Source: Flavobacteriales bacterium (GTDB taxonomy: Bacteria > Bacteroidota > Bacteroidia > Flavobacteriales_D > Parvicellaceae). Taken from it: 64,000 bases of DNA. Every line of letters starts with the position of its first letter. The first letter of the stretch is position 1. A model generated the notes under the pieces. The model saw nothing but the letters and a program-made list of their open reading frames with translations, had not been told where the DNA came from and ran no database searches. The translations under genes were made by a program, and so were the position numbers. Shown here piece after piece: positions 1 through 64,000 of this stretch. The DNA lies in assembly GCA_025210295.1 (NCBI GenBank), contig JAOASC010000045.1, positions 1-64,000 on the forward strand. Reading direction: 5' to 3'.

Positions 1-44
1 AGTTAGGATAGAATAGAGAGCAAAGAATAAAGAAAAAGATTCAA

Positions 45-76
45 TCCATTATAGCATTGCATCATTAAATCATTAA
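45..76. repeat. period-8 CATT-core tandem repeat
   Basis: Four consecutive 8-base units keep CATT at positions 3-6 of each unit (CATT at 47, 55, 63 and 71). The last two units are identical, ATCATTAA. A related array in the same style lies at 152-183, and another at 38200-38223. Confidence 0.55.
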
Positions 77-80
77 TATA

Positions 81-123
81 GTCAGTTCGAGTTCCGACAA
101 AGGAGGAGTATCGAGAATTAGAC
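81..123. repeat. degenerate intergenic palindrome
   Basis: The left arm starts GTCAGTTCGAG at 81. The right arm runs TCGAGAATTAGAC at 111-123. Allowing small offsets, the arms are inverted copies sharing GTC, TTC and CGA blocks. The form resembles the CAGTTCGAG...CGAGAACTG intergenic repeats of flavobacteria. That resemblance is from memory, and this copy is decayed. Confidence 0.35.
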
Positions 124-151
124 GGCCTATTTAAACAGAATGCGCTATTAA

Positions 152-183
152 ATCATTCCATCATTACCACTTTGTATCATTAC
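152..183. repeat. period-8 CATT-core tandem repeat, second array
   Basis: Units ATCATTCC (152), ATCATTAC (160), a diverged unit (168) and ATCATTAC (176) stay in exact 8-base register. Together with the 45-76 array they bracket the palindrome at 81-123. Confidence 0.5.
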
Positions 184-254
184 ATATTAAATTCCATTGG
201 GGACTACCTTATAAAAAAAACACAATAACGTATTTATATCTCGAAAAAAAGAGT

Positions 255-262
255 TACATTTG
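255..262 (+). promoter_or_regulatory. rplU promoter -7 box
   Basis: TACATTTG matches the Bacteroidota -7 consensus TAnnTTTG. No clear TTTG lies 19 nt upstream, only an ATTTA run. The predicted leader to the rplU ATG at 328 is about 60 nt. Confidence 0.55.
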
Positions 263-327
263 CGTCCGCTTGTGTGAAAAAATGAACCCATAAGCGATAT
301 AAAGTATTAAAAATTAATAAATTAACT

Positions 328-966
328 ATGTACGCAATTGTAGAGATAGCAGGGCAACAATTTAAAGTAGAGAAAGATCAGCGTTTATTTGTTCATCAGC
401 TAAAAGGAGAAGCGGGAGATACAGTAGAGTTCTCAGATGTTTACCTTATAGAAGATAATGGAGCAGTAACTGTTGGCGCCCCAGCTGTAGAAGGAGCTTT
501 AGTGACAGCTAAGATCGAAGAGCACCTTAAAGGAGAAAAAGTAATCGTTTTCAAAAAGAAAAGAAGAAAAGGTTACAAAAAGAAAAACGGTCACCGTCAA
601 CGTTTAACTAAAATTACCATCGAAAGCATTGTAGCAAGTGGAGCAAAAAAAGCAGCTAAAAAAGCTGATGCAAAACCAGCTGCAAAGAAAGCTGCGCCAA
701 AGGCAAAGGCTGCTAAAGGAGATGATTTAACTAAAATTGAAGGAGTAGGACCAAAAATTGCTGAAGTATTAACAGCTGCTGGATTAGCTACATTTGCAGA
801 TGTTGCAAAATCTACACCAGAAGCAATTAAAGAAATTTTATCTGCTCATTCAAGATTAGCATCTAAAAACCCATCAACTTGGTGTCAGCAAGCTGAATTA
901 GCTGCTGAAGGAAAATGGGATGAGTTGAAAAAATGGCAAGACGAGCTTGACGGAGGAAAAGCTTAA
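328..966 (+). CDS. rplU: ribosomal protein L21 with C-terminal HhH extension
   Basis: This is the large-subunit protein bL21, which binds 23S rRNA. Residues 1 to about 105 are the normal L21 fold, opening [16 protein letters not shown] and including the basic stretch [16 protein letters not shown]. Standard L21 ends there at about 103 residues, but this one is 212. An Ala/Lys-rich linker (about 106-132) leads to a helix-hairpin-helix-like domain beginning [15 protein letters not shown] and ending in a Trp-rich acidic tail. Such tails occur on L21 of other Bacteroidota; their role is not known to me. rpmA follows after 36 nt and a shared terminator lies beyond it, so the two form an rplU-rpmA operon. 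Confidence 0.96.
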
Positions 967-1002
967 GAAAACAAAATTAGAATTTAAAAAAGTTAGAGAA
1001 CC

Positions 1003-1269
1003 ATGGCACATAAGAAAGGAGTAGGTAGTTCGGATAACGGACGTGAGTCAGAATCAAAACGTTTAGGAGTTAAAATTTACGGTGGACAAGCTGCTATCGC
1101 TGGTAACATTATTGTTCGTCAAAGAGGAACTAAGCACAATCCAGGTGCAAATGTAGGAATGGGTAAAGACCATACTTTATTTGCTTTAACTGATGGTATT
1201 GTAAACTTCAAAAAGAAAAGAGGAAACAAGTCTTACGTTTCTGTAGAACCTTTTGGAGAAGAAGCTTAG
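1003..1269 (+). CDS. rpmA: ribosomal protein L27
   Basis: The gene encodes bL27 of the large ribosomal subunit, whose N-terminal arm reaches the peptidyl-transferase centre. The 88-residue length and the opening [16 protein letters not shown] are typical of the family. No cleavable N-terminal extension of the Firmicutes type is present. It lies 36 nt after rplU and is followed by a strong hairpin terminator. Confidence 0.98.
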
Positions 1270-1295
1270 TCAATTTTAAGTTGATATATATTTAG

Positions 1296-1330
1296 AAGCC
1301 TTACTGAATTTTCAGTAAGGCTTTTTTTTT
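1296..1330 (+). terminator. intrinsic terminator of rplU-rpmA
   Basis: A perfect 13-bp stem, AAGCCTTACTGAA at 1296-1308 pairing with 1311-1323, has a two-base loop and runs into a T tract to 1330. Confidence 0.93.
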
Positions 1331-1650
1331 ACTTACAAGTAAGTAATGCTAGTTAGTTTTTTGCGTTTTAGAACTTTTAAATAGAGGTGTCTCCAGTTGG
1401 TCATGGGAGATGTTAGGAGAATGTATTAAAAGTGTTTTGAAGCAATAGATTTCCTACAGAGGCTATAGGTATTGAAGCGTGATTGCTAGTGGGGTAAAAA
1501 TAGAAGTAAAAAGGAAAGAAAGTTTCTTTTATTTTGAACGATACAGAATAGTTTATTTGCTATTTAAATAAGGTAGACTATGGAGTGTGCGAATAGGTTG
1601 TTCTGAGTTGCTGACAGAATTTAATAAGAGTATGTAAAATAAAGAGCATA
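1331..1650. other. gene-free stretch between rpmA and the minus-strand OMP gene
   Basis: No credible gene is seen. A small inverted repeat, TTACTTA/TAAGTAA with a CAAG loop at 1329-1346, directly follows the rpmA terminator. The rest looks like non-coding sequence without recognised RNA structure. Confidence 0.5.
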
Positions 1651-1652
1651 AA

Positions 1653-1679
1653 AAAAGCCAACTCATAGAGTTGGCTTTT
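1653..1679 (-). terminator. intrinsic terminator of the OMP gene
   Basis: The 12-bp stem AAAAGCCAACTC/GAGTTGGCTTTT has an ATA loop, and its T tract lies on the minus strand. It is 21 nt past the stop of the minus-strand gene. Confidence 0.9.
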
Positions 1680-1700
1680 AATGTCTGTTATAACTTCTGA

Positions 1701-2549
1701 TTAGAAGTGGAACATTAATCTAATTGCACCACCTAAGTTATCAGTATCAATTCCAAAAGAAGAACTTTTTCCTGTTGTAGTTGTAATTTGGTGAGTTGTG
1801 TTAACTGTTGCGTTAGCTCCGTCTAAACCGTATACTTCAGTTACAGTTTCTCCACCACCAGTACTTGTAAGGCTTAATCCCCATCCGTACTCAGCAGCAA
1901 CAGAAATTTTAGGAGCAAAGAAATACTCAGCACCAATAAATCCTCTTACACCAAATCCGAAAGTTGCACCAGCTTTAGAAGATAAAATTCTGTTGTTAAC
2001 AGCAGCACCTCTAGCAATTCCAATAGAATCTAAAGTTGCACCATATTCACTCTTAACGTTTGGAGTTGTTCCTCCTAAAGTGATTAAAGCTTCACCACCA
2101 TAGTATCCTTGTAATCTATTGTGTCCTCTTCTTTTTTCGATACCAGCACCAATAACGATAGCACTTCCACTTTGCTTATGAACGTCAGTTACATAAGAAG
2201 GAGCAGAGTTAATTGTGTTAGTGTCAGTTTGAACATTGTTAGTTCCTGACATTGTCATTAATCTTAAAGATCCTCTGAAAGCAGTGTTTTCATCTTTAAA
2301 GTACTTTCCGTAGATAGCGTTAGATGAGTTAGGAGTTTGGTTAACAAACGCTGAGTTAAAAGAGTTAGCTGTAGAACCATTAAACATGTTTCCTACATAG
2401 TTGAATAATGGGTTGGCATTAAATCCAAGCCCCCAATCTCCAGCTTGAGGAGTAACAACTAAATCGTTAGCATCTTTGATCTCAGTTGTTTGTGCAAATG
2501 TAACAGAACCTGCAAAAAGTGCTGCTACGAAAAATAAATTCTTTTTCAT
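1701..2549 (-). CDS. outer-membrane beta-barrel protein
   Basis: A Sec signal peptide (MKKNLFFVAALFAGSVTFAQ) precedes a 260-residue mature protein rich in alternating polar and aromatic residues. The C terminus AIRLMFHF, with a final Phe, is typical of BAM substrates. Glycine-rich strands such as AGATFGFGVRGFIGAEYFF support a small barrel of 8 to 10 strands. I do not recognise the exact family and no substrate can be inferred. It is monocistronic, with its own TACATTTG promoter box and terminator. Alanine and threonine codon use looks like that of a highly expressed gene, so it may be a major porin-like protein, but that is inference. Confidence 0.8.
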   Translation of the reverse strand: MKKNLFFVAALFAGSVTFAQTTEIKDANDLVVTPQAGDWGLGFNANPLFNYVGNMFNGSTANSFNSAFVNQTPNSSNAIYGKYFKDENTAFRGSLRLMTMSGTNNVQTDTNTINSAPSYVTDVHKQSGSAIVIGAGIEKRRGHNRLQGYYGGEALITLGGTTPNVKSEYGATLDSIGIARGAAVNNRILSSKAGATFGFGVRGFIGAEYFFAPKISVAAEYGWGLSLTSTGGGETVTEVYGLDGANATVNTTHQITTTTGKSSSFGIDTDNLGGAIRLMFHF

Positions 2550-2580
2550 AATTGTTTAATATTGTTTATTAATTACGGTA

Positions 2581-2588
2581 CAAATGTA
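2581..2588 (-). promoter_or_regulatory. -7 box of the OMP gene
   Basis: On the minus strand the sequence is TACATTTG, a full match to TAnnTTTG, 31 nt upstream of the ATG. No clear -33 TTTG was found at the usual distance. Confidence 0.5.
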
Positions 2589-2663
2589 GTATAGATTTTG
2601 TAATTAAAAACTAAATTTTATCATATTGTAAACATAACTTTGTTAAAACCTTGTTATTTATTT

Positions 2664-2694
2664 TTTGTAAATCCTAGTGATTTAAGTAAATTTG
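2664..2694 (+). promoter_or_regulatory. promoter of the BatA-like gene, near-leaderless
   Basis: TTTG at 2664-2667 is followed by exactly 19 nt and TAAATTTG at 2687-2694, a full Bacteroidota promoter. Only 7 nt separate the box from the ATG at 2702. Transcription should therefore start within about 4 nt of the start codon. Confidence 0.75.
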
Positions 2695-2701
2695 TTCAAC
2701 T

Positions 2702-4747
2702 ATGAAATTGTTGTATCCAGAGTTTTTATGGGGCTTGTTAGCTATTATTCTTCCTATAATTATTCACCTGTTTAACTTTAAGAAATTTAAAAAAGAATAT
2801 TTTTCTAATGTTAACATATTAAAGGAGGTTAAGTTAGAAACTCAACATAGATCTCAGCTAAAACATCTTTTGATATTGGCTACTCGTATTGGTGCAATAG
2901 CCCTTTTAGTTTTAGCCTTTTGTCAACCTTATTTTGAGTCGGGTCAAAATATAGCAGCAATCAAGAATACTATAGGTATATATATAGATAATTCATTGAG
3001 TATGGATTCCAAGAAGAATGAATCTTATTTAATAGATGAAGCTAAAGATGCCGCAGTTAAACTTGTTGAGTCTTATAGTCCTACAGATCAATATCAATTG
3101 TTAACGAATGATTTTGAGGGGAAGCATCAACGTATCGTTAATCAGGAAGAAGCAATAGAGCTTATTGAGGAAATTGAAATTTCTTCATCAAATAAAACAC
3201 TTAAGGAGTTATATATAAGGCAGAGTGATTTGATGAAAAATCAAAAAAATAACAAGACTACATATTGGCTGTCTGACTTTTCTCGAAATAATTTTGATAT
3301 TACAACTGCAGAGTTAGATTCAACAATGAAAGTTAATGTTGTACCATTTCAACAAGAGTTAAATGAGAATGTTTATATCGACAGTGTATGGTTTGAATCG
3401 CCTTTGAGACAAATTAATCAAGAGGAAGAATTGTTTGTTAGGGTTGTTAACAGTTCAGAAAATGAAATAGGAGTGAAGCTGAACTTAAAAATAAACAATG
3501 AAATAAAAAGTATTGTCAATGAAAAGCTTGCTCCACAAGCTACAAAAGTTACACAATTAAATTACGCTATTCAGATTAAAGGCTTACAATTCGGAGAGGT
3601 TTACCTTTCTGATTATCCTAATCCGAACCTAACGTTTGATGACCGATTTTTCTTTACGTATAATATTAAGGAAAAATCGAAAGTACTCCATATAAAAGAA
3701 AGTGAAAGAGGAAATTTTAATCCTGTAGAAACAGTCTTTCAGGGTGATCAAAATTTTGAAATGACCACCAATACACTTTCTGAAGTTGATTATGCTTCGC
3801 TAACTGTTTATGATTTGGTGATTATAGAAAATCTAAGCAATTTTTCTAATGGACTACAGTTGGAGTTGAAAAAGTTTATAGAGCATGGAGGAAGTTTGTT
3901 AATCATTCCAGATGCCACCATAAATAGAGAGAGTTATAATGCTTTTTTTGCAGCTATAGATGCTGGATATTTAGCCGACAAAGAGCAAAAACCTGTAAGA
4001 ATAGGAACAGTTAATCAGGCAGATAAGTTTTATGATAACGTGTTTGATAAAGTAGATGGGAAGATCGATTTACCAATAGTTGATAATTATTACCCTTTAA
4101 GTTATAAAACAAAAGTAGCTTCTAAAGTATTGTTGAAACTAAGTAATGATGTTCCTTTCTTTTCATATCTAGAAGTAGGTAAAGGGAAATGTTATTTTCT
4201 TGCAGCTCCACTTGAAAACAGTTCATTTATTGAGCATGCACTTTTTGTTCCGACAATATTGAAAGTAGCAGAAAATAGTCAACTAAATTTTGCATTGTAT
4301 CACACTATCGGAGAAAAAGGGCTGTTGAATGTTGCAAATACAATCAAAGAGGGGAACTTGTTTATTCGAGAAGAAAAAAGCGACTATGAATTCATTCCAG
4401 AGTATATTCAGTTAAATAATGCGATAGCGTTGGATGTTCATGATAAAATACAGGAGGCAGGTCATTATAATTTGATAAGTAATCAGCAGTCAGTAATGCC
4501 ACTGGCATACAACCATAATCGTTCGGAATCGGTAGTTGATTATTATAATTCAGAAAAAATTATGGCAACACTAGAAAAGAAAGGATGGACCAAATGGTTT
4601 ACAGTTTTTAAAACCAATAAGAATGGTCAAGAACAAGCGATTACAACAAGCATTGAAAAAGTTAAATATTGGAAGTATTTTGTTTTAGGAGCCTTATTTT
4701 TATTGTTACTGGAAATAGTGTTAATTCGATTCTTCAGAGTTAAATAA
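2702..4747 (+). CDS. BatA-domain inner-membrane protein with VWA-like region
   Basis: The N terminus is the BatA (aerotolerance regulator N-terminal) domain. It has a first membrane helix around residues 8-24, the motif IHLFNFKKFKKEYFSNVNIL and a second helix around 55-75. A large periplasmic part follows. It starts with a VWA-like segment carrying DxSxS (D96, S98, S100) and later has a glutamine-amidotransferase-like region (LKKFIEHGGSLLIIPD). A C-terminal helix (about 656-677) ends in Arg/Lys. Proteins of this form are common single-copy genes in Bacteroidetes but their role is not settled. It stands apart from any moxR/batD genes here. It has its own strong promoter. Confidence 0.85.
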   Translation: MKLLYPEFLWGLLAIILPIIIHLFNFKKFKKEYFSNVNILKEVKLETQHRSQLKHLLILATRIGAIALLVLAFCQPYFESGQNIAAIKNTIGIYIDNSLSMDSKKNESYLIDEAKDAAVKLVESYSPTDQYQLLTNDFEGKHQRIVNQEEAIELIEEIEISSSNKTLKELYIRQSDLMKNQKNNKTTYWLSDFSRNNFDITTAELDSTMKVNVVPFQQELNENVYIDSVWFESPLRQINQEEELFVRVVNSSENEIGVKLNLKINNEIKSIVNEKLAPQATKVTQLNYAIQIKGLQFGEVYLSDYPNPNLTFDDRFFFTYNIKEKSKVLHIKESERGNFNPVETVFQGDQNFEMTTNTLSEVDYASLTVYDLVIIENLSNFSNGLQLELKKFIEHGGSLLIIPDATINRESYNAFFAAIDAGYLADKEQKPVRIGTVNQADKFYDNVFDKVDGKIDLPIVDNYYPLSYKTKVASKVLLKLSNDVPFFSYLEVGKGKCYFLAAPLENSSFIEHALFVPTILKVAENSQLNFALYHTIGEKGLLNVANTIKEGNLFIREEKSDYEFIPEYIQLNNAIALDVHDKIQEAGHYNLISNQQSVMPLAYNHNRSESVVDYYNSEKIMATLEKKGWTKWFTVFKTNKNGQEQAITTSIEKVKYWKYFVLGALFLLLLEIVLIRFFRVK

Positions 4748-4889
4748 GAGATTATAAGAACAGAAGTACCGTTTAAATCATTGGGCAAATACAAAAAAAA
4801 GGTTAAAATCTTTAATTTCTCCATTAAATTTAAGACATTCGCATGCTTGTATCAGAATTACTTGAATTCCAGTACAAACTAGAAGAATT

Positions 4890-5639
4890 ATGAGTGTAAA
4901 AGACCAAATAATTGAGGGGAAAATACCGAAGCATGTTGCCATTATTATGGATGGTAATGGAAGATGGGCCCAAGAACAGGGAGAAGAAAGAGTTTTTGGT
5001 CACATAAGTGGTGTTCATTCTGTCAGAGAATCATTGAAAGCAGCAGCAGCAATTGGAGTTCAATACCTAACACTTTATACTTTTAGTACAGAAAATTGGA
5101 ATCGACCTAAAGAAGAAGTTGATGCGCTGATGGATTTGTTGGTTAGGACTATAGCAGGAGAAGTCGATTCCCTTAATGAAAATGGCGTCAAACTCGAAAC
5201 TATAGGAGATATTAGCTCACTGCCTGAGGGATGTTTAGAAGCATTGAATGCAGCTAAAGAAAGAACAAAGAGCAATAATAAAGTAACATTAATTTTAGCT
5301 TTAAGCTACAGCTCTAGAGTTGAAATTGAAAAGGCTGTTAAGCGCATAGCCACTGATGCTGTAGAAAAAAAGATTGAACTCAATGAAATAAATGAAGAAT
5401 TAATCAGTTCTTATCTCAACACAGCAAGGTATCCAGATCCTGATTTGTTAGTTCGAACAAGTGGAGAGGAAAGAATTAGTAATTTCTTGCTGTGGCAAAT
5501 AGCTTATAGTGAATTGTATTTTACCAATACACTTTGGCCAGATTTTAAAGAGGAAGATTTTTTTAAAGCCATATTAGATTATCAACAAAGAGAAAGAAGG
5601 TTTGGTAAGACAAGTGCTCAAATCATAGAGAATGAATAG
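4890..5639 (+). CDS. uppS: isoprenyl transferase (undecaprenyl diphosphate synthase)
   Basis: This cis-prenyltransferase condenses isopentenyl diphosphate onto farnesyl diphosphate to make the C55 carrier for peptidoglycan and surface glycans. The family signature IIMDGNGRWA gives catalytic Asp21. Downstream come RTSGEERISNFLLWQIAYSELYF-type motifs, split here by position around residues 189-212. At 249 residues the length is normal. Its last 8 nt overlap the bamA start, so the two are probably translated together. The 142-nt gap upstream shows no clear promoter. Confidence 0.96.
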   Translation: MSVKDQIIEGKIPKHVAIIMDGNGRWAQEQGEERVFGHISGVHSVRESLKAAAAIGVQYLTLYTFSTENWNRPKEEVDALMDLLVRTIAGEVDSLNENGVKLETIGDISSLPEGCLEALNAAKERTKSNNKVTLILALSYSSRVEIEKAVKRIATDAVEKKIELNEINEELISSYLNTARYPDPDLLVRTSGEERISNFLLWQIAYSELYFTNTLWPDFKEEDFFKAILDYQQRERRFGKTSAQIIENE

Positions 5640-8208
5640 TAGATTAATTCAAATATACAGTACTGTAATTATTTTGTTTAGTGTTTTTGTTTCGGCTATC
5701 GGACAGTCGAAAACAGTAGATTACCTATCACCTAAGGAATACATTATTGCTGGTATTGTAGTAGATGGGATCCGAAATTTGGATCACAATCAAATTATTT
5801 CTAAATCAGGGTTGATTAGAGGGAATAAAATTCAAATCCCAGGAGATGATATTTCTCAAGCGATTCAAAAATTATGGAAAGAAAAACTGTTTTCTGATAT
5901 TCAGATTTTTGTTGAGAAAACACAAGGGCAAAATGCCTTTTTAGTCATTAAATTAGAGGAGCGTTCTCGATTATCTCGTTATAGTTTTAAAGGAATATCA
6001 AAATCACATGCAGATGATTTAAGAGAGAATATAGACCTATATGCAGGGAAGTTAGTGACAGAAGACGAGATTTACCGTATTAAACAAATTAGTAGAGGTT
6101 TTTATATTGAAAAAGGATATTTAAGACCAGAAGTAAAAGTCATTACTAAGCCAGATACATTAGTGAATAATAGTGTCATGATGAAAATTATGATTGATAA
6201 GGGAGAGCGTTTTCGTATCAATGAAATAACTTTTGAAGGAAATAATAACCTAAAAGCTTCTAAGTTGAAGCGTCAAATGAAAAAAACCAAAGAGAAAAAA
6301 TGGTGGAAGATTTTTTGGCGTTCAAAGTATATATCATCACTCTATAAAGCAGATAAGAAAAATATCCTAGCAAAATATAGAGATAATGCATATAGAGATG
6401 CAGAAATTACTTTTGACACGATTTATGATTATGATGAAAAAAATATCAATATCGACATCAAGATTAACGAAGGAAATAAATATTATATCCGTTCAATTGA
6501 TTGGACTGGTAACCTTAAGTATCGTTCAGGATTTTTAGATACGATACTAGGAATAAAACCTGGAGATGAGTACAACCAGTCTGTATTGGATGCACGTCTA
6601 TATATGAATCCTGGAGGAACAGATGTTAGCTCGTTATATATGGATGATGGATATCTATTTTTCCAAATTACACCAATTGAAAAAAACGTAGAAAACGATT
6701 CAGTTGATTTGGAGTTTAGAATATATGAAGGAAAGCAAGCACGAATTAAAAACATCACAGTAACAGGAAATACCAAAACAAGTGACCATGTGATTATTCG
6801 AGATTTGTACACCAAACCTGGTGATTTGTTTAGTCGTGATGCGGTAATTCGTTCACAAAGAGAGTTGTCTCAAAAAGGTTATTTTGATCCTGAACAATTA
6901 AATGTAAACCCTAAACCAAATCCAGCTGACGGAACAGTAGATATCGAATATGTGGTAGCAGAAAAACCAAGTGATCAAATAGAATTGTCAGGCGGTTGGG
7001 GAGCTGGACAATTGGTAGGAACTTTAGGGGTTTCATTCAATAATTTTGCATTAAGGAATACATTCAAAAAAGGAGCCTGGAATCCACTACCAGCTGGAGA
7101 TGGACAACGTTTAAGTATTAGAGCTCAGTCTAATGGATTTCAATTCCAATCGTATAACATTTCATTTACAGAACCTTGGTTAGGAGGGAAGAAGCCTAAC
7201 GCATTAAGTGTCTCAGCTTACCACTCTGTGCAAGCCTATGATAGAAAGTATGTGCAAGGATCGGATGGAAGAGCATTAAAAGATGCTGATGGAAATAAAA
7301 TTCTAACAGCTAATCGAAGAATTCTTAAAATGACAGGAGCTTCTATTGGATTAGGGAGAAGATTAACTTGGCCAGATGATTATTTCTCTGTATATCATGA
7401 ACTAGGGTATCAATATTTTGACTTAAATAACTTTAGTAATGTCTTCTCTTTTAGTGATGGATATGTCAATAACTTTTTCTATCAATTCTCGTTAAGTAGA
7501 AGTTCTATCGATCAACCCTTGTATCCAAGAACAGGAGCTTCATTTAAGTTTAGTGCAAAAATTACACCTCCATATTCATTGTTAGGGGAGGACAAAGATT
7601 ATGCTGAGTTAAATGATCAAGATAAATACAGGTGGATAGAATATAATAAGTTTAAGTTTACATCGTCTTGGTTTACCCCATTGTCGAAAGACAAAAAGTT
7701 AGTTTTAAATGCAAGAATGGGATTCGGATTCCTAAATGGATGGAATAAAGAAATAGGAGCACCTCCTTTCGAACGTTTTTATCTAGGAGGAAGTGGTTTA
7801 ACAGGATTTACGTTAGCAGCTCAAGAGATTATCGCCCTAAGAGGGTATGATGATAAAACGATTTCACCAACTTTTGGAGGTAGTATTATTAGTAAGTATA
7901 CATTAGAGTTACGTTATCCAGTATCGTTAAACCCACAAGCAACAATTTATGTTTTAGGGTTTACTGAAGCTGGTAATACTTGGAATGATTATAAAAAATA
8001 CAATCCTTTCACTGTGAAACGTTCAGCAGGTTTGGGAGTAAGAATATTTTTACCAATGTTTGGTTTAATGGGATTAGACTATGGTTGGGGATTCGATCAA
8101 TTAGATTCTGGGGCAAGTGGCGAAGCAGTCCACAATGCAGAATTACAAGCCAAAGGATATAGAGGACAATTCCACTTTACAATTGGAGCCAATTTGGGAG
8201 AACTATAA
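5632..8208 (+). CDS. bamA: outer-membrane protein assembly factor BamA
   Basis: This is the core of the BAM machine that folds beta-barrels into the outer membrane. After a signal peptide (ending near VSAIGQ, residue 25), several POTRA repeats span about residues 35-440, recognisable by recurring G-N-x-K and FxGN segments (ITFEGNNNLKASKL, ITVTGNTKTSDHVI). The Omp85 barrel fills the C-terminal half, with the late-strand motifs LELRYPVSLNP and GFTEAGNTW. At 858 residues it is within the Bacteroidota range. It overlaps uppS by 8 nt and is followed 25 nt later by two Skp-like chaperone genes, the classic outer-membrane biogenesis order. Confidence 0.95.
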   Translation: MNSRLIQIYSTVIILFSVFVSAIGQSKTVDYLSPKEYIIAGIVVDGIRNLDHNQIISKSGLIRGNKIQIPGDDISQAIQKLWKEKLFSDIQIFVEKTQGQNAFLVIKLEERSRLSRYSFKGISKSHADDLRENIDLYAGKLVTEDEIYRIKQISRGFYIEKGYLRPEVKVITKPDTLVNNSVMMKIMIDKGERFRINEITFEGNNNLKASKLKRQMKKTKEKKWWKIFWRSKYISSLYKADKKNILAKYRDNAYRDAEITFDTIYDYDEKNINIDIKINEGNKYYIRSIDWTGNLKYRSGFLDTILGIKPGDEYNQSVLDARLYMNPGGTDVSSLYMDDGYLFFQITPIEKNVENDSVDLEFRIYEGKQARIKNITVTGNTKTSDHVIIRDLYTKPGDLFSRDAVIRSQRELSQKGYFDPEQLNVNPKPNPADGTVDIEYVVAEKPSDQIELSGGWGAGQLVGTLGVSFNNFALRNTFKKGAWNPLPAGDGQRLSIRAQSNGFQFQSYNISFTEPWLGGKKPNALSVSAYHSVQAYDRKYVQGSDGRALKDADGNKILTANRRILKMTGASIGLGRRLTWPDDYFSVYHELGYQYFDLNNFSNVFSFSDGYVNNFFYQFSLSRSSIDQPLYPRTGASFKFSAKITPPYSLLGEDKDYAELNDQDKYRWIEYNKFKFTSSWFTPLSKDKKLVLNARMGFGFLNGWNKEIGAPPFERFYLGGSGLTGFTLAAQEIIALRGYDDKTISPTFGGSIISKYTLELRYPVSLNPQATIYVLGFTEAGNTWNDYKKYNPFTVKRSAGLGVRIFLPMFGLMGLDYGWGFDQLDSGASGEAVHNAELQAKGYRGQFHFTIGANLGEL

Positions 8209-8233
8209 GTCATAAAATTAAAAGGAACTTCAA

Positions 8234-8752
8234 ATGAATAATTTAAAAAAGATAATTTTGGCATCATTTTTTCTATTAGGAATAATAGGAAGCTCAGTTG
8301 CTCAGAAATATGCATTCGTTGATACGAAATATATATTAGATAACATGCCATCTTACACTGAGGCTCAGAAAAAATTAGATGATGTGGCTGAAAAGTGGCA
8401 AAAAGAAATTGAGCAGAAGCTAAAAGAAATAGATGAAAAAAATAAAAAATTACAACAAGAATTAATATTATTGCCAGCTGATGAAAAAAATAAAAAAATA
8501 GCTGAAATAAAAGAACTAGAAGAAGCTGTTAAAGCATTGCAAAAAAAGCGTTTTGGAGTAAACGGAGATTTGTTTAAAAAGCGTAAAGAATTAATCGAAC
8601 CTATCCAAGATGAAATCTACAAAGCAATTAAAGCTTTAGCGAAAGAAAAAGGTTATGATTTTATAATGGATAAAGGAACAAATTCAAATATTTTGTTCAC
8701 CAATCCTAAATATGATAAGAGCGAACAAGTATTAAGGAAAATAAAACAATAA
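8234..8752 (+). CDS. OmpH/Skp-family periplasmic chaperone 1
   Basis: A signal peptide (MNNLKKIILASFFLLGIIGSSVAQ) precedes the OmpH start YAFVDTKYILDNMPSY. A long charged coiled coil follows (about residues 45-130), then the closing segment ALAKEKGYDFIMDKG. Skp-type trimers hold unfolded outer-membrane proteins in the periplasm and pass them to BAM, which fits the position directly after bamA. At 172 residues it is of standard size. It is a paralogue of the next gene, with stronger Lys/Glu content. Confidence 0.92.
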   Translation: MNNLKKIILASFFLLGIIGSSVAQKYAFVDTKYILDNMPSYTEAQKKLDDVAEKWQKEIEQKLKEIDEKNKKLQQELILLPADEKNKKIAEIKELEEAVKALQKKRFGVNGDLFKKRKELIEPIQDEIYKAIKALAKEKGYDFIMDKGTNSNILFTNPKYDKSEQVLRKIKQ

Positions 8753-8764
8753 AAACAAAAAAGG

Positions 8765-9271
8765 ATGAAAAAAATAATTACAATAATAGCACTAGCTTTC
8801 GTAGCGTTTGCTGCGTCAGCTCAAAAGGTAGGTCACGTCAACGCACAAGCTTTAATGTTAGCTTTACCAGATTATAAGATCGCTTCAGATGAATTGAATA
8901 GATTTGCTGAAAGCAAAAAAGCTGAATTACAAATGTGGTATACTGCATTTCAAACTGCCCAAAAAGAGTTTGAAGAGGCTTTGCCTACATTAACAGAGGA
9001 AATCAAACAGCAACGCTATGAAGAATTGATGGAAAAACAACAAAACATTCAAGCAAAAGATGGCGAGTTTCAACAAGAAGTAGCTTTAAAAGAGCAAAAA
9101 TTAGTGGAACCAATTATGAAAAAAGTAAGAGATGCTGTTGCTAAAGTAGCTAAAGATGGAGGGTATTCTTATGTATTTGATGAATCTACTTTAATGTATT
9201 TTGCTGAAGCAGAATCTTTAGATGCTAAAGTGAAAAAAGAATTAGGAATTGTAGAAGTAGCAGGAGAATAA
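8765..9271 (+). CDS. OmpH/Skp-family periplasmic chaperone 2
   Basis: This is the second Skp-like protein, 12 nt after the first. It has the signal peptide MKKIITIIALAFVAFAASAQ, then KVGHVNAQALMLALPDY, a coiled coil (about residues 40-125) and the terminal motif VAKDGGYSYVFDES. Two tandem skp genes after bamA are usual in flavobacteria. The two copies are clearly diverged, so they may favour different client sets, which is inference. A perfect hairpin terminator follows 26 nt later and ends the uppS-bamA-skp-skp transcript. Confidence 0.92.
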   Translation: MKKIITIIALAFVAFAASAQKVGHVNAQALMLALPDYKIASDELNRFAESKKAELQMWYTAFQTAQKEFEEALPTLTEEIKQQRYEELMEKQQNIQAKDGEFQQEVALKEQKLVEPIMKKVRDAVAKVAKDGGYSYVFDESTLMYFAEAESLDAKVKKELGIVEVAGE

Positions 9272-9297
9272 CTAACTCAATTATATTTTAATCTAAG

Positions 9298-9329
9298 ACT
9301 CCCATTATCATTGATAATGGGAGTTTTTT
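9298..9329 (+). terminator. intrinsic terminator after skp
   Basis: The stem ACTCCCATTATCA (9298-9310) pairs with TGATAATGGGAGT (9312-9324) and is followed by a T run. The middle pairs are strained by the one-base gap, so the real loop is a few bases larger. Confidence 0.92.
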
Positions 9330-9379
9330 GTTGTTAATCGTCAGCATTAACAAAGTTTTTTAAGTACTTTTATAGCAGA

Positions 9380-9934
9380 ATGCAGTTGATAGAAAACATA
9401 AAAGATTACTTTGGGAAAGCTAAATTGAATAGTCTTGTCCATCAAAAAGAGAATCGAAGAGTAGCTTTTTGTAACCTCAATAATGCTAAAAGTGTTGGGA
9501 TATTATTTTACGTGGAAAATGAGTCAGACTTTAAACGATTAATGAATTTTATCAAAGTATTAAAAGGAGATTATGGTGTAAGAAATGTCAATGCATTGGC
9601 GTTTTATGCTGAAGACGAAGAACCTTTTTTCTTGCAATCTAAACTATCGTTTGATTTCTTTTTACCAGCAGACCTAAATTGGAAAAGAGAACCTCAAAAA
9701 CCTGTGTGTGGAACATTTGTTCAGGAGGAGTTCGACTTATTACTAGACTTGACAGATAGCTTTAGTATTCCATTACGAAACTTATTGTTAAGATCAAAAG
9801 CTAAGTTTAAAGTAGGGAGGTATACAGAAGAAAACCAGACTTATTATGATTTAATGATTAATGCTGAGAACGCTAATTTTAGTGAGTTTACACAAGAAGC
9901 CTTACGGTATTTAACAATGATCAATGAAACATAA
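9380..9934 (+). CDS. DUF6913-family protein
   Basis: A 184-residue protein without signal peptide or membrane helix, so cytosolic. Features that recall the Bacteroidota DUF6913 family are a conserved mid segment (FFLPADLNWKREPQKPVCGTFVQEEFDLLLDLTD, given here only by position, about residues 94-127) and a C-terminal YYDLMINAENANFSEF followed by LRYLTMINE. The function is unknown. It overlaps aroK by 11 nt, so the two are coupled. A weak -7-like TACTTTTA at 9365-9372 stands 7 nt before the ATG, the same spacing as at the near-leaderless genes of this window. Confidence 0.75.
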   Translation: MQLIENIKDYFGKAKLNSLVHQKENRRVAFCNLNNAKSVGILFYVENESDFKRLMNFIKVLKGDYGVRNVNALAFYAEDEEPFFLQSKLSFDFFLPADLNWKREPQKPVCGTFVQEEFDLLLDLTDSFSIPLRNLLLRSKAKFKVGRYTEENQTYYDLMINAENANFSEFTQEALRYLTMINET

Positions 9935-10424
9935 ATCCCGTTACGAACAATTATTTCAATCTATTCATAAATCTTCAACAATTATATTGGTGGGGTTTAT
10001 GGGAAGTGGAAAAACCACCTTTGGAAAGGAATTAGCCGAAAAACTCAATTATCGATTTATTGATACTGATCAAGAAATTGAACAATTAGTAGGCATGTCG
10101 ATAAATACCTTGTTTAAAACAAAAGGAGAAGCCTATTTTAGGCAATTGGAACGTCAGTATTTAAGAGAAGTTAAATTGAACAATACCGTATTGTCAACAG
10201 GAGGAGGAATGCCTTGTTATTATGATAATATGGAGTATCTAAATAAAATAGGGGTAACTGTTTATCTAGAATATTCATCAGAAGAGCTTTTTAATCGTTT
10301 AAAAGAAGATCAAAGTAATCGACCGCTTCTTCAAAATCAATCAGAAGAAGAAATGTTTAAAACTATTGAAACGCTCTTAGCAAAAAGGAAACCATATTAC
10401 TTAAAAGCTCAAACCATATTTTAA
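9924..10424 (+). CDS. aroK: shikimate kinase
   Basis: It phosphorylates shikimate with ATP in the chorismate pathway, in the cytosol. The P-loop GFMGSGKTT lies at residues 24-32. The shikimate-binding DTDQEIE follows, with STGGGMP as the glycine-rich binding loop. A lid region with R-P-L-L (NRPLLQN) is also present. At 166 residues it is normal. It overlaps the upstream DUF6913 gene by 11 nt. The next pathway gene in this window, aroB, is about 31 kb away on the other strand. Confidence 0.95.
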
Positions 10425-10488
10425 TGGGGAAAAGCTATGCAATTCAACAATATTTTGCACTTTTGCAAGCAAATTATTGAATAGTATT

Positions 10489-11769
10489 ATGAGTTTTATA
10501 AAAGAGTTACAATGGAGAGGCATGATTCACGATATGATGCCAGGTACAGAAGAAACATTTAAAAAAGGAGTAACTTCAGCATATATAGGTTTTGACCCAA
10601 CAAGTGATTCATTACACATAGGAAGTTTGGTTCAAATTATGATTTTAGTGCATTTACAAAAATCAGGAAATAAACCCATAGCATTAATTGGAGGGGCAAC
10701 AGGAATGGTTGGAGATCCATCTGGTAAATCAGCTGAACGTAACTTATTGGATGAGGAAACTTTAACAAAAAATGTAGAGGGAATTAAACAGCAATTGTCC
10801 AAGTTTTTAGATTTTGATTGTGGAGAGAATTCTGCGGAGTTGGTCAATAACTACGATTGGTTTAAGGAGTTTGATTTCTTATCATTTATTAGAGATGTAG
10901 GGAAGCATATTACTGTGAATTACATGATGGCCAAAGACTCTGTTAAAACGCGTTTAGAAACAGGGTTATCATTTACTGAGTTTTCATACCAGTTGATCCA
11001 AGGATATGATTTTTTGTGGTTATACCAAAATAAAAATTGTAAAGTTCAATTAGGAGGATCAGACCAATGGGGAAATATTGTTACAGGAACAGAGTTAATT
11101 AGAAGAAAAGCACAAGGAGAAGCTTTTGCTGTTACGACTCCTTTGATTAAAAAAGCAGATGGGACAAAATTTGGTAAAACTGCTGGTGGAAATGTTTGGC
11201 TAGATCGTACCAAAACATCTCCTTACAAGTTTTACCAGTACTGGTTTAATGCAACAGATGTTGATGCTGCTAAATACATTAGAATCTTTACGTTAAAAAC
11301 CCAAGAAGAAATTGAAGCAATTGAAGCCAAGCATGCTGAAAATCCTGGAGCAAGATTACTTCAGAAAGAATTAGCAAAAGAAGTGACCATACGTGTGCAT
11401 TCTGAAAAAGATTATACAGCAGCTGTAGAAGCTTCTCAAATACTATTTACCAAAGGAGAGGCAGCATTAGAAAGCCTAAAAAAGATTGATCAAAATACAT
11501 TTATAGACCTTTTTGAAGGGGTTCCCCAAGCAGAAATTGAAAAAAGTAAACTCGAAAATGGTATTTCCATTATTGATGCTTTTGTAAGCGAAACAAATTT
11601 TTTAAAATCCAATGGAGAAGCGAGAAGAGCATTAAAAGAAAATTCTATTTCTGTAAATAAGGTTAAAGTAGATGAATCTAAAATATTAAACCATGATGAT
11701 GTTTTGAATCAAAATTATATTCTACTTCAAAGAGGGAAAAAGAATTATTTCATCGTTAAATTGGTCTAA
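10489..11769 (+). CDS. tyrS: tyrosyl-tRNA synthetase
   Basis: This class I synthetase charges tRNA-Tyr. The HIGH motif is HIGS at residues 43-46, just after FDPTSDSL, and the KMSKS-equivalent is KFGKT at 227-231. The tyrosine-binding region LGGSDQWGN is intact. A C-terminal S4 RNA-binding domain ([18 protein letters not shown]) is present. An in-frame TTG lies 12 nt upstream at 10477, but the ATG at 10489 gives the usual N terminus and was preferred. The 426-residue length matches the bacterial TyrRS family. Confidence 0.96.
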
Positions 11770-11804
11770 AATATGGCCGAATAAACAAAAAAGCAGACAT
11801 AATT

Positions 11805-11834
11805 TTTGGATTCTCATAAATAGTTATATTTTTG
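11805..11834 (+). promoter_or_regulatory. promoter of the DUF3276 gene
   Basis: TTTG at 11805-11808, an 18-nt spacer and TATTTTTG at 11827-11834. The leader to the ATG at 11925 would be about 87 nt and includes a run of nine A residues. A second, weaker box, TAGATTTG at 11875-11882, could give a shorter leader. Confidence 0.6.
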
Positions 11835-11924
11835 TTAAATCAATCGTTATTAACCAATTAAAAAAAAAATGTTATAGATTTGTTAATCTACTGACACACG
11901 AAAACTACCAAAATAACAATTAGA

Positions 11925-12284
11925 ATGGGAGACGGAAAAGACAACTATAGAGATGAAATATTTTCTCTGCCTGTGAGAGCTGGAAAAAGGACTTACTTTT
12001 TTGATGTTAAAGCTACAAGAGCAAATGATTTATATTTAACAGTAACTGAAAGTAAGAAGAAGTTCAATGCTGACGGTGGGTTCTACTTTGAAAAACATAA
12101 AGTGTTTTTATATAAAGAAGATTTTGAAAAGTTTGCAGAAGGCCTAAATACTGCTGTAGCCAAAATTAATGAGCTTAAAGAAAGTGGCGAGTATGAGGTG
12201 AAAGAAGGTGAGGGATATGAAAGAAGAAACTACAATAACCAGGATGATTATTCTTCTGATGTAGATTTTGATAACTTAGGATAA
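11925..12284 (+). CDS. DUF3276 PUR-alpha-like nucleic-acid-binding protein
   Basis: A 119-residue cytosolic protein matching the DUF3276/PUR family of Bacteroidetes. Residues 5-90 (RDEIFSLPVRAGKRTYFFDVK, cited by its first residues, then KKFNADGGFYFEKHKVFLYKEDF) form the single PUR repeat, a fold known from Borrelia BpuR to bind RNA and DNA. The C-terminal tail is acidic and disordered (YSSDVDFDNLG). It is monocistronic between its own promoter and terminator, as expected for an abundant regulator. Its targets cannot be read from the sequence. Confidence 0.88.
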   Translation: MGDGKDNYRDEIFSLPVRAGKRTYFFDVKATRANDLYLTVTESKKKFNADGGFYFEKHKVFLYKEDFEKFAEGLNTAVAKINELKESGEYEVKEGEGYERRNYNNQDDYSSDVDFDNLG

Positions 12285-12308
12285 GACATAATTTAATTTT
12301 AATAAAGA

Positions 12309-12337
12309 AAGCTCAACAGTTAAGTTGGGCTTTTTTT
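12309..12337 (+). terminator. intrinsic terminator after the DUF3276 gene
   Basis: AAGCTCAAC pairs with GTTGGGCTT through one G-U pair, with a six-base loop, followed by seven T residues. Confidence 0.82.
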
Positions 12338-12415
12338 GCTATAAAATAAAGACCTTTTAAAAGGATAGAAGTGACTAAAAAAGGCGGAATTAATTACTTT
12401 TTTATTTTTTAGCAT

Positions 12416-12423
12416 TATATTTG
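12416..12423 (+). promoter_or_regulatory. -7 box upstream of the PorE-like cluster
   Basis: TATATTTG is a full match to TAnnTTTG, with about 67 nt from the expected start to the ATG at 12494. No TTTG at the -33 position. Confidence 0.5.
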
Positions 12424-12493
12424 TTTAGATTCCTGTTGGTTGCATTAGACATAAATAATGTGGCTATCTTATCGACAATAAAAAATAGATAAA

Positions 12494-14029
12494 ATGAAAA
12501 CAATATTTATATTTTTCTTCACAATACTGACAAGTGCGTTTTTAGCACAAAATAAAAAAGCTGCAAAATATTATTTTTACGAAATACAAGATTTTGAATC
12601 AGCAGTAGATGCTTATTCTGATTTGTTAGAAGAAGATCCACATAATACAGAATATAACTACAACATTGCAATTAGCTATTTGAATTCTAATATAGATAAA
12701 TCTCAAGCAATTCCCTATTTAGAAAAATTAAGTAAGCTGGATGATATAGAGTTAAATGTGGAGTATTATTTGGGGAGAGCTTATGCATTAGGATATCAAT
12801 TTGATAAGGCCATCAAAACCTATAAAAAATTCATAGAAACAGCAAGAGAAAATAGTCGATTAAAAATTGATGCAGAAAGACAAATAGAGTATTGTCAAAA
12901 TGCCAAAGAGTTAATGAAGTTCCCTTTAAATGTAAAGTTTGAAAACTTAGGTGATAAAGTTAATTCTCCAGATGATGATTATTATCCTTTTATTCCAATC
13001 AATGAATCGTTTATTATCTTCAATTCCAATCGAAGCATTGTTGGCGAAGAAATAGAGTTACCTCAGCCAGATATCTTAATCTCTTATGTAAAAGAAGGAA
13101 AGTTTACCGAAGCTAAACAATTACCAAGTAATATAAATACGAAATCCGGAAGAGAAGAAATTGTAGGGTTAAATGCAAATGGAACTGAAGCAATGTTGTT
13201 TTTTGAATCACTGAATGGTGATGGTGATTTATATGAATGCAAAATAGAAGGAAAGAAATTTGGAGAGCCAATAAAATTGGATAGAAATGTAAATTCTAAG
13301 TCAATAGAAATTGCAGCTTGTATTTCCAATGATAACAGTCGTTTATATTTTGCAAGCGACCGACCAGGAGGCTATGGAGGAATAGATTTATACCTTTGCC
13401 AAAGATTGCCTAATGGAAAGTGGAGTGAAGCCCAAAACTTGGGACCGTCTGTGAATACAAAATACGATGAAGATTTTCCAAATATATCCCCTGATGGAAA
13501 AGTATTATATTTTTCCTCTAAAGGACATACCAGTATGGGAGGATATGATATTTATAAATCTGAATGGGATGGATTTAAAAAGAAGTTTATTGGAGCTAAA
13601 AACTTAGGATATCCAATTAATACCCCTGGAGATGATATGAATTTTAGAGTGTCAGAAAATGGGAAATATGGATATGTTTCAGCACTACGTAAAGGAGGGC
13701 AAGGAGGCTTAGATATTTACAGAGTAACATTCAATGATATTGAACCTAATTATACTGCACTTTCAGGTAAAGTGATTGCTAAAGATGGGAAAAGTAAATT
13801 TAACGACCTGTTTATACAAATTGCCGATGCCGAAACTGGAGATGTCTATGGAGATTATGTCCCAGATGAAAGAACACAACGTTATGTGATGATTTTGCCT
13901 CCAGGAGACTATATCATGTACGTAGAAGCAGAAGGGTATGAGATGATGGAAGAAGAAATCAAAATCCTAGATAAAGTCTCTTTCAAGAATTATTTACATA
14001 ACGATATTGAATTAATACCAACTAAATAA
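12494..14029 (+). CDS. TPR-PD40 envelope protein, PorE-like without OmpA domain
   Basis: After a signal peptide (MKTIFIFFFTILTSAFLAQ) come TPR-like repeats (about residues 20-135), then a PD40 beta-propeller (about 145-420). The propeller repeats carry SDRPGGYGGIDLY, FPNISPDGKVLYFSSKG and GGYDIY. A carboxypeptidase-regulatory-like fold closes the protein (about 425-505, ALSGKVIAKDGKS, PPGDYIMYVEAEGYE). TPR-PD40-CRD is the order of the T9SS protein PorE, but the C-terminal OmpA domain of PorE is absent. Its stop overlaps the start of the rhomboid gene (TAATG). A role in the periplasm or at the outer membrane is inferred. Confidence 0.8.
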   Translation: MKTIFIFFFTILTSAFLAQNKKAAKYYFYEIQDFESAVDAYSDLLEEDPHNTEYNYNIAISYLNSNIDKSQAIPYLEKLSKLDDIELNVEYYLGRAYALGYQFDKAIKTYKKFIETARENSRLKIDAERQIEYCQNAKELMKFPLNVKFENLGDKVNSPDDDYYPFIPINESFIIFNSNRSIVGEEIELPQPDILISYVKEGKFTEAKQLPSNINTKSGREEIVGLNANGTEAMLFFESLNGDGDLYECKIEGKKFGEPIKLDRNVNSKSIEIAACISNDNSRLYFASDRPGGYGGIDLYLCQRLPNGKWSEAQNLGPSVNTKYDEDFPNISPDGKVLYFSSKGHTSMGGYDIYKSEWDGFKKKFIGAKNLGYPINTPGDDMNFRVSENGKYGYVSALRKGGQGGLDIYRVTFNDIEPNYTALSGKVIAKDGKSKFNDLFIQIADAETGDVYGDYVPDERTQRYVMILPPGDYIMYVEAEGYEMMEEEIKILDKVSFKNYLHNDIELIPTK

Positions 14030-14652
14030 TGGAGCTATCCGTTACCCTTGTTATTGTTGCAATAACTGTTTTAGTCTCATTAGCAGCATTCAATAATCAG
14101 GATTTAACCAATCAACTGATTTTTTCACCTTATCAAGCTAAACATCAAAATGAATGGTGGAGAGCTATTACTCATGGGTTTATCCATGCTGATCACATGC
14201 ACTTATTTTTTAATATGTATGTGTTATATAACTTTGGAGATTTAATAGAGCAAACATTAATATATATTTATGGTTCAACAACAGGAATGTTGTACTTTGT
14301 TGGTATGTATGTAGGAGGATTGTTATTTGCAACTTTACCATCCATGCGAAAGCACTCAGATAATCCTATGTACCGTTCATTAGGAGCTTCTGGAGCTGTA
14401 TCAACAGTTTTATTTGCTTTTATTATTTATTACCCCTCGGAGAAATTATCTTTACTATTTATTCCTATAGGTATTCCAGCATATATTTTTGGAGCTTTAT
14501 ATCTTGCTTTTGAGACCTATTCGAATAAAAATGGAAGAACCAATATCGCTCATGATGCGCATATTGCTGGAGCTCTTTTTGGAGTACTCTATGTTATAGT
14601 ACTGGATTTTGATAATCTTGCACGTTTTGTATCACAAATAGGAATTGGGTAA
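14029..14652 (+). CDS. rhomboid-family intramembrane serine protease
   Basis: An inner-membrane serine protease that cuts transmembrane helices. The catalytic serine is S121 in GASGA, and H178 in AHIAG on a later helix completes the dyad. The segment HGFIHADHMHLFFNMYVLYNFG, around residues 45-66, carries the conserved His and Asn of the oxyanion side. About six membrane helices are expected in 207 residues, a compact bacterial rhomboid. Stop-start overlaps of the TAATG type join it to the genes on both sides. Its substrates are unknown; the flanking exported proteins are candidates by position only. Confidence 0.92.
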   Translation: MELSVTLVIVAITVLVSLAAFNNQDLTNQLIFSPYQAKHQNEWWRAITHGFIHADHMHLFFNMYVLYNFGDLIEQTLIYIYGSTTGMLYFVGMYVGGLLFATLPSMRKHSDNPMYRSLGASGAVSTVLFAFIIYYPSEKLSLLFIPIGIPAYIFGALYLAFETYSNKNGRTNIAHDAHIAGALFGVLYVIVLDFDNLARFVSQIGIG

Positions 14653-15314
14653 TGTATCGATCAATTATTGTTAGTTTATTGCTGATCTCATTATGGAGCT
14701 GTAAAGAAAACACAAAAGAAAAGGAGTTGCCAGTTAAAGTTATTCCAGAGTTTACCCCTAGTCAGTTAGCTATTATTCAGGGAGATACCACAGAACCTTA
14801 TAACGTTTTAAAAATAACCAATCAAGAAGATTCCATATTACTGAGAAAAGAAAGTGAAAAGGTAAGGTTTACCAATGGAGACAGTATTCTAAATATCTTT
14901 GAAAAGCGGTTGGTGGCCACCTTAAAAGACTCCAGTTCATTAGGAGTAGGTATCGCAGCTCCACAAGTTGGGATTTTAAAAAACATCATTTGTGTACAAC
15001 GTTTTGATAAAGATGCTGAGCCTTTTGAAGTGTATTATAATCCAACGATTAAACAATACTCTAAGAAAACTCAACCATGTAGAGAAGGATGTTTGTCCAT
15101 TCCTGGTAGAATGGATACCTTAACTGTACGCTCTTATGCAATTTTGTTGGAATATGATGATCTACAAGGTGTGCATCAATATGAAATGGTAGAGGATTTT
15201 ACAGCAGTTATATTTCAGCATGAGATAGATCATTTAAAAGGAATTCTCTATACGGATTACTTACACGAAAAAGCGCATGCTGAAGGGATAAAACATAAGC
15301 ACCCCAATAAATAA
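14652..15314 (+). CDS. peptide deformylase with a lipoprotein signal
   Basis: The catalytic domain is a complete peptide deformylase. Motif 1 is GVGIAAPQ (residues 98-105), motif 2 is EGCLS with metal ligand C147, and motif 3 is QHEIDH with H190, E191 and H194. Normal Def is cytosolic and removes the N-formyl group from new proteins. This one instead starts with a lipoprotein-type signal (hydrophobic residues 5-15, then WSC with C17), followed by a charged linker before the enzyme starts near residue 55. If processed as predicted, it sits in the periplasm or outer membrane. The position -2 Trp in the lipobox is unusual. The housekeeping def is not in this window. Its substrate is not known. 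Confidence 0.85.
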   Translation: MYRSIIVSLLLISLWSCKENTKEKELPVKVIPEFTPSQLAIIQGDTTEPYNVLKITNQEDSILLRKESEKVRFTNGDSILNIFEKRLVATLKDSSSLGVGIAAPQVGILKNIICVQRFDKDAEPFEVYYNPTIKQYSKKTQPCREGCLSIPGRMDTLTVRSYAILLEYDDLQGVHQYEMVEDFTAVIFQHEIDHLKGILYTDYLHEKAHAEGIKHKHPNK

Positions 15315-15350
15315 ATTATATATTGATTGTTATAATAGATTAGTTAGATC

Positions 15351-17291
15351 ATGGCAAAAACTTGGATTTTAAGAATTTTTATCGCGTTAGGTGTTACTGT
15401 ATTAATGATAAATACTGTATTTTCTCAATATCAATCACGAGGGAAAGAATTTAATTATACCGATGCCGAATATTTTTTCTTTAATCGAAATTACTTTGAT
15501 GCGTTAGGGCTGTATACGACCTTAAGTAAAGAATATCCTAAAATAAAAGATTACAGGTTTAAAAAAGGAATTTGTCATTTAGAGTTAAACAATGCAGAAC
15601 AGGCTATAGAAGATATTTTAGGTTCTAAAAAGAAAAATAAAACACCAGAAAACTATTCCTACTTTTTAGCAAGAGCTTATGCCTTAAATTATCAATTTGA
15701 CTCAGCAATAATCGTTTTTAATGAGGCACTTGAAGCAACTAATGTGGAGGATAAATTAAAAAAAGACATTCCACATTTGATCCAACAATGTAAAAATGGA
15801 AAAGAAATTGTAAAAAAACGGTTGAATGTGACAATTGAAAACATTGGATTGCCAATCAACTCGAAATACAATGAGTATAGTCCTGTTGTCAATGCAGACG
15901 AAACAGTCCTTGCGTTTACCTATAGAGGAGAAAAAAGTACTGGAGGAAGACAAAGTATTTACGTAAAATCAGAGGGCAATGGAAATTATTATGAAGATGT
16001 TTATGTCTCTTACAAAAAAGATGGAAAATGGGGGACGCCAGAGTTAATGAAAGGCGATATTAATTCTAACCGACATGAAGCCACAGTTTCAATATCTCCA
16101 GATGGACAAGTGCTCTATATTTATAGAGATACCGAATTTAATTTAGGGGACTTGTTTTATGTCAACAAAACAAAAGACGGATGGGGAGAAATGAAAGAAT
16201 TACCAATTAATTCATCAAGTTGGGAAGGAAGTATAGCGGTAGCGCCAAATGGATTAGTAGCTATTTTTTCTAGTGATCGACCAGGTGGATATGGTGGTCG
16301 AGATTTGTACATCACCAAAAAGAAGTCTAACGGAATGTGGAGTGCACCAAAAAACTTAGGACATACCATCAATACCGCTTTTGATGACGACGCACCATTT
16401 ATTTACGCAGATGGAATTACCTTTACATTCTCTTCAAAAGGACACAACTCTATAGGTGGATTTGATATTTTCGAATCCAAAATGATTAACGATACAGCTT
16501 TTTTAGAACCAAGAAATATAGGTTTCCCTATAAATACAACCGCTAACGATCAGTTTTTCTTTGTGTCAGGTAGAGGAACAGCTTATTATTCTTCCAATCA
16601 AGAAGGAGGAAAAGGATTACACGATATCTATACGATTGATGTAACAGATATTATGACCAACTCTCCCGTATTGTTATTAAAAGGAAACATTAAACCTCCT
16701 AATTGCGACATCATAGTTAAAAATATGGAAGGAGAAGATAGAGGAACTTATAAGTCTGACGTTAATAATGGTGATTATCAATTGTATTTGAATTTAGGAG
16801 AAGAATATGAGATAACGTTCAAAGTAAGTGAAGAGAAAACAAAAACAATTCGAATTAACACTAAAGATTTATCAACCTATACTGAAAGAATCGAAAACAT
16901 TGATTTTGAAGAAAAAGACCAAGTAGTAGCAACAGTCTCTAAGCCTGAATTTGATCTTTCCAACCCTGATAATTTTGCAAAATTTATTAAGCAATTTGGA
17001 AATATGCAAATAGATGGAGTTGTCTTCAAAGTACAAATAGGAGCATATCTAGCACCTGAGAATTTTAATACACGAAAATGGAGAAATTTTGGTGAATTAT
17101 CTAGAAGTAGGGGAGAAGATGGTATCACAAGATTTACTGTTGGAGATTACGAAACTTTCAATAAAGCAGATAAGGTTACCAAAAGAGCTAGGAAAATAGG
17201 AGATAAAGATGCTTTTATATTAGTGTATTACAAAGGAGAGCGAACAAGTTTAAATCAACTAATAGCTCAAGGAGTTTATCAATTTGAATAA
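15351..17291 (+). CDS. TPR-PD40 envelope protein with C-terminal SPOR-like domain
   Basis: A signal peptide (ending VFSQ, residue 25) is followed by TPR-like helices (about 30-160) and a PD40 propeller (about 175-440, with SSDRPGGYGGRDLY and FSSKGHNSIGGFDIFE). A CRD-like beta domain (about 445-530) comes next. The C terminus (about 555-646) holds FKVQIGAYLAPENF, RFTVGDYETFNKAD and KDAFILVYYKGER, the pattern of a SPOR-type domain that binds denuded glycan strands. It parallels PorE but with SPOR in place of OmpA. It lies 36 nt after the exported deformylase gene and is a paralogue of the first gene of the cluster. Confidence 0.82.
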   Translation: MAKTWILRIFIALGVTVLMINTVFSQYQSRGKEFNYTDAEYFFFNRNYFDALGLYTTLSKEYPKIKDYRFKKGICHLELNNAEQAIEDILGSKKKNKTPENYSYFLARAYALNYQFDSAIIVFNEALEATNVEDKLKKDIPHLIQQCKNGKEIVKKRLNVTIENIGLPINSKYNEYSPVVNADETVLAFTYRGEKSTGGRQSIYVKSEGNGNYYEDVYVSYKKDGKWGTPELMKGDINSNRHEATVSISPDGQVLYIYRDTEFNLGDLFYVNKTKDGWGEMKELPINSSSWEGSIAVAPNGLVAIFSSDRPGGYGGRDLYITKKKSNGMWSAPKNLGHTINTAFDDDAPFIYADGITFTFSSKGHNSIGGFDIFESKMINDTAFLEPRNIGFPINTTANDQFFFVSGRGTAYYSSNQEGGKGLHDIYTIDVTDIMTNSPVLLLKGNIKPPNCDIIVKNMEGEDRGTYKSDVNNGDYQLYLNLGEEYEITFKVSEEKTKTIRINTKDLSTYTERIENIDFEEKDQVVATVSKPEFDLSNPDNFAKFIKQFGNMQIDGVVFKVQIGAYLAPENFNTRKWRNFGELSRSRGEDGITRFTVGDYETFNKADKVTKRARKIGDKDAFILVYYKGERTSLNQLIAQGVYQFE

Positions 17292-17315
17292 GGTAAAAAA
17301 AGAATTGAAAGTTGG

Positions 17316-17774
17316 CTATTGAACGAATGCCTTAAGCTGAGAATAAAGCGTTCCTTTACTAATTACACACCCCTTATTCAATAAATCAAAAATTTCGGCT
17401 TCTCGAGTAGAGGTATAGGTTTTATTGGCCTTAAATAAATCTATTTGGTCTAATTGCGCAGAGTTTAATTTTTCAAGATGTTCTAAGTCAATCGTTTTAG
17501 ATTTTAAAGCAATTAAGAAAGCTTCTTTTTGATCAAAGAAGAAAAGTTTTAAATCAGTAGTAGTGCGGTGTTCAATGTACTTCACTTTCTCTAGAGATTT
17601 TTGCATTACTAGGTCACTAAAGGAAGCAAGGTGTAAATCCATTTCTTGAGTGTCATGCGCTATAATTTCTTGCCATTTACTGGCGTCTATACCATTAGCA
17701 GCCAAATACTGAATAAACTCAGGTTGAAGTGATTCTAATTCTTCTTTGGTCAATAATCGAAATTTAGCTTCCAT
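17316..17774 (-). CDS. DUF6495-family protein
   Basis: A 152-residue cytosolic protein of alpha/beta type. The opening FRLLTKEELESLQPEFIQYLAANGI, the segment ASFSDLVMQKSLEKVKYIEHR and the closing LLNKGCVISKGTLYSQL recall the flavobacterial DUF6495 family; I rely on memory for that name. No catalytic motif is seen. It converges with the PD40/SPOR gene, 24 nt away, with no clear hairpin between them. Confidence 0.7.
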   Translation of the reverse strand: MEAKFRLLTKEELESLQPEFIQYLAANGIDASKWQEIIAHDTQEMDLHLASFSDLVMQKSLEKVKYIEHRTTTDLKLFFFDQKEAFLIALKSKTIDLEHLEKLNSAQLDQIDLFKANKTYTSTREAEIFDLLNKGCVISKGTLYSQLKAFVQ

Positions 17775-17877
17775 AAGTGTATGATAAAAAAATGGTTTGA
17801 ATGTTGGACAAAATTATAAAATGGAATTGGTAGTTCAAGGAAATATAAATAGAAATTTATATTGCGAACAATTTGAG

Positions 17878-18108
17878 TTAGCTTAATCGATCTTTTAAAA
17901 CTTTATCGATGACTTCTTGAGCTTCCAGTGCCTTAGTCAACTTTACGGTGTTTAAATCAGCAAGTTCTATTCGCTTTAATAATTCTTGAAAAATACCTTC
18001 ATTAATTTCATCAAATCCCAAGGCAGCCAATAGATCATTCAAAAGATTTTCTCTGTTTAATAAAATGGCTTCTTTTAATGCTGCTATTTCGTCTGATCGC
18101 TCTTCCAT
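17878..18108 (-). CDS. small helical protein of unknown function
   Basis: A 76-residue acidic, all-helical protein (EERSDEIAALKEAILLNREN, LKRIELADLNTVKLTKALEA). No signal peptide or known family is recognised. Its ATG overlaps the stop of the upstream exported-protein gene by one base (TAATG), so it is very likely translated with it. The coding character (synonymous style, start overlap) supports it as real despite its size. Confidence 0.6.
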   Translation of the reverse strand: MEERSDEIAALKEAILLNRENLLNDLLAALGFDEINEGIFQELLKRIELADLNTVKLTKALEAQEVIDKVLKDRLS

Positions 18109-18788
18109 TAATCTTGTTGAATATAATATTTAGGCTCAAAAAAGATAACAACATCTCGAAACCCTTTTTGCTGTACAAAAGTATTCATATCTTTTAAACT
18201 AGGAGTGGCAATATAGGTTTTAAACCCATCTAATTGTAAACTGTCTACTTGTTCAAATGATCGAATTTGAGGTAAAACGAGTTCATGGTCTATAGAATAA
18301 ATGGCAATACCTTTACCAAAGTGATACAGCATGGAGGTCGTGTAATAACCATGCTCAGTTTGTTCATTCAAATAGTAAGTTTTGTTTTGTTGTTTTAAAG
18401 GAGTAGTAGGAGCGGGGGTAAAGTAGTTGTTTATTTGTTTATAAATTGCAAAAGTGGTATCATTTTGAATAACATAAGGGAGCCCTTCATTTTGAACAAT
18501 ACCATAAAGCAACCCATCTTGGGTGTAGTATTTCTTTTTTGATTTCCTAAAATCTTTCTTGGAAAGCATAAACAAGACATTTTGTTGTAAGTAGATGCTG
18601 TCTGGAGTAATGTAGAGTTGTGTTAAACTATCATCTTCTAAAACATACTTTCCGCAAATAGACGAGGAAAAAGCTGAGGATGTTTCTATGTTTGCCGGTT
18701 GAGGCGCACCAAAATAAAAAGAGGTAGGTTCCTGTGAATAAATGACCAGAGATGTCCAAGCAAGAAATAAAATGATAAACTTTTTCAT
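18108..18788 (-). CDS. exported protein of unknown function
   Basis: A signal peptide (MKKFIILFLAWTSLVIYSQ) precedes about 205 residues rich in beta-strand patterns, with YVLEDDSLTQLYITPDSIYL and DGLLYGIVQNEGLPYVIQND. No known domain is recognised. It is the first gene of a two-gene unit with the 76-residue protein and is divergent from recJ. A TATCTTTA box on the minus strand at 18800-18807 lies 12 nt before the ATG and may be its -7 element. Confidence 0.65.
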   Translation of the reverse strand: MKKFIILFLAWTSLVIYSQEPTSFYFGAPQPANIETSSAFSSSICGKYVLEDDSLTQLYITPDSIYLQQNVLFMLSKKDFRKSKKKYYTQDGLLYGIVQNEGLPYVIQNDTTFAIYKQINNYFTPAPTTPLKQQNKTYYLNEQTEHGYYTTSMLYHFGKGIAIYSIDHELVLPQIRSFEQVDSLQLDGFKTYIATPSLKDMNTFVQQKGFRDVVIFFEPKYYIQQD

Positions 18789-18893
18789 AGTATGGAAGAT
18801 AAAGATAAACTAAAAATTATTAAAAAATATGACGATGGTGAATGAAGTTTTCTTTTAGTTAGTTAACTTTAATCGGTAAAAAGTTCAAATGAT

Positions 18894-20621
18894 ATGTTAA
18901 ACCCAAGATGGGAAATCACCACAGTTGAAAACTCACAGCAAGTCAATGACTTAGAGCAAGCTTTAAAGATACCTCAGATTGTTGCCAAACTTTTAGTGAA
19001 TAGAGGTGTGGAAAACTTTGAACAATCAAAGGTTTTTTTTAGGCCTGAATTAAGCCAGTTACATGACCCTTTCTTAATGGAAGAGATGACGGTAGCCATA
19101 GCTAGAATCAATCAAGCTTTAGAGCGACAAGAAAAAGTATTGATATATGGGGATTATGATGTTGATGGAACAACTTCAGTAGCTTTGGTATATTCTTATT
19201 TAAAGCAATACTTTCAACAAATTGGACATTATCAACCAGATCGTTATACAGAGGGGTATGGAATATCTTTTCAAGGAATTGAATATGCGAAAGAACAAGG
19301 CTATTCTTTAATTATAGCGCTGGACTGTGGAACAAAAGCAGTTGATAAAATAGCCAAAGCCAATGAATATGGTATCGATTTTATTATTGCAGATCATCAT
19401 ACGCCAGGAGAAGAACTACCTAAGGCTGTAGCGATATTAAATCCTAAAAAGAATACCTGCAACTATCCTTATAAAGAATTGTGTGGCTGTGGAATCGGTT
19501 TTAAATTGATTCAAGCTTTGGCAATCACCAACGGATATGATCAAGAGGAAGTTTATGGATTACTCGATTTTGTAGCCATAGCAATAGGAGCTGATATCGT
19601 TCCAATAACAGGAGAAAATAGGGTTTTAGCTTATTATGGTTTAAAAGAAATGGAGAATAATCCACGTGTTGGGATTCAAACAATGTTAGAATTAGCAAAC
19701 AAAAAACCGCCCTTAACGATTTCAGATTTGGTATTTACAATTGCACCAAGAATTAACGCAGCTGGAAGAATTGATTCTGCTCGAAACGCCGTGGAATTAT
19801 TATTGTCGAATAGTGAGGATGATGCTCAAACATGGAGTGATTTGATTAACAATTATAATGATGAGCGTAAAGAACTAGATCAAAGTATTACAGCCGAAGC
19901 ATTAGGAATACTGAAAGATAAATCTTTTAGCAATAAGAAGACAACTGTTATTAGTAGTCCAAATTGGCATAAAGGAGTCGTGGGAATTGTAGCCTCTCGC
20001 TTAATTGAAAAACATTACAAACCCACAATTGTATTAGTAGAGTCTGATGGAGTCGCAACTGGATCTGCTCGATCAGTTAAAGGGTATGATATTTATAATG
20101 CTATCGATCAATGTGCGCGATTACTTGAGCGTTTTGGAGGCCATAAATATGCCGCAGGTTTAACTGTGAAACTTGAGCACCTAGAAACGTTTAAAAAAGA
20201 GTTTGAGGAGGTTGTTGCTAAAACGATAACCCCCGAACAAGAACAACCTGTTATTAAAATTGATGGAGAACTTAACGCTCAAGATTTTAACTTAGATCAT
20301 GGAAAATTTCCTAAATTCTACCGTTTAATTAAGCAGATGTCTCCTTTTGGACCTCAAAATATGCGCCCTGTTTTTGTGATGAGAAACTTGATGAATACCG
20401 GCCATTCAAAAATAGTAGGAGAAGAGCATTTGAAAACAGCACTGAAACAGAATGGAACAGGAATTATTTTTAACGGTATTGGGTTTGGTTTAGGAGAAAA
20501 ACTGGATTTGCTAACTCAACAACAGCCAGTAGATGTTGTCTTTCAAATAGATGAGAATAACTTTTTTGGAACTCCTGAATTACAAATGATGATTAAAGAT
20601 ATACGCCCAACGAATCTTTAG
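18894..20621 (+). CDS. recJ: single-stranded-DNA exonuclease RecJ
   Basis: This 5'-3' single-strand exonuclease of the DHH family works in recombination and mismatch repair. Motif I is IYGDYDVDGTTS, the DHH triad is D167-H168-H169 in IADHHTPGE, and the DHHA1 glycine motif is FGGHKYAAG near residue 422. A C-terminal OB-type region follows. At 575 residues it fits the family. It is monocistronic. The promoter is unclear, with only a TAACTTTA at 18864-18871. Confidence 0.96.
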   Translation: MLNPRWEITTVENSQQVNDLEQALKIPQIVAKLLVNRGVENFEQSKVFFRPELSQLHDPFLMEEMTVAIARINQALERQEKVLIYGDYDVDGTTSVALVYSYLKQYFQQIGHYQPDRYTEGYGISFQGIEYAKEQGYSLIIALDCGTKAVDKIAKANEYGIDFIIADHHTPGEELPKAVAILNPKKNTCNYPYKELCGCGIGFKLIQALAITNGYDQEEVYGLLDFVAIAIGADIVPITGENRVLAYYGLKEMENNPRVGIQTMLELANKKPPLTISDLVFTIAPRINAAGRIDSARNAVELLLSNSEDDAQTWSDLINNYNDERKELDQSITAEALGILKDKSFSNKKTTVISSPNWHKGVVGIVASRLIEKHYKPTIVLVESDGVATGSARSVKGYDIYNAIDQCARLLERFGGHKYAAGLTVKLEHLETFKKEFEEVVAKTITPEQEQPVIKIDGELNAQDFNLDHGKFPKFYRLIKQMSPFGPQNMRPVFVMRNLMNTGHSKIVGEEHLKTALKQNGTGIIFNGIGFGLGEKLDLLTQQQPVDVVFQIDENNFFGTPELQMMIKDIRPTNL

Positions 20622-20674
20622 TTTATCCTCTTATTTTAATGGTATATCATCAGCATTAGGTGTTTTGACTATTT

Positions 20675-20696
20675 AAGTAGGTATAAATACCTACTT
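20675..20696. promoter_or_regulatory. candidate operator palindrome upstream of the T9SS cargo gene
   Basis: Arms AAGTAGGTAT and ATACCTACTT are exact inverted copies around an AA centre. The palindrome ends 10 nt before a -7 box, TAGTTTTG at 20707-20714, so it covers the -33 region. No T tract follows the hairpin. The regulator is unknown. Confidence 0.55.
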
Positions 20697-20706
20697 TGTT
20701 GTATAT

Positions 20707-20714
20707 TAGTTTTG
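20707..20714 (+). promoter_or_regulatory. -7 box of the T9SS cargo gene
   Basis: TAGTTTTG matches TAnnTTTG. No TTTG at -33, where the palindrome lies instead, which suits an activator- or repressor-controlled promoter. Confidence 0.5.
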
Positions 20715-20789
20715 CCTAGATACAATTAGGTTTCCCTATTTAATTTTCTACCCCGCTTTAAAGTAAGTTGAACTTATAAAATAAAGTTG

Positions 20790-23700
20790 ATGAAAGTTAT
20801 TGGTGTAGTGGTATTCTTGTTATGCGTGTTGCTTGGGGAAGCTCAAACAATTCAGCTAGGTTCTGGAACAGCAACTAATGGAAGAAGAAGATCTTCTCCT
20901 GTGAATATTTGGTATCGAAGAGCTGTTTCACAATTTGTCTATACAGCAGCAGAAATCAATGCTTTAGGAGTCTCAGGGGAAGCAATGTTGACCGATTTTG
21001 GTTTTTATGTAACAGAATCCCCAGTGTATAGTATTCCTAATTATACCATAAAGATGAAAAATGTAACTGAAACAAATGTTGCAGCTGCAATTTCACAAAA
21101 TGGTTGGACAGAAGTAAAAGCTGCTTTTACATATAATCCTGTAGCAGGTGGGTATGATATGTTTAATTTGGATACGCCATTTTATTGGGATGGGGTAAGT
21201 AATATTGCCGTAGAAATATGTTGGTCACAAATTTCGCCAACTTATAATGCTTCAGGAAGGTTAAGAGAGTATACTGTAACGAATGGATATCGTTACTCAT
21301 GGACAGATGCTGCTGGAAATTCATGTGGAGAATCACCCGCTACGATTAGGAATAGAAAACCGCAATGTCAGCTAACGTTTTCTCCCGTTGTCACAACTTT
21401 TTGGACTGGGAATATCAATACAAATTGGTTTAATGCAGGAAATTGGACAGCTGGAGTTCCAATAAAAAATATCAACGCACAAATCCCTAATGGTTTAACC
21501 AATTACCCAGTTGTTACTGGTACAACTGCTGAGGTTAAAAATTTGCTTATCGAGTCAAATGCGTCGCTTTCAACCGAAGGAGAGTTGTCTATTTATGGAA
21601 ATTGGACCAACAATGGAACTTATAATGCCTTGGCTGGTAAATTAAGGTTTAAGTTATTAATTAGCCAAGCCAATCAATTGGATGGAGGGAATCAAGATTT
21701 CAATGATATTACTGTTGAGAATGCTAATGGGATTAGTTTTAACTCTGGAAGTTATAATATTTATGGGGCTTTTGCTGCTGAAGGGGGTGATATTTATACT
21801 AATGGTCGCCTGAATATAGCATCTTCAGCTTCTTCAACAGGTCGAATTACAGAAATAAAATCTAAATGTAACTATGATTTAGATATGGATGATTCTTATG
21901 GAGATGGTTGGAATGGTGGATACATTACAGTGATAGAAGACGGGAATCCTATAGGAACTTATACAGCTTCAGGATATGGTTCTAATACAACTTTCTCCAT
22001 TACTTCAGGAAATAGTTTTGATATTCAATACACCTCAGGGAGTTGGGAAAATGAAAATACTTATTCTATCTATGATGACCAAGGAGTGTTGATTTTTAAC
22101 GATGGAACATACCCTTCTACAGGGGTAGTTTTTTCCTCTACAGCAAGTTGTGCAACAACTAATCCATTTATAGGAGACATTGAACAACAAAGATATTTAT
22201 CATTAGCTAATGACGGATGGAGGGAATTGTCTTCTCCAATTATTGCACAGACTTTATCCAATTGGCAAGATGATGGCTTGATAATGGCTAATTTCCCAGG
22301 GTCAAATTTTCCAAGCTTTGGTTGGACTTCAGTTTATACTTATGAAGAGAATTTGGCCAATGGAGTAAAAGAAGATGGATGGGCACCAGCTACAAATATT
22401 ACTAATGATTTGAGTTTTGAAAAAGGACATCGAGTATATATTGGAACAGGGAACTTTAATGTTTCAGTAAAAGGAGCTATTAATTATGGAAATCAGACAG
22501 TAACGTTAGATTATCAAAATACTTTACCATCAGAAATTGCCGCTGATGAAGATCAAAAGGGGTGGAATTTAATAGGGAATCCTTATCCATGTCCAATTGA
22601 TTGGGATGAAATAGAGAGTACTAGAAAAGAGAATATTGATAATGCAGTATGGATTTGGAGTGCTGATGCTGGTAACTATGGTTTATATGTCGGAAATTCA
22701 GGAGGAGTAGGAACCAATGGAGTCAACAAAAACATTGCTTCGAGTCAAGCTTTTTGGGTACATGCTACAACTGTAGGAGCAAGCTTATCGTTTACTGAGC
22801 AAGATAAAATAGACCATAACACAACATTTGTAAAATCATTTTCGAACAATGACTTTATTAAGTTTAGTATAGCTAGTAATCTAAATGGTTATCAAGATGA
22901 AATGTTGGTGAACTTTACCGATCAAGCAACTATAGGCTATGATGTTAACTTAGATGCTGATAAACTAGGTAGCCCAATTCAAGATGCTCCTGAATTATCT
23001 ACTGTAGTAGATGGAAATAGAGACTTATCATTGAATAGAGTGCCCCTCAATGAGGAAATGAGCTTACCAATTAGAGCTACTGTAGGAATTAGTGGTGTCT
23101 ATACGATTTCGGTGACTAATTTTGATATTTCTGATATAGCTGCATGTTTGATTTTAGAAGATTTATATTTAGATTCTCTAATCGTATTAGAAGATACTGT
23201 CGCTTATAGTTTCTATCAAACTGATACAACAAATGCACCTCGTTTTTTATTGCATGTTAGGCCATCGGTAGAACTTACAGTTTCCAATGAGACTTGTGTA
23301 GGAGAAGGAAATGGAGAAATTAGATTAGATTTGTTTTCTAGTCAGCCTTATACATTAATGTGGTCGGACGGTGTGAATACAGATTCTACAGAAGTTAATA
23401 CAGGGAGTTATACCATCGAGCATTTGTCTCCAGGTAATTATACCATTTATTCTGATCATCCTATTGCAGGTTGTAATGCCTATTCAAAAGAGGTATTGAT
23501 TGAAGATGCTGCACCTTTGAATTTGGTTGTGGATAGCAGCGATTCAGAACGCTATTTATTAAGTGCAAATGGAGGAACTGCTCCATATTCATTCTATGTC
23601 GATAATGAATTAGCTAGTTCAATACCAGCAGAGAATGGAGAGTATTTGTTAGAAGTTATTGATGATAATGGGTGTTCAACAAGCGAAATACTCCTAATCA

Positions 23701-23960
23701 ATCAATCATACTCGGGAATCTTAAATCATAATCAATTAGAGGTCTCTGTTTATCCTAATCCAGTTCACGATATTTTGTCAATCAAAACCAATTATGCAGT
23801 CAACTTAAAACTTTATAATGCTGTAGGAGCATTGGTAAAAAGTATAGCCCCTAATAATACTGGTCAAATTCAATTAAATGTTGCTGAATATCCAGCAGGC
23901 GTTTATTGGTTACTATCAGAAGATGCGAATTATAGAGCTAAGGTAGAGATCATACATTGA
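20790..23960 (+). CDS. large secreted protein with type A T9SS sorting domain
   Basis: The ATG at 20790 was chosen over a TTG one codon earlier. A signal peptide (MKVIGVVVFLLCVLLGEAQ) leads to a 1056-residue beta-rich protein. Its parts include an N-terminal domain seen in many T9SS cargo (LTDFGFYVTESP, YWDGVSNIAVEICW, about residues 25-190) and a WTGNINTNWFNAGNW segment near 205. A mid region contains IGNPYPCPIDWDEI. A late SprB-like stretch (SVELTVSNETCVGEGNGEI) precedes the type A C-terminal domain (VSVYPNPVHDILSI to the end). The CTD routes the protein through T9SS to the cell surface. No enzymatic motif is visible, so an adhesin-like role is inferred. It is single-gene, behind the palindromic promoter. 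Confidence 0.88.
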   Translation: MKVIGVVVFLLCVLLGEAQTIQLGSGTATNGRRRSSPVNIWYRRAVSQFVYTAAEINALGVSGEAMLTDFGFYVTESPVYSIPNYTIKMKNVTETNVAAAISQNGWTEVKAAFTYNPVAGGYDMFNLDTPFYWDGVSNIAVEICWSQISPTYNASGRLREYTVTNGYRYSWTDAAGNSCGESPATIRNRKPQCQLTFSPVVTTFWTGNINTNWFNAGNWTAGVPIKNINAQIPNGLTNYPVVTGTTAEVKNLLIESNASLSTEGELSIYGNWTNNGTYNALAGKLRFKLLISQANQLDGGNQDFNDITVENANGISFNSGSYNIYGAFAAEGGDIYTNGRLNIASSASSTGRITEIKSKCNYDLDMDDSYGDGWNGGYITVIEDGNPIGTYTASGYGSNTTFSITSGNSFDIQYTSGSWENENTYSIYDDQGVLIFNDGTYPSTGVVFSSTASCATTNPFIGDIEQQRYLSLANDGWRELSSPIIAQTLSNWQDDGLIMANFPGSNFPSFGWTSVYTYEENLANGVKEDGWAPATNITNDLSFEKGHRVYIGTGNFNVSVKGAINYGNQTVTLDYQNTLPSEIAADEDQKGWNLIGNPYPCPIDWDEIESTRKENIDNAVWIWSADAGNYGLYVGNSGGVGTNGVNKNIASSQAFWVHATTVGASLSFTEQDKIDHNTTFVKSFSNNDFIKFSIASNLNGYQDEMLVNFTDQATIGYDVNLDADKLGSPIQDAPELSTVVDGNRDLSLNRVPLNEEMSLPIRATVGISGVYTISVTNFDISDIAACLILEDLYLDSLIVLEDTVAYSFYQTDTTNAPRFLLHVRPSVELTVSNETCVGEGNGEIRLDLFSSQPYTLMWSDGVNTDSTEVNTGSYTIEHLSPGNYTIYSDHPIAGCNAYSKEVLIEDAAPLNLVVDSSDSERYLLSANGGTAPYSFYVDNELASSIPAENGEYLLEVIDDNGCSTSEILLINQSYSGILNHNQLEVSVYPNPVHDILSIKTNYAVNLKLYNAVGALVKSIAPNNTGQIQLNVAEYPAGVYWLLSEDANYRAKVEIIH

Positions 23961-24009
23961 TGAATGCTCCATTATTATAGGGTAATCACTATAGCTATTT
24001 TAAAATAAA

Positions 24010-25107
24010 CTATATACTAACTCTATTATCTGAAATAATATGTAGGTCTCTCTGCGGGTAAGGGATCTGAATACTATTGGCTCTAAATGCGGCATCAATC
24101 GCAAAGCGGATATCACTTTTTATTGTCATAATATCCCAGGTTTGAGCAGCCCAAAAGTAAAGTTCAAAAGAAAGTCCATTATCTCCAAAGTCATTAAAAA
24201 TAATTAAGATTTCTTTGTTTTTACTCACTTTGGGGTGTTGTAATGCACATTGATAAAGGAGGTCTTTAACAAGTGCGGTATCCGTACCATAGGCTACAGT
24301 AACCTCAATGTTAAAGCGAGTGACCTTTTCACTAATAGTCCAATTGGTAACGTTAAACTCTGTTAGTTTAGAGTTCGGAACAATAATCGTTTTGCCATCA
24401 ATCGTTTTGATGTGTGAGGTTCTGATATTGATTTTCTGAACCTTGGCAACTGTATTGTCCATTTCAACAATGTCTCCAACTTTAACACTTCCGTCAAAAA
24501 GCAAGATTAATCCTGAGATGACATCCGTTAAAAACTCCTGTAAACCTAGCCCTACTCCCAGGAATATACCCATCGAAGCGGTCAGTAATAACGTAATATC
24601 TACATTAATACTGCGCAACATCATAATTGCAACAATAACGTATATAAAGTAGGAAGTTAAACGGGTTATGGTAAAACGCCTTCCTTCATCAATCCAGTCT
24701 TTATCTTTAGTCGACTTATAGATAAAAGTTTTAGTGAGGTTGAGTACAAACTTGGTAATGAAAGAAAGTATAATGATGAAAATAATACTTCCAATGGTGA
24801 TCGAAAATTTACTTTCATCTCCACCTCCCAATAATTGATAATCTAAAATAGAAGATAATGAAAAGTCCTTATTGCCTATTCCTAAAATTCCAATGGTTAG
24901 TAAATCACCAATGATAAAGAGTAGTTGATTAGATAATTTATGTAACGTTTTCTCTTTTCCAAAAGACCAGTTGTGTTTCTTTAAAAACTCCTCAATCTTT
25001 TTGTCAGATTTTGATCTTAAGAATAAAATAATAGCCCAAGTAATGACTATTAAAATGACATTTAATAAGGTTAAAGAATATCCTTTTATATTGATTAATT
25101 CGATCAT
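24010..25107 (-). CDS. MscS-family mechanosensitive channel
   Basis: An inner-membrane channel protein expected to open under membrane tension and release solutes. Membrane helices lie near residues 10-30, 65-85, 100-120, 150-170 and 175-195. The pore-lining glycine/alanine segment is LLLTASMGIFLGVGLGLQEFLTDVISG (about 176-202). The MscS beta domain follows (KVGDIVEMDNTVAKVQKINIRTSHIKTIDGKTIIVPNS, about 210-247, cited by position). At 365 residues it is of medium size. Its start overlaps the end of dnaG by 4 nt (ATGA), so it is translated with the primase. Confidence 0.92.
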   Translation of the reverse strand: MIELINIKGYSLTLLNVILIVITWAIILFLRSKSDKKIEEFLKKHNWSFGKEKTLHKLSNQLLFIIGDLLTIGILGIGNKDFSLSSILDYQLLGGGDESKFSITIGSIIFIIILSFITKFVLNLTKTFIYKSTKDKDWIDEGRRFTITRLTSYFIYVIVAIMMLRSINVDITLLLTASMGIFLGVGLGLQEFLTDVISGLILLFDGSVKVGDIVEMDNTVAKVQKINIRTSHIKTIDGKTIIVPNSKLTEFNVTNWTISEKVTRFNIEVTVAYGTDTALVKDLLYQCALQHPKVSKNKEILIIFNDFGDNGLSFELYFWAAQTWDIMTIKSDIRFAIDAAFRANSIQIPYPQRDLHIISDNRVSI

Positions 25108-27053
25108 CTTGTAATTACAATTCCTAGTTTTTCAGCAAATAAGTTCCGAGCCATCGTTAAATTTTTAATAGCTTCTAATAATTCCATGATAGCATCATTA
25201 TTAGCTTCATGTTTTAAGGCGTTTTGCTTATCCGCAATCATGTTTTCCGTAGTACGCATCTTAAAAATGGCAACCGATTGAATCACAGCATCCTTTAAAC
25301 GTTCACTTTCATGAACAGGGTAGATTTGATGTTTTTCAGCCCAATTGTTACTTACGCTATCTTTTTGAGTAGTAATATCAATAACAATTCTGTTGAGGTT
25401 GGTGTTTTCATGATGTGTAAAATGCTTTTCACTAATTACTAAGCCTTGTTGTATCCCATCCAAATACTCGTCAAAAACCAATTGATAATCTTTGTTGATG
25501 TAGGAAATTTCATCGCTAAGAATTTCTTCTATAATGAATTGAGCAACAGGATAGTTCATCTCTTCCGAATCTCCCTCCTCATTTTCAACTTCAATAGTAA
25601 TAAATTGAGAACCATAAAGAATCATTAATCGAATAAGGTCTTTTTCCTGTATGTCTAATAAATGTTTTCCATTATTGGTGTTTTTTTGAGGTATCCTTTT
25701 TTCTTGTTGCTGTTGTTCGTATACTGCTTGTTCTTTTTGAAGCGCAACATTTTTTACCCCTAGGCGCTTATTGACTTCATTCAATAATGCTTGTTCAGAA
25801 ATTTCAAAGAGTTGACTGGTAGCTTGGATATATACTGAACGTGTAATCTGATCAGGAATAATAGAAATAGAGCCTACAATATCCTTAATCGTTTCTGCTC
25901 TTTTGATAGGATCATTCTTAGCATCTGCCAGTAAGATAGAAGCTTTAAAATGGATAAAGTCCTGTGAATTGGTTGATAAATAACGTTGCAAGTCATCAAA
26001 GTCTACTTTTCTTGCATAACTATCAGGGTCTTCTCCGTCGGGGAATAAGACCACTTTAACATTCATCTCTTCTTCCAAAATAAGGTCAATTCCCCTAAAA
26101 GAAGCCTTTATCCCAGCTGCATCTCCATCATAGAGGATCGTAATGTTTTTGGTGTAACGTTTGATCAATCTTATTTGCCCTTCAGTAAGTGCTGTACCAC
26201 TAGAAGCTACTACGTTTTTTATCCCAGCTTGATGTAAGCTGATGACATCAGTATACCCCTCAACAAGATAACACTGATCTTCTTTAATGATTTCGTTTTT
26301 GGATTGATAAAGCCCATATAAAATTTTACTTTTATTATAAATAGGACTCTCTGGTGAATTGTAATATTTAGCAGACTTCTTATCTATTTTTAAGATTCTT
26401 CCTCCAAAACCAAGTACTCGTCCAGTAATGTTTTGAATTGGAAACATTACACGTCCTCTGAAGAAATCATAGCTTCCTCTTTCATTCGTTTTACTTAGTC
26501 CTGTTTTGACTAAATAATCGAGTTTATAGCCAGCACTCGTAGCAGCTTTGGTTAAATTGTCACTCCCTTGTGGAGCATAACCTAATTCAAATTTCTTAAT
26601 CGTTTCTTCGCTAAAGCCCCTTTCTTTAAAATAGCTTAAACCAATAGCTTGCCCCTCATTCGTATTCAGCATTTGTCGAACGAAAAAATCTTTAGCATAT
26701 TGATTAATGAGGTATAAGCTTTCTCGCTCACTTTGCGCTTCAATTTGTTCAGCACTAAGTTCCTCTTCTTCAATTTCAATGTTATAGCGTTTAGCTAACC
26801 AACGCAGGGCTTCAGGGTAGGTGAAATGCTCGTGTTCCATAATAAATGAAACCACATTTCCCCCTTTTCCAGAGCTAAAGTCTTTAAAAATTCCTTTGGC
26901 TGGAGAAACCATAAACGAAGGTGACTTTTCGTTAACAAAAGGACTTAAGCCTTTATAATTCGAACCTGCTTTTTTTAGACTAACAAAGTCGTTAATGACT
27001 TCAACAATGTCGGCAGTATCGAATATTTTCTCAATGGTTTCCTTTGGAATCAT
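25104..27053 (-). CDS. dnaG: DNA primase DnaG with degenerate zinc-binding domain
   Basis: It makes RNA primers at the replication fork. The N-terminal domain keeps the fold pattern YKGLSPF and SPSFMVSPAKG. All four zinc-ligand positions are changed: S37 and V40 replace Cys and His, D58 and S61 replace the two later Cys. The catalytic TOPRIM core is intact, with LVEGYTDVISLHQAG and ILYDGDAAGIKA (about residues 255-320). A DnaB-interacting C-terminal region follows. At 649 residues it is normal for Flavobacteriia, where I recall the same zinc-less form. mscS overlaps its stop by 4 nt. The predicted promoter box is at 27109-27116. Confidence 0.95.
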   Translation of the reverse strand: MIPKETIEKIFDTADIVEVINDFVSLKKAGSNYKGLSPFVNEKSPSFMVSPAKGIFKDFSSGKGGNVVSFIMEHEHFTYPEALRWLAKRYNIEIEEEELSAEQIEAQSERESLYLINQYAKDFFVRQMLNTNEGQAIGLSYFKERGFSEETIKKFELGYAPQGSDNLTKAATSAGYKLDYLVKTGLSKTNERGSYDFFRGRVMFPIQNITGRVLGFGGRILKIDKKSAKYYNSPESPIYNKSKILYGLYQSKNEIIKEDQCYLVEGYTDVISLHQAGIKNVVASSGTALTEGQIRLIKRYTKNITILYDGDAAGIKASFRGIDLILEEEMNVKVVLFPDGEDPDSYARKVDFDDLQRYLSTNSQDFIHFKASILLADAKNDPIKRAETIKDIVGSISIIPDQITRSVYIQATSQLFEISEQALLNEVNKRLGVKNVALQKEQAVYEQQQQEKRIPQKNTNNGKHLLDIQEKDLIRLMILYGSQFITIEVENEEGDSEEMNYPVAQFIIEEILSDEISYINKDYQLVFDEYLDGIQQGLVISEKHFTHHENTNLNRIVIDITTQKDSVSNNWAEKHQIYPVHESERLKDAVIQSVAIFKMRTTENMIADKQNALKHEANNDAIMELLEAIKNLTMARNLFAEKLGIVITR

Positions 27054-27108
27054 TACGAAGTAATTTTAAACGCTGGTTAAATTAAGAATGTTAAAACTCT
27101 TTTAAGTA

Positions 27109-27116
27109 CAAATGTA
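27109..27116 (-). promoter_or_regulatory. -7 box of dnaG-mscS
   Basis: TACATTTG on the minus strand, 55 nt before the dnaG ATG. The -33 element is not clear. Confidence 0.5.
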
Positions 27117-27262
27117 AGTGACTTCAAGACAAAGTTAAGGAATTCATACAAGGAATGAAATCAATAATTTTGATTATTTAAGTCAAAAACAGATTGTTTT
27201 AAAGAATTTAGTAAAGAATTCTCAAATAATTTTCGGAAATTGCAGTTTATAATGGAATATAA

Positions 27263-30200
27263 ATGCGAGCAATTATCCCCAAAATATTAATTATCATTTT
27301 AGGTATTTATTGGTTTTCCAATAGTCTTCACGCTCAAACTTATGGGAACGAATGGATAGCGTATCATCAGAAGTATTACACTTTTAAAGTTGTCAATACC
27401 GGGATTCAACGCATTGGATTTGATGCATTAAATACTGCCTTAGCAGAAACAGGTGATGATATTTCAACGATAAATACGGCTAATTTTCAAGTTTTTGGAA
27501 GAGAATCAGAAGTTGCTATCTTGATTCAAGATGGGGGAGATGGACAGTTTAATTCTGGGGATTATATAGAGTTTTATGCGCAAAAAAATGATGGTTGGTT
27601 AGATTCCCTGTTGTTTGATAATCCTGTATTTATTGGGGACTCTTATTATAGTTTAGTCAACGATACCATCAATTACTTTTTTACTTGGAACAATTCCACA
27701 GCGAACAAAAGAATACAAGTAGAAACAGATGTTGCATATAGTACTTATCCAGAGCAAGCATATTGTTGGAAAAAAAATTATCATAAACATACTGATCTAT
27801 ATGCTCAAGGAAGTAAGTTTCAAGGACTTTCTAGTCCAAAGTATACCTCTGGTGAAGGATGGATGAGTCCAACTTTTTCAACGAATCAAGTACTGACTTC
27901 TCAAGTAACGACATCTAATGTTTACAATGGGAATTCACAGCTGAGAGCTTTTGGTGAGGCGGTATCAGCCAGTGTCTCGTCTTCTTCATATACAGGAGCG
28001 TTTAATCACAACACACAACTGCTTTTTGGAAGCTCAAATACCTTGATAGCTGATACTTCTTATACTGGGTATCACATGATCAAAAAAGCATTTGATGTAC
28101 CGTTAAGCCTTTTGGGGAATAATCAAACAGCAATAAAACATCGGATCACTAATATTGGTCAAACTTCCGATATACAACAGGTGTCTTCTGTGACGTTGTT
28201 TTATCCACATACCTTTAATTTTGAAAATCAAAATTATTTTGAATTTGGATTGCCTGCAAATACTTTTTCTTCTAAGTATCATATTTCAGTTTCCAATGTT
28301 CAAGGAAGTAATCCTTTTATATATGTTTTAGGGAATACGTTGAAAAAAATACCAATGGTGAACCAATCAGGTGAGTGGAAAGCAGTGCTGCCTAATACAA
28401 CTCAAGACTCCATAAAGGCGGTCTTAGTTGATGCTGCAAATATTCAAGTTATTAATAGTGTACAACCTATTAATGCTTCAGCTCAGTTTAACGATTATCG
28501 AGTATTTACTGCAACCAACCCTTTTCTAATTATTACACATCAGCGTTTAATGAGTGGAGCGCAGGATTATGCAACCTATCGAGCAGCAGCGGGTTATGAT
28601 ACTTTAATCGCCGATATTCAGGAACTTTATTATCAATTTGGAGGTGGTATCGAAAAGCATCCTTTGTCTATTCGTAGATTTTGCAAACAAGCTATAGAGT
28701 TATGGCCTAATGAACCAGGTCATTTATTCATTATCGGTAAATCGGTGAGAGATGTTAATGAATCAAGCTTAGGATCAAGGCAAGATGCAGCAGCGTTTGC
28801 TAGAAATTTAGTGCCTTCATATGGGTATCCCTCATCAGATAATCATTTTACAGTTGGGTTAGAATTGGGAATGGAATCCTTTGCAGTACCAACAGGACGC
28901 TTAAGTGTTACACAAAATTTCCAAATACAAGAATACCTCAGCAAAGTTATGGCCTATGAGCAGGAGCAAGTCCCATACCTTAATTATACTATACCAGACA
29001 AAGAGTGGCAAAAAAATGTTTTGCATTTTGGAGGGGGAACAGATAGTGCAGAGCAGGTTTTATTGAATAGTTTTTTATCTGGATTTGAATCAATTATTGA
29101 AGATACCTTGTTTGGAGGCGTGGTAAAATCCTACACCAAAGATCCAACTTCTTCTGTGATTAATACAGCAGATTTTTTTAGTGTACAAGAAGACTTAGAA
29201 GAAGGCGTTTCTTTAATTACTTTTTTTGGGCATGCTTCAAGCGGAGGAGGGTTTAGTCAAAATATTGATAGTCCAAATAACTGGAATAACGATGGGAAAT
29301 ATCCTTTAGTGATTGGTTTGGGATGTTACACTGGAGATGTACATCAACCCGATACGAATAGTTATGCTGAACAATTAATTAGACCAACAAATGAGGGAGC
29401 CATTGCTTTTATTTCAACGGTCAAATTAGGATTTGTGACTTATATAGGGAACTATACCCAATTCTTATACAGAGATTTTGCAAATGGGGGATATGGAGAA
29501 ACCATTGGGCAACAAATGAAAAATACAGTAGATACACTTTATCAAATTATTGGGAGTTCAAGTTGGGATGTTATTCAAGAAAGCAACTTTAATGGAATGT
29601 CTTTACAAGGTGATCCTGCTTTAAAAATTAATTCGCATTTAGCGCCAGAAATTGTTTTAGATGAATCCAGAGTATGGAGTATCCCCTCTCAAATTGACTT
29701 ATCTGTAGATACGTTTGATTTATATGTAGTAGCGTCTAATATTGGTGCGGCATTTGTCGATTCTTTTAATATAGAAGTTACGCGTACATTTCCAAATGGA
29801 GCAGATTCTGTGTATTCGAAAATAGTACCTGGATTATTGAATAGGGATACGATTGTTTTTAGGTTGCCAACTTATCATAATGTCGCAATTGGAGCGAATA
29901 ATTTTACAATTAAAGCAGACTTACCAACTTCTGGAATTGTAGAACATACTGATGAATTTATCAATAACCAGGTTAATTTTACGAATTATGTGATTTCAAA
30001 TGGATTACTTCCAATTTGGCCTTACGATTATGCAATTATACCTAATAAACAAGAGGTCTTAAAAGCTTCAACAGTAAACCCTTTTGAACGTTTAAGAAAT
30101 TATGTTTTTGAAATAGATACAACCGATTTATTCAATTCTCCATTTAAAAAGGAGCAACGAAACATGAGTGAGGGTGGTGTTATTGAAGCCCTACCATCTC

Positions 30201-32488
30201 ATTGGTTAAACAGTAATACACAATTGCCAGAACCACTAGAATTCACTGATAGTACTGTCTATTACTGGCGCTGTTCTCCAGATAGTAGTGTGAAAGATTG
30301 GTTAGAATCATCCTTTCAATACATTCCTAATAAATGGGGATGGGGACAAAGTCATTTCTTTCAGTTTAAAAATAACACTTATACCAATATTGAGTATAAC
30401 CGACCAAATCGAACTTTTGATTTTCAACCATCAGCAGCAAAAATCAATGTGTCTACCAAAATACATTTGAATTCGCATTGGTCAAGTCCAGAACCTCAAG
30501 CAACACTTTGGAAAATATCAGGAGAAACACAGGACTATGGAGGGTATGTATGGCCAGCAATACATATAGGTATAATTGATCCAGTTTCATTGAAAGGCTG
30601 GCGTACTCCTTTTGATTATGGGGGGGGAGATATACAAAACCCTGATCATTGTTTTGGCCAGTTTAATGGTGATCCATCAATTTGTTCAAGTACAATAACA
30701 ATGGGGAGAAATAGAACGCATGGGATGTTTATATTTAATTACAATAATCCCGATGAAATGGATTCCTTGGCCACTTTTCTAACCAATAAAGTTCCTGATG
30801 GACATTACATTATAGCGTATTCATACATTCCTAATAATTATACCTCCCCAATGTCATTAAATGGAGCTATGCCTAATGCTTTATATACTGCATTGCAGCA
30901 ACTTGGTTTTACAGGGTTTAATCCTAGTAACCCAGATGATGGATTTATCTTATTTTGTGAAAAAGGAAACCCGTCAAGTGCACAAGAAGTACATTCAACA
31001 CCTATGGCAGGAGGGGTAACTTACCCAGGAGTGGAATCGTTAGATTTTGAGACTATTATTCAAGGGTCCAATGTACAGGGGTATATCAATTCAACTGTTG
31101 CAGGACCAGCTTATGAATGGGACGTATTGTATTGGAAACAACATCCACAAGAGCAGAATACAGGAGATTCTACTTTACTAAGATTATATGGTATTACTAA
31201 TGCAGGAAATGAAATTCAATTATTAGATACTTTAATGACCGCTTATGATTCAGTTATTAGCTTGCAAAATCTTGTAGATGCTTCCATCTATCCCAATGTT
31301 CGTTTAGAAGCTTGGGAAATAGATTCAACAACATTTACTCCAGCACAAATAGAGCGTTGGCAGTTAATTTATAGTCCTATACCAGAATGTGCAGTTAATC
31401 CTAAGAAAGGGTTTTATTATTCCATTCAAAATGATTCCATTCAAGAAGGTGATTCATTAAGTTTTGCTTTGGCAATTGAAAATGTTAGTGCCTTTGATAT
31501 GGATAGTTTAAAAGTTAATTATTGGATCGAAGATCAAAGCCATGTTCAAAATTCTATAACCTATGATAGACAGGACTCACTAAGAAGCGGTGAGGTGTTA
31601 TTAGATACAATTACAATATCAACGATTGGTTATCCAGGGTTAAACAGTATTTGGTTAACAGCTAACCCTAAAAATGGTGGAGGAGCTCAAGATCAAATGG
31701 AACAATTTTACTTTAATAATTTTGCTCAAAAACCATTTGTTGTTCAATCAGATATTACTAATCCTATATTGGACGTGACGTTCGATGGTGTACACATCTT
31801 AAACGAGGATATTATAAGTCCAGAACCCAATATTGTCATTACTTTGGATGATGAGAATCCGTTTTTGTTATTAAATGAAGATCTAGATACAGCAAATATT
31901 CAACTAGCATTGCTAAGGCCTAATTCGAATACTTATGAGGTGATTAATTACATTGAAAATGGGCAGGAAAATTTAAAGTGGTATCCAGCAAACTCAACTG
32001 AAAATAAATTTACAATTGAATACAACCCAATCTTTGCAGAAGATGGAATCTATAAATTAAAAGTGCAAGGAAAAGATAAATCTTCTAATTTCTCAGGAGA
32101 TTTAAGTTATGAAATTGCTTTTGAAGTGATTAACCAATCCACGATTACTAATGTATATAACTATCCTAATCCTTTCTCAACAAAAACACATTTTGTATTT
32201 ACGCTCACAGGTAAAGAATTACCAGATGATTTCCAGATTAGAATTATGACTGTTACAGGAAAAGTAGTAAGAGAAATAGGTATAGATGAAATAGGAGCAA
32301 TTAAGATTGGAAATAATAAAACTGAGTTCTTTTGGGACGGAAAAGACCAATATGGGAGTCAGCTAGCTAATGGTGTTTACCTTTATAAGGTAACAGCTAA
32401 TATTAATGGTGAAAGTATAGAACGTAGAGCTACTAGTGGAGACCATGCATTTAAGCATCAAATAGGTAAGATGTATTTATTAAGATAA
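27263..32488 (+). CDS. C25 (gingipain-like) cysteine peptidase, PorU2-like, with T9SS CTD
   Basis: A 1741-residue exported protein. The signal peptide ends near SLHAQ (residue 25). The C25 peptidase core (about residues 420-780) has catalytic H657 in FFGHASSGG and C688 in LGCYTGD. Between them and the end lie an interleukin-like EMT-inducer-type segment (RTHGMFIFNYNNPDEMDS, about 1150-1240) and CARDB-like beta domains (about 1385-1490). A FlgD-like/T9SS C-terminal region closes it (YNYPNPFSTKTHF, ANGVYLYKV). PorU, the T9SS sortase, is also C25 but shorter, and porV is not adjacent. The layout fits the protein class called PorU2 in databases. Whether it acts as a sortase or as a surface protease is open. 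A G8 tract lies at 30620-30627. Confidence 0.85.
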   Translation: MRAIIPKILIIILGIYWFSNSLHAQTYGNEWIAYHQKYYTFKVVNTGIQRIGFDALNTALAETGDDISTINTANFQVFGRESEVAILIQDGGDGQFNSGDYIEFYAQKNDGWLDSLLFDNPVFIGDSYYSLVNDTINYFFTWNNSTANKRIQVETDVAYSTYPEQAYCWKKNYHKHTDLYAQGSKFQGLSSPKYTSGEGWMSPTFSTNQVLTSQVTTSNVYNGNSQLRAFGEAVSASVSSSSYTGAFNHNTQLLFGSSNTLIADTSYTGYHMIKKAFDVPLSLLGNNQTAIKHRITNIGQTSDIQQVSSVTLFYPHTFNFENQNYFEFGLPANTFSSKYHISVSNVQGSNPFIYVLGNTLKKIPMVNQSGEWKAVLPNTTQDSIKAVLVDAANIQVINSVQPINASAQFNDYRVFTATNPFLIITHQRLMSGAQDYATYRAAAGYDTLIADIQELYYQFGGGIEKHPLSIRRFCKQAIELWPNEPGHLFIIGKSVRDVNESSLGSRQDAAAFARNLVPSYGYPSSDNHFTVGLELGMESFAVPTGRLSVTQNFQIQEYLSKVMAYEQEQVPYLNYTIPDKEWQKNVLHFGGGTDSAEQVLLNSFLSGFESIIEDTLFGGVVKSYTKDPTSSVINTADFFSVQEDLEEGVSLITFFGHASSGGGFSQNIDSPNNWNNDGKYPLVIGLGCYTGDVHQPDTNSYAEQLIRPTNEGAIAFISTVKLGFVTYIGNYTQFLYRDFANGGYGETIGQQMKNTVDTLYQIIGSSSWDVIQESNFNGMSLQGDPALKINSHLAPEIVLDESRVWSIPSQIDLSVDTFDLYVVASNIGAAFVDSFNIEVTRTFPNGADSVYSKIVPGLLNRDTIVFRLPTYHNVAIGANNFTIKADLPTSGIVEHTDEFINNQVNFTNYVISNGLLPIWPYDYAIIPNKQEVLKASTVNPFERLRNYVFEIDTTDLFNSPFKKEQRNMSEGGVIEALPSHWLNSNTQLPEPLEFTDSTVYYWRCSPDSSVKDWLESSFQYIPNKWGWGQSHFFQFKNNTYTNIEYNRPNRTFDFQPSAAKINVSTKIHLNSHWSSPEPQATLWKISGETQDYGGYVWPAIHIGIIDPVSLKGWRTPFDYGGGDIQNPDHCFGQFNGDPSICSSTITMGRNRTHGMFIFNYNNPDEMDSLATFLTNKVPDGHYIIAYSYIPNNYTSPMSLNGAMPNALYTALQQLGFTGFNPSNPDDGFILFCEKGNPSSAQEVHSTPMAGGVTYPGVESLDFETIIQGSNVQGYINSTVAGPAYEWDVLYWKQHPQEQNTGDSTLLRLYGITNAGNEIQLLDTLMTAYDSVISLQNLVDASIYPNVRLEAWEIDSTTFTPAQIERWQLIYSPIPECAVNPKKGFYYSIQNDSIQEGDSLSFALAIENVSAFDMDSLKVNYWIEDQSHVQNSITYDRQDSLRSGEVLLDTITISTIGYPGLNSIWLTANPKNGGGAQDQMEQFYFNNFAQKPFVVQSDITNPILDVTFDGVHILNEDIISPEPNIVITLDDENPFLLLNEDLDTANIQLALLRPNSNTYEVINYIENGQENLKWYPANSTENKFTIEYNPIFAEDGIYKLKVQGKDKSSNFSGDLSYEIAFEVINQSTITNVYNYPNPFSTKTHFVFTLTGKELPDDFQIRIMTVTGKVVREIGIDEIGAIKIGNNKTEFFWDGKDQYGSQLANGVYLYKVTANINGESIERRATSGDHAFKHQIGKMYLLR

Positions 32489-32677
32489 CCTACTATTGAT
32501 ATTTTTTGGTATGCAAATTGCAAACTCTATTACTGTAAAAAAGAATGTTAATATCACCTTTTGGTTGTTAAAAACTTTCGTCAAACAAATTAAGTCATTC
32601 ATCAATATTTAAGAAGCTTACAATTATATTTTCTTTTCTTTGTATTGTGTAAAAGATATAAGTCTATGAGAGTGAAT

Positions 32678-33550
32678 ATGAGAAATATTATATTATTTTG
32701 TTTAGTAGTAGTAGTTTCTACTTCAGTATTTGCAGGCACCCCACAAGATATTAATAAACTAGATGAGAATGGTAAGAAAACCGGTTATTGGATAATAACG
32801 GGAGACATGAGCAAAGAAAAAGGCTATGCACCAGACGCTAAGGTTGAAGAAGGGGAATATGTCCGAAGTCGGAAAACGGGACTTTGGAAAAAGTACTGGA
32901 AAAATGGAAAGCTGAAAAGCGAAATCACATATACTAGGGGGCGTCCGAATGGAGATTATGTTACTTATTTTGAAAATGGAAATATTGAAGAAAAAAGTAC
33001 TTGGGGCGGAAATAAGCAGACAGGTAGTTATGAAATGTATTACCCGAATGGACAATTAATGAAAAAGAAAGAGTTCTCTAATGATGGAAAATCGACAGGG
33101 AAAGTGGAGTATTTTTATGAAAATGGTCAAAAAGAATTAGAGTTTACAACTGTAGATGGCGTAGAACAGGGAGAAGCAACTTGGTTTTATCCAAATGGAG
33201 ACGTAAAAATTAAAAAAGACTTTAACGCTGGAGCGGTAACAGCTGAAGAAAATTTTGAAAGAGTCAATCCTGAGTACAAAGATCCTACGCCTAAGAAAGA
33301 AATCAAAGGGCCTAAGGCAAGTGGTTCTGAAAATGAAGCTCAAGGAGGTAAATCAGGTAGCCAGATTGTTGATGGCCATCACATCACTTATGATAAAGAC
33401 AAAAACATACTAATGGAAGGAGAGTTTAAAAATGGAAGACTCTACAATGGAAAACATTACTTATATGATGAATTCGGATTACTTGATCATATAGACATTT
33501 ATAAAGACGGAGTCTTTGAAGGTAATGGTGTTATCGGAGGAAGTTTTTAA
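32678..33550 (+). CDS. exported MORN/YwqK-like repeat protein
   Basis: Two in-frame ATGs (32666, 32678) and a TTG (32645) are possible starts. The one at 32678 gives the cleanest signal peptide (MRNIILFCLVVVVSTSVFAG). The mature protein consists of repeats of the type KTGLWKKYWKNGKLKSEITY, GDYVTYFENGNIEEKS and GSYEMYYPNGQLMKKKEF, the toxin_YwqK/MORN-2 family of beta hairpins. A lysine-rich linker near residues 190-225 separates a final repeat pair. These proteins are abundant in Bacteroidota and their role is unknown; the antitoxin label of YwqK does not imply a toxin here. It is followed by a bidirectional terminator. Confidence 0.82.
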   Translation: MRNIILFCLVVVVSTSVFAGTPQDINKLDENGKKTGYWIITGDMSKEKGYAPDAKVEEGEYVRSRKTGLWKKYWKNGKLKSEITYTRGRPNGDYVTYFENGNIEEKSTWGGNKQTGSYEMYYPNGQLMKKKEFSNDGKSTGKVEYFYENGQKELEFTTVDGVEQGEATWFYPNGDVKIKKDFNAGAVTAEENFERVNPEYKDPTPKKEIKGPKASGSENEAQGGKSGSQIVDGHHITYDKDKNILMEGEFKNGRLYNGKHYLYDEFGLLDHIDIYKDGVFEGNGVIGGSF

Positions 33551-33584
33551 TACGTATATATTTAATAAACATTCTATAAAAAAT

Positions 33585-33612
33585 AAAAAGGAGAGCATTA
33601 GCTCTCCTTTTT
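33585..33612. terminator. bidirectional terminator between convergent genes
   Basis: The 12-bp stem AAAAAGGAGAGC/GCTCTCCTTTTT has an ATTA loop and T tracts on both strands. It serves the MORN-like gene and overlaps the stop region of the minus-strand gtrA gene. Confidence 0.9.
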
Positions 33613-34084
33613 ATTTAACAGTAAATGTAAATTTGTTTTGTAAAATATAACTATAAACAACACTAATTACAGTGGTGAGAATTCTTGAGGGAAAAGCAGG
33701 TAAGCCAATTAAATCTACAAAAAGTTTCATTAATAAATAGCTAATAATGATGGCCCCCATTGAAACGATAAAATACCTTACAATTTGAATTTTTCCTTTT
33801 AAGTTTGACTCTTCAAAAGTAATGTATTTATTCAAAGCAAACCCCGTTAAAAAGGTAATTGGAAATACAATAAATAATGAGGCTATATGTGGACTTAAAA
33901 CAACAAATCCTAGCTCTAAGTTTTCTTGGTTAATAACAAAGTTAAAAACAATAAAATAGAGGATTAGGTCCAATACCAAATTTCCTCCTCCACAAGCAGC
34001 ATACCTAAAAGTTTTGAGCGGCATGATTTTCTTAAAAATAGGGAAGTAAAAAAAGTCTATAATAAGAGTGAGCAATTTTACCAT
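33611..34084 (-). CDS. GtrA-family membrane protein
   Basis: A 157-residue protein with four membrane helices of the GtrA type. The signature is FRYAACGGGNLVLDLILYF (about residues 25-43), with FALNKYITFEES mid-protein and the closing YSYILQNKFTF. GtrA-like proteins are thought to help flip polyprenyl-linked sugars or modify surface glycans. It lies 9 nt after plsC and is probably co-transcribed with it. Confidence 0.9.
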   Translation of the reverse strand: MVKLLTLIIDFFYFPIFKKIMPLKTFRYAACGGGNLVLDLILYFIVFNFVINQENLELGFVVLSPHIASLFIVFPITFLTGFALNKYITFEESNLKGKIQIVRYFIVSMGAIIISYLLMKLFVDLIGLPAFPSRILTTVISVVYSYILQNKFTFTVK

Positions 34085-34093
34085 ATCTGTAGT

Positions 34094-34813
34094 TTAATCT
34101 TGAATAGAGTTAAACAATTTTTCTACTTCGTGTTGAACGTGAGTAGCAAAATCTTCGACTGTTTTATCCTTAAAGTTCTCTGCTAAGATTAAGTCTCCAT
34201 ATTTTACAGTAACTTTTCCTGGGCGTAAACGAAATTTTCCAGATGGGTTCACTTTTCGAGTTCCTTTTATCGCTACAGGTACAACATTGACCATACCTTC
34301 TTTGGCAACAATAAAAGCACCTCTTTTAAATTGGTGTATTTTACCATCTTTAGAACGCGTACCTTCAGGAAAAATAACAACGTCTCTCCCTCCTTTAATC
34401 AAAGCCCCAGCTTTTTGTAAGCTTTCTTTCGCTTTCATCTTATTTCCCCTGTCTACAAAAATCATCCCCATAGCAGCGGTATATTGACCTAAAAATGGAA
34501 CCTTTTTGATCTCTTTCTTTGCAATAAAATGCAAATGCTGCTTTGTTTGATTAATAATTGCAGGAATATCAAAATTCGATTGATGATTAGCTGCAAAAAT
34601 TGCTGGTTCAGTTAATGATAATGCTTTTTCTCTGTCAATGGATTCAACACGAGCTCCAACAATAAAAAGAATGACAGAAGACCATAGCTTTTCAACGATA
34701 AAAAAAGCCGCTTTTCGTTGCCTAAAGAGTAGAACAACAAAAACACAAAGAATTAAAAAGATACTCCAAGAAAAGAGAATAATTGTTTGTAAAATGTTAA
34801 TGATAAACCACAT
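34094..34813 (-). CDS. plsC: 1-acyl-sn-glycerol-3-phosphate acyltransferase
   Basis: This inner-membrane enzyme adds the second acyl chain in phosphatidic-acid synthesis. The acyltransferase motif HX4D is H77-QSNF-D82, and the substrate motif FPEGTRSKDG comes near residue 148. A hydrophobic N-terminal helix (about 3-30) anchors it. At 239 residues it is typical of the family. It carries a -7 box only 5 nt before the ATG, so its mRNA should be nearly leaderless. The terminator of the preceding oxoamine-synthase gene ends directly upstream of that box. Assignment to PlsC rather than a lyso-lipid or ornithine-lipid acyltransferase is not certain. Confidence 0.88.
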   Translation of the reverse strand: MWFIINILQTIILFSWSIFLILCVFVVLLFRQRKAAFFIVEKLWSSVILFIVGARVESIDREKALSLTEPAIFAANHQSNFDIPAIINQTKQHLHFIAKKEIKKVPFLGQYTAAMGMIFVDRGNKMKAKESLQKAGALIKGGRDVVIFPEGTRSKDGKIHQFKRGAFIVAKEGMVNVVPVAIKGTRKVNPSGKFRLRPGKVTVKYGDLILAENFKDKTVEDFATHVQHEVEKLFNSIQD

Positions 34814-34818
34814 GCCTG

Positions 34819-34826
34819 CAAATTTA
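34819..34826 (-). promoter_or_regulatory. plsC -7 box, near-leaderless
   Basis: TAAATTTG on the minus strand, 5 nt (CAGGC) before the ATG. The -33 position falls inside the upstream terminator and has no TTTG. Confidence 0.6.
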
Positions 34827-34830
34827 AAAT

Positions 34831-34866
34831 AAAAAACCTCTAATCGATATCGATTAGAGGTTTTTT
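34831..34866 (-). terminator. perfect-palindrome terminator of the oxoamine-synthase gene
   Basis: An 18-bp arm from AAAAAACCTCTAATCGAT is mirrored exactly, giving a 36-bp palindrome with T tracts at both ends. It lies 22 nt past the stop of the minus-strand gene at 34889. Confidence 0.92.
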
Positions 34867-34888
34867 ATAAATTGTATAAGAGTTCTAA

Positions 34889-36139
34889 TTAAGCATTAGC
34901 GTTAACAATCTCTTCTGCGTGGTAATCACCAGCATCTAATTTAACTTTTACTTTCTTAAATGTCTCAATTGTGTATTCTACATCTTCTAAACTATGAGAT
35001 GCAGTAGGTATTAATCTTAATAAAATCATTCCTTTAGGAACAACAGGATAAACCACAATAGAAGTAAATATTCCGTAGTTTTCTCTTAAGTCGTAAGTTA
35101 ATTTAGTAGCCTCTCCTAAAGTTCCACTTAGCATTACTGGAGTTACACATGAGTTTGTGTTTCCTAAGCTAAATCCAGCCTTTAATAATCCACTTTGTAA
35201 AGCATTAACAATTGTCCATAACTTATCTCTTTGCTCAGGAGCTTTTAATAACTCTAACCTTTTGATTGCTCCAACTACCAATGGCATTGGTAAAGACTTT
35301 GCAAATACTTGAGAACGCATGTTATAAGATAAGTAATCAATTACATCTTTCTTACTACAAACAAAAGCTCCAATACTAGCCATTGATTTTGCAAATGTTC
35401 CTAATAAAACATCAATCTCTTGGTGAACACCTTGCGCCTCTCCAGCACCTTGTCCTTTGTCACCTAAAGTACCAAAACCATGAGCATCATCAACAACCAA
35501 TCTAAAGTTGTATCCTTCGTTTCTACGTAAGTCAACAATCTCTTTTAATTTTCCTTGATCTCCACTCATTCCAAAAACACCTTCAGTAATCAATAAGATT
35601 CCTCCACCTGTTTCTTCAGCAATTTTAGTCGCTCTATCTAATTGAGTTCTACACTTGTCTATATCGTTATGCGGGAAAACAAATCTTTTCCCTTGATGTA
35701 AACGAACACCATCAACTAAACAAGCGTGACATTCACTATCGTAAACAATTACGTCGTTTCTAGAAACCAAAGAATCAATTACAGACATAAAACCTTGGTA
35801 TCCAAAGTTCAGTAAGTAACAAGCTTCCATTTCCATAAAGTCAGCAATGTTATTCTCTAATAATTCGTGTTGAGAAGTTTGTCCCGACATCATTCTTGCT
35901 CCCATAGGATATCCTAACCCCCAATCTTTAGCAGCTTGAGCATCAGCTTCTCTTACCTCAGGTAAGTTTGATAAACCTAAATAGTTGTTGATACTCCAAG
36001 TCAATACTTCTTTTCCTTGGAATGTCATTCTTGGAGCAATTTCTCCCTCTAGCTTAGGAAAAGTAAAGTAACCATGCGAAGACTTTTGGTGTTGTCCTAA
36101 TGGTCCTCTGTTCCCTGCTATTCTTTCAAAAATATCCAT
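34889..36139 (-). CDS. alpha-oxoamine synthase (PLP acyl-CoA/ACP transferase)
   Basis: A PLP enzyme of the serine palmitoyltransferase, KBL and BioF family, which joins an acyl group to an amino acid with loss of CO2. The PLP lysine is K251 in GTFAKSMAS. DDAHGFGTLG carries the ring-nitrogen Asp, and the motif HACLVDG holds the stacking His. Candidate products in Bacteroidota are 3-ketosphinganine (SPT) or the sulfonolipid precursor made from cysteate (CapB/SulA type). The sequence alone does not decide. The reading frame extends 29 codons further to 36226. However, a full promoter (36184-36214) lies in that extension, so translation from 36139 is chosen, giving 416 residues and the expected start MDIFERIAGNRGPL. 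Confidence 0.88.
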   Translation of the reverse strand: MDIFERIAGNRGPLGQHQKSSHGYFTFPKLEGEIAPRMTFQGKEVLTWSINNYLGLSNLPEVREADAQAAKDWGLGYPMGARMMSGQTSQHELLENNIADFMEMEACYLLNFGYQGFMSVIDSLVSRNDVIVYDSECHACLVDGVRLHQGKRFVFPHNDIDKCRTQLDRATKIAEETGGGILLITEGVFGMSGDQGKLKEIVDLRRNEGYNFRLVVDDAHGFGTLGDKGQGAGEAQGVHQEIDVLLGTFAKSMASIGAFVCSKKDVIDYLSYNMRSQVFAKSLPMPLVVGAIKRLELLKAPEQRDKLWTIVNALQSGLLKAGFSLGNTNSCVTPVMLSGTLGEATKLTYDLRENYGIFTSIVVYPVVPKGMILLRLIPTASHSLEDVEYTIETFKKVKVKLDAGDYHAEEIVNANA

Positions 36140-36183
36140 AATATAATCTATGTTAATCGCTAACGTATTAAAATAATAAACGG

Positions 36184-36214
36184 CAAAAGTAAACGATTCT
36201 CCCTGTTTTTCAAA
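36184..36214 (-). promoter_or_regulatory. promoter of the oxoamine-synthase gene
   Basis: Minus-strand TTTG at 36214-36211, 19 nt, then TACTTTTG at 36191-36184. The leader to the ATG at 36139 is about 40 nt. The promoter rules out the upstream in-frame ATG at 36226 for most transcripts. Confidence 0.75.
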
Positions 36215-36542
36215 TTTATTGCTCATTTAAATGTTAACGAAGCCCTGTTATTTATGTGTTAATAGGGATTTTTTTGTGTGTTTAAGGGACTGTAATCATC
36301 TGTTTTGGGAGTTAAACACTGAATTTCAAGTTTATTAAGTTATGATACCTTAAATTTTTTAGTCCAAGTTCTAGTATAGTGTAAAGAATTTATAGAAATG
36401 AATACGTTATACTATTCGTCATCGCCCATGATTTAAATTAGTTCAGATGCGATTTATTACAATTATTTTATAATTTTAGCACTGTTCTAATGCCAATTTT
36501 TGAAATTACAAATATACTGGATTCCATTTACGCCTCGAAAAA
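36215..36542. other. divergent intergenic region
   Basis: This AT-rich spacer lies between the oxoamine-synthase promoter and the DUF4180 gene. A weak TAATTTTA at 36471-36478 may serve the DUF4180 gene. No gene or RNA structure is seen. Confidence 0.5.
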
Positions 36543-36902
36543 ATGAAAACTAAAACCCATCAGATCAATAATACAACAGTTGTTGAGGTATGGTCAGAAG
36601 AATACCTGATCAATAATACGCAAGATGGCATAGACTTGTTAGGTAACCTATATTATCAGGGTTTTGATAATGTCATAATTCATCAAAAGAATATCGTTCC
36701 AAGCTTTTTCGAACTGAAAAATCGAATGGCTGGAGAGATCCTTCAAAAATTTTCGACTTACCGAGTTAAGTTGGTTATTGTAGGAAATTTTTCAAACTAT
36801 AACAGTAAAAGCTTCGATGACTTTATCTATGAAAGTAATAAAGGAAATCAGGTTAACTTTGTAGCATCCATAACAGAAGCATTAGCAAAATATTCAAAGT
36901 AG
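36543..36902 (+). CDS. DUF4180-family protein
   Basis: A 119-residue cytosolic alpha/beta protein. YLINNTQDGIDLLGNLYYQGFDNVIIHQ and IVPSFFELKNRMAGEILQKF followed by YRVKLVIVGNF are the conserved segments of DUF4180 (the first is residues 21-48). It resembles the STAS-like/regulator folds used near transcription factors, but its function is unknown. It is monocistronic. Confidence 0.85.
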   Translation: MKTKTHQINNTTVVEVWSEEYLINNTQDGIDLLGNLYYQGFDNVIIHQKNIVPSFFELKNRMAGEILQKFSTYRVKLVIVGNFSNYNSKSFDDFIYESNKGNQVNFVASITEALAKYSK

Positions 36903-36949
36903 TTTTTTTTGAGGCGTTATTTTAAAGGAAGATGCTTTGTTTTAATACT

Positions 36950-36957
36950 TATCTTTG
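36950..36957 (+). promoter_or_regulatory. -7 box of the nuclease gene
   Basis: TATCTTTG matches TAnnTTTG and lies 30 nt before the TTG start at 36988. This supports the unusual start codon, because no in-frame ATG exists near the signal peptide. Confidence 0.55.
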
Positions 36958-36987
36958 TAGGACATAAGCTTAACAAAGTCCAAAAAG

Positions 36988-38151
36988 TTGAAACAAACAA
37001 AAATTATACTGTTGATAACAATCCTTATTCTATTATTTGGAAATAGAGTAGCCAGTCAAAACTTAAGTGATCTTTCCTTTGGTACAGACTCTACTTTTGA
37101 TGTTGTTACATGGAATATAGAATGGTTCCCTAAAAACGGAGTAGCAACGATTGATTCAGTGAGTAAAATTATTGAAGCAATTGATGTAGATCTGATTGGT
37201 GTTCAAGAAATCGATGACTCAACGTTATTTAGGCAAATGATTAATCAGCTGCCAGGGTATGATCTTTTTATGGGAAGTGGTTGGTTTGGAGGCTTAGGAT
37301 ATGTCTATAAAACCAATACAATCAATATTCAAGCACAATACAAAATATATGATACCTCTCCATATTGGAATATTTTTCCTAGATCTCCTTTGGTAATGGA
37401 GCTAACTTATATGGGAGAGGAGTTTATTGTAATCAATAATCACTACAAATGTTGTGGGGATGGGATATTAGAGGTTGGAAATACGTCTGATGAAGAGTAT
37501 AGACGGCACAGAGCTAATTTGTTGCTTAAACAATATCTTGAGGCAAATTTTTCATCCAAGCGAGTGATGGTAATTGGAGACCTTAATGATGTTTTAACAG
37601 ATCATAATCAAAACAATGTGTTTCGAATATTTTTAAATGATCCAACCAACTATTTGTTTGCAGATATTAACATTGCATCAGGATCTTCGGTAAATTGGTC
37701 GTATCCAGGTTGGCCGTCCCATCTCGATCACATTCTAATCTCCAATGAACTCTTTGCTGAGTTTGCAGCAATAGGATCTGGAGTTCAAACAATAAAAGTA
37801 GATCATTTTATGTCTGGTGGTTTTGCTGACTATAACCATGATATCTCAGACCATCGACCGGTTGGAATCAAAATTATTGTTATTCCAAATGCATCTGACG
37901 TTGTGGAAGAACTAATGCCTGCGGTTACTGTTTTTCCAAATCCAACAACTGAACAAGTATTTCTAGATTTAAAGCAGTTCGAGGGTAAAGTGGAAGTTAA
38001 AATTAGAAACTTAAGTGGACAGGTTATTGAATTAAAGGAATATCAAGGAAATTAAATTGTTGAATTAGTTTTGAATAGACCTGCTGGAATATATCTACTA
38101 AGTGCTGAATCTGAGCAGCATAAATCTGTGATAAAGTTGATTAAAAAATAA
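36988..38151 (+). pseudogene. secreted EEP-family nuclease with an in-frame stop in its T9SS domain
   Basis: The catalytic part is an endonuclease/exonuclease/phosphatase domain (residues 37 to about 300). Its key residues are N43 (TWNIEW), E74 (GVQEID), the Asp/Asn pair in IGDLND and SDHRP near the end. The TTG start gives the signal peptide MKQTKIILLITILILLFG. A type A T9SS sorting domain begins at VTVFPNPTTEQVFLD (about residue 313). It is cut at codon 356 by TAA (38053-38055). Reading on in the same frame gives IVELVLNRPAGIYLLSAES and stops at 38149-38151, which is exactly the missing end of the sorting domain. So this is a single nonsense codon, not a frameshift. The enzyme core is intact, but T9SS export should fail. 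A sequencing error is possible. Confidence 0.85.
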
Positions 38152-38164
38152 AAGAGAAACTGTA

Positions 38165-38196
38165 ATGACAACTATAATAAAGTAAATGGTTGTCAT
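38165..38196. repeat. inverted repeat downstream of the nuclease gene
   Basis: ATGACAAC at 38165-38172 and GTTGTCAT at 38189-38196 are exact inverted copies with a 16-nt loop. No T tract follows, so it is not a clear terminator. Confidence 0.4.
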
Positions 38197-38199
38197 CAT

Positions 38200-38223
38200 C
38201 TCATTATCTTATTACCTCATTAC
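38200..38223. repeat. period-8 CATT-core repeat at the trmH 3' end
   Basis: Three consecutive octamers, CTCATTAT, CTTATTAC and CTCATTAC, run into the stop codon of the minus-strand methyltransferase gene. They resemble the arrays at 45-76 and 152-183. Confidence 0.45.
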
Positions 38224-38897
38224 TTTTTACGATCACGATTACGATAATACTCTTTTTCGTAACCCTTGATATTTCTTACTACTTTTTTACTCCATTCAAA
38301 CTGAATTAACTCTTTTTCTTCGTCTGTCAGTTGCCAGTCGAGGTCACTTTTACGAAGTCTGTCAGTAATAGATTGTAAACATAAAGCAGCAGAAACAGAA
38401 ATATTATAGCTTTCAGTAAATCCATACATTGGAATACGCATATAAGCATCAGCATGTTCCAAAGCCACGTCTGTTAAGCCTTCTTGTTCAGTACCAAAGA
38501 GCAAAGCAATAGGTTGATCAACTGGTAATTCTGGGAGCATAACGTCATCCTTATGCGGAGTTGTTGCAACAATTTTATAGCCTTTAGCTTTCAATTCATT
38601 GATACAAGCAACAGTATTCTCCTCTTGTTGGTTGTGGTAATTTAGGTTCAACCATTTTGCAGAGCCAACAGCTATATGAGGATTAACATTGTACTTATTT
38701 CTATTCTCAATAATATGGACATCTTGTACACCAAAACAATCACAGCTTCTCAGTACTGCACTTGCATTATGAGGTTGGTAAATATCCTCTAAAACAACTG
38801 TTAAGTAACGCGTTCGGTTTTCTAATATTTCTTTAAACTTATTTTGTTTGTTCTCAGAAACAAAACTTAAAATATGTTTGGCAAAAGCTTGATCCAT
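38220..38897 (-). CDS. TrmH-family RNA 2'-O-methyltransferase
   Basis: A SPOUT-fold, SAM-dependent enzyme that methylates ribose in tRNA or rRNA. Motif 1 is DIYQPHNASAVLRSCDCFG (about residues 39-57). Motif 2 is IALLFGTEQEGL, and motif 3 is IPMYGFTESYNISVSAAL. The C-terminal extension (FEWSKKVVRNIKGYE) recalls TrmH, the tRNA Gm18 methylase. The frame opens at a TTG at 38927, but that lies inside the -7 box. The ATG at 38897 is the start, giving 225 residues. Confidence 0.9.
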   Translation of the reverse strand: MDQAFAKHILSFVSENKQNKFKEILENRTRYLTVVLEDIYQPHNASAVLRSCDCFGVQDVHIIENRNKYNVNPHIAVGSAKWLNLNYHNQQEENTVACINELKAKGYKIVATTPHKDDVMLPELPVDQPIALLFGTEQEGLTDVALEHADAYMRIPMYGFTESYNISVSAALCLQSITDRLRKSDLDWQLTDEEKELIQFEWSKKVVRNIKGYEKEYYRNRDRKK

Positions 38898-38924
38898 AAA
38901 TGAGTTGCTAAATATGATTGATTG

Positions 38925-38932
38925 CAAATATA
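38925..38932 (-). promoter_or_regulatory. -7 box of the TrmH-like gene
   Basis: TATATTTG on the minus strand overlaps the upstream TTG of the open frame, so the ATG at 38897 is the real start. The predicted leader is about 25 nt. Confidence 0.55.
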
Positions 38933-38947
38933 GTAAATTATATAGCG

Positions 38948-39973
38948 TTAAGGAGTATTAAAGATTTTTGCTAACGTAGCACTACGATTGATTTTTCCAG
39001 TTTCTGTTTCTTCAAATTGCTTCACCCAATATGTCGTTTTAGGAACTTCGTATTTATTTAGTTCTTCAAAACGGATTGAGAATTCATGTTCAGCTTCAAT
39101 GATGAGGATAATCTTATTTCCTAGTAGCTCGTCAGGTTCAGTTGCAATAAATATTCGATTGTTAGGAATGAGTTGAGCGATTTGTTGTTCTAAAACTTCA
39201 GCTTGTATTTTAATCCCACCAGAATTAATCACGTTGTCTTTGCGGCCTTGCCAAATAAATTCAGTGTTCGATAATAATTCTACTTTATCATTGGTAATTA
39301 GTTGTTGTTGGGAAAGGTGAGGAGCATTAATAATTAAACAACCATCGGATGTTTGCTCAAAGTTAATAGAAGCAAGAGCTGTATAATGTTGATGTTGATT
39401 AAGTTGACGTAAAGCAATATGTGTAATCGTCTCAGTCATTCCAAACGTAGCATAACAATTCGTTTTATAAGCTTTTAACTTATTTTCAAGTCGCTTGTCA
39501 ACAGGTGCTCCTCCTATGATTAAGGTTGCTATCAAATTAAGTTTTTCAGGATTTTCTCTTAATATAGTATTCACTTGCATAGGAGTCATGGCAGCAAATC
39601 GAATGGGGGAAGCGATAGCTTTTAAGGGATTGCTCGATGGAGGTACACTAATCAAATTTATTTCAGCAAATAAAGCTCGAATCAGCATTAATTTACCAGC
39701 AATAAAATTGGTGGGAAGACAAAGTAAAGCTGTATCTTCTTTTTTTAGACCAAAATAAGAACATGTCAATTCAGCACTTTTAAGTACTGAATTTTTAGAG
39801 AGTTGAATGAGTTTTGGCGTTCCAGTTGATCCAGAAGTGGAGACTGTAATTTGAGAAGAGCTGTTATACCACTCTTCAAGAAAATGTATAATATTTAGTT
39901 CTTCAGTAGTTTTGTTGGGAAGTTGAGCTAAATCTTCACTGCAATTGATAGAAATGGTATTAATTGTAAACAT
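38948..39973 (-). CDS. menE: o-succinylbenzoate-CoA ligase-like AMP-binding enzyme
   Basis: An ANL-superfamily enzyme that would activate o-succinylbenzoate in menaquinone synthesis. The AMP-binding loop is VSTSGSTGTPKLIQLSKNS (about residues 43-61), with YATFGMTETITH as A5 and WQGRKDNVINSGGIKI as A7/A8. The A10 lysine lies in ETGKINRSATL. At 341 residues it is shorter than the usual 450, with a reduced N-terminal subdomain, as in other Bacteroidota MenE. Its start overlaps the stop of the serine-hydrolase gene (TAATG). Other men genes are not in the window. Confidence 0.85.
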   Translation of the reverse strand: MFTINTISINCSEDLAQLPNKTTEELNIIHFLEEWYNSSSQITVSTSGSTGTPKLIQLSKNSVLKSAELTCSYFGLKKEDTALLCLPTNFIAGKLMLIRALFAEINLISVPPSSNPLKAIASPIRFAAMTPMQVNTILRENPEKLNLIATLIIGGAPVDKRLENKLKAYKTNCYATFGMTETITHIALRQLNQHQHYTALASINFEQTSDGCLIINAPHLSQQQLITNDKVELLSNTEFIWQGRKDNVINSGGIKIQAEVLEQQIAQLIPNNRIFIATEPDELLGNKIILIIEAEHEFSIRFEELNKYEVPKTTYWVKQFEETETGKINRSATLAKIFNTP

Positions 39974-41253
39974 TAGTCTTTAATAAAAGATTGAGTATGG
40001 CTACCATTAGCAGTAATAGCCTTTAAAATATAAGTTCCTTTTGGTAAATTTGAGGTCAAGATTTTTTTTTCAACAGTACGAAGCATTAATTGCCCATAAA
40101 TGTCGTAAATCAATACAGTAGCCATACCACTGTAGTTGATATACAAAACATCTTTGGTAGGATTAGGGTATACGCTAAAAGCAGTTGTTAAATTATGTTT
40201 TTGTAGGTTCGAAGTAGTACATGATAAATTCATGATGCGTTTCCAAATCTCATTGTGTAAGCCAAATTCAGTATAACTACTGCTTCCTGTATTACCTTGA
40301 CGAATCATTACCAGGCCATTGTTTGGTGAAATACTAATGTATTGTCCTTGTGATCCTGCAGCTGTATAAACATCAGACGGGGCATCTGGAGATACAAACC
40401 CATTGATATATGTTGGAGTACCTGTTGTAACATAACCATTCTGGCCATTTAGCCACCATAAATAACCATAAGAGGGGTTTAAGCTCTGAGAGGGGCTAAT
40501 CATTTGTTGTAGATAATTAGAATCAGCAAGGATAGTGTCATTATCCCAAATCCCTTTGTTACTCACTAATAACCCATACCTAGCCATATCTCTAGCTTTA
40601 CTGTAGTAGGTGTTAATTCCAAGAAGATTTATCCAGAATCCCCCCATACCTATAGGCGTTTTAATTCTTGAATTGGTATACAAATTTTGTGTTGTACCCG
40701 TAGCATTTTCCAAAACCGCTCTTAGTAGACCATAAGGACCATTATGGTATGCCCATCTTGTTCCAGCAGTACTTACATAAGTCAAACAATTAGGGTTTTC
40801 ACAGGTGAAATTACTTTCATCCAAACCAGAAGTCATTGTCAATTGGTGCCAAATGGTAATAGAGTCTTCTTGAGGTAAGTTAAGGCTAGTCCAGTTTGAA
40901 CCTATGTAGTCGGAAGTTTTATCTGTAATAGCTAAGAACCCTTCTTCTTGTGCTTTTCCAATTAGCATTGCTCTTAAACTTTTGGCTGCCGAAAACCATA
41001 AAAACGAACTGTCTTGTGTATAGGTCCCAAAATACTGTTCAAGAACAATTTTTCCATCTTTTAATAAAATAAAAGATTTAGAATTTTCAAGCTCTAAATA
41101 GTCGTATAAAGCTGTAATACTATCTTCACACCATCCCAAAGAAGTTGGAGAAATAGTATCCCATGTATTACCATTGTTAGGAGGGAAATAGGAATCTTGA
41201 GCGGAAGAGAGTTGCCCAGCAATTAGTGCAAGAAAAAAGAAAAAAGGTTTCAT
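39973..41253 (-). CDS. beta-lactamase-family serine hydrolase with T9SS sorting domain
   Basis: A secreted class C-type serine hydrolase of the penicillin-binding-protein/esterase fold. The signal peptide ends at SSAQ (residue 19). The nucleophile motif SxxK is S88-A-A-K91, and YxN is Y169-H170-N171. A type A sorting domain (FSVYPNPTKDVLYINYS to the end, about 70 residues) sends it to the surface through T9SS. Such enzymes act as esterases or D-amino peptidases; the substrate is unknown. The gene lies tightly between aroB (1-nt gap) and menE (1-nt overlap), an odd place for a surface hydrolase. Confidence 0.9.
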   Translation of the reverse strand: MKPFFFFLALIAGQLSSAQDSYFPPNNGNTWDTISPTSLGWCEDSITALYDYLELENSKSFILLKDGKIVLEQYFGTYTQDSSFLWFSAAKSLRAMLIGKAQEEGFLAITDKTSDYIGSNWTSLNLPQEDSITIWHQLTMTSGLDESNFTCENPNCLTYVSTAGTRWAYHNGPYGLLRAVLENATGTTQNLYTNSRIKTPIGMGGFWINLLGINTYYSKARDMARYGLLVSNKGIWDNDTILADSNYLQQMISPSQSLNPSYGYLWWLNGQNGYVTTGTPTYINGFVSPDAPSDVYTAAGSQGQYISISPNNGLVMIRQGNTGSSSYTEFGLHNEIWKRIMNLSCTTSNLQKHNLTTAFSVYPNPTKDVLYINYSGMATVLIYDIYGQLMLRTVEKKILTSNLPKGTYILKAITANGSHTQSFIKD

Positions 41254-41254
41254 G

Positions 41255-42307
41255 CTATTGATTTAAATTGGTATAGAAATTTAGTGCTTCAACGATCGTT
41301 TCAATAGTAGCTGTATGGTTAATAGAACTTTTTCCAATTGCTTCAATAAGTGTAAAGTTAATTTCACGATTTTCGTTCTTTTTATCCTGTAACATTAGAG
41401 CTATTAATTGTTGGTGGTCGGTAGGTAATTGTTGGTGTTTAAATAAATCGAGTATTGCTTTAGTGATCTCAGTTAAAGTAGTAGTGTCAATTCGATTTTT
41501 TTTGAACGCTATATAACTTTCACATATTATTCCTATAGCAACAGCTTCTCCATGTAGTAACTGGGAAGAAGTATTCATAAAATAACTCTCGATAGCATGA
41601 CCAATTGTATGACCAAAATTGAGCTTTTTTCTCTCATTTTGTTCAAAAGGATCAGCATTTACGATGGTGTTCTTTAATTGAATAGATGTTTTTATGATGT
41701 AATTCCAGTCCCATTCATTTAGAGGAGTATTGACGCAATAGTTCCAGTATTGTTGGTCAAATAAAATACCGTGTTTTAAAACTTCACCAACGCCAGAAGT
41801 TAATTCATCTTTAGGTAGAGTCGTTAACATTCTTGAATCGCAAAAAACACCTTTAGGTTCAATAAAAAGTCCGATGTTGTTTTTTAAGCTTAAAAAATTA
41901 ATCCCTGTTTTTCCCCCAACAGAAGCATCAACCATACTTAACAAAGACGTGGGGATGTTAATAAAATCAATCCCTCTTTTGTAGATGCTTGCAACAAAAC
42001 CTCCTAAATCTGTAATTACTCCACCTCCTAAATTGACAAAGAGGTCATTTCTATTGAATTGTTGTTCAATTAATTGAGTCCAAATGAATTCGCAAGTTGT
42101 AAGTTTTTTTTCTTGTTCACCACTTTTAATGGTAATAATAGTAGGAGAGGTATGTGTAATTAGAGGGGCAACTTTAGGGAGTAAGATGGAAGTGTTTTCA
42201 TCAACTAAAATAGCAATTTTACGATAGTTCTTTACAATAGATTGGAAAGTCGAATCTTCAATATTTCCTATTTCAACAAAAGCATTTTGAGTCTCGATAA
42301 ATTCCAT
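41255..42307 (-). CDS. aroB: 3-dehydroquinate synthase
   Basis: It cyclises DAHP in the second step of the shikimate pathway, using NAD and a divalent metal. The glycine-rich stretch GGGVITDLGGFVASIYKRG lies near residues 87-105, and the substrate/metal region PTSLLSMVDASVGGKTGINF follows. Zinc ligands are in SGVGEVLKHG, NFGHTIGHAIE and LLHGEAVAIG. The frame extends 14 codons upstream into the preceding gene, but the ATG at 42307 comes one base after that gene's stop and fits the family. Its length is 350 residues. Confidence 0.94.
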   Translation of the reverse strand: MEFIETQNAFVEIGNIEDSTFQSIVKNYRKIAILVDENTSILLPKVAPLITHTSPTIITIKSGEQEKKLTTCEFIWTQLIEQQFNRNDLFVNLGGGVITDLGGFVASIYKRGIDFINIPTSLLSMVDASVGGKTGINFLSLKNNIGLFIEPKGVFCDSRMLTTLPKDELTSGVGEVLKHGILFDQQYWNYCVNTPLNEWDWNYIIKTSIQLKNTIVNADPFEQNERKKLNFGHTIGHAIESYFMNTSSQLLHGEAVAIGIICESYIAFKKNRIDTTTLTEITKAILDLFKHQQLPTDHQQLIALMLQDKKNENREINFTLIEAIGKSSINHTATIETIVEALNFYTNLNQ

Positions 42308-42308
42308 T

Positions 42309-42782
42309 TTACGGATTGATTTGGTGAACATCATTATTTCGTTCGTCAATACGATCTTTTACGATCTTTATTTTATAGGCGAGTTGCATAGCAAAAGGGT
42401 CTTTATGTTTTAACCAAGCAATCGACCTTTTATCACCTTGAGCAGCAAGTGCCATAAATTTTAGTAAATCAAATTTGTAATGATTTAGCCAATCCAATGC
42501 TTGCTGATCGCCTTCTGCTGCTTTAACTAAAGCTGCTAGGTGTGGATATCCGTTTTTTAGGAGCCATTGTAGAGATTTAACATCATTGGTTAAAGCAAAA
42601 CAAAACAAACCTAATTCTTGATAACCATTTTTAATTAAAAAGTCTCGAATTTTTGAATTTCCACTTATTGCTTCTCCCCAAGCAACTAAAATTTTATCGC
42701 TGTAATTCAATGGTTTAATCGTTGCTTGAATTTTCTCTTTACTTCTAGGAGTGGCTTTATCATTTAAACGGTTAAAAAACAT
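42309..42782 (-). CDS. conserved protein of unknown function
   Basis: A 157-residue helical cytosolic protein. Three similar helical segments repeat the W-L theme (KSLQWLLKNGYPHLAALVKA, QQALDWLNHYKFDLLKFMAL, KRSIAWLKHKDPFAMQLAYK), like short ankyrin- or TPR-type solenoid repeats. I do not recognise a named family. It is separated from aroB by one base, so the two are co-translated. Confidence 0.65.
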   Translation of the reverse strand: MFFNRLNDKATPRSKEKIQATIKPLNYSDKILVAWGEAISGNSKIRDFLIKNGYQELGLFCFALTNDVKSLQWLLKNGYPHLAALVKAAEGDQQALDWLNHYKFDLLKFMALAAQGDKRSIAWLKHKDPFAMQLAYKIKIVKDRIDERNNDVHQINP

Positions 42783-42855
42783 ATCTAGGCTTAGGTTTTA
42801 TTAAAGTATAATAAAAGTAAGAAGAAAATGGTACAGAAAGTAAGATAACAAGGAT

Positions 42856-44256
42856 TTATTTACCAGAACCTTTTAGAACGATAAGAACAGTATAGATTAA
42901 AATTTTAAAATCTAAGGCTAATGAACGGTTTTCTACATAAAGGATGTCATACTTTAAACGTTCAATCATTTGCTCAACATTTTCAGCATAGCCATATTTT
43001 ACTTGCCCCCAAGAGGTGATACCAGGTTTTACTTTTTGTAAATGTTTGTAATGAGGAGCTTGTTTTACAATTTGGTCGATAAAGAATTGTCGTTCAGGTC
43101 TTGGACCAACTAAAGACATTTCTCCAATTAACACATTAAAAAATTGAGGAATTTCATCTAAACGTGATTTACGCATAAACTTTCCAATTTTAGTAATTCT
43201 TTGGTCAGTAGCACTTGATAATTGAGGTCCTTGTTTTTCGGCATCACTAACCATTGATCGAAATTTATAAATCATAAAAGGCTTACCTTTAATTCCTATA
43301 CGTTCTTGTTTAAAAAAGATCGTTCCTTTAGAAGTTGATTTGATGATGATAGAAAGAATAAGAAAAACAGGAGAGAGTAAAATTAGAGCAAAAACAGAGG
43401 CGAAAATATCAATAACGCGTTTAAAATTTTGTTGCCATATCGGCATTTTATTGGCGTTAATTTCAATTAATAAGGCTCCAAATATTGCGGTTAATTTTAC
43501 AGATCCCGTTAGAATGTCATACATGTCAGGAATAATCTTAATGATAACATTACATTCATTGAGGTCATTGATGATCTTCTTTAAGTTTTCATGTTCAGAA
43601 GATTCGATGGCAATAATAATTTCTTCTATATGATGCTCTTCAATAATGGTTTTAATGTTGTCATATTTTCCATAATATTCAATGGGGGCTTTTAGTAGAG
43701 CTCGATCAACACCATTGGTACTTACAAAACCTTTAAAAAGATGACCAGGGTTCTTTTTTAGGCTTGAGACTTCATTGTAAATCGCCAAAGCATTTTCATT
43801 TCCTCCTATAATCAACGTAGGAAAGCCGATTAAACCATTGTGGATTTGTTTTACAATTTTAGAAGTAAGAATTAATCTCGGAATAAGTGTTAGTAAAAAA
43901 TGAAAAGAAAATAAAGCAGTCAAAGAGATATAATAATCTCTATAGCCATTAATTTGATCATCTAAAATCAGAAAGAAAAAAAGGAATAAACACCCAATTA
44001 AACTGATAAATAAGGTCTGTCCAAATTCACGTAATCGATATTTTCTGTATACATTTTTATAAGAACCAATAACCATATAGATAGCAACCCAATAAATAGG
44101 AACTAATACTAGACCATAGTAAAAATTTGAATCAATATTAATGGCGCTCAATTCAATGTTATACTTTCTAAAGAAATAGAACAATACCCATGAAACCAAA
44201 GCAGCAATAAAATCTGCAATAAAAAAGGTGATGATGGTATTTTTTTTCGACAACAT
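42856..44256 (-). CDS. polyprenyl-phosphate sugar-1-phosphate transferase (WcaJ-like)
   Basis: It starts a surface polysaccharide by moving a sugar phosphate onto undecaprenyl phosphate at the inner membrane. Four N-terminal helices (about residues 10-130) lead into a CoA-binding-like cytosolic domain (LIGFPTLIIGGNENAL). Another helix near 275-300 follows, then the catalytic bacterial-sugar-transferase domain. Its hallmarks are FFKQERIGIKGKPFMIYKFRSM, RLDEIPQFFNVLIGEMSLVGPRP and a final PGITSWGQV. At 466 residues it is normal. The lipoprotein gene upstream ends 2 nt before it, so they form one unit. No glycosyltransferase cluster surrounds it. Confidence 0.92.
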   Translation of the reverse strand: MLSKKNTIITFFIADFIAALVSWVLFYFFRKYNIELSAINIDSNFYYGLVLVPIYWVAIYMVIGSYKNVYRKYRLREFGQTLFISLIGCLFLFFFLILDDQINGYRDYYISLTALFSFHFLLTLIPRLILTSKIVKQIHNGLIGFPTLIIGGNENALAIYNEVSSLKKNPGHLFKGFVSTNGVDRALLKAPIEYYGKYDNIKTIIEEHHIEEIIIAIESSEHENLKKIINDLNECNVIIKIIPDMYDILTGSVKLTAIFGALLIEINANKMPIWQQNFKRVIDIFASVFALILLSPVFLILSIIIKSTSKGTIFFKQERIGIKGKPFMIYKFRSMVSDAEKQGPQLSSATDQRITKIGKFMRKSRLDEIPQFFNVLIGEMSLVGPRPERQFFIDQIVKQAPHYKHLQKVKPGITSWGQVKYGYAENVEQMIERLKYDILYVENRSLALDFKILIYTVLIVLKGSGK

Positions 44257-44258
44257 TA

Positions 44259-45128
44259 CTAATTCCAGAAAATAACTTTAATATTATCGATATAGATTTT
44301 AATATTGTCTGTAGCATCTAAATTTGTTACTCTAAAGTAAATATCAAATTCAGGTGAGGCTGAAAAGAAATTACTGGCGTCAGGCAGATATAAATAAGTT
44401 TTGTTCCATGTATTATTGGTAGAGTTCAAGGTAATTAAAGGTGATCGTTCATAAGGATCTCCAGTAATAGCATTGGCAAGAATACCCACTTCTAATTTGT
44501 AATTGGAGCTGTAGTTTAATTCTAAATATGCAGGTGTACTGAGGTTGGTAGGCATAGCATTAAAGCTAGGCTCGTTTGTTCTCATTTCGCATTGGTATTG
44601 GTCACTATTGAGTGCAATCAAACCAGCACCACCTTCAAAAAGTTCATTGGTGGGTGCAGTTACTCTAATTATTGTTGTGTCACTTTGGTGAGGGTTTAAC
44701 TTAAAACTAGGGTCTTCAAAATCTTCCACCCAAATTAATGCATCATCTACATAATTGACTACAGGTTCTACGGTATAGGTAGAGTCAGCTTTTAAATCTT
44801 GATGGTAGGTAAAATGTGTAAAAAATGGATATTTTTTTCGGTCTACTGAAATTCCATTTCTTTTGATTCCTGCAAAAATTTTAATTTCTCTTTGTCCAAC
44901 CTTAGTAATAGGCACGGTTGTAGGTAAGTCGAATGTCCCTATTAATTCATCGTCAACATAAACCCATGCATCAACAATCTTATGGCTATTGGTACCTTCA
45001 GAAGAAGCGGTAGTGTTCAATTCAATAGTGTCTATTTTTAAGAAAGCAGGGCGTTGTTCAGCCTTGTCGAACTTGCTACAGGCACTAAAAAAAACTACAA
45101 TAAGGAATAACGGTATTAATAATTTCAT
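44259..45128 (-). CDS. lipoprotein of unknown function
   Basis: The ATG at 45128 gives MKLLIPLFLIVVFFSAC with lipobox F-S-A-C17. A TTG two codons earlier is the alternative. The mature 275-residue protein is beta-rich. It starts with a repeat-like domain (KIVDAWVYVDDELIGTFDLP, VGQREIKIFAGIKRNGIS) and ends in a jelly-roll-like part (FDIYFRVTNLDATDNIKIYIDNIKVIF) of carbohydrate-binding style. Function is unknown. It directly precedes the sugar transferase gene. Confidence 0.75.
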   Translation of the reverse strand: MKLLIPLFLIVVFFSACSKFDKAEQRPAFLKIDTIELNTTASSEGTNSHKIVDAWVYVDDELIGTFDLPTTVPITKVGQREIKIFAGIKRNGISVDRKKYPFFTHFTYHQDLKADSTYTVEPVVNYVDDALIWVEDFEDPSFKLNPHQSDTTIIRVTAPTNELFEGGAGLIALNSDQYQCEMRTNEPSFNAMPTNLSTPAYLELNYSSNYKLEVGILANAITGDPYERSPLITLNSTNNTWNKTYLYLPDASNFFSASPEFDIYFRVTNLDATDNIKIYIDNIKVIFWN

Positions 45129-45203
45129 AAACAACTTTCCTTTTACAACTATCCTTCCATCTTTTTATTGTCGATTTTTATAAAAGTTTTTAACCAAATC
45201 GCA

Positions 45204-46142
45204 TTACGGATTGCAAATCAACACAAAATTTTCAAAAACTTGGGCAATGTAAAGCTTATTTTTATAAAAAATAGCCCCAGAAGCAGCCGAAATTTGTTGG
45301 CCTTCATTACTGTAAATTACTTTTTTACTTTTATTGTCGAGGTTAAGTTCGTATATCACACTAGGAGAAAGATTGTCTCTATCTCTATAATGTTTAAGAA
45401 AACGGTTGAACTTCGGATGGGAAGAAACGAGTAATTGATCAGCTGTTCCATATAAATTATCGCCTCCTTTAATTTTAAAAAGAGATTGCTTTTTATAGTT
45501 TTTTGCTATGTCATAACTGATTATTTTTCCACTTAAAGTTGTACTGATGATAATTTGATTACCAATTTTTATGACCCCATTGGGTGCGTTGAGGTGCTTG
45601 TCAATTACAGTAAATCGTCCAGCATTGTAGGCAACAAGTTTACCTGTGAAATATTTATAATGTGTAATGTAAAAATCGTTTTCGCTAGTCGCGTAAATAT
45701 CATTTGGAAAGTGGATAACCTTGTCTTTAATAATATCAGTAATGATGATGGAGTCTTGGGAAAGCTGGCCTTTTAAAACAACAGATTGTTTGGGGTAAGA
45801 ATGACTAATGATAAAAATAGTATTTTTATAAACAGAGATTCCATGCGGATGAAATGGAATAGAGTCTTTCGGGAACTTTAAGAATAGTTCTTGTGTTTGT
45901 TGAGTTGAAAAATCATAAGAAAGTATTTTTCCGCTAGATTGTGCAACTCTTCTTTCGTCACAAGAGATAATTAGTCTTGGTGAAGTAGAAGAGGAGTCAA
46001 TATCAATATCTTCTGGTCCATCAAAAGTCTCAATAGAAGAGTAGGAAGAATAAGAAACTGCTTGAGGCGGGAGTGTTTTACATTTTGAAAAAAAGAAAGC
46101 ACTAAAAGCCAAAAAGCCAATTGTTAGTATATTATTGTTCAT
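45204..46142 (-). CDS. exported beta-propeller protein (SMP-30/NHL-like)
   Basis: The ATG at 46142 gives the signal MNNNILTIGFLAFSAFFF and overlaps the end of the ABC-transporter gene by 11 nt. An in-frame start 12 codons earlier is less likely. The Cys at 21 follows Lys, a poor lipobox, so lipidation is doubtful. The mature part has propeller-type strands (ETFDGPEDIDIDSSS, FHPHGISVYKNTIFIISHS, HLNAPNGVIKIGNQIIISTTLSGKI) as in SMP-30/gluconolactonase. No enzyme residues can be assigned. Confidence 0.7.
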   Translation of the reverse strand: MNNNILTIGFLAFSAFFFSKCKTLPPQAVSYSSYSSIETFDGPEDIDIDSSSTSPRLIISCDERRVAQSSGKILSYDFSTQQTQELFLKFPKDSIPFHPHGISVYKNTIFIISHSYPKQSVVLKGQLSQDSIIITDIIKDKVIHFPNDIYATSENDFYITHYKYFTGKLVAYNAGRFTVIDKHLNAPNGVIKIGNQIIISTTLSGKIISYDIAKNYKKQSLFKIKGGDNLYGTADQLLVSSHPKFNRFLKHYRDRDNLSPSVIYELNLDNKSKKVIYSNEGQQISAASGAIFYKNKLYIAQVFENFVLICNP

Positions 46143-47898
46143 TAAACTGCGTGTCATATAACTTCTTATAGTACCCATTGTTTTTAATTAGTTCGTGATG
46201 GTTGCCAATTTCCTTAATTTCACCTTTCTCCAGGACAATTATTTTAGTCGCTTTTTTTATCGTAGACAAACGGTGTGCAATAATAATGGAAGTTCTACCC
46301 TCGGTTAGTTTGTCAATAGCATTTTGAATCATTTCTTCAGATTCAGAATCGATGGAAGAAGTTGCTTCATCCAAAATTAAAATAGTAGGATTGTATACAT
46401 AAGCTCTTAAAAAAGAAATTAATTGACGCTGCCCTACAGAAAGCATACCACCGCCTTCTTTTACATTAAAATCATAAGCATTGGGTAAGTTCATAATAAA
46501 TTGGTGAGTACCAACTAACTTTGATGCAGCAATGACTTCTTCTTTAGAAATGTTGGGATTACCCAAGGTAATGTTATTAAAGATAGAATCAGAGTAAAGA
46601 AAAACTTCTTGTAAAACCACAGCAATTTGCGTTCTAATGGTGTTGCTATCAATCGTTCTTAAATCAGAACCATCAATTAATATTTCTCCTTTTTGATACT
46701 CATAGAAGCGACTTAATAAATTGATGATCGACGATTTTCCTGCTCCAGTAGCACCTACAATAGCTACAGTTTCCCCTTTGTTAACACTAAAAGTAATATC
46801 TTTTAACACATAATTAGGAGAGTTGTAGGCAAACCATAAGTTCTTGAATTCAATGGTTTGGTTAAAATCAACAGTTTCCTTAGAGGAGGTAGGATTATGA
46901 ATAAATTCTTGCGTGTCAAGAAGATTAAAAACACGTTCAGCGCCAACCAAGCCCATTTGTAAAGTATTAAACTTATCAGCTAACATCCTAATTGGTCGGT
47001 AAAGCATGTGTACAAATAAAATAAATGAAGTTAAATCAGTAATGATTTCCTGAATATTAGCATTGGGTTCATTGATTTGGAATAAACTATAAAAAATAAG
47101 CAAAGCAATCGATAACGCACTGAGGTTTTCAACTACAGGAAAAAAGATAGAATAAGCCCAAACAGATTTGATGTGTGCTGCTCGATGTTTTTGGTTAATC
47201 GCTTCAAACTTCTCGATTTCAATGGCTTCGCGATTAAAAATTTTGACAATATTGATTCCTGTTATGTGCTCTTGTACATAAGTATTTAGTTTCGAGACTT
47301 CATTTCGTACATCTTGGAAAGCCTTTTTGATAGCGTTTTTAAAAATTTTTGTAGCCCATAACAGTAAAGGTATAGGTATGATGACAATTAGTGTTAGCTC
47401 CCAATTTAAATATAACATCGTACCAATCACAAAAATGATGGTTAGAATGTCTCCGATAATCATAATAAAACCTTGAGAAAAAATATCTGCAATGGTTTCA
47501 ATGTCACTAATGACGCGAGTAACTAATCTTCCTAAAGGTGTGTTGTCAAAAAAATGCAACTTTAATTGGGTAATGTGACTAAATACTTGATTTCTGATAT
47601 CTCTAATTACATTTTGTCCTAATTCTTGAGAAATATAAGCCCTGTAATAACTGCCTATGGCTTCTATGATAAGGAGTCCTACTACAATTAAAGTCCCTAT
47701 AAGTAATCCCTCTTTATCCTTGTTTGCAACATATTGACCAACCAACTCTCCTATGATTTTGGGCCTGAAAATACTAATAACAGCTAGGAATAATGTTAGA
47801 AATAACGCCCAATAAAATTTGCCGTTATATGGGGTCATATAACCTAATATTCGTTTGAATAATTTAAAGTTTAAAATTTTATTTCCCCCTTTCTCCAT
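46132..47898 (-). CDS. ABC exporter, MsbA-like half-transporter
   Basis: A full half-transporter of 588 residues: six membrane helices (about 20-320) fused to one ATPase domain. Walker A is GATGAGKSS with K388, the Q-loop is in AVVLQEVFLYSD, the signature is LSVGQRQL, Walker B is ILILDEATSSIDSE and the switch His is in IIAHRLST. It is homodimeric by family. The substrate is likely a lipid such as lipid A precursor (MsbA) or another hydrophobic compound, but the sequence does not decide. The exported propeller gene downstream overlaps it. A TACATTTG box stands 20 nt upstream of its start. Confidence 0.92.
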   Translation of the reverse strand: MEKGGNKILNFKLFKRILGYMTPYNGKFYWALFLTLFLAVISIFRPKIIGELVGQYVANKDKEGLLIGTLIVVGLLIIEAIGSYYRAYISQELGQNVIRDIRNQVFSHITQLKLHFFDNTPLGRLVTRVISDIETIADIFSQGFIMIIGDILTIIFVIGTMLYLNWELTLIVIIPIPLLLWATKIFKNAIKKAFQDVRNEVSKLNTYVQEHITGINIVKIFNREAIEIEKFEAINQKHRAAHIKSVWAYSIFFPVVENLSALSIALLIFYSLFQINEPNANIQEIITDLTSFILFVHMLYRPIRMLADKFNTLQMGLVGAERVFNLLDTQEFIHNPTSSKETVDFNQTIEFKNLWFAYNSPNYVLKDITFSVNKGETVAIVGATGAGKSSIINLLSRFYEYQKGEILIDGSDLRTIDSNTIRTQIAVVLQEVFLYSDSIFNNITLGNPNISKEEVIAASKLVGTHQFIMNLPNAYDFNVKEGGGMLSVGQRQLISFLRAYVYNPTILILDEATSSIDSESEEMIQNAIDKLTEGRTSIIIAHRLSTIKKATKIIVLEKGEIKEIGNHHELIKNNGYYKKLYDTQFNEQ

Positions 47899-47917
47899 TC
47901 AGAATAAATTAATAGCG

Positions 47918-47925
47918 CAAATGTA
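47918..47925 (-). promoter_or_regulatory. -7 box of the ABC exporter gene
   Basis: TACATTTG on the minus strand, 19 nt before the ATG at 47898. The -33 element is not clear. It diverges from the PorG-like gene promoter. Confidence 0.55.
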
Positions 47926-48038
47926 AAGATAATCTAACTTTTATGTGGTTTATAAATGGTAAAATGTTAAAGGTTAGTTAACGAATTCAATTGTTTGTCA
48001 ACAAAAATCAAGAATTTACCCAATATTTTCAAAATCAA

Positions 48039-48069
48039 TTTGTTTTATATGCAGATATATATAAATTTG
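48039..48069 (+). promoter_or_regulatory. promoter of the PorG-like gene, near-leaderless
   Basis: TTTG at 48039-48042, exactly 19 nt, TAAATTTG at 48062-48069. The first in-frame ATG (48071) is one base after the box and would lie upstream of the transcript start. The second ATG (48077), 7 nt after the box, is the likely start. Confidence 0.75.
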
Positions 48070-48076
48070 TATGATT

Positions 48077-49018
48077 ATGAACAGGTTTTTTGTCTTAATA
48101 TTATTTTTGTTCACTTTGTCTGGTGTTGTCTTAGGACAGGTTGGTACAGGTTTTTATAAGTCCGATATAGGATTTAGAGTTGGAGCTGCTAACTATTTGG
48201 GTGAAATTGGAGGAAAAGAGAAAACAAGAAGAGACTTTGTATGGGATATGAAAATTCCTCAAACAAGAACTTCAACAAGTTTATTTGGTAGATATAAGTT
48301 TAACGATTATGTAGCAGTAAACATGGCCCTTAACTACAATAGAATTAAGGGTGATGATAACCTATCAACTAATCCTGGAAGGGTAAATAGAAATTTACGT
48401 TTTGTAAATAATCTTTTTGACTTTACAACACGTTCTGAAGGATATTTTTACAAAATCAATGATGTAGGAAATAGAGGAAGATATTATGTGTCTTTTGAAG
48501 CTTATGGACATTTAGGGGTTTCTGCTTTCTATTCGAATCCAAAAGGAAGTTTGGATGGATCGAATTGGGTGCCTTTAGCTCCTCTTCAAACTGAGGGGGT
48601 TGATTATAAACAGTTTGGTGTAGGAATTCCAGCAGGACTAGGGTTTTATTTTACAGTAAAAAGAAAACACCGTATAGGTTGGGATTTAACATGGGTAACT
48701 ACTTTTACCGATTATTTAGATGACATTAGTAATGTCTATGTTGATCCTGCTTCATTAGGCTCTTCAGCAGCAGTAGAGTTAGCTAATCAAACCGCTGCCG
48801 TGACTTCAGATCCAGGAATTATAGCAAGTTACGCACCGCCGTCAGAAAATAATAACGGAAAAAGAGGAGATCCTACCCATAACGATTCGTACATGTATAT
48901 GAATTTATCTTATTCTTATGTGTTGAAAGGTAGATATAAAGGGAATTTCTCTACTGGAAAGTATGGAAGTAAGAGACGTAAACGTAAAACTGTCAGAAAA
49001 GAAAGAGTTAAGCTTTAA
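48077..49018 (+). CDS. DUF6089 outer-membrane protein, PorG-like
   Basis: A signal peptide (MNRFFVLILFLFTLSGVVLG) leads to an outer-membrane beta-barrel of about 290 residues. The DUF6089 opening is SDIGFRVGAANYLGEIGG, followed by strands such as TSTSLFGRYKFNDYVAVNMAL and HRIGWDLTWVTTFTDYLDDIS. It ends in a basic RKRKTVRKERVKL tail. PorG of the T9SS belongs to this class and contacts the PorKN ring, so a T9SS role is inferred, not shown. The gene carries its own strong promoter and terminator. Confidence 0.82.
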   Translation: MNRFFVLILFLFTLSGVVLGQVGTGFYKSDIGFRVGAANYLGEIGGKEKTRRDFVWDMKIPQTRTSTSLFGRYKFNDYVAVNMALNYNRIKGDDNLSTNPGRVNRNLRFVNNLFDFTTRSEGYFYKINDVGNRGRYYVSFEAYGHLGVSAFYSNPKGSLDGSNWVPLAPLQTEGVDYKQFGVGIPAGLGFYFTVKRKHRIGWDLTWVTTFTDYLDDISNVYVDPASLGSSAAVELANQTAAVTSDPGIIASYAPPSENNNGKRGDPTHNDSYMYMNLSYSYVLKGRYKGNFSTGKYGSKRRKRKTVRKERVKL

Positions 49019-49026
49019 TAATATCT

Positions 49027-49058
49027 AAAAAGGAAGTTGAAAGACTTCCTTTTTTTTT
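49027..49058 (+). terminator. intrinsic terminator after the PorG-like gene
   Basis: AAAAAGGAAGT (49027-49037) pairs with ACTTCCTTTTT (49044-49054) around a six-base loop, with a T tract to 49058. It also excludes a TTG at 49057 as the start of the next gene. Confidence 0.88.
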
Positions 49059-49068
49059 GAATTCACCT

Positions 49069-50124
49069 ATGAAACTCATTATCTATTGTATTGTACTGTT
49101 ACCTATTTTGTCGTGTAGTGTAGAAGATGTTAATAATGAAATGATAGTTTCTGAAACTAGATCGAAATCCATGAAAGAATTGAAAAAGTTTAGTGTAGCT
49201 TTTTATAATGTTGAAAATTTGTTTGATACTGAAGATGATCCATTGACTAGTGATGATGATTTTACTCCAGATGGAGCAAAAGAATGGAATGAAGAAAGGT
49301 ATAGGAAAAAAATTAAGAACATTAGTGCTGTTATCAAAGGGATAGATGATAAACTACCATTGTTTGTTGGGTTGTGCGAAGTAGAAAATGAGAAAGTATT
49401 GAAAGATCTGACGCTAACTGAAAAATTAAGAAAAGCAAATTATAAAATTGTACATTATGATAGCCCCGATACCAGAGGAATTGATGTTGGGTTAATCTAC
49501 AAAAGCGATTATTTTAGTGTTCTTGAGACAGCTTCTTTAGAGGTCTTTTTTGAGGATACACCTGAGGTGCTCACCAGAGACATTTTATACGTAAAAGGGG
49601 AGTTAAACAATGAAATTATTCATTTGTTTGTAAACCATTGGTCGTCGAGAAGAAAAGGAGAGAAAGAAACGGAATATAAACGAATTACAGCAGCTGAGGT
49701 CTTAAAGAGTAAGATAGAAGCTATTCAAGAGGAGGAGCGTAAAGCAAAGATTTTAATCATGGGTGATTTTAATGATTATCCAATGAATAGAAGTATTAAA
49801 GACGTGCTAGAAGCAAGTCTTCAACCTGAGTCTGATGAATTTTATAATTTAGCAACTCGACTAGATCAAAAGGAAGAAGGTACGCACTTTTATGACGATG
49901 AATGGGGAATGTTAGATCAAATGATGATTTCTAATAGCTGGTTAAGCTCAAAGAAAGGTAATGTTCTGAAAAAGAAAACAGTTAAGGTTTATAAAGACGA
50001 TGCTGTTTTGTTTCATCATAAAAAATTCGGAGGAATTCCTAATAAAACTTATGGAGGAGATCAGTATTATGGAGGGTTTTCAGATCATTTAGCGATTTAT
50101 TTAGAGTTTGAATTAAAAAAGTAA
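49069..50124 (+). CDS. EEP-family nuclease/phosphatase lipoprotein
   Basis: The ATG at 49069 gives a lipoprotein signal with C16 (ILSC). The mature protein is an endonuclease/exonuclease/phosphatase domain: SVAFYNVENLFD carries the Asn, GLCEVENEKV the catalytic Glu and ILIMGDFNDYP the Asp/Asn. FVNHWSSRRKGE and SDHLAIYLE complete the set. It would act in the periplasm or at the surface on nucleic acid or a phosphodiester. It is unrelated in position to the truncated EEP gene at 36988. The next lipoprotein gene begins 3 nt after its stop. Confidence 0.88.
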   Translation: MKLIIYCIVLLPILSCSVEDVNNEMIVSETRSKSMKELKKFSVAFYNVENLFDTEDDPLTSDDDFTPDGAKEWNEERYRKKIKNISAVIKGIDDKLPLFVGLCEVENEKVLKDLTLTEKLRKANYKIVHYDSPDTRGIDVGLIYKSDYFSVLETASLEVFFEDTPEVLTRDILYVKGELNNEIIHLFVNHWSSRRKGEKETEYKRITAAEVLKSKIEAIQEEERKAKILIMGDFNDYPMNRSIKDVLEASLQPESDEFYNLATRLDQKEEGTHFYDDEWGMLDQMMISNSWLSSKKGNVLKKKTVKVYKDDAVLFHHKKFGGIPNKTYGGDQYYGGFSDHLAIYLEFELKK

Positions 50125-50127
50125 TTG

Positions 50128-50481
50128 ATGTATAGAATTGGATTGTTGTTGGGTGCAATACTATTTTTGGGAAGTTGTACCAAAGAGAAAGCATTAGAGT
50201 ATATTCCTGATGATTGTGGTGAAGTTAGTTATTCAGCGCAAATAGCACCGTTGATCCAACAATCTTGCGCAACAAATTTAGGCCCTGGCACAGGTTGTCA
50301 TGATGCTTGGATATTGGAGTATGAAAACCTTGCCGCTCCAATAGATAATGGAACATTTTGGAGTACAATTGAAACAGGCTATATGCCTAAAATCCCTAAT
50401 TCTTTTGGAATAGAAGAGTTAACGGAGGATGAAAAAGAGTTGTTTAGGTGTTGGATAAAGCAAGGAGCCCTCAATAATTAG
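50128..50481 (+). CDS. small lipoprotein with cytochrome-c-like CXnCH motif
   Basis: The ATG at 50128 (the second codon after a TTG) gives the signal MYRIGLLLGAILFLGSC with lipobox C17. Inside, C-x9-C-H (CATNLGPGTGCHDAW) replaces the usual CxxCH haem site. The rest is PLIQQSCA before it and YMPKIPNSFGIEELTEDEKE after it, as in the small haem-like domains of Bacteroidota and Planctomycetes. Whether haem is bound is unclear. Its TAG overlaps the hutI stop on the other strand by 4 nt. Confidence 0.75.
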   Translation: MYRIGLLLGAILFLGSCTKEKALEYIPDDCGEVSYSAQIAPLIQQSCATNLGPGTGCHDAWILEYENLAAPIDNGTFWSTIETGYMPKIPNSFGIEELTEDEKELFRCWIKQGALNN

Positions 50482-51725
50482 AGGACTTCTTCTCCATTTA
50501 AAAAGATGCGACTAATTTTATTGTTTCCAAAATAGTAAGGTAAAATAGCCATACTTTCAATAGGTTCGGTAATGAAAAAATTGGCTTTTTTACCAATCGT
50601 AATACTACCTAATTCGGAGCTTACTTCCATAGCATGAGCGCTATTAATCGTAGCAGCGTTGATTGCTTCTTCTGGAGTTAACTTCATTTTTATACAAGCT
50701 AAGGACACCACAAAATTCATATTTCCAGATGGAGTAGAACCAGGGTTGTAATCTGTTGCTAATGCTATGGGTAGGTTAGCATTAATCAAATCCCTGGCAG
50801 GAGCATAAGGAATACTTAAGAAAAATGAGCAAGAAGGTAATAATGTAGGTATAGTTGAACTCTTACCCAAATCATGGATATCTTCAGCTGTCATTACTTC
50901 TAAGTGATCCACAGATAAGGCTTGGTTAGCAATACCAGTTTGAAGTCCGCCGATAGAAGTGAATTGATTAACATGAATTTTAGGTTTTAAACCGATAGCA
51001 ATTCCAGCTTTTAAAATAAGATCTGTTTCTTCTGGAGTATAATAATTTGTCTCACAGAAAACATCTATAAAGTCAGCAAGGTTTTCTTTTTGAATAATTG
51101 GTAGCATCTCTTCGATGATTAAGCGAATGTAGTCACTTCTATTTTCTTTGTAAGCTGTAGGTATAGCGTGAGCTCCTAAGAAAGTTGCTTTAATCGTTAA
51201 ATTGGAAGCTTGTTTTAGTTTTTTGATGACCCTTAGAGATTTTAATTCGCCTTCTAAACTCAGCCCATATCCACTTTTGATTTCAACAGCACCAGTTCCT
51301 AGTTTTTCAATTTCTTTGATTCGCAATAAAGCATCATTAAAAAGCTCAGCTTCGTCTTTTTCAGAAAGTTTTTTGGCAGAATTAAGTATTCCACCGCCTT
51401 TCAAAGCAATCTCCTCATAAGTTAGGCCATTGATGCGATCTACAAATTCTGATTCTCGAGATTTTGCAAAAACTAAATGGGTGTGAGAATCACACCAACT
51501 AGGAAATAACATGCCATTTTTAGCATCTAGTACATTAGTTTGATCAGATTCTTGGAATGTTAGGTCTTCCATTTTCCCGTAATCAGCAATGATTCCATCA
51601 GTGATTTTCAAATAGGCACTATCAATACTTACTATGTTTTTTAATTCTTCTCCTTTTAAAAATCTTTTGTCTTGGGGTAAAATCCCGTTAAGTTGTTTGA
51701 TATTAGTGATGTAAGTCGTGCTCAT
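50478..51725 (-). CDS. hutI: imidazolonepropionase
   Basis: This amidohydrolase opens the imidazolone ring in histidine breakdown (imidazolonepropionate to formiminoglutamate). Metal ligands H81 and H83 are in CDSHTHLVFA. Other family marks are ALKGGGIL, SGYGLSLEGELKSLRVI, HVNQFTSIGG (third His) and LATDYNPGSTPSGNM. At 415 residues it is typical. No other hut gene is present here. It converges with the lipoprotein gene, the two stop codons overlapping by 4 nt, with no terminator between them. Confidence 0.94.
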   Translation of the reverse strand: MSTTYITNIKQLNGILPQDKRFLKGEELKNIVSIDSAYLKITDGIIADYGKMEDLTFQESDQTNVLDAKNGMLFPSWCDSHTHLVFAKSRESEFVDRINGLTYEEIALKGGGILNSAKKLSEKDEAELFNDALLRIKEIEKLGTGAVEIKSGYGLSLEGELKSLRVIKKLKQASNLTIKATFLGAHAIPTAYKENRSDYIRLIIEEMLPIIQKENLADFIDVFCETNYYTPEETDLILKAGIAIGLKPKIHVNQFTSIGGLQTGIANQALSVDHLEVMTAEDIHDLGKSSTIPTLLPSCSFFLSIPYAPARDLINANLPIALATDYNPGSTPSGNMNFVVSLACIKMKLTPEEAINAATINSAHAMEVSSELGSITIGKKANFFITEPIESMAILPYYFGNNKISRIFLNGEEVL

Positions 51726-51832
51726 ACTTCTGTTTGTTGAAATTTTTAGTTAAAAATACAGAACTAAATTTACTTTAGTCTAAAATGAGTTAAAAAAACG
51801 TTATTCAAGTGTGATTTAACAAATGGTTTGTA

Positions 51833-51840
51833 TATTTTTG
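51833..51840 (+). promoter_or_regulatory. -7 box of the siaC gene, near-leaderless
   Basis: TATTTTTG stands 5 nt before the ATG at 51846 and 2 nt before the ATG at 51843. A TTG-initiated longer frame from 51828 would begin upstream of this box. No TTTG at -33. Confidence 0.6.
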
Positions 51841-51845
51841 TAATG

Positions 51846-52223
51846 ATGGAAAATTTAAGTATTGAGAAGACAATAAAAACTCCAAAAATATTTTTTGATT
51901 ATCAAAAAGGAGAATTGTTAATAGAGGGGATTTCTATTCCAGAAAACACAGTAGATTTTTATAAGGATGTGCTTAAATGGGTAGAAAGTTATCAAGAAAA
52001 TCCTAAACCAAAAACGGAATTAGTCTTAAAACTAGAATATTTTAATACAAGTACATCTGTCGTCTTATTAAATATTTTCAAACTTTTTAGTCAAATTCAA
52101 AATTCGGATTTAAAGATTGTCTGGTTTTATGAAGAAGATGATGTAGAAATGGAAGAAGTGGGAGAGGATTATCAGAATATTGTAAAGATCCCTTTTGAGT
52201 TAGTTTCTATTGAAAGTTTTTAA
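51846..52223 (+). CDS. SiaC-family regulatory phosphoprotein (DUF1987)
   Basis: A 125-residue cytosolic protein counted from the second of two adjacent ATGs (51843, 51846). The DUF1987 core has TPKIFFDYQKGELLIEG near the start. The motif EYFNTSTS has its Thr at residue 68, which corresponds to the phosphorylated Thr68 reported for Pseudomonas SiaC. SiaC is set free by a PP2C phosphatase (SiaA) and rephosphorylated by the kinase SiaB. No siaB-like gene is seen here, but a SpoIIE phosphatase lies 7 kb downstream on the same strand. The following giant adhesin gene starts 58 nt after its stop. Confidence 0.85.
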   Translation: MENLSIEKTIKTPKIFFDYQKGELLIEGISIPENTVDFYKDVLKWVESYQENPKPKTELVLKLEYFNTSTSVVLLNIFKLFSQIQNSDLKIVWFYEEDDVEMEEVGEDYQNIVKIPFELVSIESF

Positions 52224-52231
52224 GGAAATCA

Positions 52232-52264
52232 TTTGTTAAAAATTAGTTAATCCGTTTATCTTTT
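52232..52264 (+). promoter_or_regulatory. possible promoter of the CHU_C adhesin operon
   Basis: TTTG at 52232-52235, 21 nt, then TATCTTTT at 52257-52264, one mismatch from the -7 consensus. The leader to the ATG at 52282 would be about 14 nt. Confidence 0.45.
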
Positions 52265-52281
52265 CATAAATTTATCAAACT

Positions 52282-55200
52282 ATGAAGAGGTTTTTTGTTT
52301 TTGCCATATTTTATCTTTTGATTTGGTCCTCTGTTTATGCTCAGGGACAAATACATAGATGGGATTGGTATCAAGAAGCAGATTCTTCCAATTACCAAGT
52401 AGTACATGATATTGCGATTGATTCAGCAAGGAATTGTGTATATGCAGTTGGTGGTTTTGAGGATGATTTATCCAGTAATTTTGGGGGAGTTTCCGCAAGA
52501 GGAGGAAAAGATGGTTTTGTTGCGAAGTTTAATTTGCAAGGAAACTTGATTTGGTCATTCGGGATTGGTGGTCCTGGGAGTGAAGATGAAGAGGTGTTGA
52601 GTATTGACGTAGATCCAACTGATGGGAGTATATATATAGGGGGGTATGCAGGAAATCATTATATCAATTTTAGAGGTACAGGTTCTGGAAGCGGAGGGAC
52701 AAGCGTTGCTCAAGTTTGGGGAGGTACAGATGCTTTTATAGCTGCTTATCGAGGAGATGGCCGACTTAAGTGGGCTCAACGAGATGGAAGTACCAGTGAT
52801 GATGTTTGTAATGATGTTGTTGTTGATCCTTCTTCCAATGGCGTGGCATATACAGGAAGCTTTATTAGTGTGATGGAGTTGAATACTGAAAATCTTAATA
52901 TGGGAGATAGTGATGGAGATGAACACCTATTTATAGCTAAAAGAAAGAAAAGTAATGGAGATGGAATTTGGAGGGGGTATTCCCGTTCTCAGGGCGGTGA
53001 TTTTCAAAGGGGAATTGGGCTAACCAGAGATGCTAATTATCTATATCTTTTAGGAGAATATAATGGAGATGCAACCAATGGGTTAAGGCTAGTTATTGAA
53101 GAAATAACAGGGAATTATCCCATAATAGGAGGTACGGTCAATATCTATGGTGGTAGATATACATCTTCGTTGTTAATTGACCCGAGTATGTCTACTCAAA
53201 GTATCTTTTATGCAAGGGTAAAAGATAGTGATGGAGAGATAGAGGCTTCAAATTCATGGTTGTATAATATTTATAGTGATGGAACGGATTATGCAGGTGA
53301 TATCGCATATAGGAGTAATAATTTATTCATTAGTGGTAGTGTAGGTAATAATGCGTTTTTTAAAGGGCTTTCGAATAATCCCAACATTGTTGGAAATGAG
53401 TGTTTTGTTTCAAAACATAGTGTGAGTTCAGGGGATGCTATAAATAAAGTAGATGAGCCTAATTTAACAGCTTCTTTTGCAATCATGAATACCATTAGTT
53501 TTAACAGTAATTATGTTATTGTTGGAGGAGGAACTGATGGAACCATTCGATTTGATGGAAATGCTAACAATGATTTGGTGCCGCCAAATGGCAGAGATGA
53601 AGGTTTTGTTGTTTTTTATGATCAAAACTTAAACTTTGTTGAAAGACAAAAAGTGAGTGGAAATGGAACGAATGAGGTGAATGCAGTATCAGGTTGGAGA
53701 AAACATGCATTTGTTGGTGGAGCTTTTGGAGGTACAGCCAATTTAGATGATGATGGAACAATGACAGGACAAGATGATGAGTCTGGCTTTGTTAGTCTCT
53801 TAAAGCATCGAGATTGTACCCCTCAATTTGGATATGGAATGGATAGTGTGTGTCAAGAATCTCCTGTATTGACAGTTAGCTATAACGATCCCGTTGGAGT
53901 ATTCTCTCAAATAGGAAATGGTTTAACACTTGATTCACAAACAGGAGAAATTGATCCGTTTAGCAGTGTCGGTAACTCTAATAATCAAATCGTATATACG
54001 ACTTTTATAGGGTGTTCTGATACAGTAGCGTTACATATAGAAGGAAGCACAAGTCCTAGTTTTAATAATCCACCAATTAATGATACTGTTTATACTGATA
54101 ATGGGGTTTGTGGGACGAACTATGCATACCCTAGTTTAGAAGCTGTTCCCGATTGTGGAGAGGATACAATATTTCAAATAGATGGTTCTAATCTGACATC
54201 AGGGAGTTTCTTTCAAATGGGATCTACCTTACAATCTTGGGTGGTTGCTGATTATTATAATCCTAACGATACTGCCAATTTTATCATTACAGTGGTTGAT
54301 AATATTGAACCAGAAATTAGCTTTAGCGATGATACGGTATATTTTTATGCAGATGCCAATTCTTGTGAGGCTATTGTGGATGTAGAATCCCTGTTGGTGT
54401 TCACCGATAATTGTAATATTGATACCGTATTACAAGTTGGAGATTTAACATATTTGAATGGTACAAGCTTTAGTGTTAGAGATGCAGCATATAAACTAAC
54501 TTATAAAGTGCTAGATGCTTCCAATAATTCAGACTCTGCTTCAATAATTGTTTATGTAAGGGATACCATAAATCCTGTTATTAATAATTGTATTGCTACA
54601 GATACTACGGTCTATTTAACTGCTAATGAATGTGAAAAGGAAATGTTATTTAGTAATATCTCAGCTACTGATGCATGTGGGATTGATAATACTTCTTGGG
54701 TCCCTCAGTCAACAATGTTTTCGGTAGGAACTACAGCTGTTACTTATACAGCAACTGATGTGAATCAACGAGTGTCTACTTGTTCTTTTAATGTAATTGT
54801 TGTAGATAATGCACCGCCAGAAATTTATAATTGTATAGCTACTGATACGACAGTATATTTAACAGCAAGTGAATGTGAAAAAGAAGTGTTGTTTAATAAT
54901 ATTACAACTTATGATCCATGTGGCCCAACAACAAATACTTGGCAAGGGGTTCCTGCAAATAACTTATTTCCATTGGATACAACAGAAGTAACTTATATCG
55001 TTGTTGGAGGGAATCAGGATTCTTCAACTTGTACTTTTGATGTCATCATCATAGATACGTTGTCGCCTACTTTTGATAACTGCTTTTCTGATACTACTAT
55101 ATATGCGAATATGGGAGAGTGTAGTCAAGTGTTTAATACCCCAGATTTAGGAGTCAATGAATATTGTGGGTTGAGTGGAGGAGCTTTAATGCAAATAGAT

Positions 55201-56298
55201 ACAAGTGGTTATGAATCAGGCGATGAATTTCCTGTGGGAAGTGTATTGTTAGTTTATCAAGCCACTGATTTAAGTAATAATGTCGCAACTTGTAGTTTAA
55301 CTGTTGAGGTACAAGAAGTCCCAGATCAAACAGCTTTTAATGTAACAACTCCTGTTGGTTTATGTTTAAATGGAGACACTATAATTCAATTAGATGAATG
55401 TTTAAATTTAAACAGTAATCATGGTGGGGATTTTTATGTGAATGGAACATTGACTTCAGCTGATTACCAACCAAGTGCGCAAGGCACTGAGGATGTAATT
55501 ACATATATCTATGGGACTGGAGCTTGCATTGATACAATAGAGCATGTTATTGCATTACATCAACTCACTGCTAATGCAGGTGAAGAAGACTCAATTTGTG
55601 GATTATCTTATGAGTTAGCAGCTATTCCAGGAGGGAATACGCAAACCAATTATTGGATGGGAGAGAGTGCGGTCTCATTTAGTAACAACCAACATAATGC
55701 AAATGTTACAGTAAGTGAAGGAGGGGTTTATTATTTTTATTGGGTTGCTCAACAAGATCAATGTGTTGTTAGCGATTCTGTACAAATAATATTTTACCAA
55801 CAACCTACAGCAGATGCAGGTGAAAATCAAGTAGTGGAAATCAATGAGGTAGATTTAGATGCAAGGCTAGATTATGGTGTCGGAACTTGGATTGTAGATG
55901 AGTCAGAAGGAATGATAGAAGATTCAACATTGTATAATAGCCATGTAGATGATCTAAATTTAGGGTTAAATACTTTCATTTGGGTGGTAACCAATGGGGT
56001 TTGCCCGTCAGATTCGGCAACAGTTAGAATTTTTTATGATATGTTGACAATCCCTAATGCATTTACACCTAATGGAGATGGAGTCAATGACGAGTTTAGA
56101 ATAAAAGGGTTTGAATTGTATTCAGATGCTAAAATAACAATAATGGATAGATGGGGAGAGGTTCTTTTTATTACTGATGAATCCAATGAGGCCTGGAATG
56201 GAACTTATGAAGGTAAGGACGTAGTGGAAGATACTTATTTTTATATTCTTTATATCAATGAAAAAGAATATACAGGCTATATAGAGCTGAGAAGGTAG
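52282..56298 (+). CDS. giant surface protein with HYR repeats and type B (CHU_C) T9SS domain
   Basis: A 1338-residue exported protein. The signal peptide ends at SVYAQ (residue 21). The N-terminal half is a SBBP-like propeller (repeats such as GGKDGFVAKFNLQGNLIWS, PTDGSIYIGGYAGN, residues about 30-515). The middle carries HYR-type beta repeats rich in Cys, Asp and Thr (about 590-1015). Then come an Ig-like region and the gliding-motility-associated C-terminal domain (IPNAFTPNGDGVNDEF to IELRR, residues about 1256-1338), the type B T9SS signal. Proteins of this kind are mounted by a partner PorP/SprF, and the next gene is exactly that, starting on the stop codon. No enzyme motif is visible, so adhesion is inferred. 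Confidence 0.93.
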   Translation: MKRFFVFAIFYLLIWSSVYAQGQIHRWDWYQEADSSNYQVVHDIAIDSARNCVYAVGGFEDDLSSNFGGVSARGGKDGFVAKFNLQGNLIWSFGIGGPGSEDEEVLSIDVDPTDGSIYIGGYAGNHYINFRGTGSGSGGTSVAQVWGGTDAFIAAYRGDGRLKWAQRDGSTSDDVCNDVVVDPSSNGVAYTGSFISVMELNTENLNMGDSDGDEHLFIAKRKKSNGDGIWRGYSRSQGGDFQRGIGLTRDANYLYLLGEYNGDATNGLRLVIEEITGNYPIIGGTVNIYGGRYTSSLLIDPSMSTQSIFYARVKDSDGEIEASNSWLYNIYSDGTDYAGDIAYRSNNLFISGSVGNNAFFKGLSNNPNIVGNECFVSKHSVSSGDAINKVDEPNLTASFAIMNTISFNSNYVIVGGGTDGTIRFDGNANNDLVPPNGRDEGFVVFYDQNLNFVERQKVSGNGTNEVNAVSGWRKHAFVGGAFGGTANLDDDGTMTGQDDESGFVSLLKHRDCTPQFGYGMDSVCQESPVLTVSYNDPVGVFSQIGNGLTLDSQTGEIDPFSSVGNSNNQIVYTTFIGCSDTVALHIEGSTSPSFNNPPINDTVYTDNGVCGTNYAYPSLEAVPDCGEDTIFQIDGSNLTSGSFFQMGSTLQSWVVADYYNPNDTANFIITVVDNIEPEISFSDDTVYFYADANSCEAIVDVESLLVFTDNCNIDTVLQVGDLTYLNGTSFSVRDAAYKLTYKVLDASNNSDSASIIVYVRDTINPVINNCIATDTTVYLTANECEKEMLFSNISATDACGIDNTSWVPQSTMFSVGTTAVTYTATDVNQRVSTCSFNVIVVDNAPPEIYNCIATDTTVYLTASECEKEVLFNNITTYDPCGPTTNTWQGVPANNLFPLDTTEVTYIVVGGNQDSSTCTFDVIIIDTLSPTFDNCFSDTTIYANMGECSQVFNTPDLGVNEYCGLSGGALMQIDTSGYESGDEFPVGSVLLVYQATDLSNNVATCSLTVEVQEVPDQTAFNVTTPVGLCLNGDTIIQLDECLNLNSNHGGDFYVNGTLTSADYQPSAQGTEDVITYIYGTGACIDTIEHVIALHQLTANAGEEDSICGLSYELAAIPGGNTQTNYWMGESAVSFSNNQHNANVTVSEGGVYYFYWVAQQDQCVVSDSVQIIFYQQPTADAGENQVVEINEVDLDARLDYGVGTWIVDESEGMIEDSTLYNSHVDDLNLGLNTFIWVVTNGVCPSDSATVRIFYDMLTIPNAFTPNGDGVNDEFRIKGFELYSDAKITIMDRWGEVLFITDESNEAWNGTYEGKDVVEDTYFYILYINEKEYTGYIELRR
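54586..55071 (+). repeat. tandem HYR repeats, 243-bp period
   Basis: The segment coding NCIATDTTVYLTANECEKE (54586) recurs 243 bp later as NCIATDTTVYLTASECEKE (54829), an 81-codon unit. A third, more diverged unit begins near 55078 with NCFSDTTIYANMGECSQ. The first two are close at DNA level, pointing to recent duplication. Confidence 0.75.
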
Positions 56299-57185
56299 TG
56301 AAGGTAATCAAACAACATATAGTCTTTTGGGTGTTAATACTTTCTTTTCAAGGTATATATAGTCAGTATTTGCCTTTGATGAATGGTTACTTTAAAACAA
56401 ATCAATTTATCAATCCTGCTTCAGCTGGGGTAAATGATCATATGGTTGCTTATACTGGGATTCGAAAACAATGGGTAAGGATAAAAGGAGCTCCATCTAC
56501 TCAAATGTTTGCATTTGATAGTCCATTAACAAAACAAAGAATAGGGTTAGGAGGGGTGTTTTATCGAGATAAAGTAGGAGCTACAGTAACCAATGGTTTG
56601 CAGTTTAATTATTCTTATAGAATCAGAGTCTCGAGGAAAATGCGTTTAGCTTTTGGGGCAGATGCAGGGCTTGAAACAAGTAGGTTTAATGTGAATGAAC
56701 TTGAATTAATAGATGCAGCTGATCAAACGTTTGCTGATGAATATAGTCGAGTGAATAAACTAAAGTTGGGAGCAGGAGTAATGTTGTATGATAAAAAAAT
56801 AACCATTGGATTGTCAATGAATGATGCTGTAAAGTCCTCAGGTTTTGGAAATTTAATCGCTTACTTACAATACAAAAAGAAAGTGAATAGAGAGTGGAGT
56901 TATACTCCGGGAATTTTGGTGAAAATGAATACTTTATTAATAAAACAAGCAGAGTTTTCCGTATTAACTTCGTATAAGCAACAATTTTCCTTAAATTTGG
57001 GGCTTAGAACAAATGGCAGCATTCTTGCAGGTGTAGGATTTAACCCAACTAGCCAATTGTTGGTTTTATATAGTTACGACTATATTGCTGGGAGATTAAG
57101 AAGTTACACATCTGGTTCTCACGAACTAACGTTAAAATATGATTTTGTACAAAAATATAAAACATCGTCTCATAGATCCTTTTAA
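56298..57185 (+). CDS. PorP/SprF-family outer-membrane protein
   Basis: An outer-membrane barrel that anchors type B cargo. The start is a GTG that overlaps the TAG of the adhesin gene (TAGTG). The signal peptide ends near GIYSQ (residue 22). The family mark NQFINPASAGVNDHMVAYTGIRKQWV follows at about residues 35-61, with FDSPL, LGGVFYRDKVGATVT and YDYIAGRLRSYTSGSHELTLKY. At 295 residues it is normal. SprF in Flavobacterium is needed to secrete its neighbouring giant adhesin SprB. By the same logic it should serve the protein encoded just upstream. Confidence 0.92.
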   Translation: MKVIKQHIVFWVLILSFQGIYSQYLPLMNGYFKTNQFINPASAGVNDHMVAYTGIRKQWVRIKGAPSTQMFAFDSPLTKQRIGLGGVFYRDKVGATVTNGLQFNYSYRIRVSRKMRLAFGADAGLETSRFNVNELELIDAADQTFADEYSRVNKLKLGAGVMLYDKKITIGLSMNDAVKSSGFGNLIAYLQYKKKVNREWSYTPGILVKMNTLLIKQAEFSVLTSYKQQFSLNLGLRTNGSILAGVGFNPTSQLLVLYSYDYIAGRLRSYTSGSHELTLKYDFVQKYKTSSHRSF

Positions 57186-58536
57186 GGTATTGTTTGTATT
57201 GACTTTTGTATTTAGTCTCAATAATTATTTTTCACAAAAAATTTCTATAAAACAGGTCAAAGTCAATGATTTTGAAGAGTCCTCTTTTGCTCCTTTTGTA
57301 AAAGATGGATGGCTTTATTTTTCATCTAATAAAAAAAGGTCATCATTAACCTCTATTCAAACAGAAGATGGAGAGTTATTCTTTGATCTTTATAAAGCTG
57401 AGATTAAAGAGCAAAATAAATTAAAAGCGAAGCACATTTCATTAGGAGATTCTGTCAATAGGATGTTTAATGAAACATCAAGTTGTATTCATGGGAATAC
57501 CCTCTATTTTTCATCCAATTCATTTGGAGAAGTTAAAAAGAAAAAAATCGGTAAATATGGTATTTTTCTTTATAATCTAGATTCTACCTCTAATCAGGCT
57601 ATCCAAGCTTTTAAATACAATGATAAACATTTTAACGTTGCTCATCCTACCATCAATGAAGATGGGACAATGTTGGTGTTTAGTTCTGATAATATTGCAG
57701 GAGAAGGAAAGTCCGATTTATATTTTTGTAAGTATGTAGACGGAGAATGGGCTACACCTCAAAATTTAGGAATTAATATCAATACCGAGGAAATGGAAAC
57801 TTTCCCAAGTTTACAAGGAAGAACCCTTTATTTTTCTTCTGATAGAAAAAATGGTAAAGGTGGGCTGGATATTTATGCTTCTATTTTTGATGGAAAATCT
57901 TGGTCTGTTCCCAAACTTTTGCCAGAGCCAATAAATACTAAGTATGATGACTTTGGTTATACGTTAAATCCTGACTTTAAGAGTGGTTATTTCTCATCAA
58001 ATCGAACCAAAAAAAGAGATGGGATTTTTTACTTTGAATACGATATTCCTGTAGTCAATGAATTTTACCAACAAGAACTGTATTTCTGTTATACTTTTGA
58101 AGAAACTGAAATGGAAGAAACAGATTCTCTCAAGTTTCAATGGGATTTAGGAGATGGTACTTTACAGAAAGGTAGATTAGCCGATCATTGTTTTTCTGAT
58201 ACAGGAACTTATAATATAGAAATGTCTGTTATTGATAAATATACTGGTACGATATTTGAAAATGTGTCATCATATCAAATTATCATTGATGCTCATAATC
58301 AGCCTGTAATTGATTTGGAAGATATAAAACCTGGAGTGGTAAAAGTTTTTGTGAATAAGAAATGGAGCAACCAACAATTTACAGACTATTACTGGATTGT
58401 AGATGGCGATTTTGTTTTTGCAGATGAATTAACTTTAAAGTTTAAGGATAAGTCAGAAATAAATGTTAAATTGGTGATTTGGGATAAAGAAAGCCCAGAA
58501 TCAGTAACAGGTGTTGAGCGAATAGTGTACAAATAA
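57139..58536 (+). CDS. PD40 propeller protein with PKD domain
   Basis: An exported 465-residue protein. The ATG at 57139 lies 47 nt inside the sprF gene. A TTG just after the sprF stop is an alternative start. The hydrophobic signal is FKVLFVLTFVFSLNNYFSQ. PD40 repeats cover about residues 50-300 (GWLYFSSNKKRSS, NEDGTMLVFSSDNIAGEGKSD, SSDRKNGKGGLDIY). A PKD domain follows (SLKFQWDLGDGTLQKG, about 320-385). This pairing is frequent next to SprF in Bacteroidota. It probably sits at the periplasmic face of the outer membrane. Function unknown. Confidence 0.85.
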   Translation: MILYKNIKHRLIDPFKVLFVLTFVFSLNNYFSQKISIKQVKVNDFEESSFAPFVKDGWLYFSSNKKRSSLTSIQTEDGELFFDLYKAEIKEQNKLKAKHISLGDSVNRMFNETSSCIHGNTLYFSSNSFGEVKKKKIGKYGIFLYNLDSTSNQAIQAFKYNDKHFNVAHPTINEDGTMLVFSSDNIAGEGKSDLYFCKYVDGEWATPQNLGININTEEMETFPSLQGRTLYFSSDRKNGKGGLDIYASIFDGKSWSVPKLLPEPINTKYDDFGYTLNPDFKSGYFSSNRTKKRDGIFYFEYDIPVVNEFYQQELYFCYTFEETEMEETDSLKFQWDLGDGTLQKGRLADHCFSDTGTYNIEMSVIDKYTGTIFENVSSYQIIIDAHNQPVIDLEDIKPGVVKVFVNKKWSNQQFTDYYWIVDGDFVFADELTLKFKDKSEINVKLVIWDKESPESVTGVERIVYK

Positions 58537-58543
58537 ATTGGAA

Positions 58544-59500
58544 ATGAGAAAATTAAATTTACTTATTATTTTTGTGGTTATAACGCTTTTAGAAGCTTAT
58601 GCTCAGCCAGTACCAGCAGCAGAAGAAAATATCCCTTTTTTAGTGACTTTCGGAAATAAAGCTAAAACGTCATACGGCGATGATGATTTTAGACAAATAT
58701 TTTATTTTTCAATTCCAAAAGACTATAGAAAGCCTTTTTACATTAGAATATTTGATCCCAATATAGGAGGTGAACATGATGAAATTATTGGAGATCCTAA
58801 TACGAAAACAAAATACTCCGTATATGGAGGAAAAGGGTGTATTTCCAACCGAAATCAAAGAAGTGGAGCTCATGGTAACTTATTAGGTAGCAAAACTTTT
58901 GATTCAAAGTTAACTTATGATGATAAGTGGTATACGTTTGGACCCTTTAACCCATCTCAAGGGGAATACGTTGCCAAATATTATGGAAACGTTTTTAAGA
59001 TTATCGCTCAAGGAACTGAGGGGAATGATGGGAATCTTTACCGTTATTACCTTAGTACATCTCCAACGAAGAATACACCTATTGATGGTGGGAATGCTTT
59101 TACTTTTTTCTACACCTTTAGATTACATGCAGATGCTAATCAAGTCTCACACATTTATCCTTATGTCGATAATGAAGTAATTTCAATTACACAAACCAAT
59201 TTTGATTGGGATAGCGATGGATCGATAAAATTGTATTCTGTAGCTACAATGGCCAAAAGTTTAGCAGTATCAGCAGATGATAAATCTGCTTCTAGTGAGT
59301 ATTTTGTGAAAAAATCGGAAAAAGGAACATCGTTAGATATCCAGTTTCAAAAGCGGAAAACCAATACGTTAGACAACAATAATGTAGTCTTTTATATCAG
59401 GAATAATTACGGAGAAGCAATGCCTTTCTATACCGTTCCTATAGGGGGAGTTCCTAAATTTAAAGGAAATACTAAGGTTACGGTTCAACGGAGAAGATAA
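58544..59500 (+). CDS. exported protein of unknown function in the SprF cluster
   Basis: The ATG at 58544 is used; a TTG two codons earlier is possible. The signal peptide ends at EAYAQ (residue about 23). The remaining 295 residues are beta-rich, with SYGDDDFRQIFYFSIPKDY, FYIRIFDPNIGGEHDE, RSGAHGNLLGSKTFDS and YIRNNYGEAMPFYTVPIGG. No named domain is recognised. It lies 7 nt after the PD40/PKD stop and 1 nt before the phosphatase gene, so all five genes from 52282 form one transcription unit. Confidence 0.7.
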   Translation: MRKLNLLIIFVVITLLEAYAQPVPAAEENIPFLVTFGNKAKTSYGDDDFRQIFYFSIPKDYRKPFYIRIFDPNIGGEHDEIIGDPNTKTKYSVYGGKGCISNRNQRSGAHGNLLGSKTFDSKLTYDDKWYTFGPFNPSQGEYVAKYYGNVFKIIAQGTEGNDGNLYRYYLSTSPTKNTPIDGGNAFTFFYTFRLHADANQVSHIYPYVDNEVISITQTNFDWDSDGSIKLYSVATMAKSLAVSADDKSASSEYFVKKSEKGTSLDIQFQKRKTNTLDNNNVVFYIRNNYGEAMPFYTVPIGGVPKFKGNTKVTVQRRR

Positions 59501-59501
59501 A

Positions 59502-62500
59502 ATGAAAAAGAGACTATTATTCTATATTCTTATACTAATTAAATTTGCTGGTTTTTCTCAAGAGTACAAATTTAATTCTTATGGTCAGGAGCAAGGGCTT
59601 ACTGACCTGTTTATTTATACAATAGATCAGGCAGATAATGGATACTTAATGGTAGGAACCAGTCAAGGAATTGGTTTCTATGATGGAGGACACTTCGAAA
59701 TGAAAACCACTGAAGATAATTTAGTAGATAATCAAATCAGTGCCAGTTTTAAGGATTCTAAAGGAGCCATTTGGTATGGACATACACAAGGAGGAGTCAG
59801 TAAATATATCAATGAAGAGTTTGAAGTCGTTCATCCAGGTGAAGGCATTAACTCTATGATCAATGGTATTCAAGAAGACAGTAAAGGGAATATCTGGTTT
59901 TCCACACAACAATTTGGTTTATTTACCATTAATGAAAATAGGAAAACAGTATTTTTTAATGAAAAGTTTGAGGGGAGAAATATTACGACACTTTATATCG
60001 ATGAAAATGATTACTTGTTTGTTGGATTTGATGAAAAACTGGAGGTGTATCGCTTTGTAGATGGTAAAAAAGGAAAAGTACTCAGTAAAATTCAAAACAT
60101 CAATGATCTAGAGGGGCAGGTCAATAAGATTATACCTTTAGAAAATGGAAGGATGATTGTTGCCACACGTTCAGGACTGTATGCTGTTGATCAAAAAGAA
60201 AAAATATTTGTTGTTACACCAATTAAAATTTCAAACCTAGAAGAAGAGTTGAATATCAAAGATATCTATATCAATTCAGGAAGACTGTGGATAAGTACCT
60301 ATGGAAGTGGTGTTTTAAGAACTATTTTAACAAATAATAATTGTTTTGTTTCAGAAATTTATACCAACCAAAATGGTTTAAAAGGAGATGATAATATTGA
60401 AATTACTTTTATTGATAGAGAAGGTGTACTTTGGTTAGGAACGGCTGGAGATGGACTTTTTTCTAAAGAAGATAATTTATTTACGTTTTACTTTAGAGAC
60501 AAGGTTGAAGAAAACGAAATTAAATATTTGGATGTAACCGATACTGAAGTGTGGGTTGCTCAAAATGATGGCTTAAACTGTTATGACAAGCAGTATGGAA
60601 AGTTGAAATATCAATTTAATTCAGAAAATAGCGGATTACCTCAAGGAAATATTTTGTGTTTTAATTTTGTAAAGGACTCCATTATATTAGTAGGATTTGA
60701 AACTTTAGGGCTTTACTATAAATTTGTTGACCAGGAGCAGTTCTATAAGTTTGACCTCTCAGATGATGTCTTGTCAAGGCAAGTTACCGCTATTGCTGTA
60801 GGAGAAAATTATGTATGGGTTGGGACGCAAAATGGTGTCTTTAGAGTGAGTATAGCAGATAGAGAAATCAAAAGCTTTAGCATGGGGGATGGATTGTCCC
60901 ATAATTCAATTCAAAGCTTATTGGTTGGTCAAAATAACGAACTTTATATTGGTTCAAAAAGCGCATTCTTAAATATCATAGAAGAAGATGAGGTCTTTAA
61001 AATTCCTTTTAGAATCAGTGAAGAAGAAGAGTTTGTTTCGGTGAGTGTCTCAAAAATAATAGAAAGTAATAGCGGTAATATCTGGATCAGTACACATGGT
61101 CAGGGAATATTTTGTTTTGCAGATACCATTATTAAACATTACGATACCAGAGATGGGCTTTTTAGTAACTATTGTTATGGAGTAGCTTATGATGATAAGG
61201 GAAAAATATGGGTAAGTCACGATGGTGGTTTAAGTAGCATTGATTTGAATGCAGATAAAGTGGATGTTTATAATAAAAGGTATGGTTTAAATACCCGATT
61301 TTCAGTGTCAGCAATTGATTTCTTAGCTAATGAAGTTTGGTTTGGAACCCAAAATGGTGTGGTGCGTTACAATTCAAAAGAGGCATTGAAAAATAGTATG
61401 CCTCCAATTACTTCTTTTAGTCAAGTCGTGATTAATGATGATGTCATGGCTGGTATAATTCGCGATACAATGCTGCCTTTTAATGAACACGATTTAGAAT
61501 TTCATTATAAGGGGATAAGTTTAAAAAATTCACTGGGACTAAAGTATAAATGCATTCTGGAAGGTTATGACGATGATTGGTCAGAATTTACTGAAGATAA
61601 AGTAAGAAAGTATACCAAAGTAAGAGAGGGAAATTATGTTTTTAAGGTAAAATCATTTAACGATGATGGAGTAGAGGGGAATATGGAGATGATCGCCGTG
61701 TCTATTGCCGTGCCTTACTATAAAAAATGGTGGTTTTATCCAGCGTTGTTGTTGATCATTGTTTCCATTGTTGTTTTTATTGTTAAGTATAGAGAAAGGC
61801 AACACTTAAACTATATGAATACGCTTTCAAATGAGTTGGAGTTGAGAACGGCTGAGTTAGTAGACCAAAAGGAAAAAATGGAAGAAATCAATAAAGATTT
61901 AACCGATAGTATTAACTATGCTCAACGTATTCAATCAGCAATTCTTCCCGAAGATGACTTTGTAAAAGAGTTGTTCCCCAATAGTTTTGTATTGTTTAAG
62001 CCAAGAGATATTGTAAGTGGAGATTTCTATTGGATTAGAGAATACTTTGGGAAAAAGATTGTCGTCTTTGCAGACTGTACAGGACATGGAGTTCCAGGAG
62101 GATTTATGAGTATGATTGGAAGAATCCTATTAAGAGAAACCTGTACCGTAAAAAACCTTAGAGATCCGGGAGTAATCTTGGAAGAAATAGATAAAGGATT
62201 GGTGAATGTATTAAAACAAACAGATGATATCGACTCCAACAAAGATGGAATGGACCTGGGAGTTTGTGTCATAGATTCTAGAACCAACATGTTGTCGTAT
62301 GCAGGTGCCATGAGACCGTTATATGTCTATAGAGATGGAGTTAGAAAAGTGTTAAAAGGAAATAGACATTCAGTAGGAGGAATTTCACAAACAAAAAAAA
62401 TATTTGATGCACAAAATTTCCAATTAGAAGCAGGAGATACCTTGTATATGTTTAGCGATGGCTTCCCAGATCAATTTGGAGGAAGCAAAGGGCGTAAAAT

Positions 62501-62648
62501 GAAAATTTCGGTATTGAATGAATTGTTGGACCAAGTATGTCAAATGCCTTTTGAACAGCAAAAGGTAGAAATAGATACTTTCTTTGAAACATGGAAGAGA
62601 GGTGAGCCGCAGATGGATGATGTTTTAATGATAGGGCTTAAAGTATGA
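59502..62648 (+). CDS. transmembrane sensor phosphatase: periplasmic propeller, Y_Y_Y and SpoIIE
   Basis: The 1048-residue protein has a signal peptide (MKKRLLFYILILIKFAGFSQ). Two-component-regulator propeller repeats follow (about 25-650, with GNIWFSTQQFGLF, GVLWLGTAGDGLF, YVWVGTQNGVF). A Y_Y_Y domain lies near 665-735, one membrane helix near 741-762 and a coiled coil near 765-815. The cytosolic C terminus is a SpoIIE PP2C phosphatase (about 820-1048). Its metal-binding Asps are in SGDFYW, FADCTGHGVPGGF, MDLG and FSDGFPDQ. It should read an outside signal and dephosphorylate an inside protein of anti-sigma-antagonist or SiaC type. It ends the SprF cluster; mutS2 overlaps its stop by 4 nt. 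Confidence 0.9.
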   Translation: MKKRLLFYILILIKFAGFSQEYKFNSYGQEQGLTDLFIYTIDQADNGYLMVGTSQGIGFYDGGHFEMKTTEDNLVDNQISASFKDSKGAIWYGHTQGGVSKYINEEFEVVHPGEGINSMINGIQEDSKGNIWFSTQQFGLFTINENRKTVFFNEKFEGRNITTLYIDENDYLFVGFDEKLEVYRFVDGKKGKVLSKIQNINDLEGQVNKIIPLENGRMIVATRSGLYAVDQKEKIFVVTPIKISNLEEELNIKDIYINSGRLWISTYGSGVLRTILTNNNCFVSEIYTNQNGLKGDDNIEITFIDREGVLWLGTAGDGLFSKEDNLFTFYFRDKVEENEIKYLDVTDTEVWVAQNDGLNCYDKQYGKLKYQFNSENSGLPQGNILCFNFVKDSIILVGFETLGLYYKFVDQEQFYKFDLSDDVLSRQVTAIAVGENYVWVGTQNGVFRVSIADREIKSFSMGDGLSHNSIQSLLVGQNNELYIGSKSAFLNIIEEDEVFKIPFRISEEEEFVSVSVSKIIESNSGNIWISTHGQGIFCFADTIIKHYDTRDGLFSNYCYGVAYDDKGKIWVSHDGGLSSIDLNADKVDVYNKRYGLNTRFSVSAIDFLANEVWFGTQNGVVRYNSKEALKNSMPPITSFSQVVINDDVMAGIIRDTMLPFNEHDLEFHYKGISLKNSLGLKYKCILEGYDDDWSEFTEDKVRKYTKVREGNYVFKVKSFNDDGVEGNMEMIAVSIAVPYYKKWWFYPALLLIIVSIVVFIVKYRERQHLNYMNTLSNELELRTAELVDQKEKMEEINKDLTDSINYAQRIQSAILPEDDFVKELFPNSFVLFKPRDIVSGDFYWIREYFGKKIVVFADCTGHGVPGGFMSMIGRILLRETCTVKNLRDPGVILEEIDKGLVNVLKQTDDIDSNKDGMDLGVCVIDSRTNMLSYAGAMRPLYVYRDGVRKVLKGNRHSVGGISQTKKIFDAQNFQLEAGDTLYMFSDGFPDQFGGSKGRKMKISVLNELLDQVCQMPFEQQKVEIDTFFETWKRGEPQMDDVLMIGLKV

Positions 62649-64000
62649 TGACTGTTAATCAAAAGTTTGATCAACAAACAATTAAAGATTTAGAGTTTTC
62701 AAAACTGAAGACTTTAATGCTAGATTTTTGCGTTGGTACTACAGCTAAAGAGCTTGTAGAAGCTATTCAGCCATTTAAAGATCAAGTCAGGGTCAATACT
62801 GAATTGTTGATACTCAATGATTATAAGCTTATTAAGGAAGAACAACAATCAGGTTTCCCGAGATTAGAATTTGAAGAGTTACTCAAAGAATTAAAAATTC
62901 TAAGAATAAAAGGTGCAACTATTGAGATTGAAGGAGTTGTTAGGATCTACGATGCAAGTAGATTAGTTAATGACATGTTGTCGTTTTTTAAAAAACGAGA
63001 AGAAGAATTTCTTGAGCTTAAAGAAGAGTTTGAATTTGTTTATTACACGACCGAAATTATAGAGTTGATAGACAAAGTCATTGATAAAAGAGGAAAAGTA
63101 AGAGATGATGCTTCCAAGCAATTACAAGAGATTCGGCAACAAAAAAAATCAACAACCCGACAAATTAATCGAAACTTTGATCGCACCTTAAAAAAATATC
63201 AAGGGAAGGGCTATTTAGGAGATACCAATGAGGGATACTTAGATGGTAGAAGAGTACTTTCAGTAATTTCTAGTTATAAAAGAATTGTAGATGGGAAATC
63301 TTTTGGAAGTTCTAAAAGTGGACATTTAACATATATAGAGCCACAAGAAAATGCCCAGCTCAATGCAGATTTAGAACGTTTAGAAGAAGAGGAAAGAGCG
63401 GAATTGTTGAGAATCTTAAAAGAGTTAACAGCCAATTTACAACAGCATTCAGGATTGATTCATGAATATCAAAAGTTGCTCGTACGTTTAGATTTTTTAC
63501 AAGCCAAAACGAAATTGGCAATTTTAGTCAACGCTAATAAACCAAAGTTTACAGAGGAGAGTTCAATAGATCTCATTAAGGCAATTCATCCACTTTTGTA
63601 TTTAAACAATCAAAAAGAAAAGAAAAAGACCTACTCCCAATCCATTCAGATGGATAAATTCAGTAGAATGTTGGTGATTTCAGGACCCAATGCAGGAGGG
63701 AAGTCAATTACTTTAAAGACTATTGGTTTATTACAGCTCATGTATCAAAGTGGTTTATTAGTGCCAGCAGATGAGAACAGTACAATGGGATGGTTTCACA
63801 ATATTCTAACAGATATTGGGGATAATCAGTCTATAGAAAATGAGTTGAGTACCTATAGTTACCGTTTAAAGCGAATGAATTACTTTTTAAAAGTCGCCAA
63901 TAAACGCTCGTTGTTGTTGTTAGATGAGTTTGGAACAGGTTCAGATCCAGAATTAGGAGGAGCATTAGCAGAGGTCTTTTTTGAGACTTTATACAATAAG
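62645..64000 (+). CDS. mutS2: MutS2, cut by the window edge
   Basis: The first 452 codons of MutS2, an ATPase of the MutS fold involved in recombination control and ribosome rescue. The start is ATGATG at 62645, overlapping the phosphatase stop (ATGA). The core opens FSKLKTLMLDFCVGTTAKELV. A lever/coiled-coil region runs about 130-300 (KRGKVRDDASKQLQEI, SSKSGHLTYIEPQE). The P-loop is SGPNAGGKSITLK (about residues 346-358), and Walker B is SLLLLDEFGTGSDPELGG (about 422-439). The Smr nuclease domain expected at the C terminus lies beyond the end of the window. Confidence 0.93.
   Translation, partial: MMTVNQKFDQQTIKDLEFSKLKTLMLDFCVGTTAKELVEAIQPFKDQVRVNTELLILNDYKLIKEEQQSGFPRLEFEELLKELKILRIKGATIEIEGVVRIYDASRLVNDMLSFFKKREEEFLELKEEFEFVYYTTEIIELIDKVIDKRGKVRDDASKQLQEIRQQKKSTTRQINRNFDRTLKKYQGKGYLGDTNEGYLDGRRVLSVISSYKRIVDGKSFGSSKSGHLTYIEPQENAQLNADLERLEEEERAELLRILKELTANLQQHSGLIHEYQKLLVRLDFLQAKTKLAILVNANKPKFTEESSIDLIKAIHPLLYLNNQKEKKKTYSQSIQMDKFSRMLVISGPNAGGKSITLKTIGLLQLMYQSGLLVPADENSTMGWFHNILTDIGDNQSIENELSTYSYRLKRMNYFLKVANKRSLLLLDEFGTGSDPELGGALAEVFFETLYNK

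Follow-up and report, generated by a model that had tools for sequence, protein, structure and literature searches.

A candidate SiaABC-type partner switch associated with a T9SS surface protein operon in Bacteroidia

Results

The DNA analyzed here, a stretch of 64,000 nucleotides called the window (contig JAOASC010000045.1, our C45, of a Flavobacteriales genome with 4.2 Mb, 48 contigs and 95% completeness), likely encodes a SiaABC-type partner switch, in which a SpoIIE phosphatase would sense a T9SS surface complex and dephosphorylate SiaC, which would act on an effector other than SiaD. The siaC gene is followed by five genes on the same strand that code for a CHU_C, a PorP/SprF and a PD40/PKD protein, Unk320 and a propeller-SpoIIE phosphatase (Table 1). 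An earlier note on this DNA had described a DUF1987 protein with the motif EYFNTS ahead of a five-gene unit ending in such a phosphatase; the genes are borne out by the PF09345 and domain matches, and the start at position 51833 gives way to one of the two ATG codons listed for siaC. The mutS2 gene (from 62645) overlaps the stop of the SpoIIE gene, hence, the transcript may not end there. Promoter and terminator scans at the locus gave scores no better than shuffles. A conserved AT-rich element 5' of the CHU_C gene, together with a sequence resembling a terminator 3' of siaC in one genome of the window genus (G003), suggests that siaC may have its own transcript. Defence-system models run on the locus gave no match.

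Table 1. Features of the siaC locus in the window.
Feature	Position	Strand	Remarks
hutI	50478-51725		divergent from siaC
siaC	51843..52223	+	126 aa; ATG 51843 or in-frame ATG 51846; PF09345 E 4.7e-36
Codon ACA, Thr equivalent to SiaC T68	52047..52049	+	by alignment and model; first residue of helix alpha2
Codon GTC, Val at T68+4 in SiaC	52059..52061	+	by alignment; Lys/Arg in SiaB-linked SiaCs
Type-B T9SS surface protein, putative adhesin (HYR repeats, C-terminal CHU_C/TIGR04131)	52282..56298	+	1338 aa; domain matches
PorP/SprF-family outer-membrane shuttle/anchor, Cys-free	56298..57185	+	TIGR03519 180.1 bits, cut-off 90.55
PorE-like periplasmic protein (PD40 propeller + PKD)	57139..58536	+	domain matches; weak PorE similarity
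Unk320, exported, unnamed highly conserved family	58544..59500	+	320 aa; family alignment, neighbourhoods
Propeller (periplasmic)-Y_Y_Y-TM-SpoIIE/PP2C phosphatase, proposed SiaA equivalent	59502..62648	+	1048 aa; domain matches
Y_Y_Y domain of sensor phosphatase	61539..61709	+	residues 680-736
Single predicted transmembrane helix of sensor phosphatase	61728..61784	+	residues 743-761; hydropathy maximum
SpoIIE/PP2C domain of sensor phosphatase	62058..62642	+	residues 853-1047

In Pseudomonas aeruginosa, the SiaABCD system comprises the PP2C phosphatase SiaA, the kinase SiaB, the phosphoprotein SiaC and the diguanylate cyclase SiaD. The window SiaC scores over the family cut-off of PF09345 (123.5 bits, cut-off 24.5) and below that of the equivalog for SiaC of the biofilm SiaABCD system (NF038265, 80.1 bits, cut-off 150), and is by these matches a relative but a different orthologue. 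It aligns with the P. aeruginosa SiaC structure (PDB 6k4f, E 9e-15), which equates the Thr of EYFNTS with the acceptor T68. The AF2 model of the protein (pLDDT 94) has TM values of 0.86-0.90 to solved SiaC structures, with P. aeruginosa SiaC as best fold match, and is predicted to place this Thr as residue one of helix 68-82; T68 of P. aeruginosa SiaC lies likewise at the start of alpha2 (PMC7647112). Thr or Ser occupies the phospho-acceptor position in the aligned operon-linked SiaCs.

The SpoIIE domain and linker of the sensor phosphatase match the P. aeruginosa SiaA structure 6k4e with E 8e-39, and all six metal/catalytic residues of SiaA (D457, D474, D534, D600, D604 and D653) have Asp equivalents in the window. 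F612 and R652 of SiaA, for which contacts to SiaC come from a model (PMC7647112), are R and M. The score with the SiaA equivalog NF038263 (190.4 bits) lies below the cut-off of 700 and the match covers the C-terminal linker and PP2C part only; the periplasmic propeller with Y_Y_Y matches 4a2l, a BT4663-type hybrid two-component sensor (E 4e-45). SiaA-likeness was rejected as specific evidence for the pairing, because with 133.6 bits the domain ranks third among 30 SpoIIE domains of the genome (range 82-141) and the trait is common there.

The order SiaC-CHU_C-SprF-PD40-Unk320-SpoIIE is found in the genera g1, g7 and g8 and recurs with variation in g50, which belongs to a second family. In the window genus the six genes stand in this order in G005 and G002, with G003 and G006 interrupted by contig ends, and the order is shared by g8 (G013, G020) and g7 (G019; G012 across two contigs). 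G026 has lost CHU_C and SprF from the operon. Genus g2 (G007, G015, G022) shows hutI-siaC-SpoIIE, with the four middle genes gone and a siaC-SpoIIE gap of 125-140 bp, and in g3 siaC is still at hutI with PD40-Unk320-SpoIIE elsewhere. The clusters of g50 (G114, G168, G166, G367) contain a histidine kinase, receivers, a V-type siaC (see below), a second siaC and the CHU_C, SprF, PD40, Unk320 and SpoIIE genes in an order that differs among the four genomes; they hold two or three siaC, the third of G166 lying between Unk320 and SpoIIE. Moreover, G016 contains a second operon of the type, with a dedicated siaC 42 bp 3' of SpoIIE. As a counterpoint to the pairing, many operons of this type have no neighbouring siaC, among them the five-gene operons of families f9 and f2 and a paralogous operon on C28 of the window genome. 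The separation of siaC and operon in g3, the altered residues at F612 and R652 and the possible transcript of siaC on its own likewise count against the pairing. No V-type siaC was found elsewhere in the genome of 12 other-family members with a siaC-less operon.

V-type siaC and the orthologue of the phosphatase occur together in 16 of the 39 genomes of the own family; three genomes have the phosphatase only (G001, G004 and G025, all fragmented assemblies), none siaC only and 20 neither (Fisher 2.6e-8; counted by genus 0.008). Both genes are present but unlinked in the single-contig genome G008. Many of the compared assemblies are fragmented metagenome bins. Taken in one genome, a siaC within about 7 kb of one of about 36 SpoIIE genes would be unremarkable. 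In five family genomes, siaC lies at most 10 kb from a SpoIIE gene in 9 of 32 cases compared to 4.7 expected, and at most 1 kb in 6 of 32 compared to 0.5 expected, where two of the six pairs are orthologous and leave about four independent cases.

The Unk320 profile was found in 49 of 395 genomes of the class. We counted 36 Unk320 loci in which a propeller-SpoIIE gene follows and the downstream sequence is readable. Eight of these, from other Bacteroidia families (7 genera, at least 5 families), carry siaC directly 3' of SpoIIE, five of them as siaB-siaC, with a chance probability of about 3e-9 even when 13 siaC per 2500 genes are assumed, the maximum observed. Operons with a linked siaC occupy three separate regions of the Unk320 tree; siaC has thus repeatedly entered such operons, or been kept in them, on either side. 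This repeated association is the strongest argument for regarding the propeller-SpoIIE protein as the putative SiaA equivalent. Because the order is conserved in other genera and also in a second and further Bacteroidia families, the siaC-SpoIIE proximity is regarded as significant. The SiaC-phosphatase link is well supported by the genome comparisons; linkage and co-occurrence do not by themselves prove an enzyme-substrate pair. The earlier note had named neighbourhood conservation as a check and loci that never co-occur in related genomes as the refuting outcome; the two clearly do co-occur.

An inherited gene order without function, with SiaC belonging to the divergent hutI side or standing alone and the phosphatase having something else as target, is unlikely. 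The hutI-siaC divergence is indeed kept in g1, g2, g3 and g8, in g3 even with the operon relocated, and siaC may have its own promoter, however, g7 and g50 possess the operon with no hutI next to siaC, and independent insertions of siaC or siaB-siaC at the opposite operon end are indicated in other families. Furthermore, the co-occurrence holds even when the genes are unlinked as in g3, and g2 dropped the middle genes but kept SiaC and SpoIIE together.

The CHU_C protein reaches 73.4 bits with TIGR04131 (cut-off 35) and has a PorP/SprF gene downstream, which assigns it to the type-B adhesin/shuttle class. Type-B CTD proteins require a cognate PorP/SprF partner (PMC12618676), complexes of PorE, PorP and type-B proteins have been demonstrated biochemically (PMC9143113), and static adhesins have been proposed as the product of operons with a PorE-like gene (PMC12618676). 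For the gliding SprF, a CxC in the C-terminal tail is essential (PMC12635249); the window SprF has zero Cys and so lacks the gliding-type motif, and CxC was absent from the last 25-30 residues of all operon SprFs inspected. Given the Cys-free SprF and the PorE-like neighbour, the operon most likely makes a statically anchored complex at the surface, with motility an unlikely output. The PorE-like protein of the window and of G020 has lost its OmpA (peptidoglycan-binding) domain, which is absent from both sequences, present in G019, G039 and G072, and found in orthologues of genus g7 and other families. Unk320 matched nothing in Pfam or NCBIfam, and its AF2 model, made from two sequences only, has a pLDDT of 38. 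Its gene lies usually directly 5' of the propeller sensor gene, and on contig C26 of the window genome it is followed by a propeller hybrid histidine kinase, which suggests that Unk320 partners the propeller rather than SpoIIE. Together, Unk320 and the propeller probably act as the sensor, whose input would be the surface complex or a ligand of it.

The genome encodes 7 siaC, 4 siaB and about 36 SpoIIE genes; with so many phosphatases, cross-talk is conceivable. The lack of siaB at the locus, already pointed out in the earlier note, holds for the whole window, and the search for DUF6272 elsewhere in the genome suggested there found the four siaB on contigs C16, C46, C41 and C24, each adjoining a siaC other than that of the window. 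Hence, four of the six other siaC have a SiaB gene directly alongside. As alternative SiaC kinase, one full-length RsbW-like candidate is encoded on C33, not in the vicinity of the locus. The genome, which is 95% complete, gave no match for GGDEF; therefore, SiaD cannot be the SiaC target, and a c-di-GMP output was rejected. The surroundings of the six other siaC were also searched for effector candidates, with nothing recurrent except housekeeping genes such as that for cytidylate kinase.

These results also bear on the full version of the earlier note, in which dephosphorylated SiaC governs, via the CHU_C protein, adhesion or gliding. Its pairing of SiaC with the propeller-SpoIIE phosphatase stands, as the conserved order in several genera and families indicates, but its motility link is not supported, and gliding was rejected on the SprF cysteines and the PorE-like neighbour. 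As a whole this version is quite improbable: the locus is shared with the CHU_C gene and SiaC of P. aeruginosa controls aggregation via SiaD (PMC7647112, PMC8457831), but the SiaD route is excluded by the GGDEF-free genome, the surface genes indicate static anchoring, a cytoplasmic SiaC has no direct contact with a surface protein, and g2 retains SiaC-SpoIIE with all surface genes gone. The anatomy fits the adhesin complex as the thing sensed equally well as, or better than, an adhesin controlled by SiaC.

A tree built from 56 SiaC sequences places the one from the window in a clade termed V-type (support 100/96), whose members come from the own-family genera g1, g2, g3, g7 and g8 and include one SiaC of G114 from another family. 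Across 399 genomes of the order, a profile matched V-type siaC in these five genera and g50 only. All 20 V-type members have Thr/Ser at the T68 position. At T68+4 they all carry Val; of 46 rows of SiaB-linked SiaCs, which are not independent, 43 show Lys/Arg and three Ile at this residue. The loss of the conserved Lys (K72 to V) perhaps marks a changed kinase or effector contact. None of the clade loci seen has a siaB adjoining the V-type siaC. It is very unlikely that V-type SiaC is no substrate but a cytoplasmic scaffold or regulator that binds the SpoIIE domain and, for instance, sets its activity: since no kinase would then be needed, the siaB-free loci and the missing Lys at T68+4 could both be explained, but Thr/Ser at T68 is kept throughout the clade, with Ile there in another SiaC clade, so that phosphorylation is probably still used, and the genome does encode four SiaB.

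Discussion

Our preferred reading, the partner switch with SiaC as substrate of the sensor phosphatase, can be put as follows. The CHU_C protein would be exported by the T9SS, and the SprF-like and the PorE-like protein would hold it on the outer membrane. Unk320 together with the periplasmic propeller would sense which state this complex is in, or a ligand at it. The cytoplasmic SpoIIE domain would dephosphorylate SiaC at the Thr equivalent to T68, and the unphosphorylated SiaC would bind a non-SiaD effector. The locus has lost siaB in this lineage, and the SiaC kinase would have to be one of the four SiaB acting in trans or another enzyme. In this way the cell probably monitors its own surface adhesin and relays the adhesin's state inward by SiaC dephosphorylation. 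For the broader notion of a dedicated Bacteroidia outside-in module that joins an anchored T9SS adhesin complex, Unk320 and propeller-SpoIIE to signal the state of the surface to SiaC, with a branch, described here, that has neither SiaB, the SiaC Lys nor a c-di-GMP output, we regard the chances as evenly balanced.

The one SiaC system worked out so far is that in which the protein activates a diguanylate cyclase. The same switch would operate here in bacteria in whose genome no c-di-GMP enzymes were found, tied to T9SS surface proteins. If true, this would offer a candidate route through which Bacteroidia monitor the condition of their surface adhesins, a partner and role for the Unk320 family, a natural SiaC functioning with no adjacent SiaB, and a place to seek a non-GGDEF SiaC effector. 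An open-access literature search found no paper tying SiaC (DUF1987) to T9SS or Bacteroidota; the matches for SiaC and Bacteroidetes include an unrelated Capnocytophaga sialidase of the same name.

The proposed switch resembles SiaABCD in the SiaC fold with the T68 acceptor, in a membrane phosphatase that shares linker and PP2C core, and in the joint encoding of phosphatase and SiaC, to which SiaB is added in other Bacteroidia. In contrast to SiaABCD, the window sensor is a two-component-type propeller with Y_Y_Y, the phosphatase and siaC are separated by the T9SS adhesin operon, local siaB and genomic GGDEF are missing, K72 is replaced by V in the clade of the window SiaC, and the SiaA contacts F612 and R652 are not kept. 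A type-B CTD protein, a PorP/SprF-like anchor and a PorE-like propeller protein are likewise combined in PorE-PorP-PG1035 of Porphyromonas gingivalis and in the PorE/SprF/type-B operons of Flavobacterium johnsoniae (PMC12618676, PMC9143113), however, the window adds Unk320 and the transmembrane propeller phosphatase and its PorE-like OmpA domain is lost. Finally, the periplasmic propeller and Y_Y_Y fold are shared with hybrid two-component sensors of the BT4663 type (4a2l), but the output in the window is a SpoIIE phosphatase and not a histidine kinase, in which the sister Unk320-propeller locus on C26 ends.

Phospho-switch genes and their genomic neighbourhoods

Judged by its gene content, the genome carrying the window (G000) has an extensive network of phospho-switches and lacks c-di-GMP synthesis. 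The whole genome encodes approximately 36 SpoIIE phosphatases, seven SiaC and four SiaB proteins, and no GGDEF domain was found in it. One SiaC clade, with the sequences EYFNISSSK and DYFNIVSSK, has Ile at the position of the phospho-acceptor Thr68 of Pseudomonas aeruginosa SiaC and thus lacks the phospho-acceptor. The copy of this type in G000 adjoins a thiE-like gene, and an RsbW-like HATPase is encoded approximately 4 kb away.

The 320-aa exported protein encoded at 58544-59500 in the window operon (Unk320) belongs to a strongly conserved family of exported proteins, which has no model in Pfam or NCBIfam and is present in 49 of the 395 genomes of the class. Members from different taxonomic families are approximately 40-76% identical to the window copy. 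In most cases the Unk320 gene is situated immediately 5' of a propeller sensor gene. At a sister locus in G000, the propeller protein carries C-terminal histidine kinase and receiver domains in place of SpoIIE, and CHU_C and SprF genes are located close by. In two genomes of genus g50, two or three siaC genes, a hybrid histidine kinase and receivers surround the same type of T9SS-sensor operon as in the window.

The gene mutS2 directly follows the phosphatase gene also in the related genomes G004 and G006, and not in G005 and G001. In G007, the propeller-SpoIIE gene is divided, close to the SpoIIE domain, into two reading frames that overlap, reflecting a frameshift or an assembly error.

Coordinates of the features within each locus
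Feature	Locus	Position	Remark
mutS2	window	62645-64000	start overlaps SpoIIE gene stop
Broken propeller-SpoIIE gene	L114 (G007)	9264-12426	
Sister PD40-Unk320-propeller locus	L253 (G000, contig C26)	9110-12766	
Multi-siaC cluster	L217 (G166)	1-13938	
Multi-siaC cluster	L216 (G168)		
Ile-type siaC	L103 (G000, contig C33)	9775-10167	orthologues: G001, G007, G008, G082, G114
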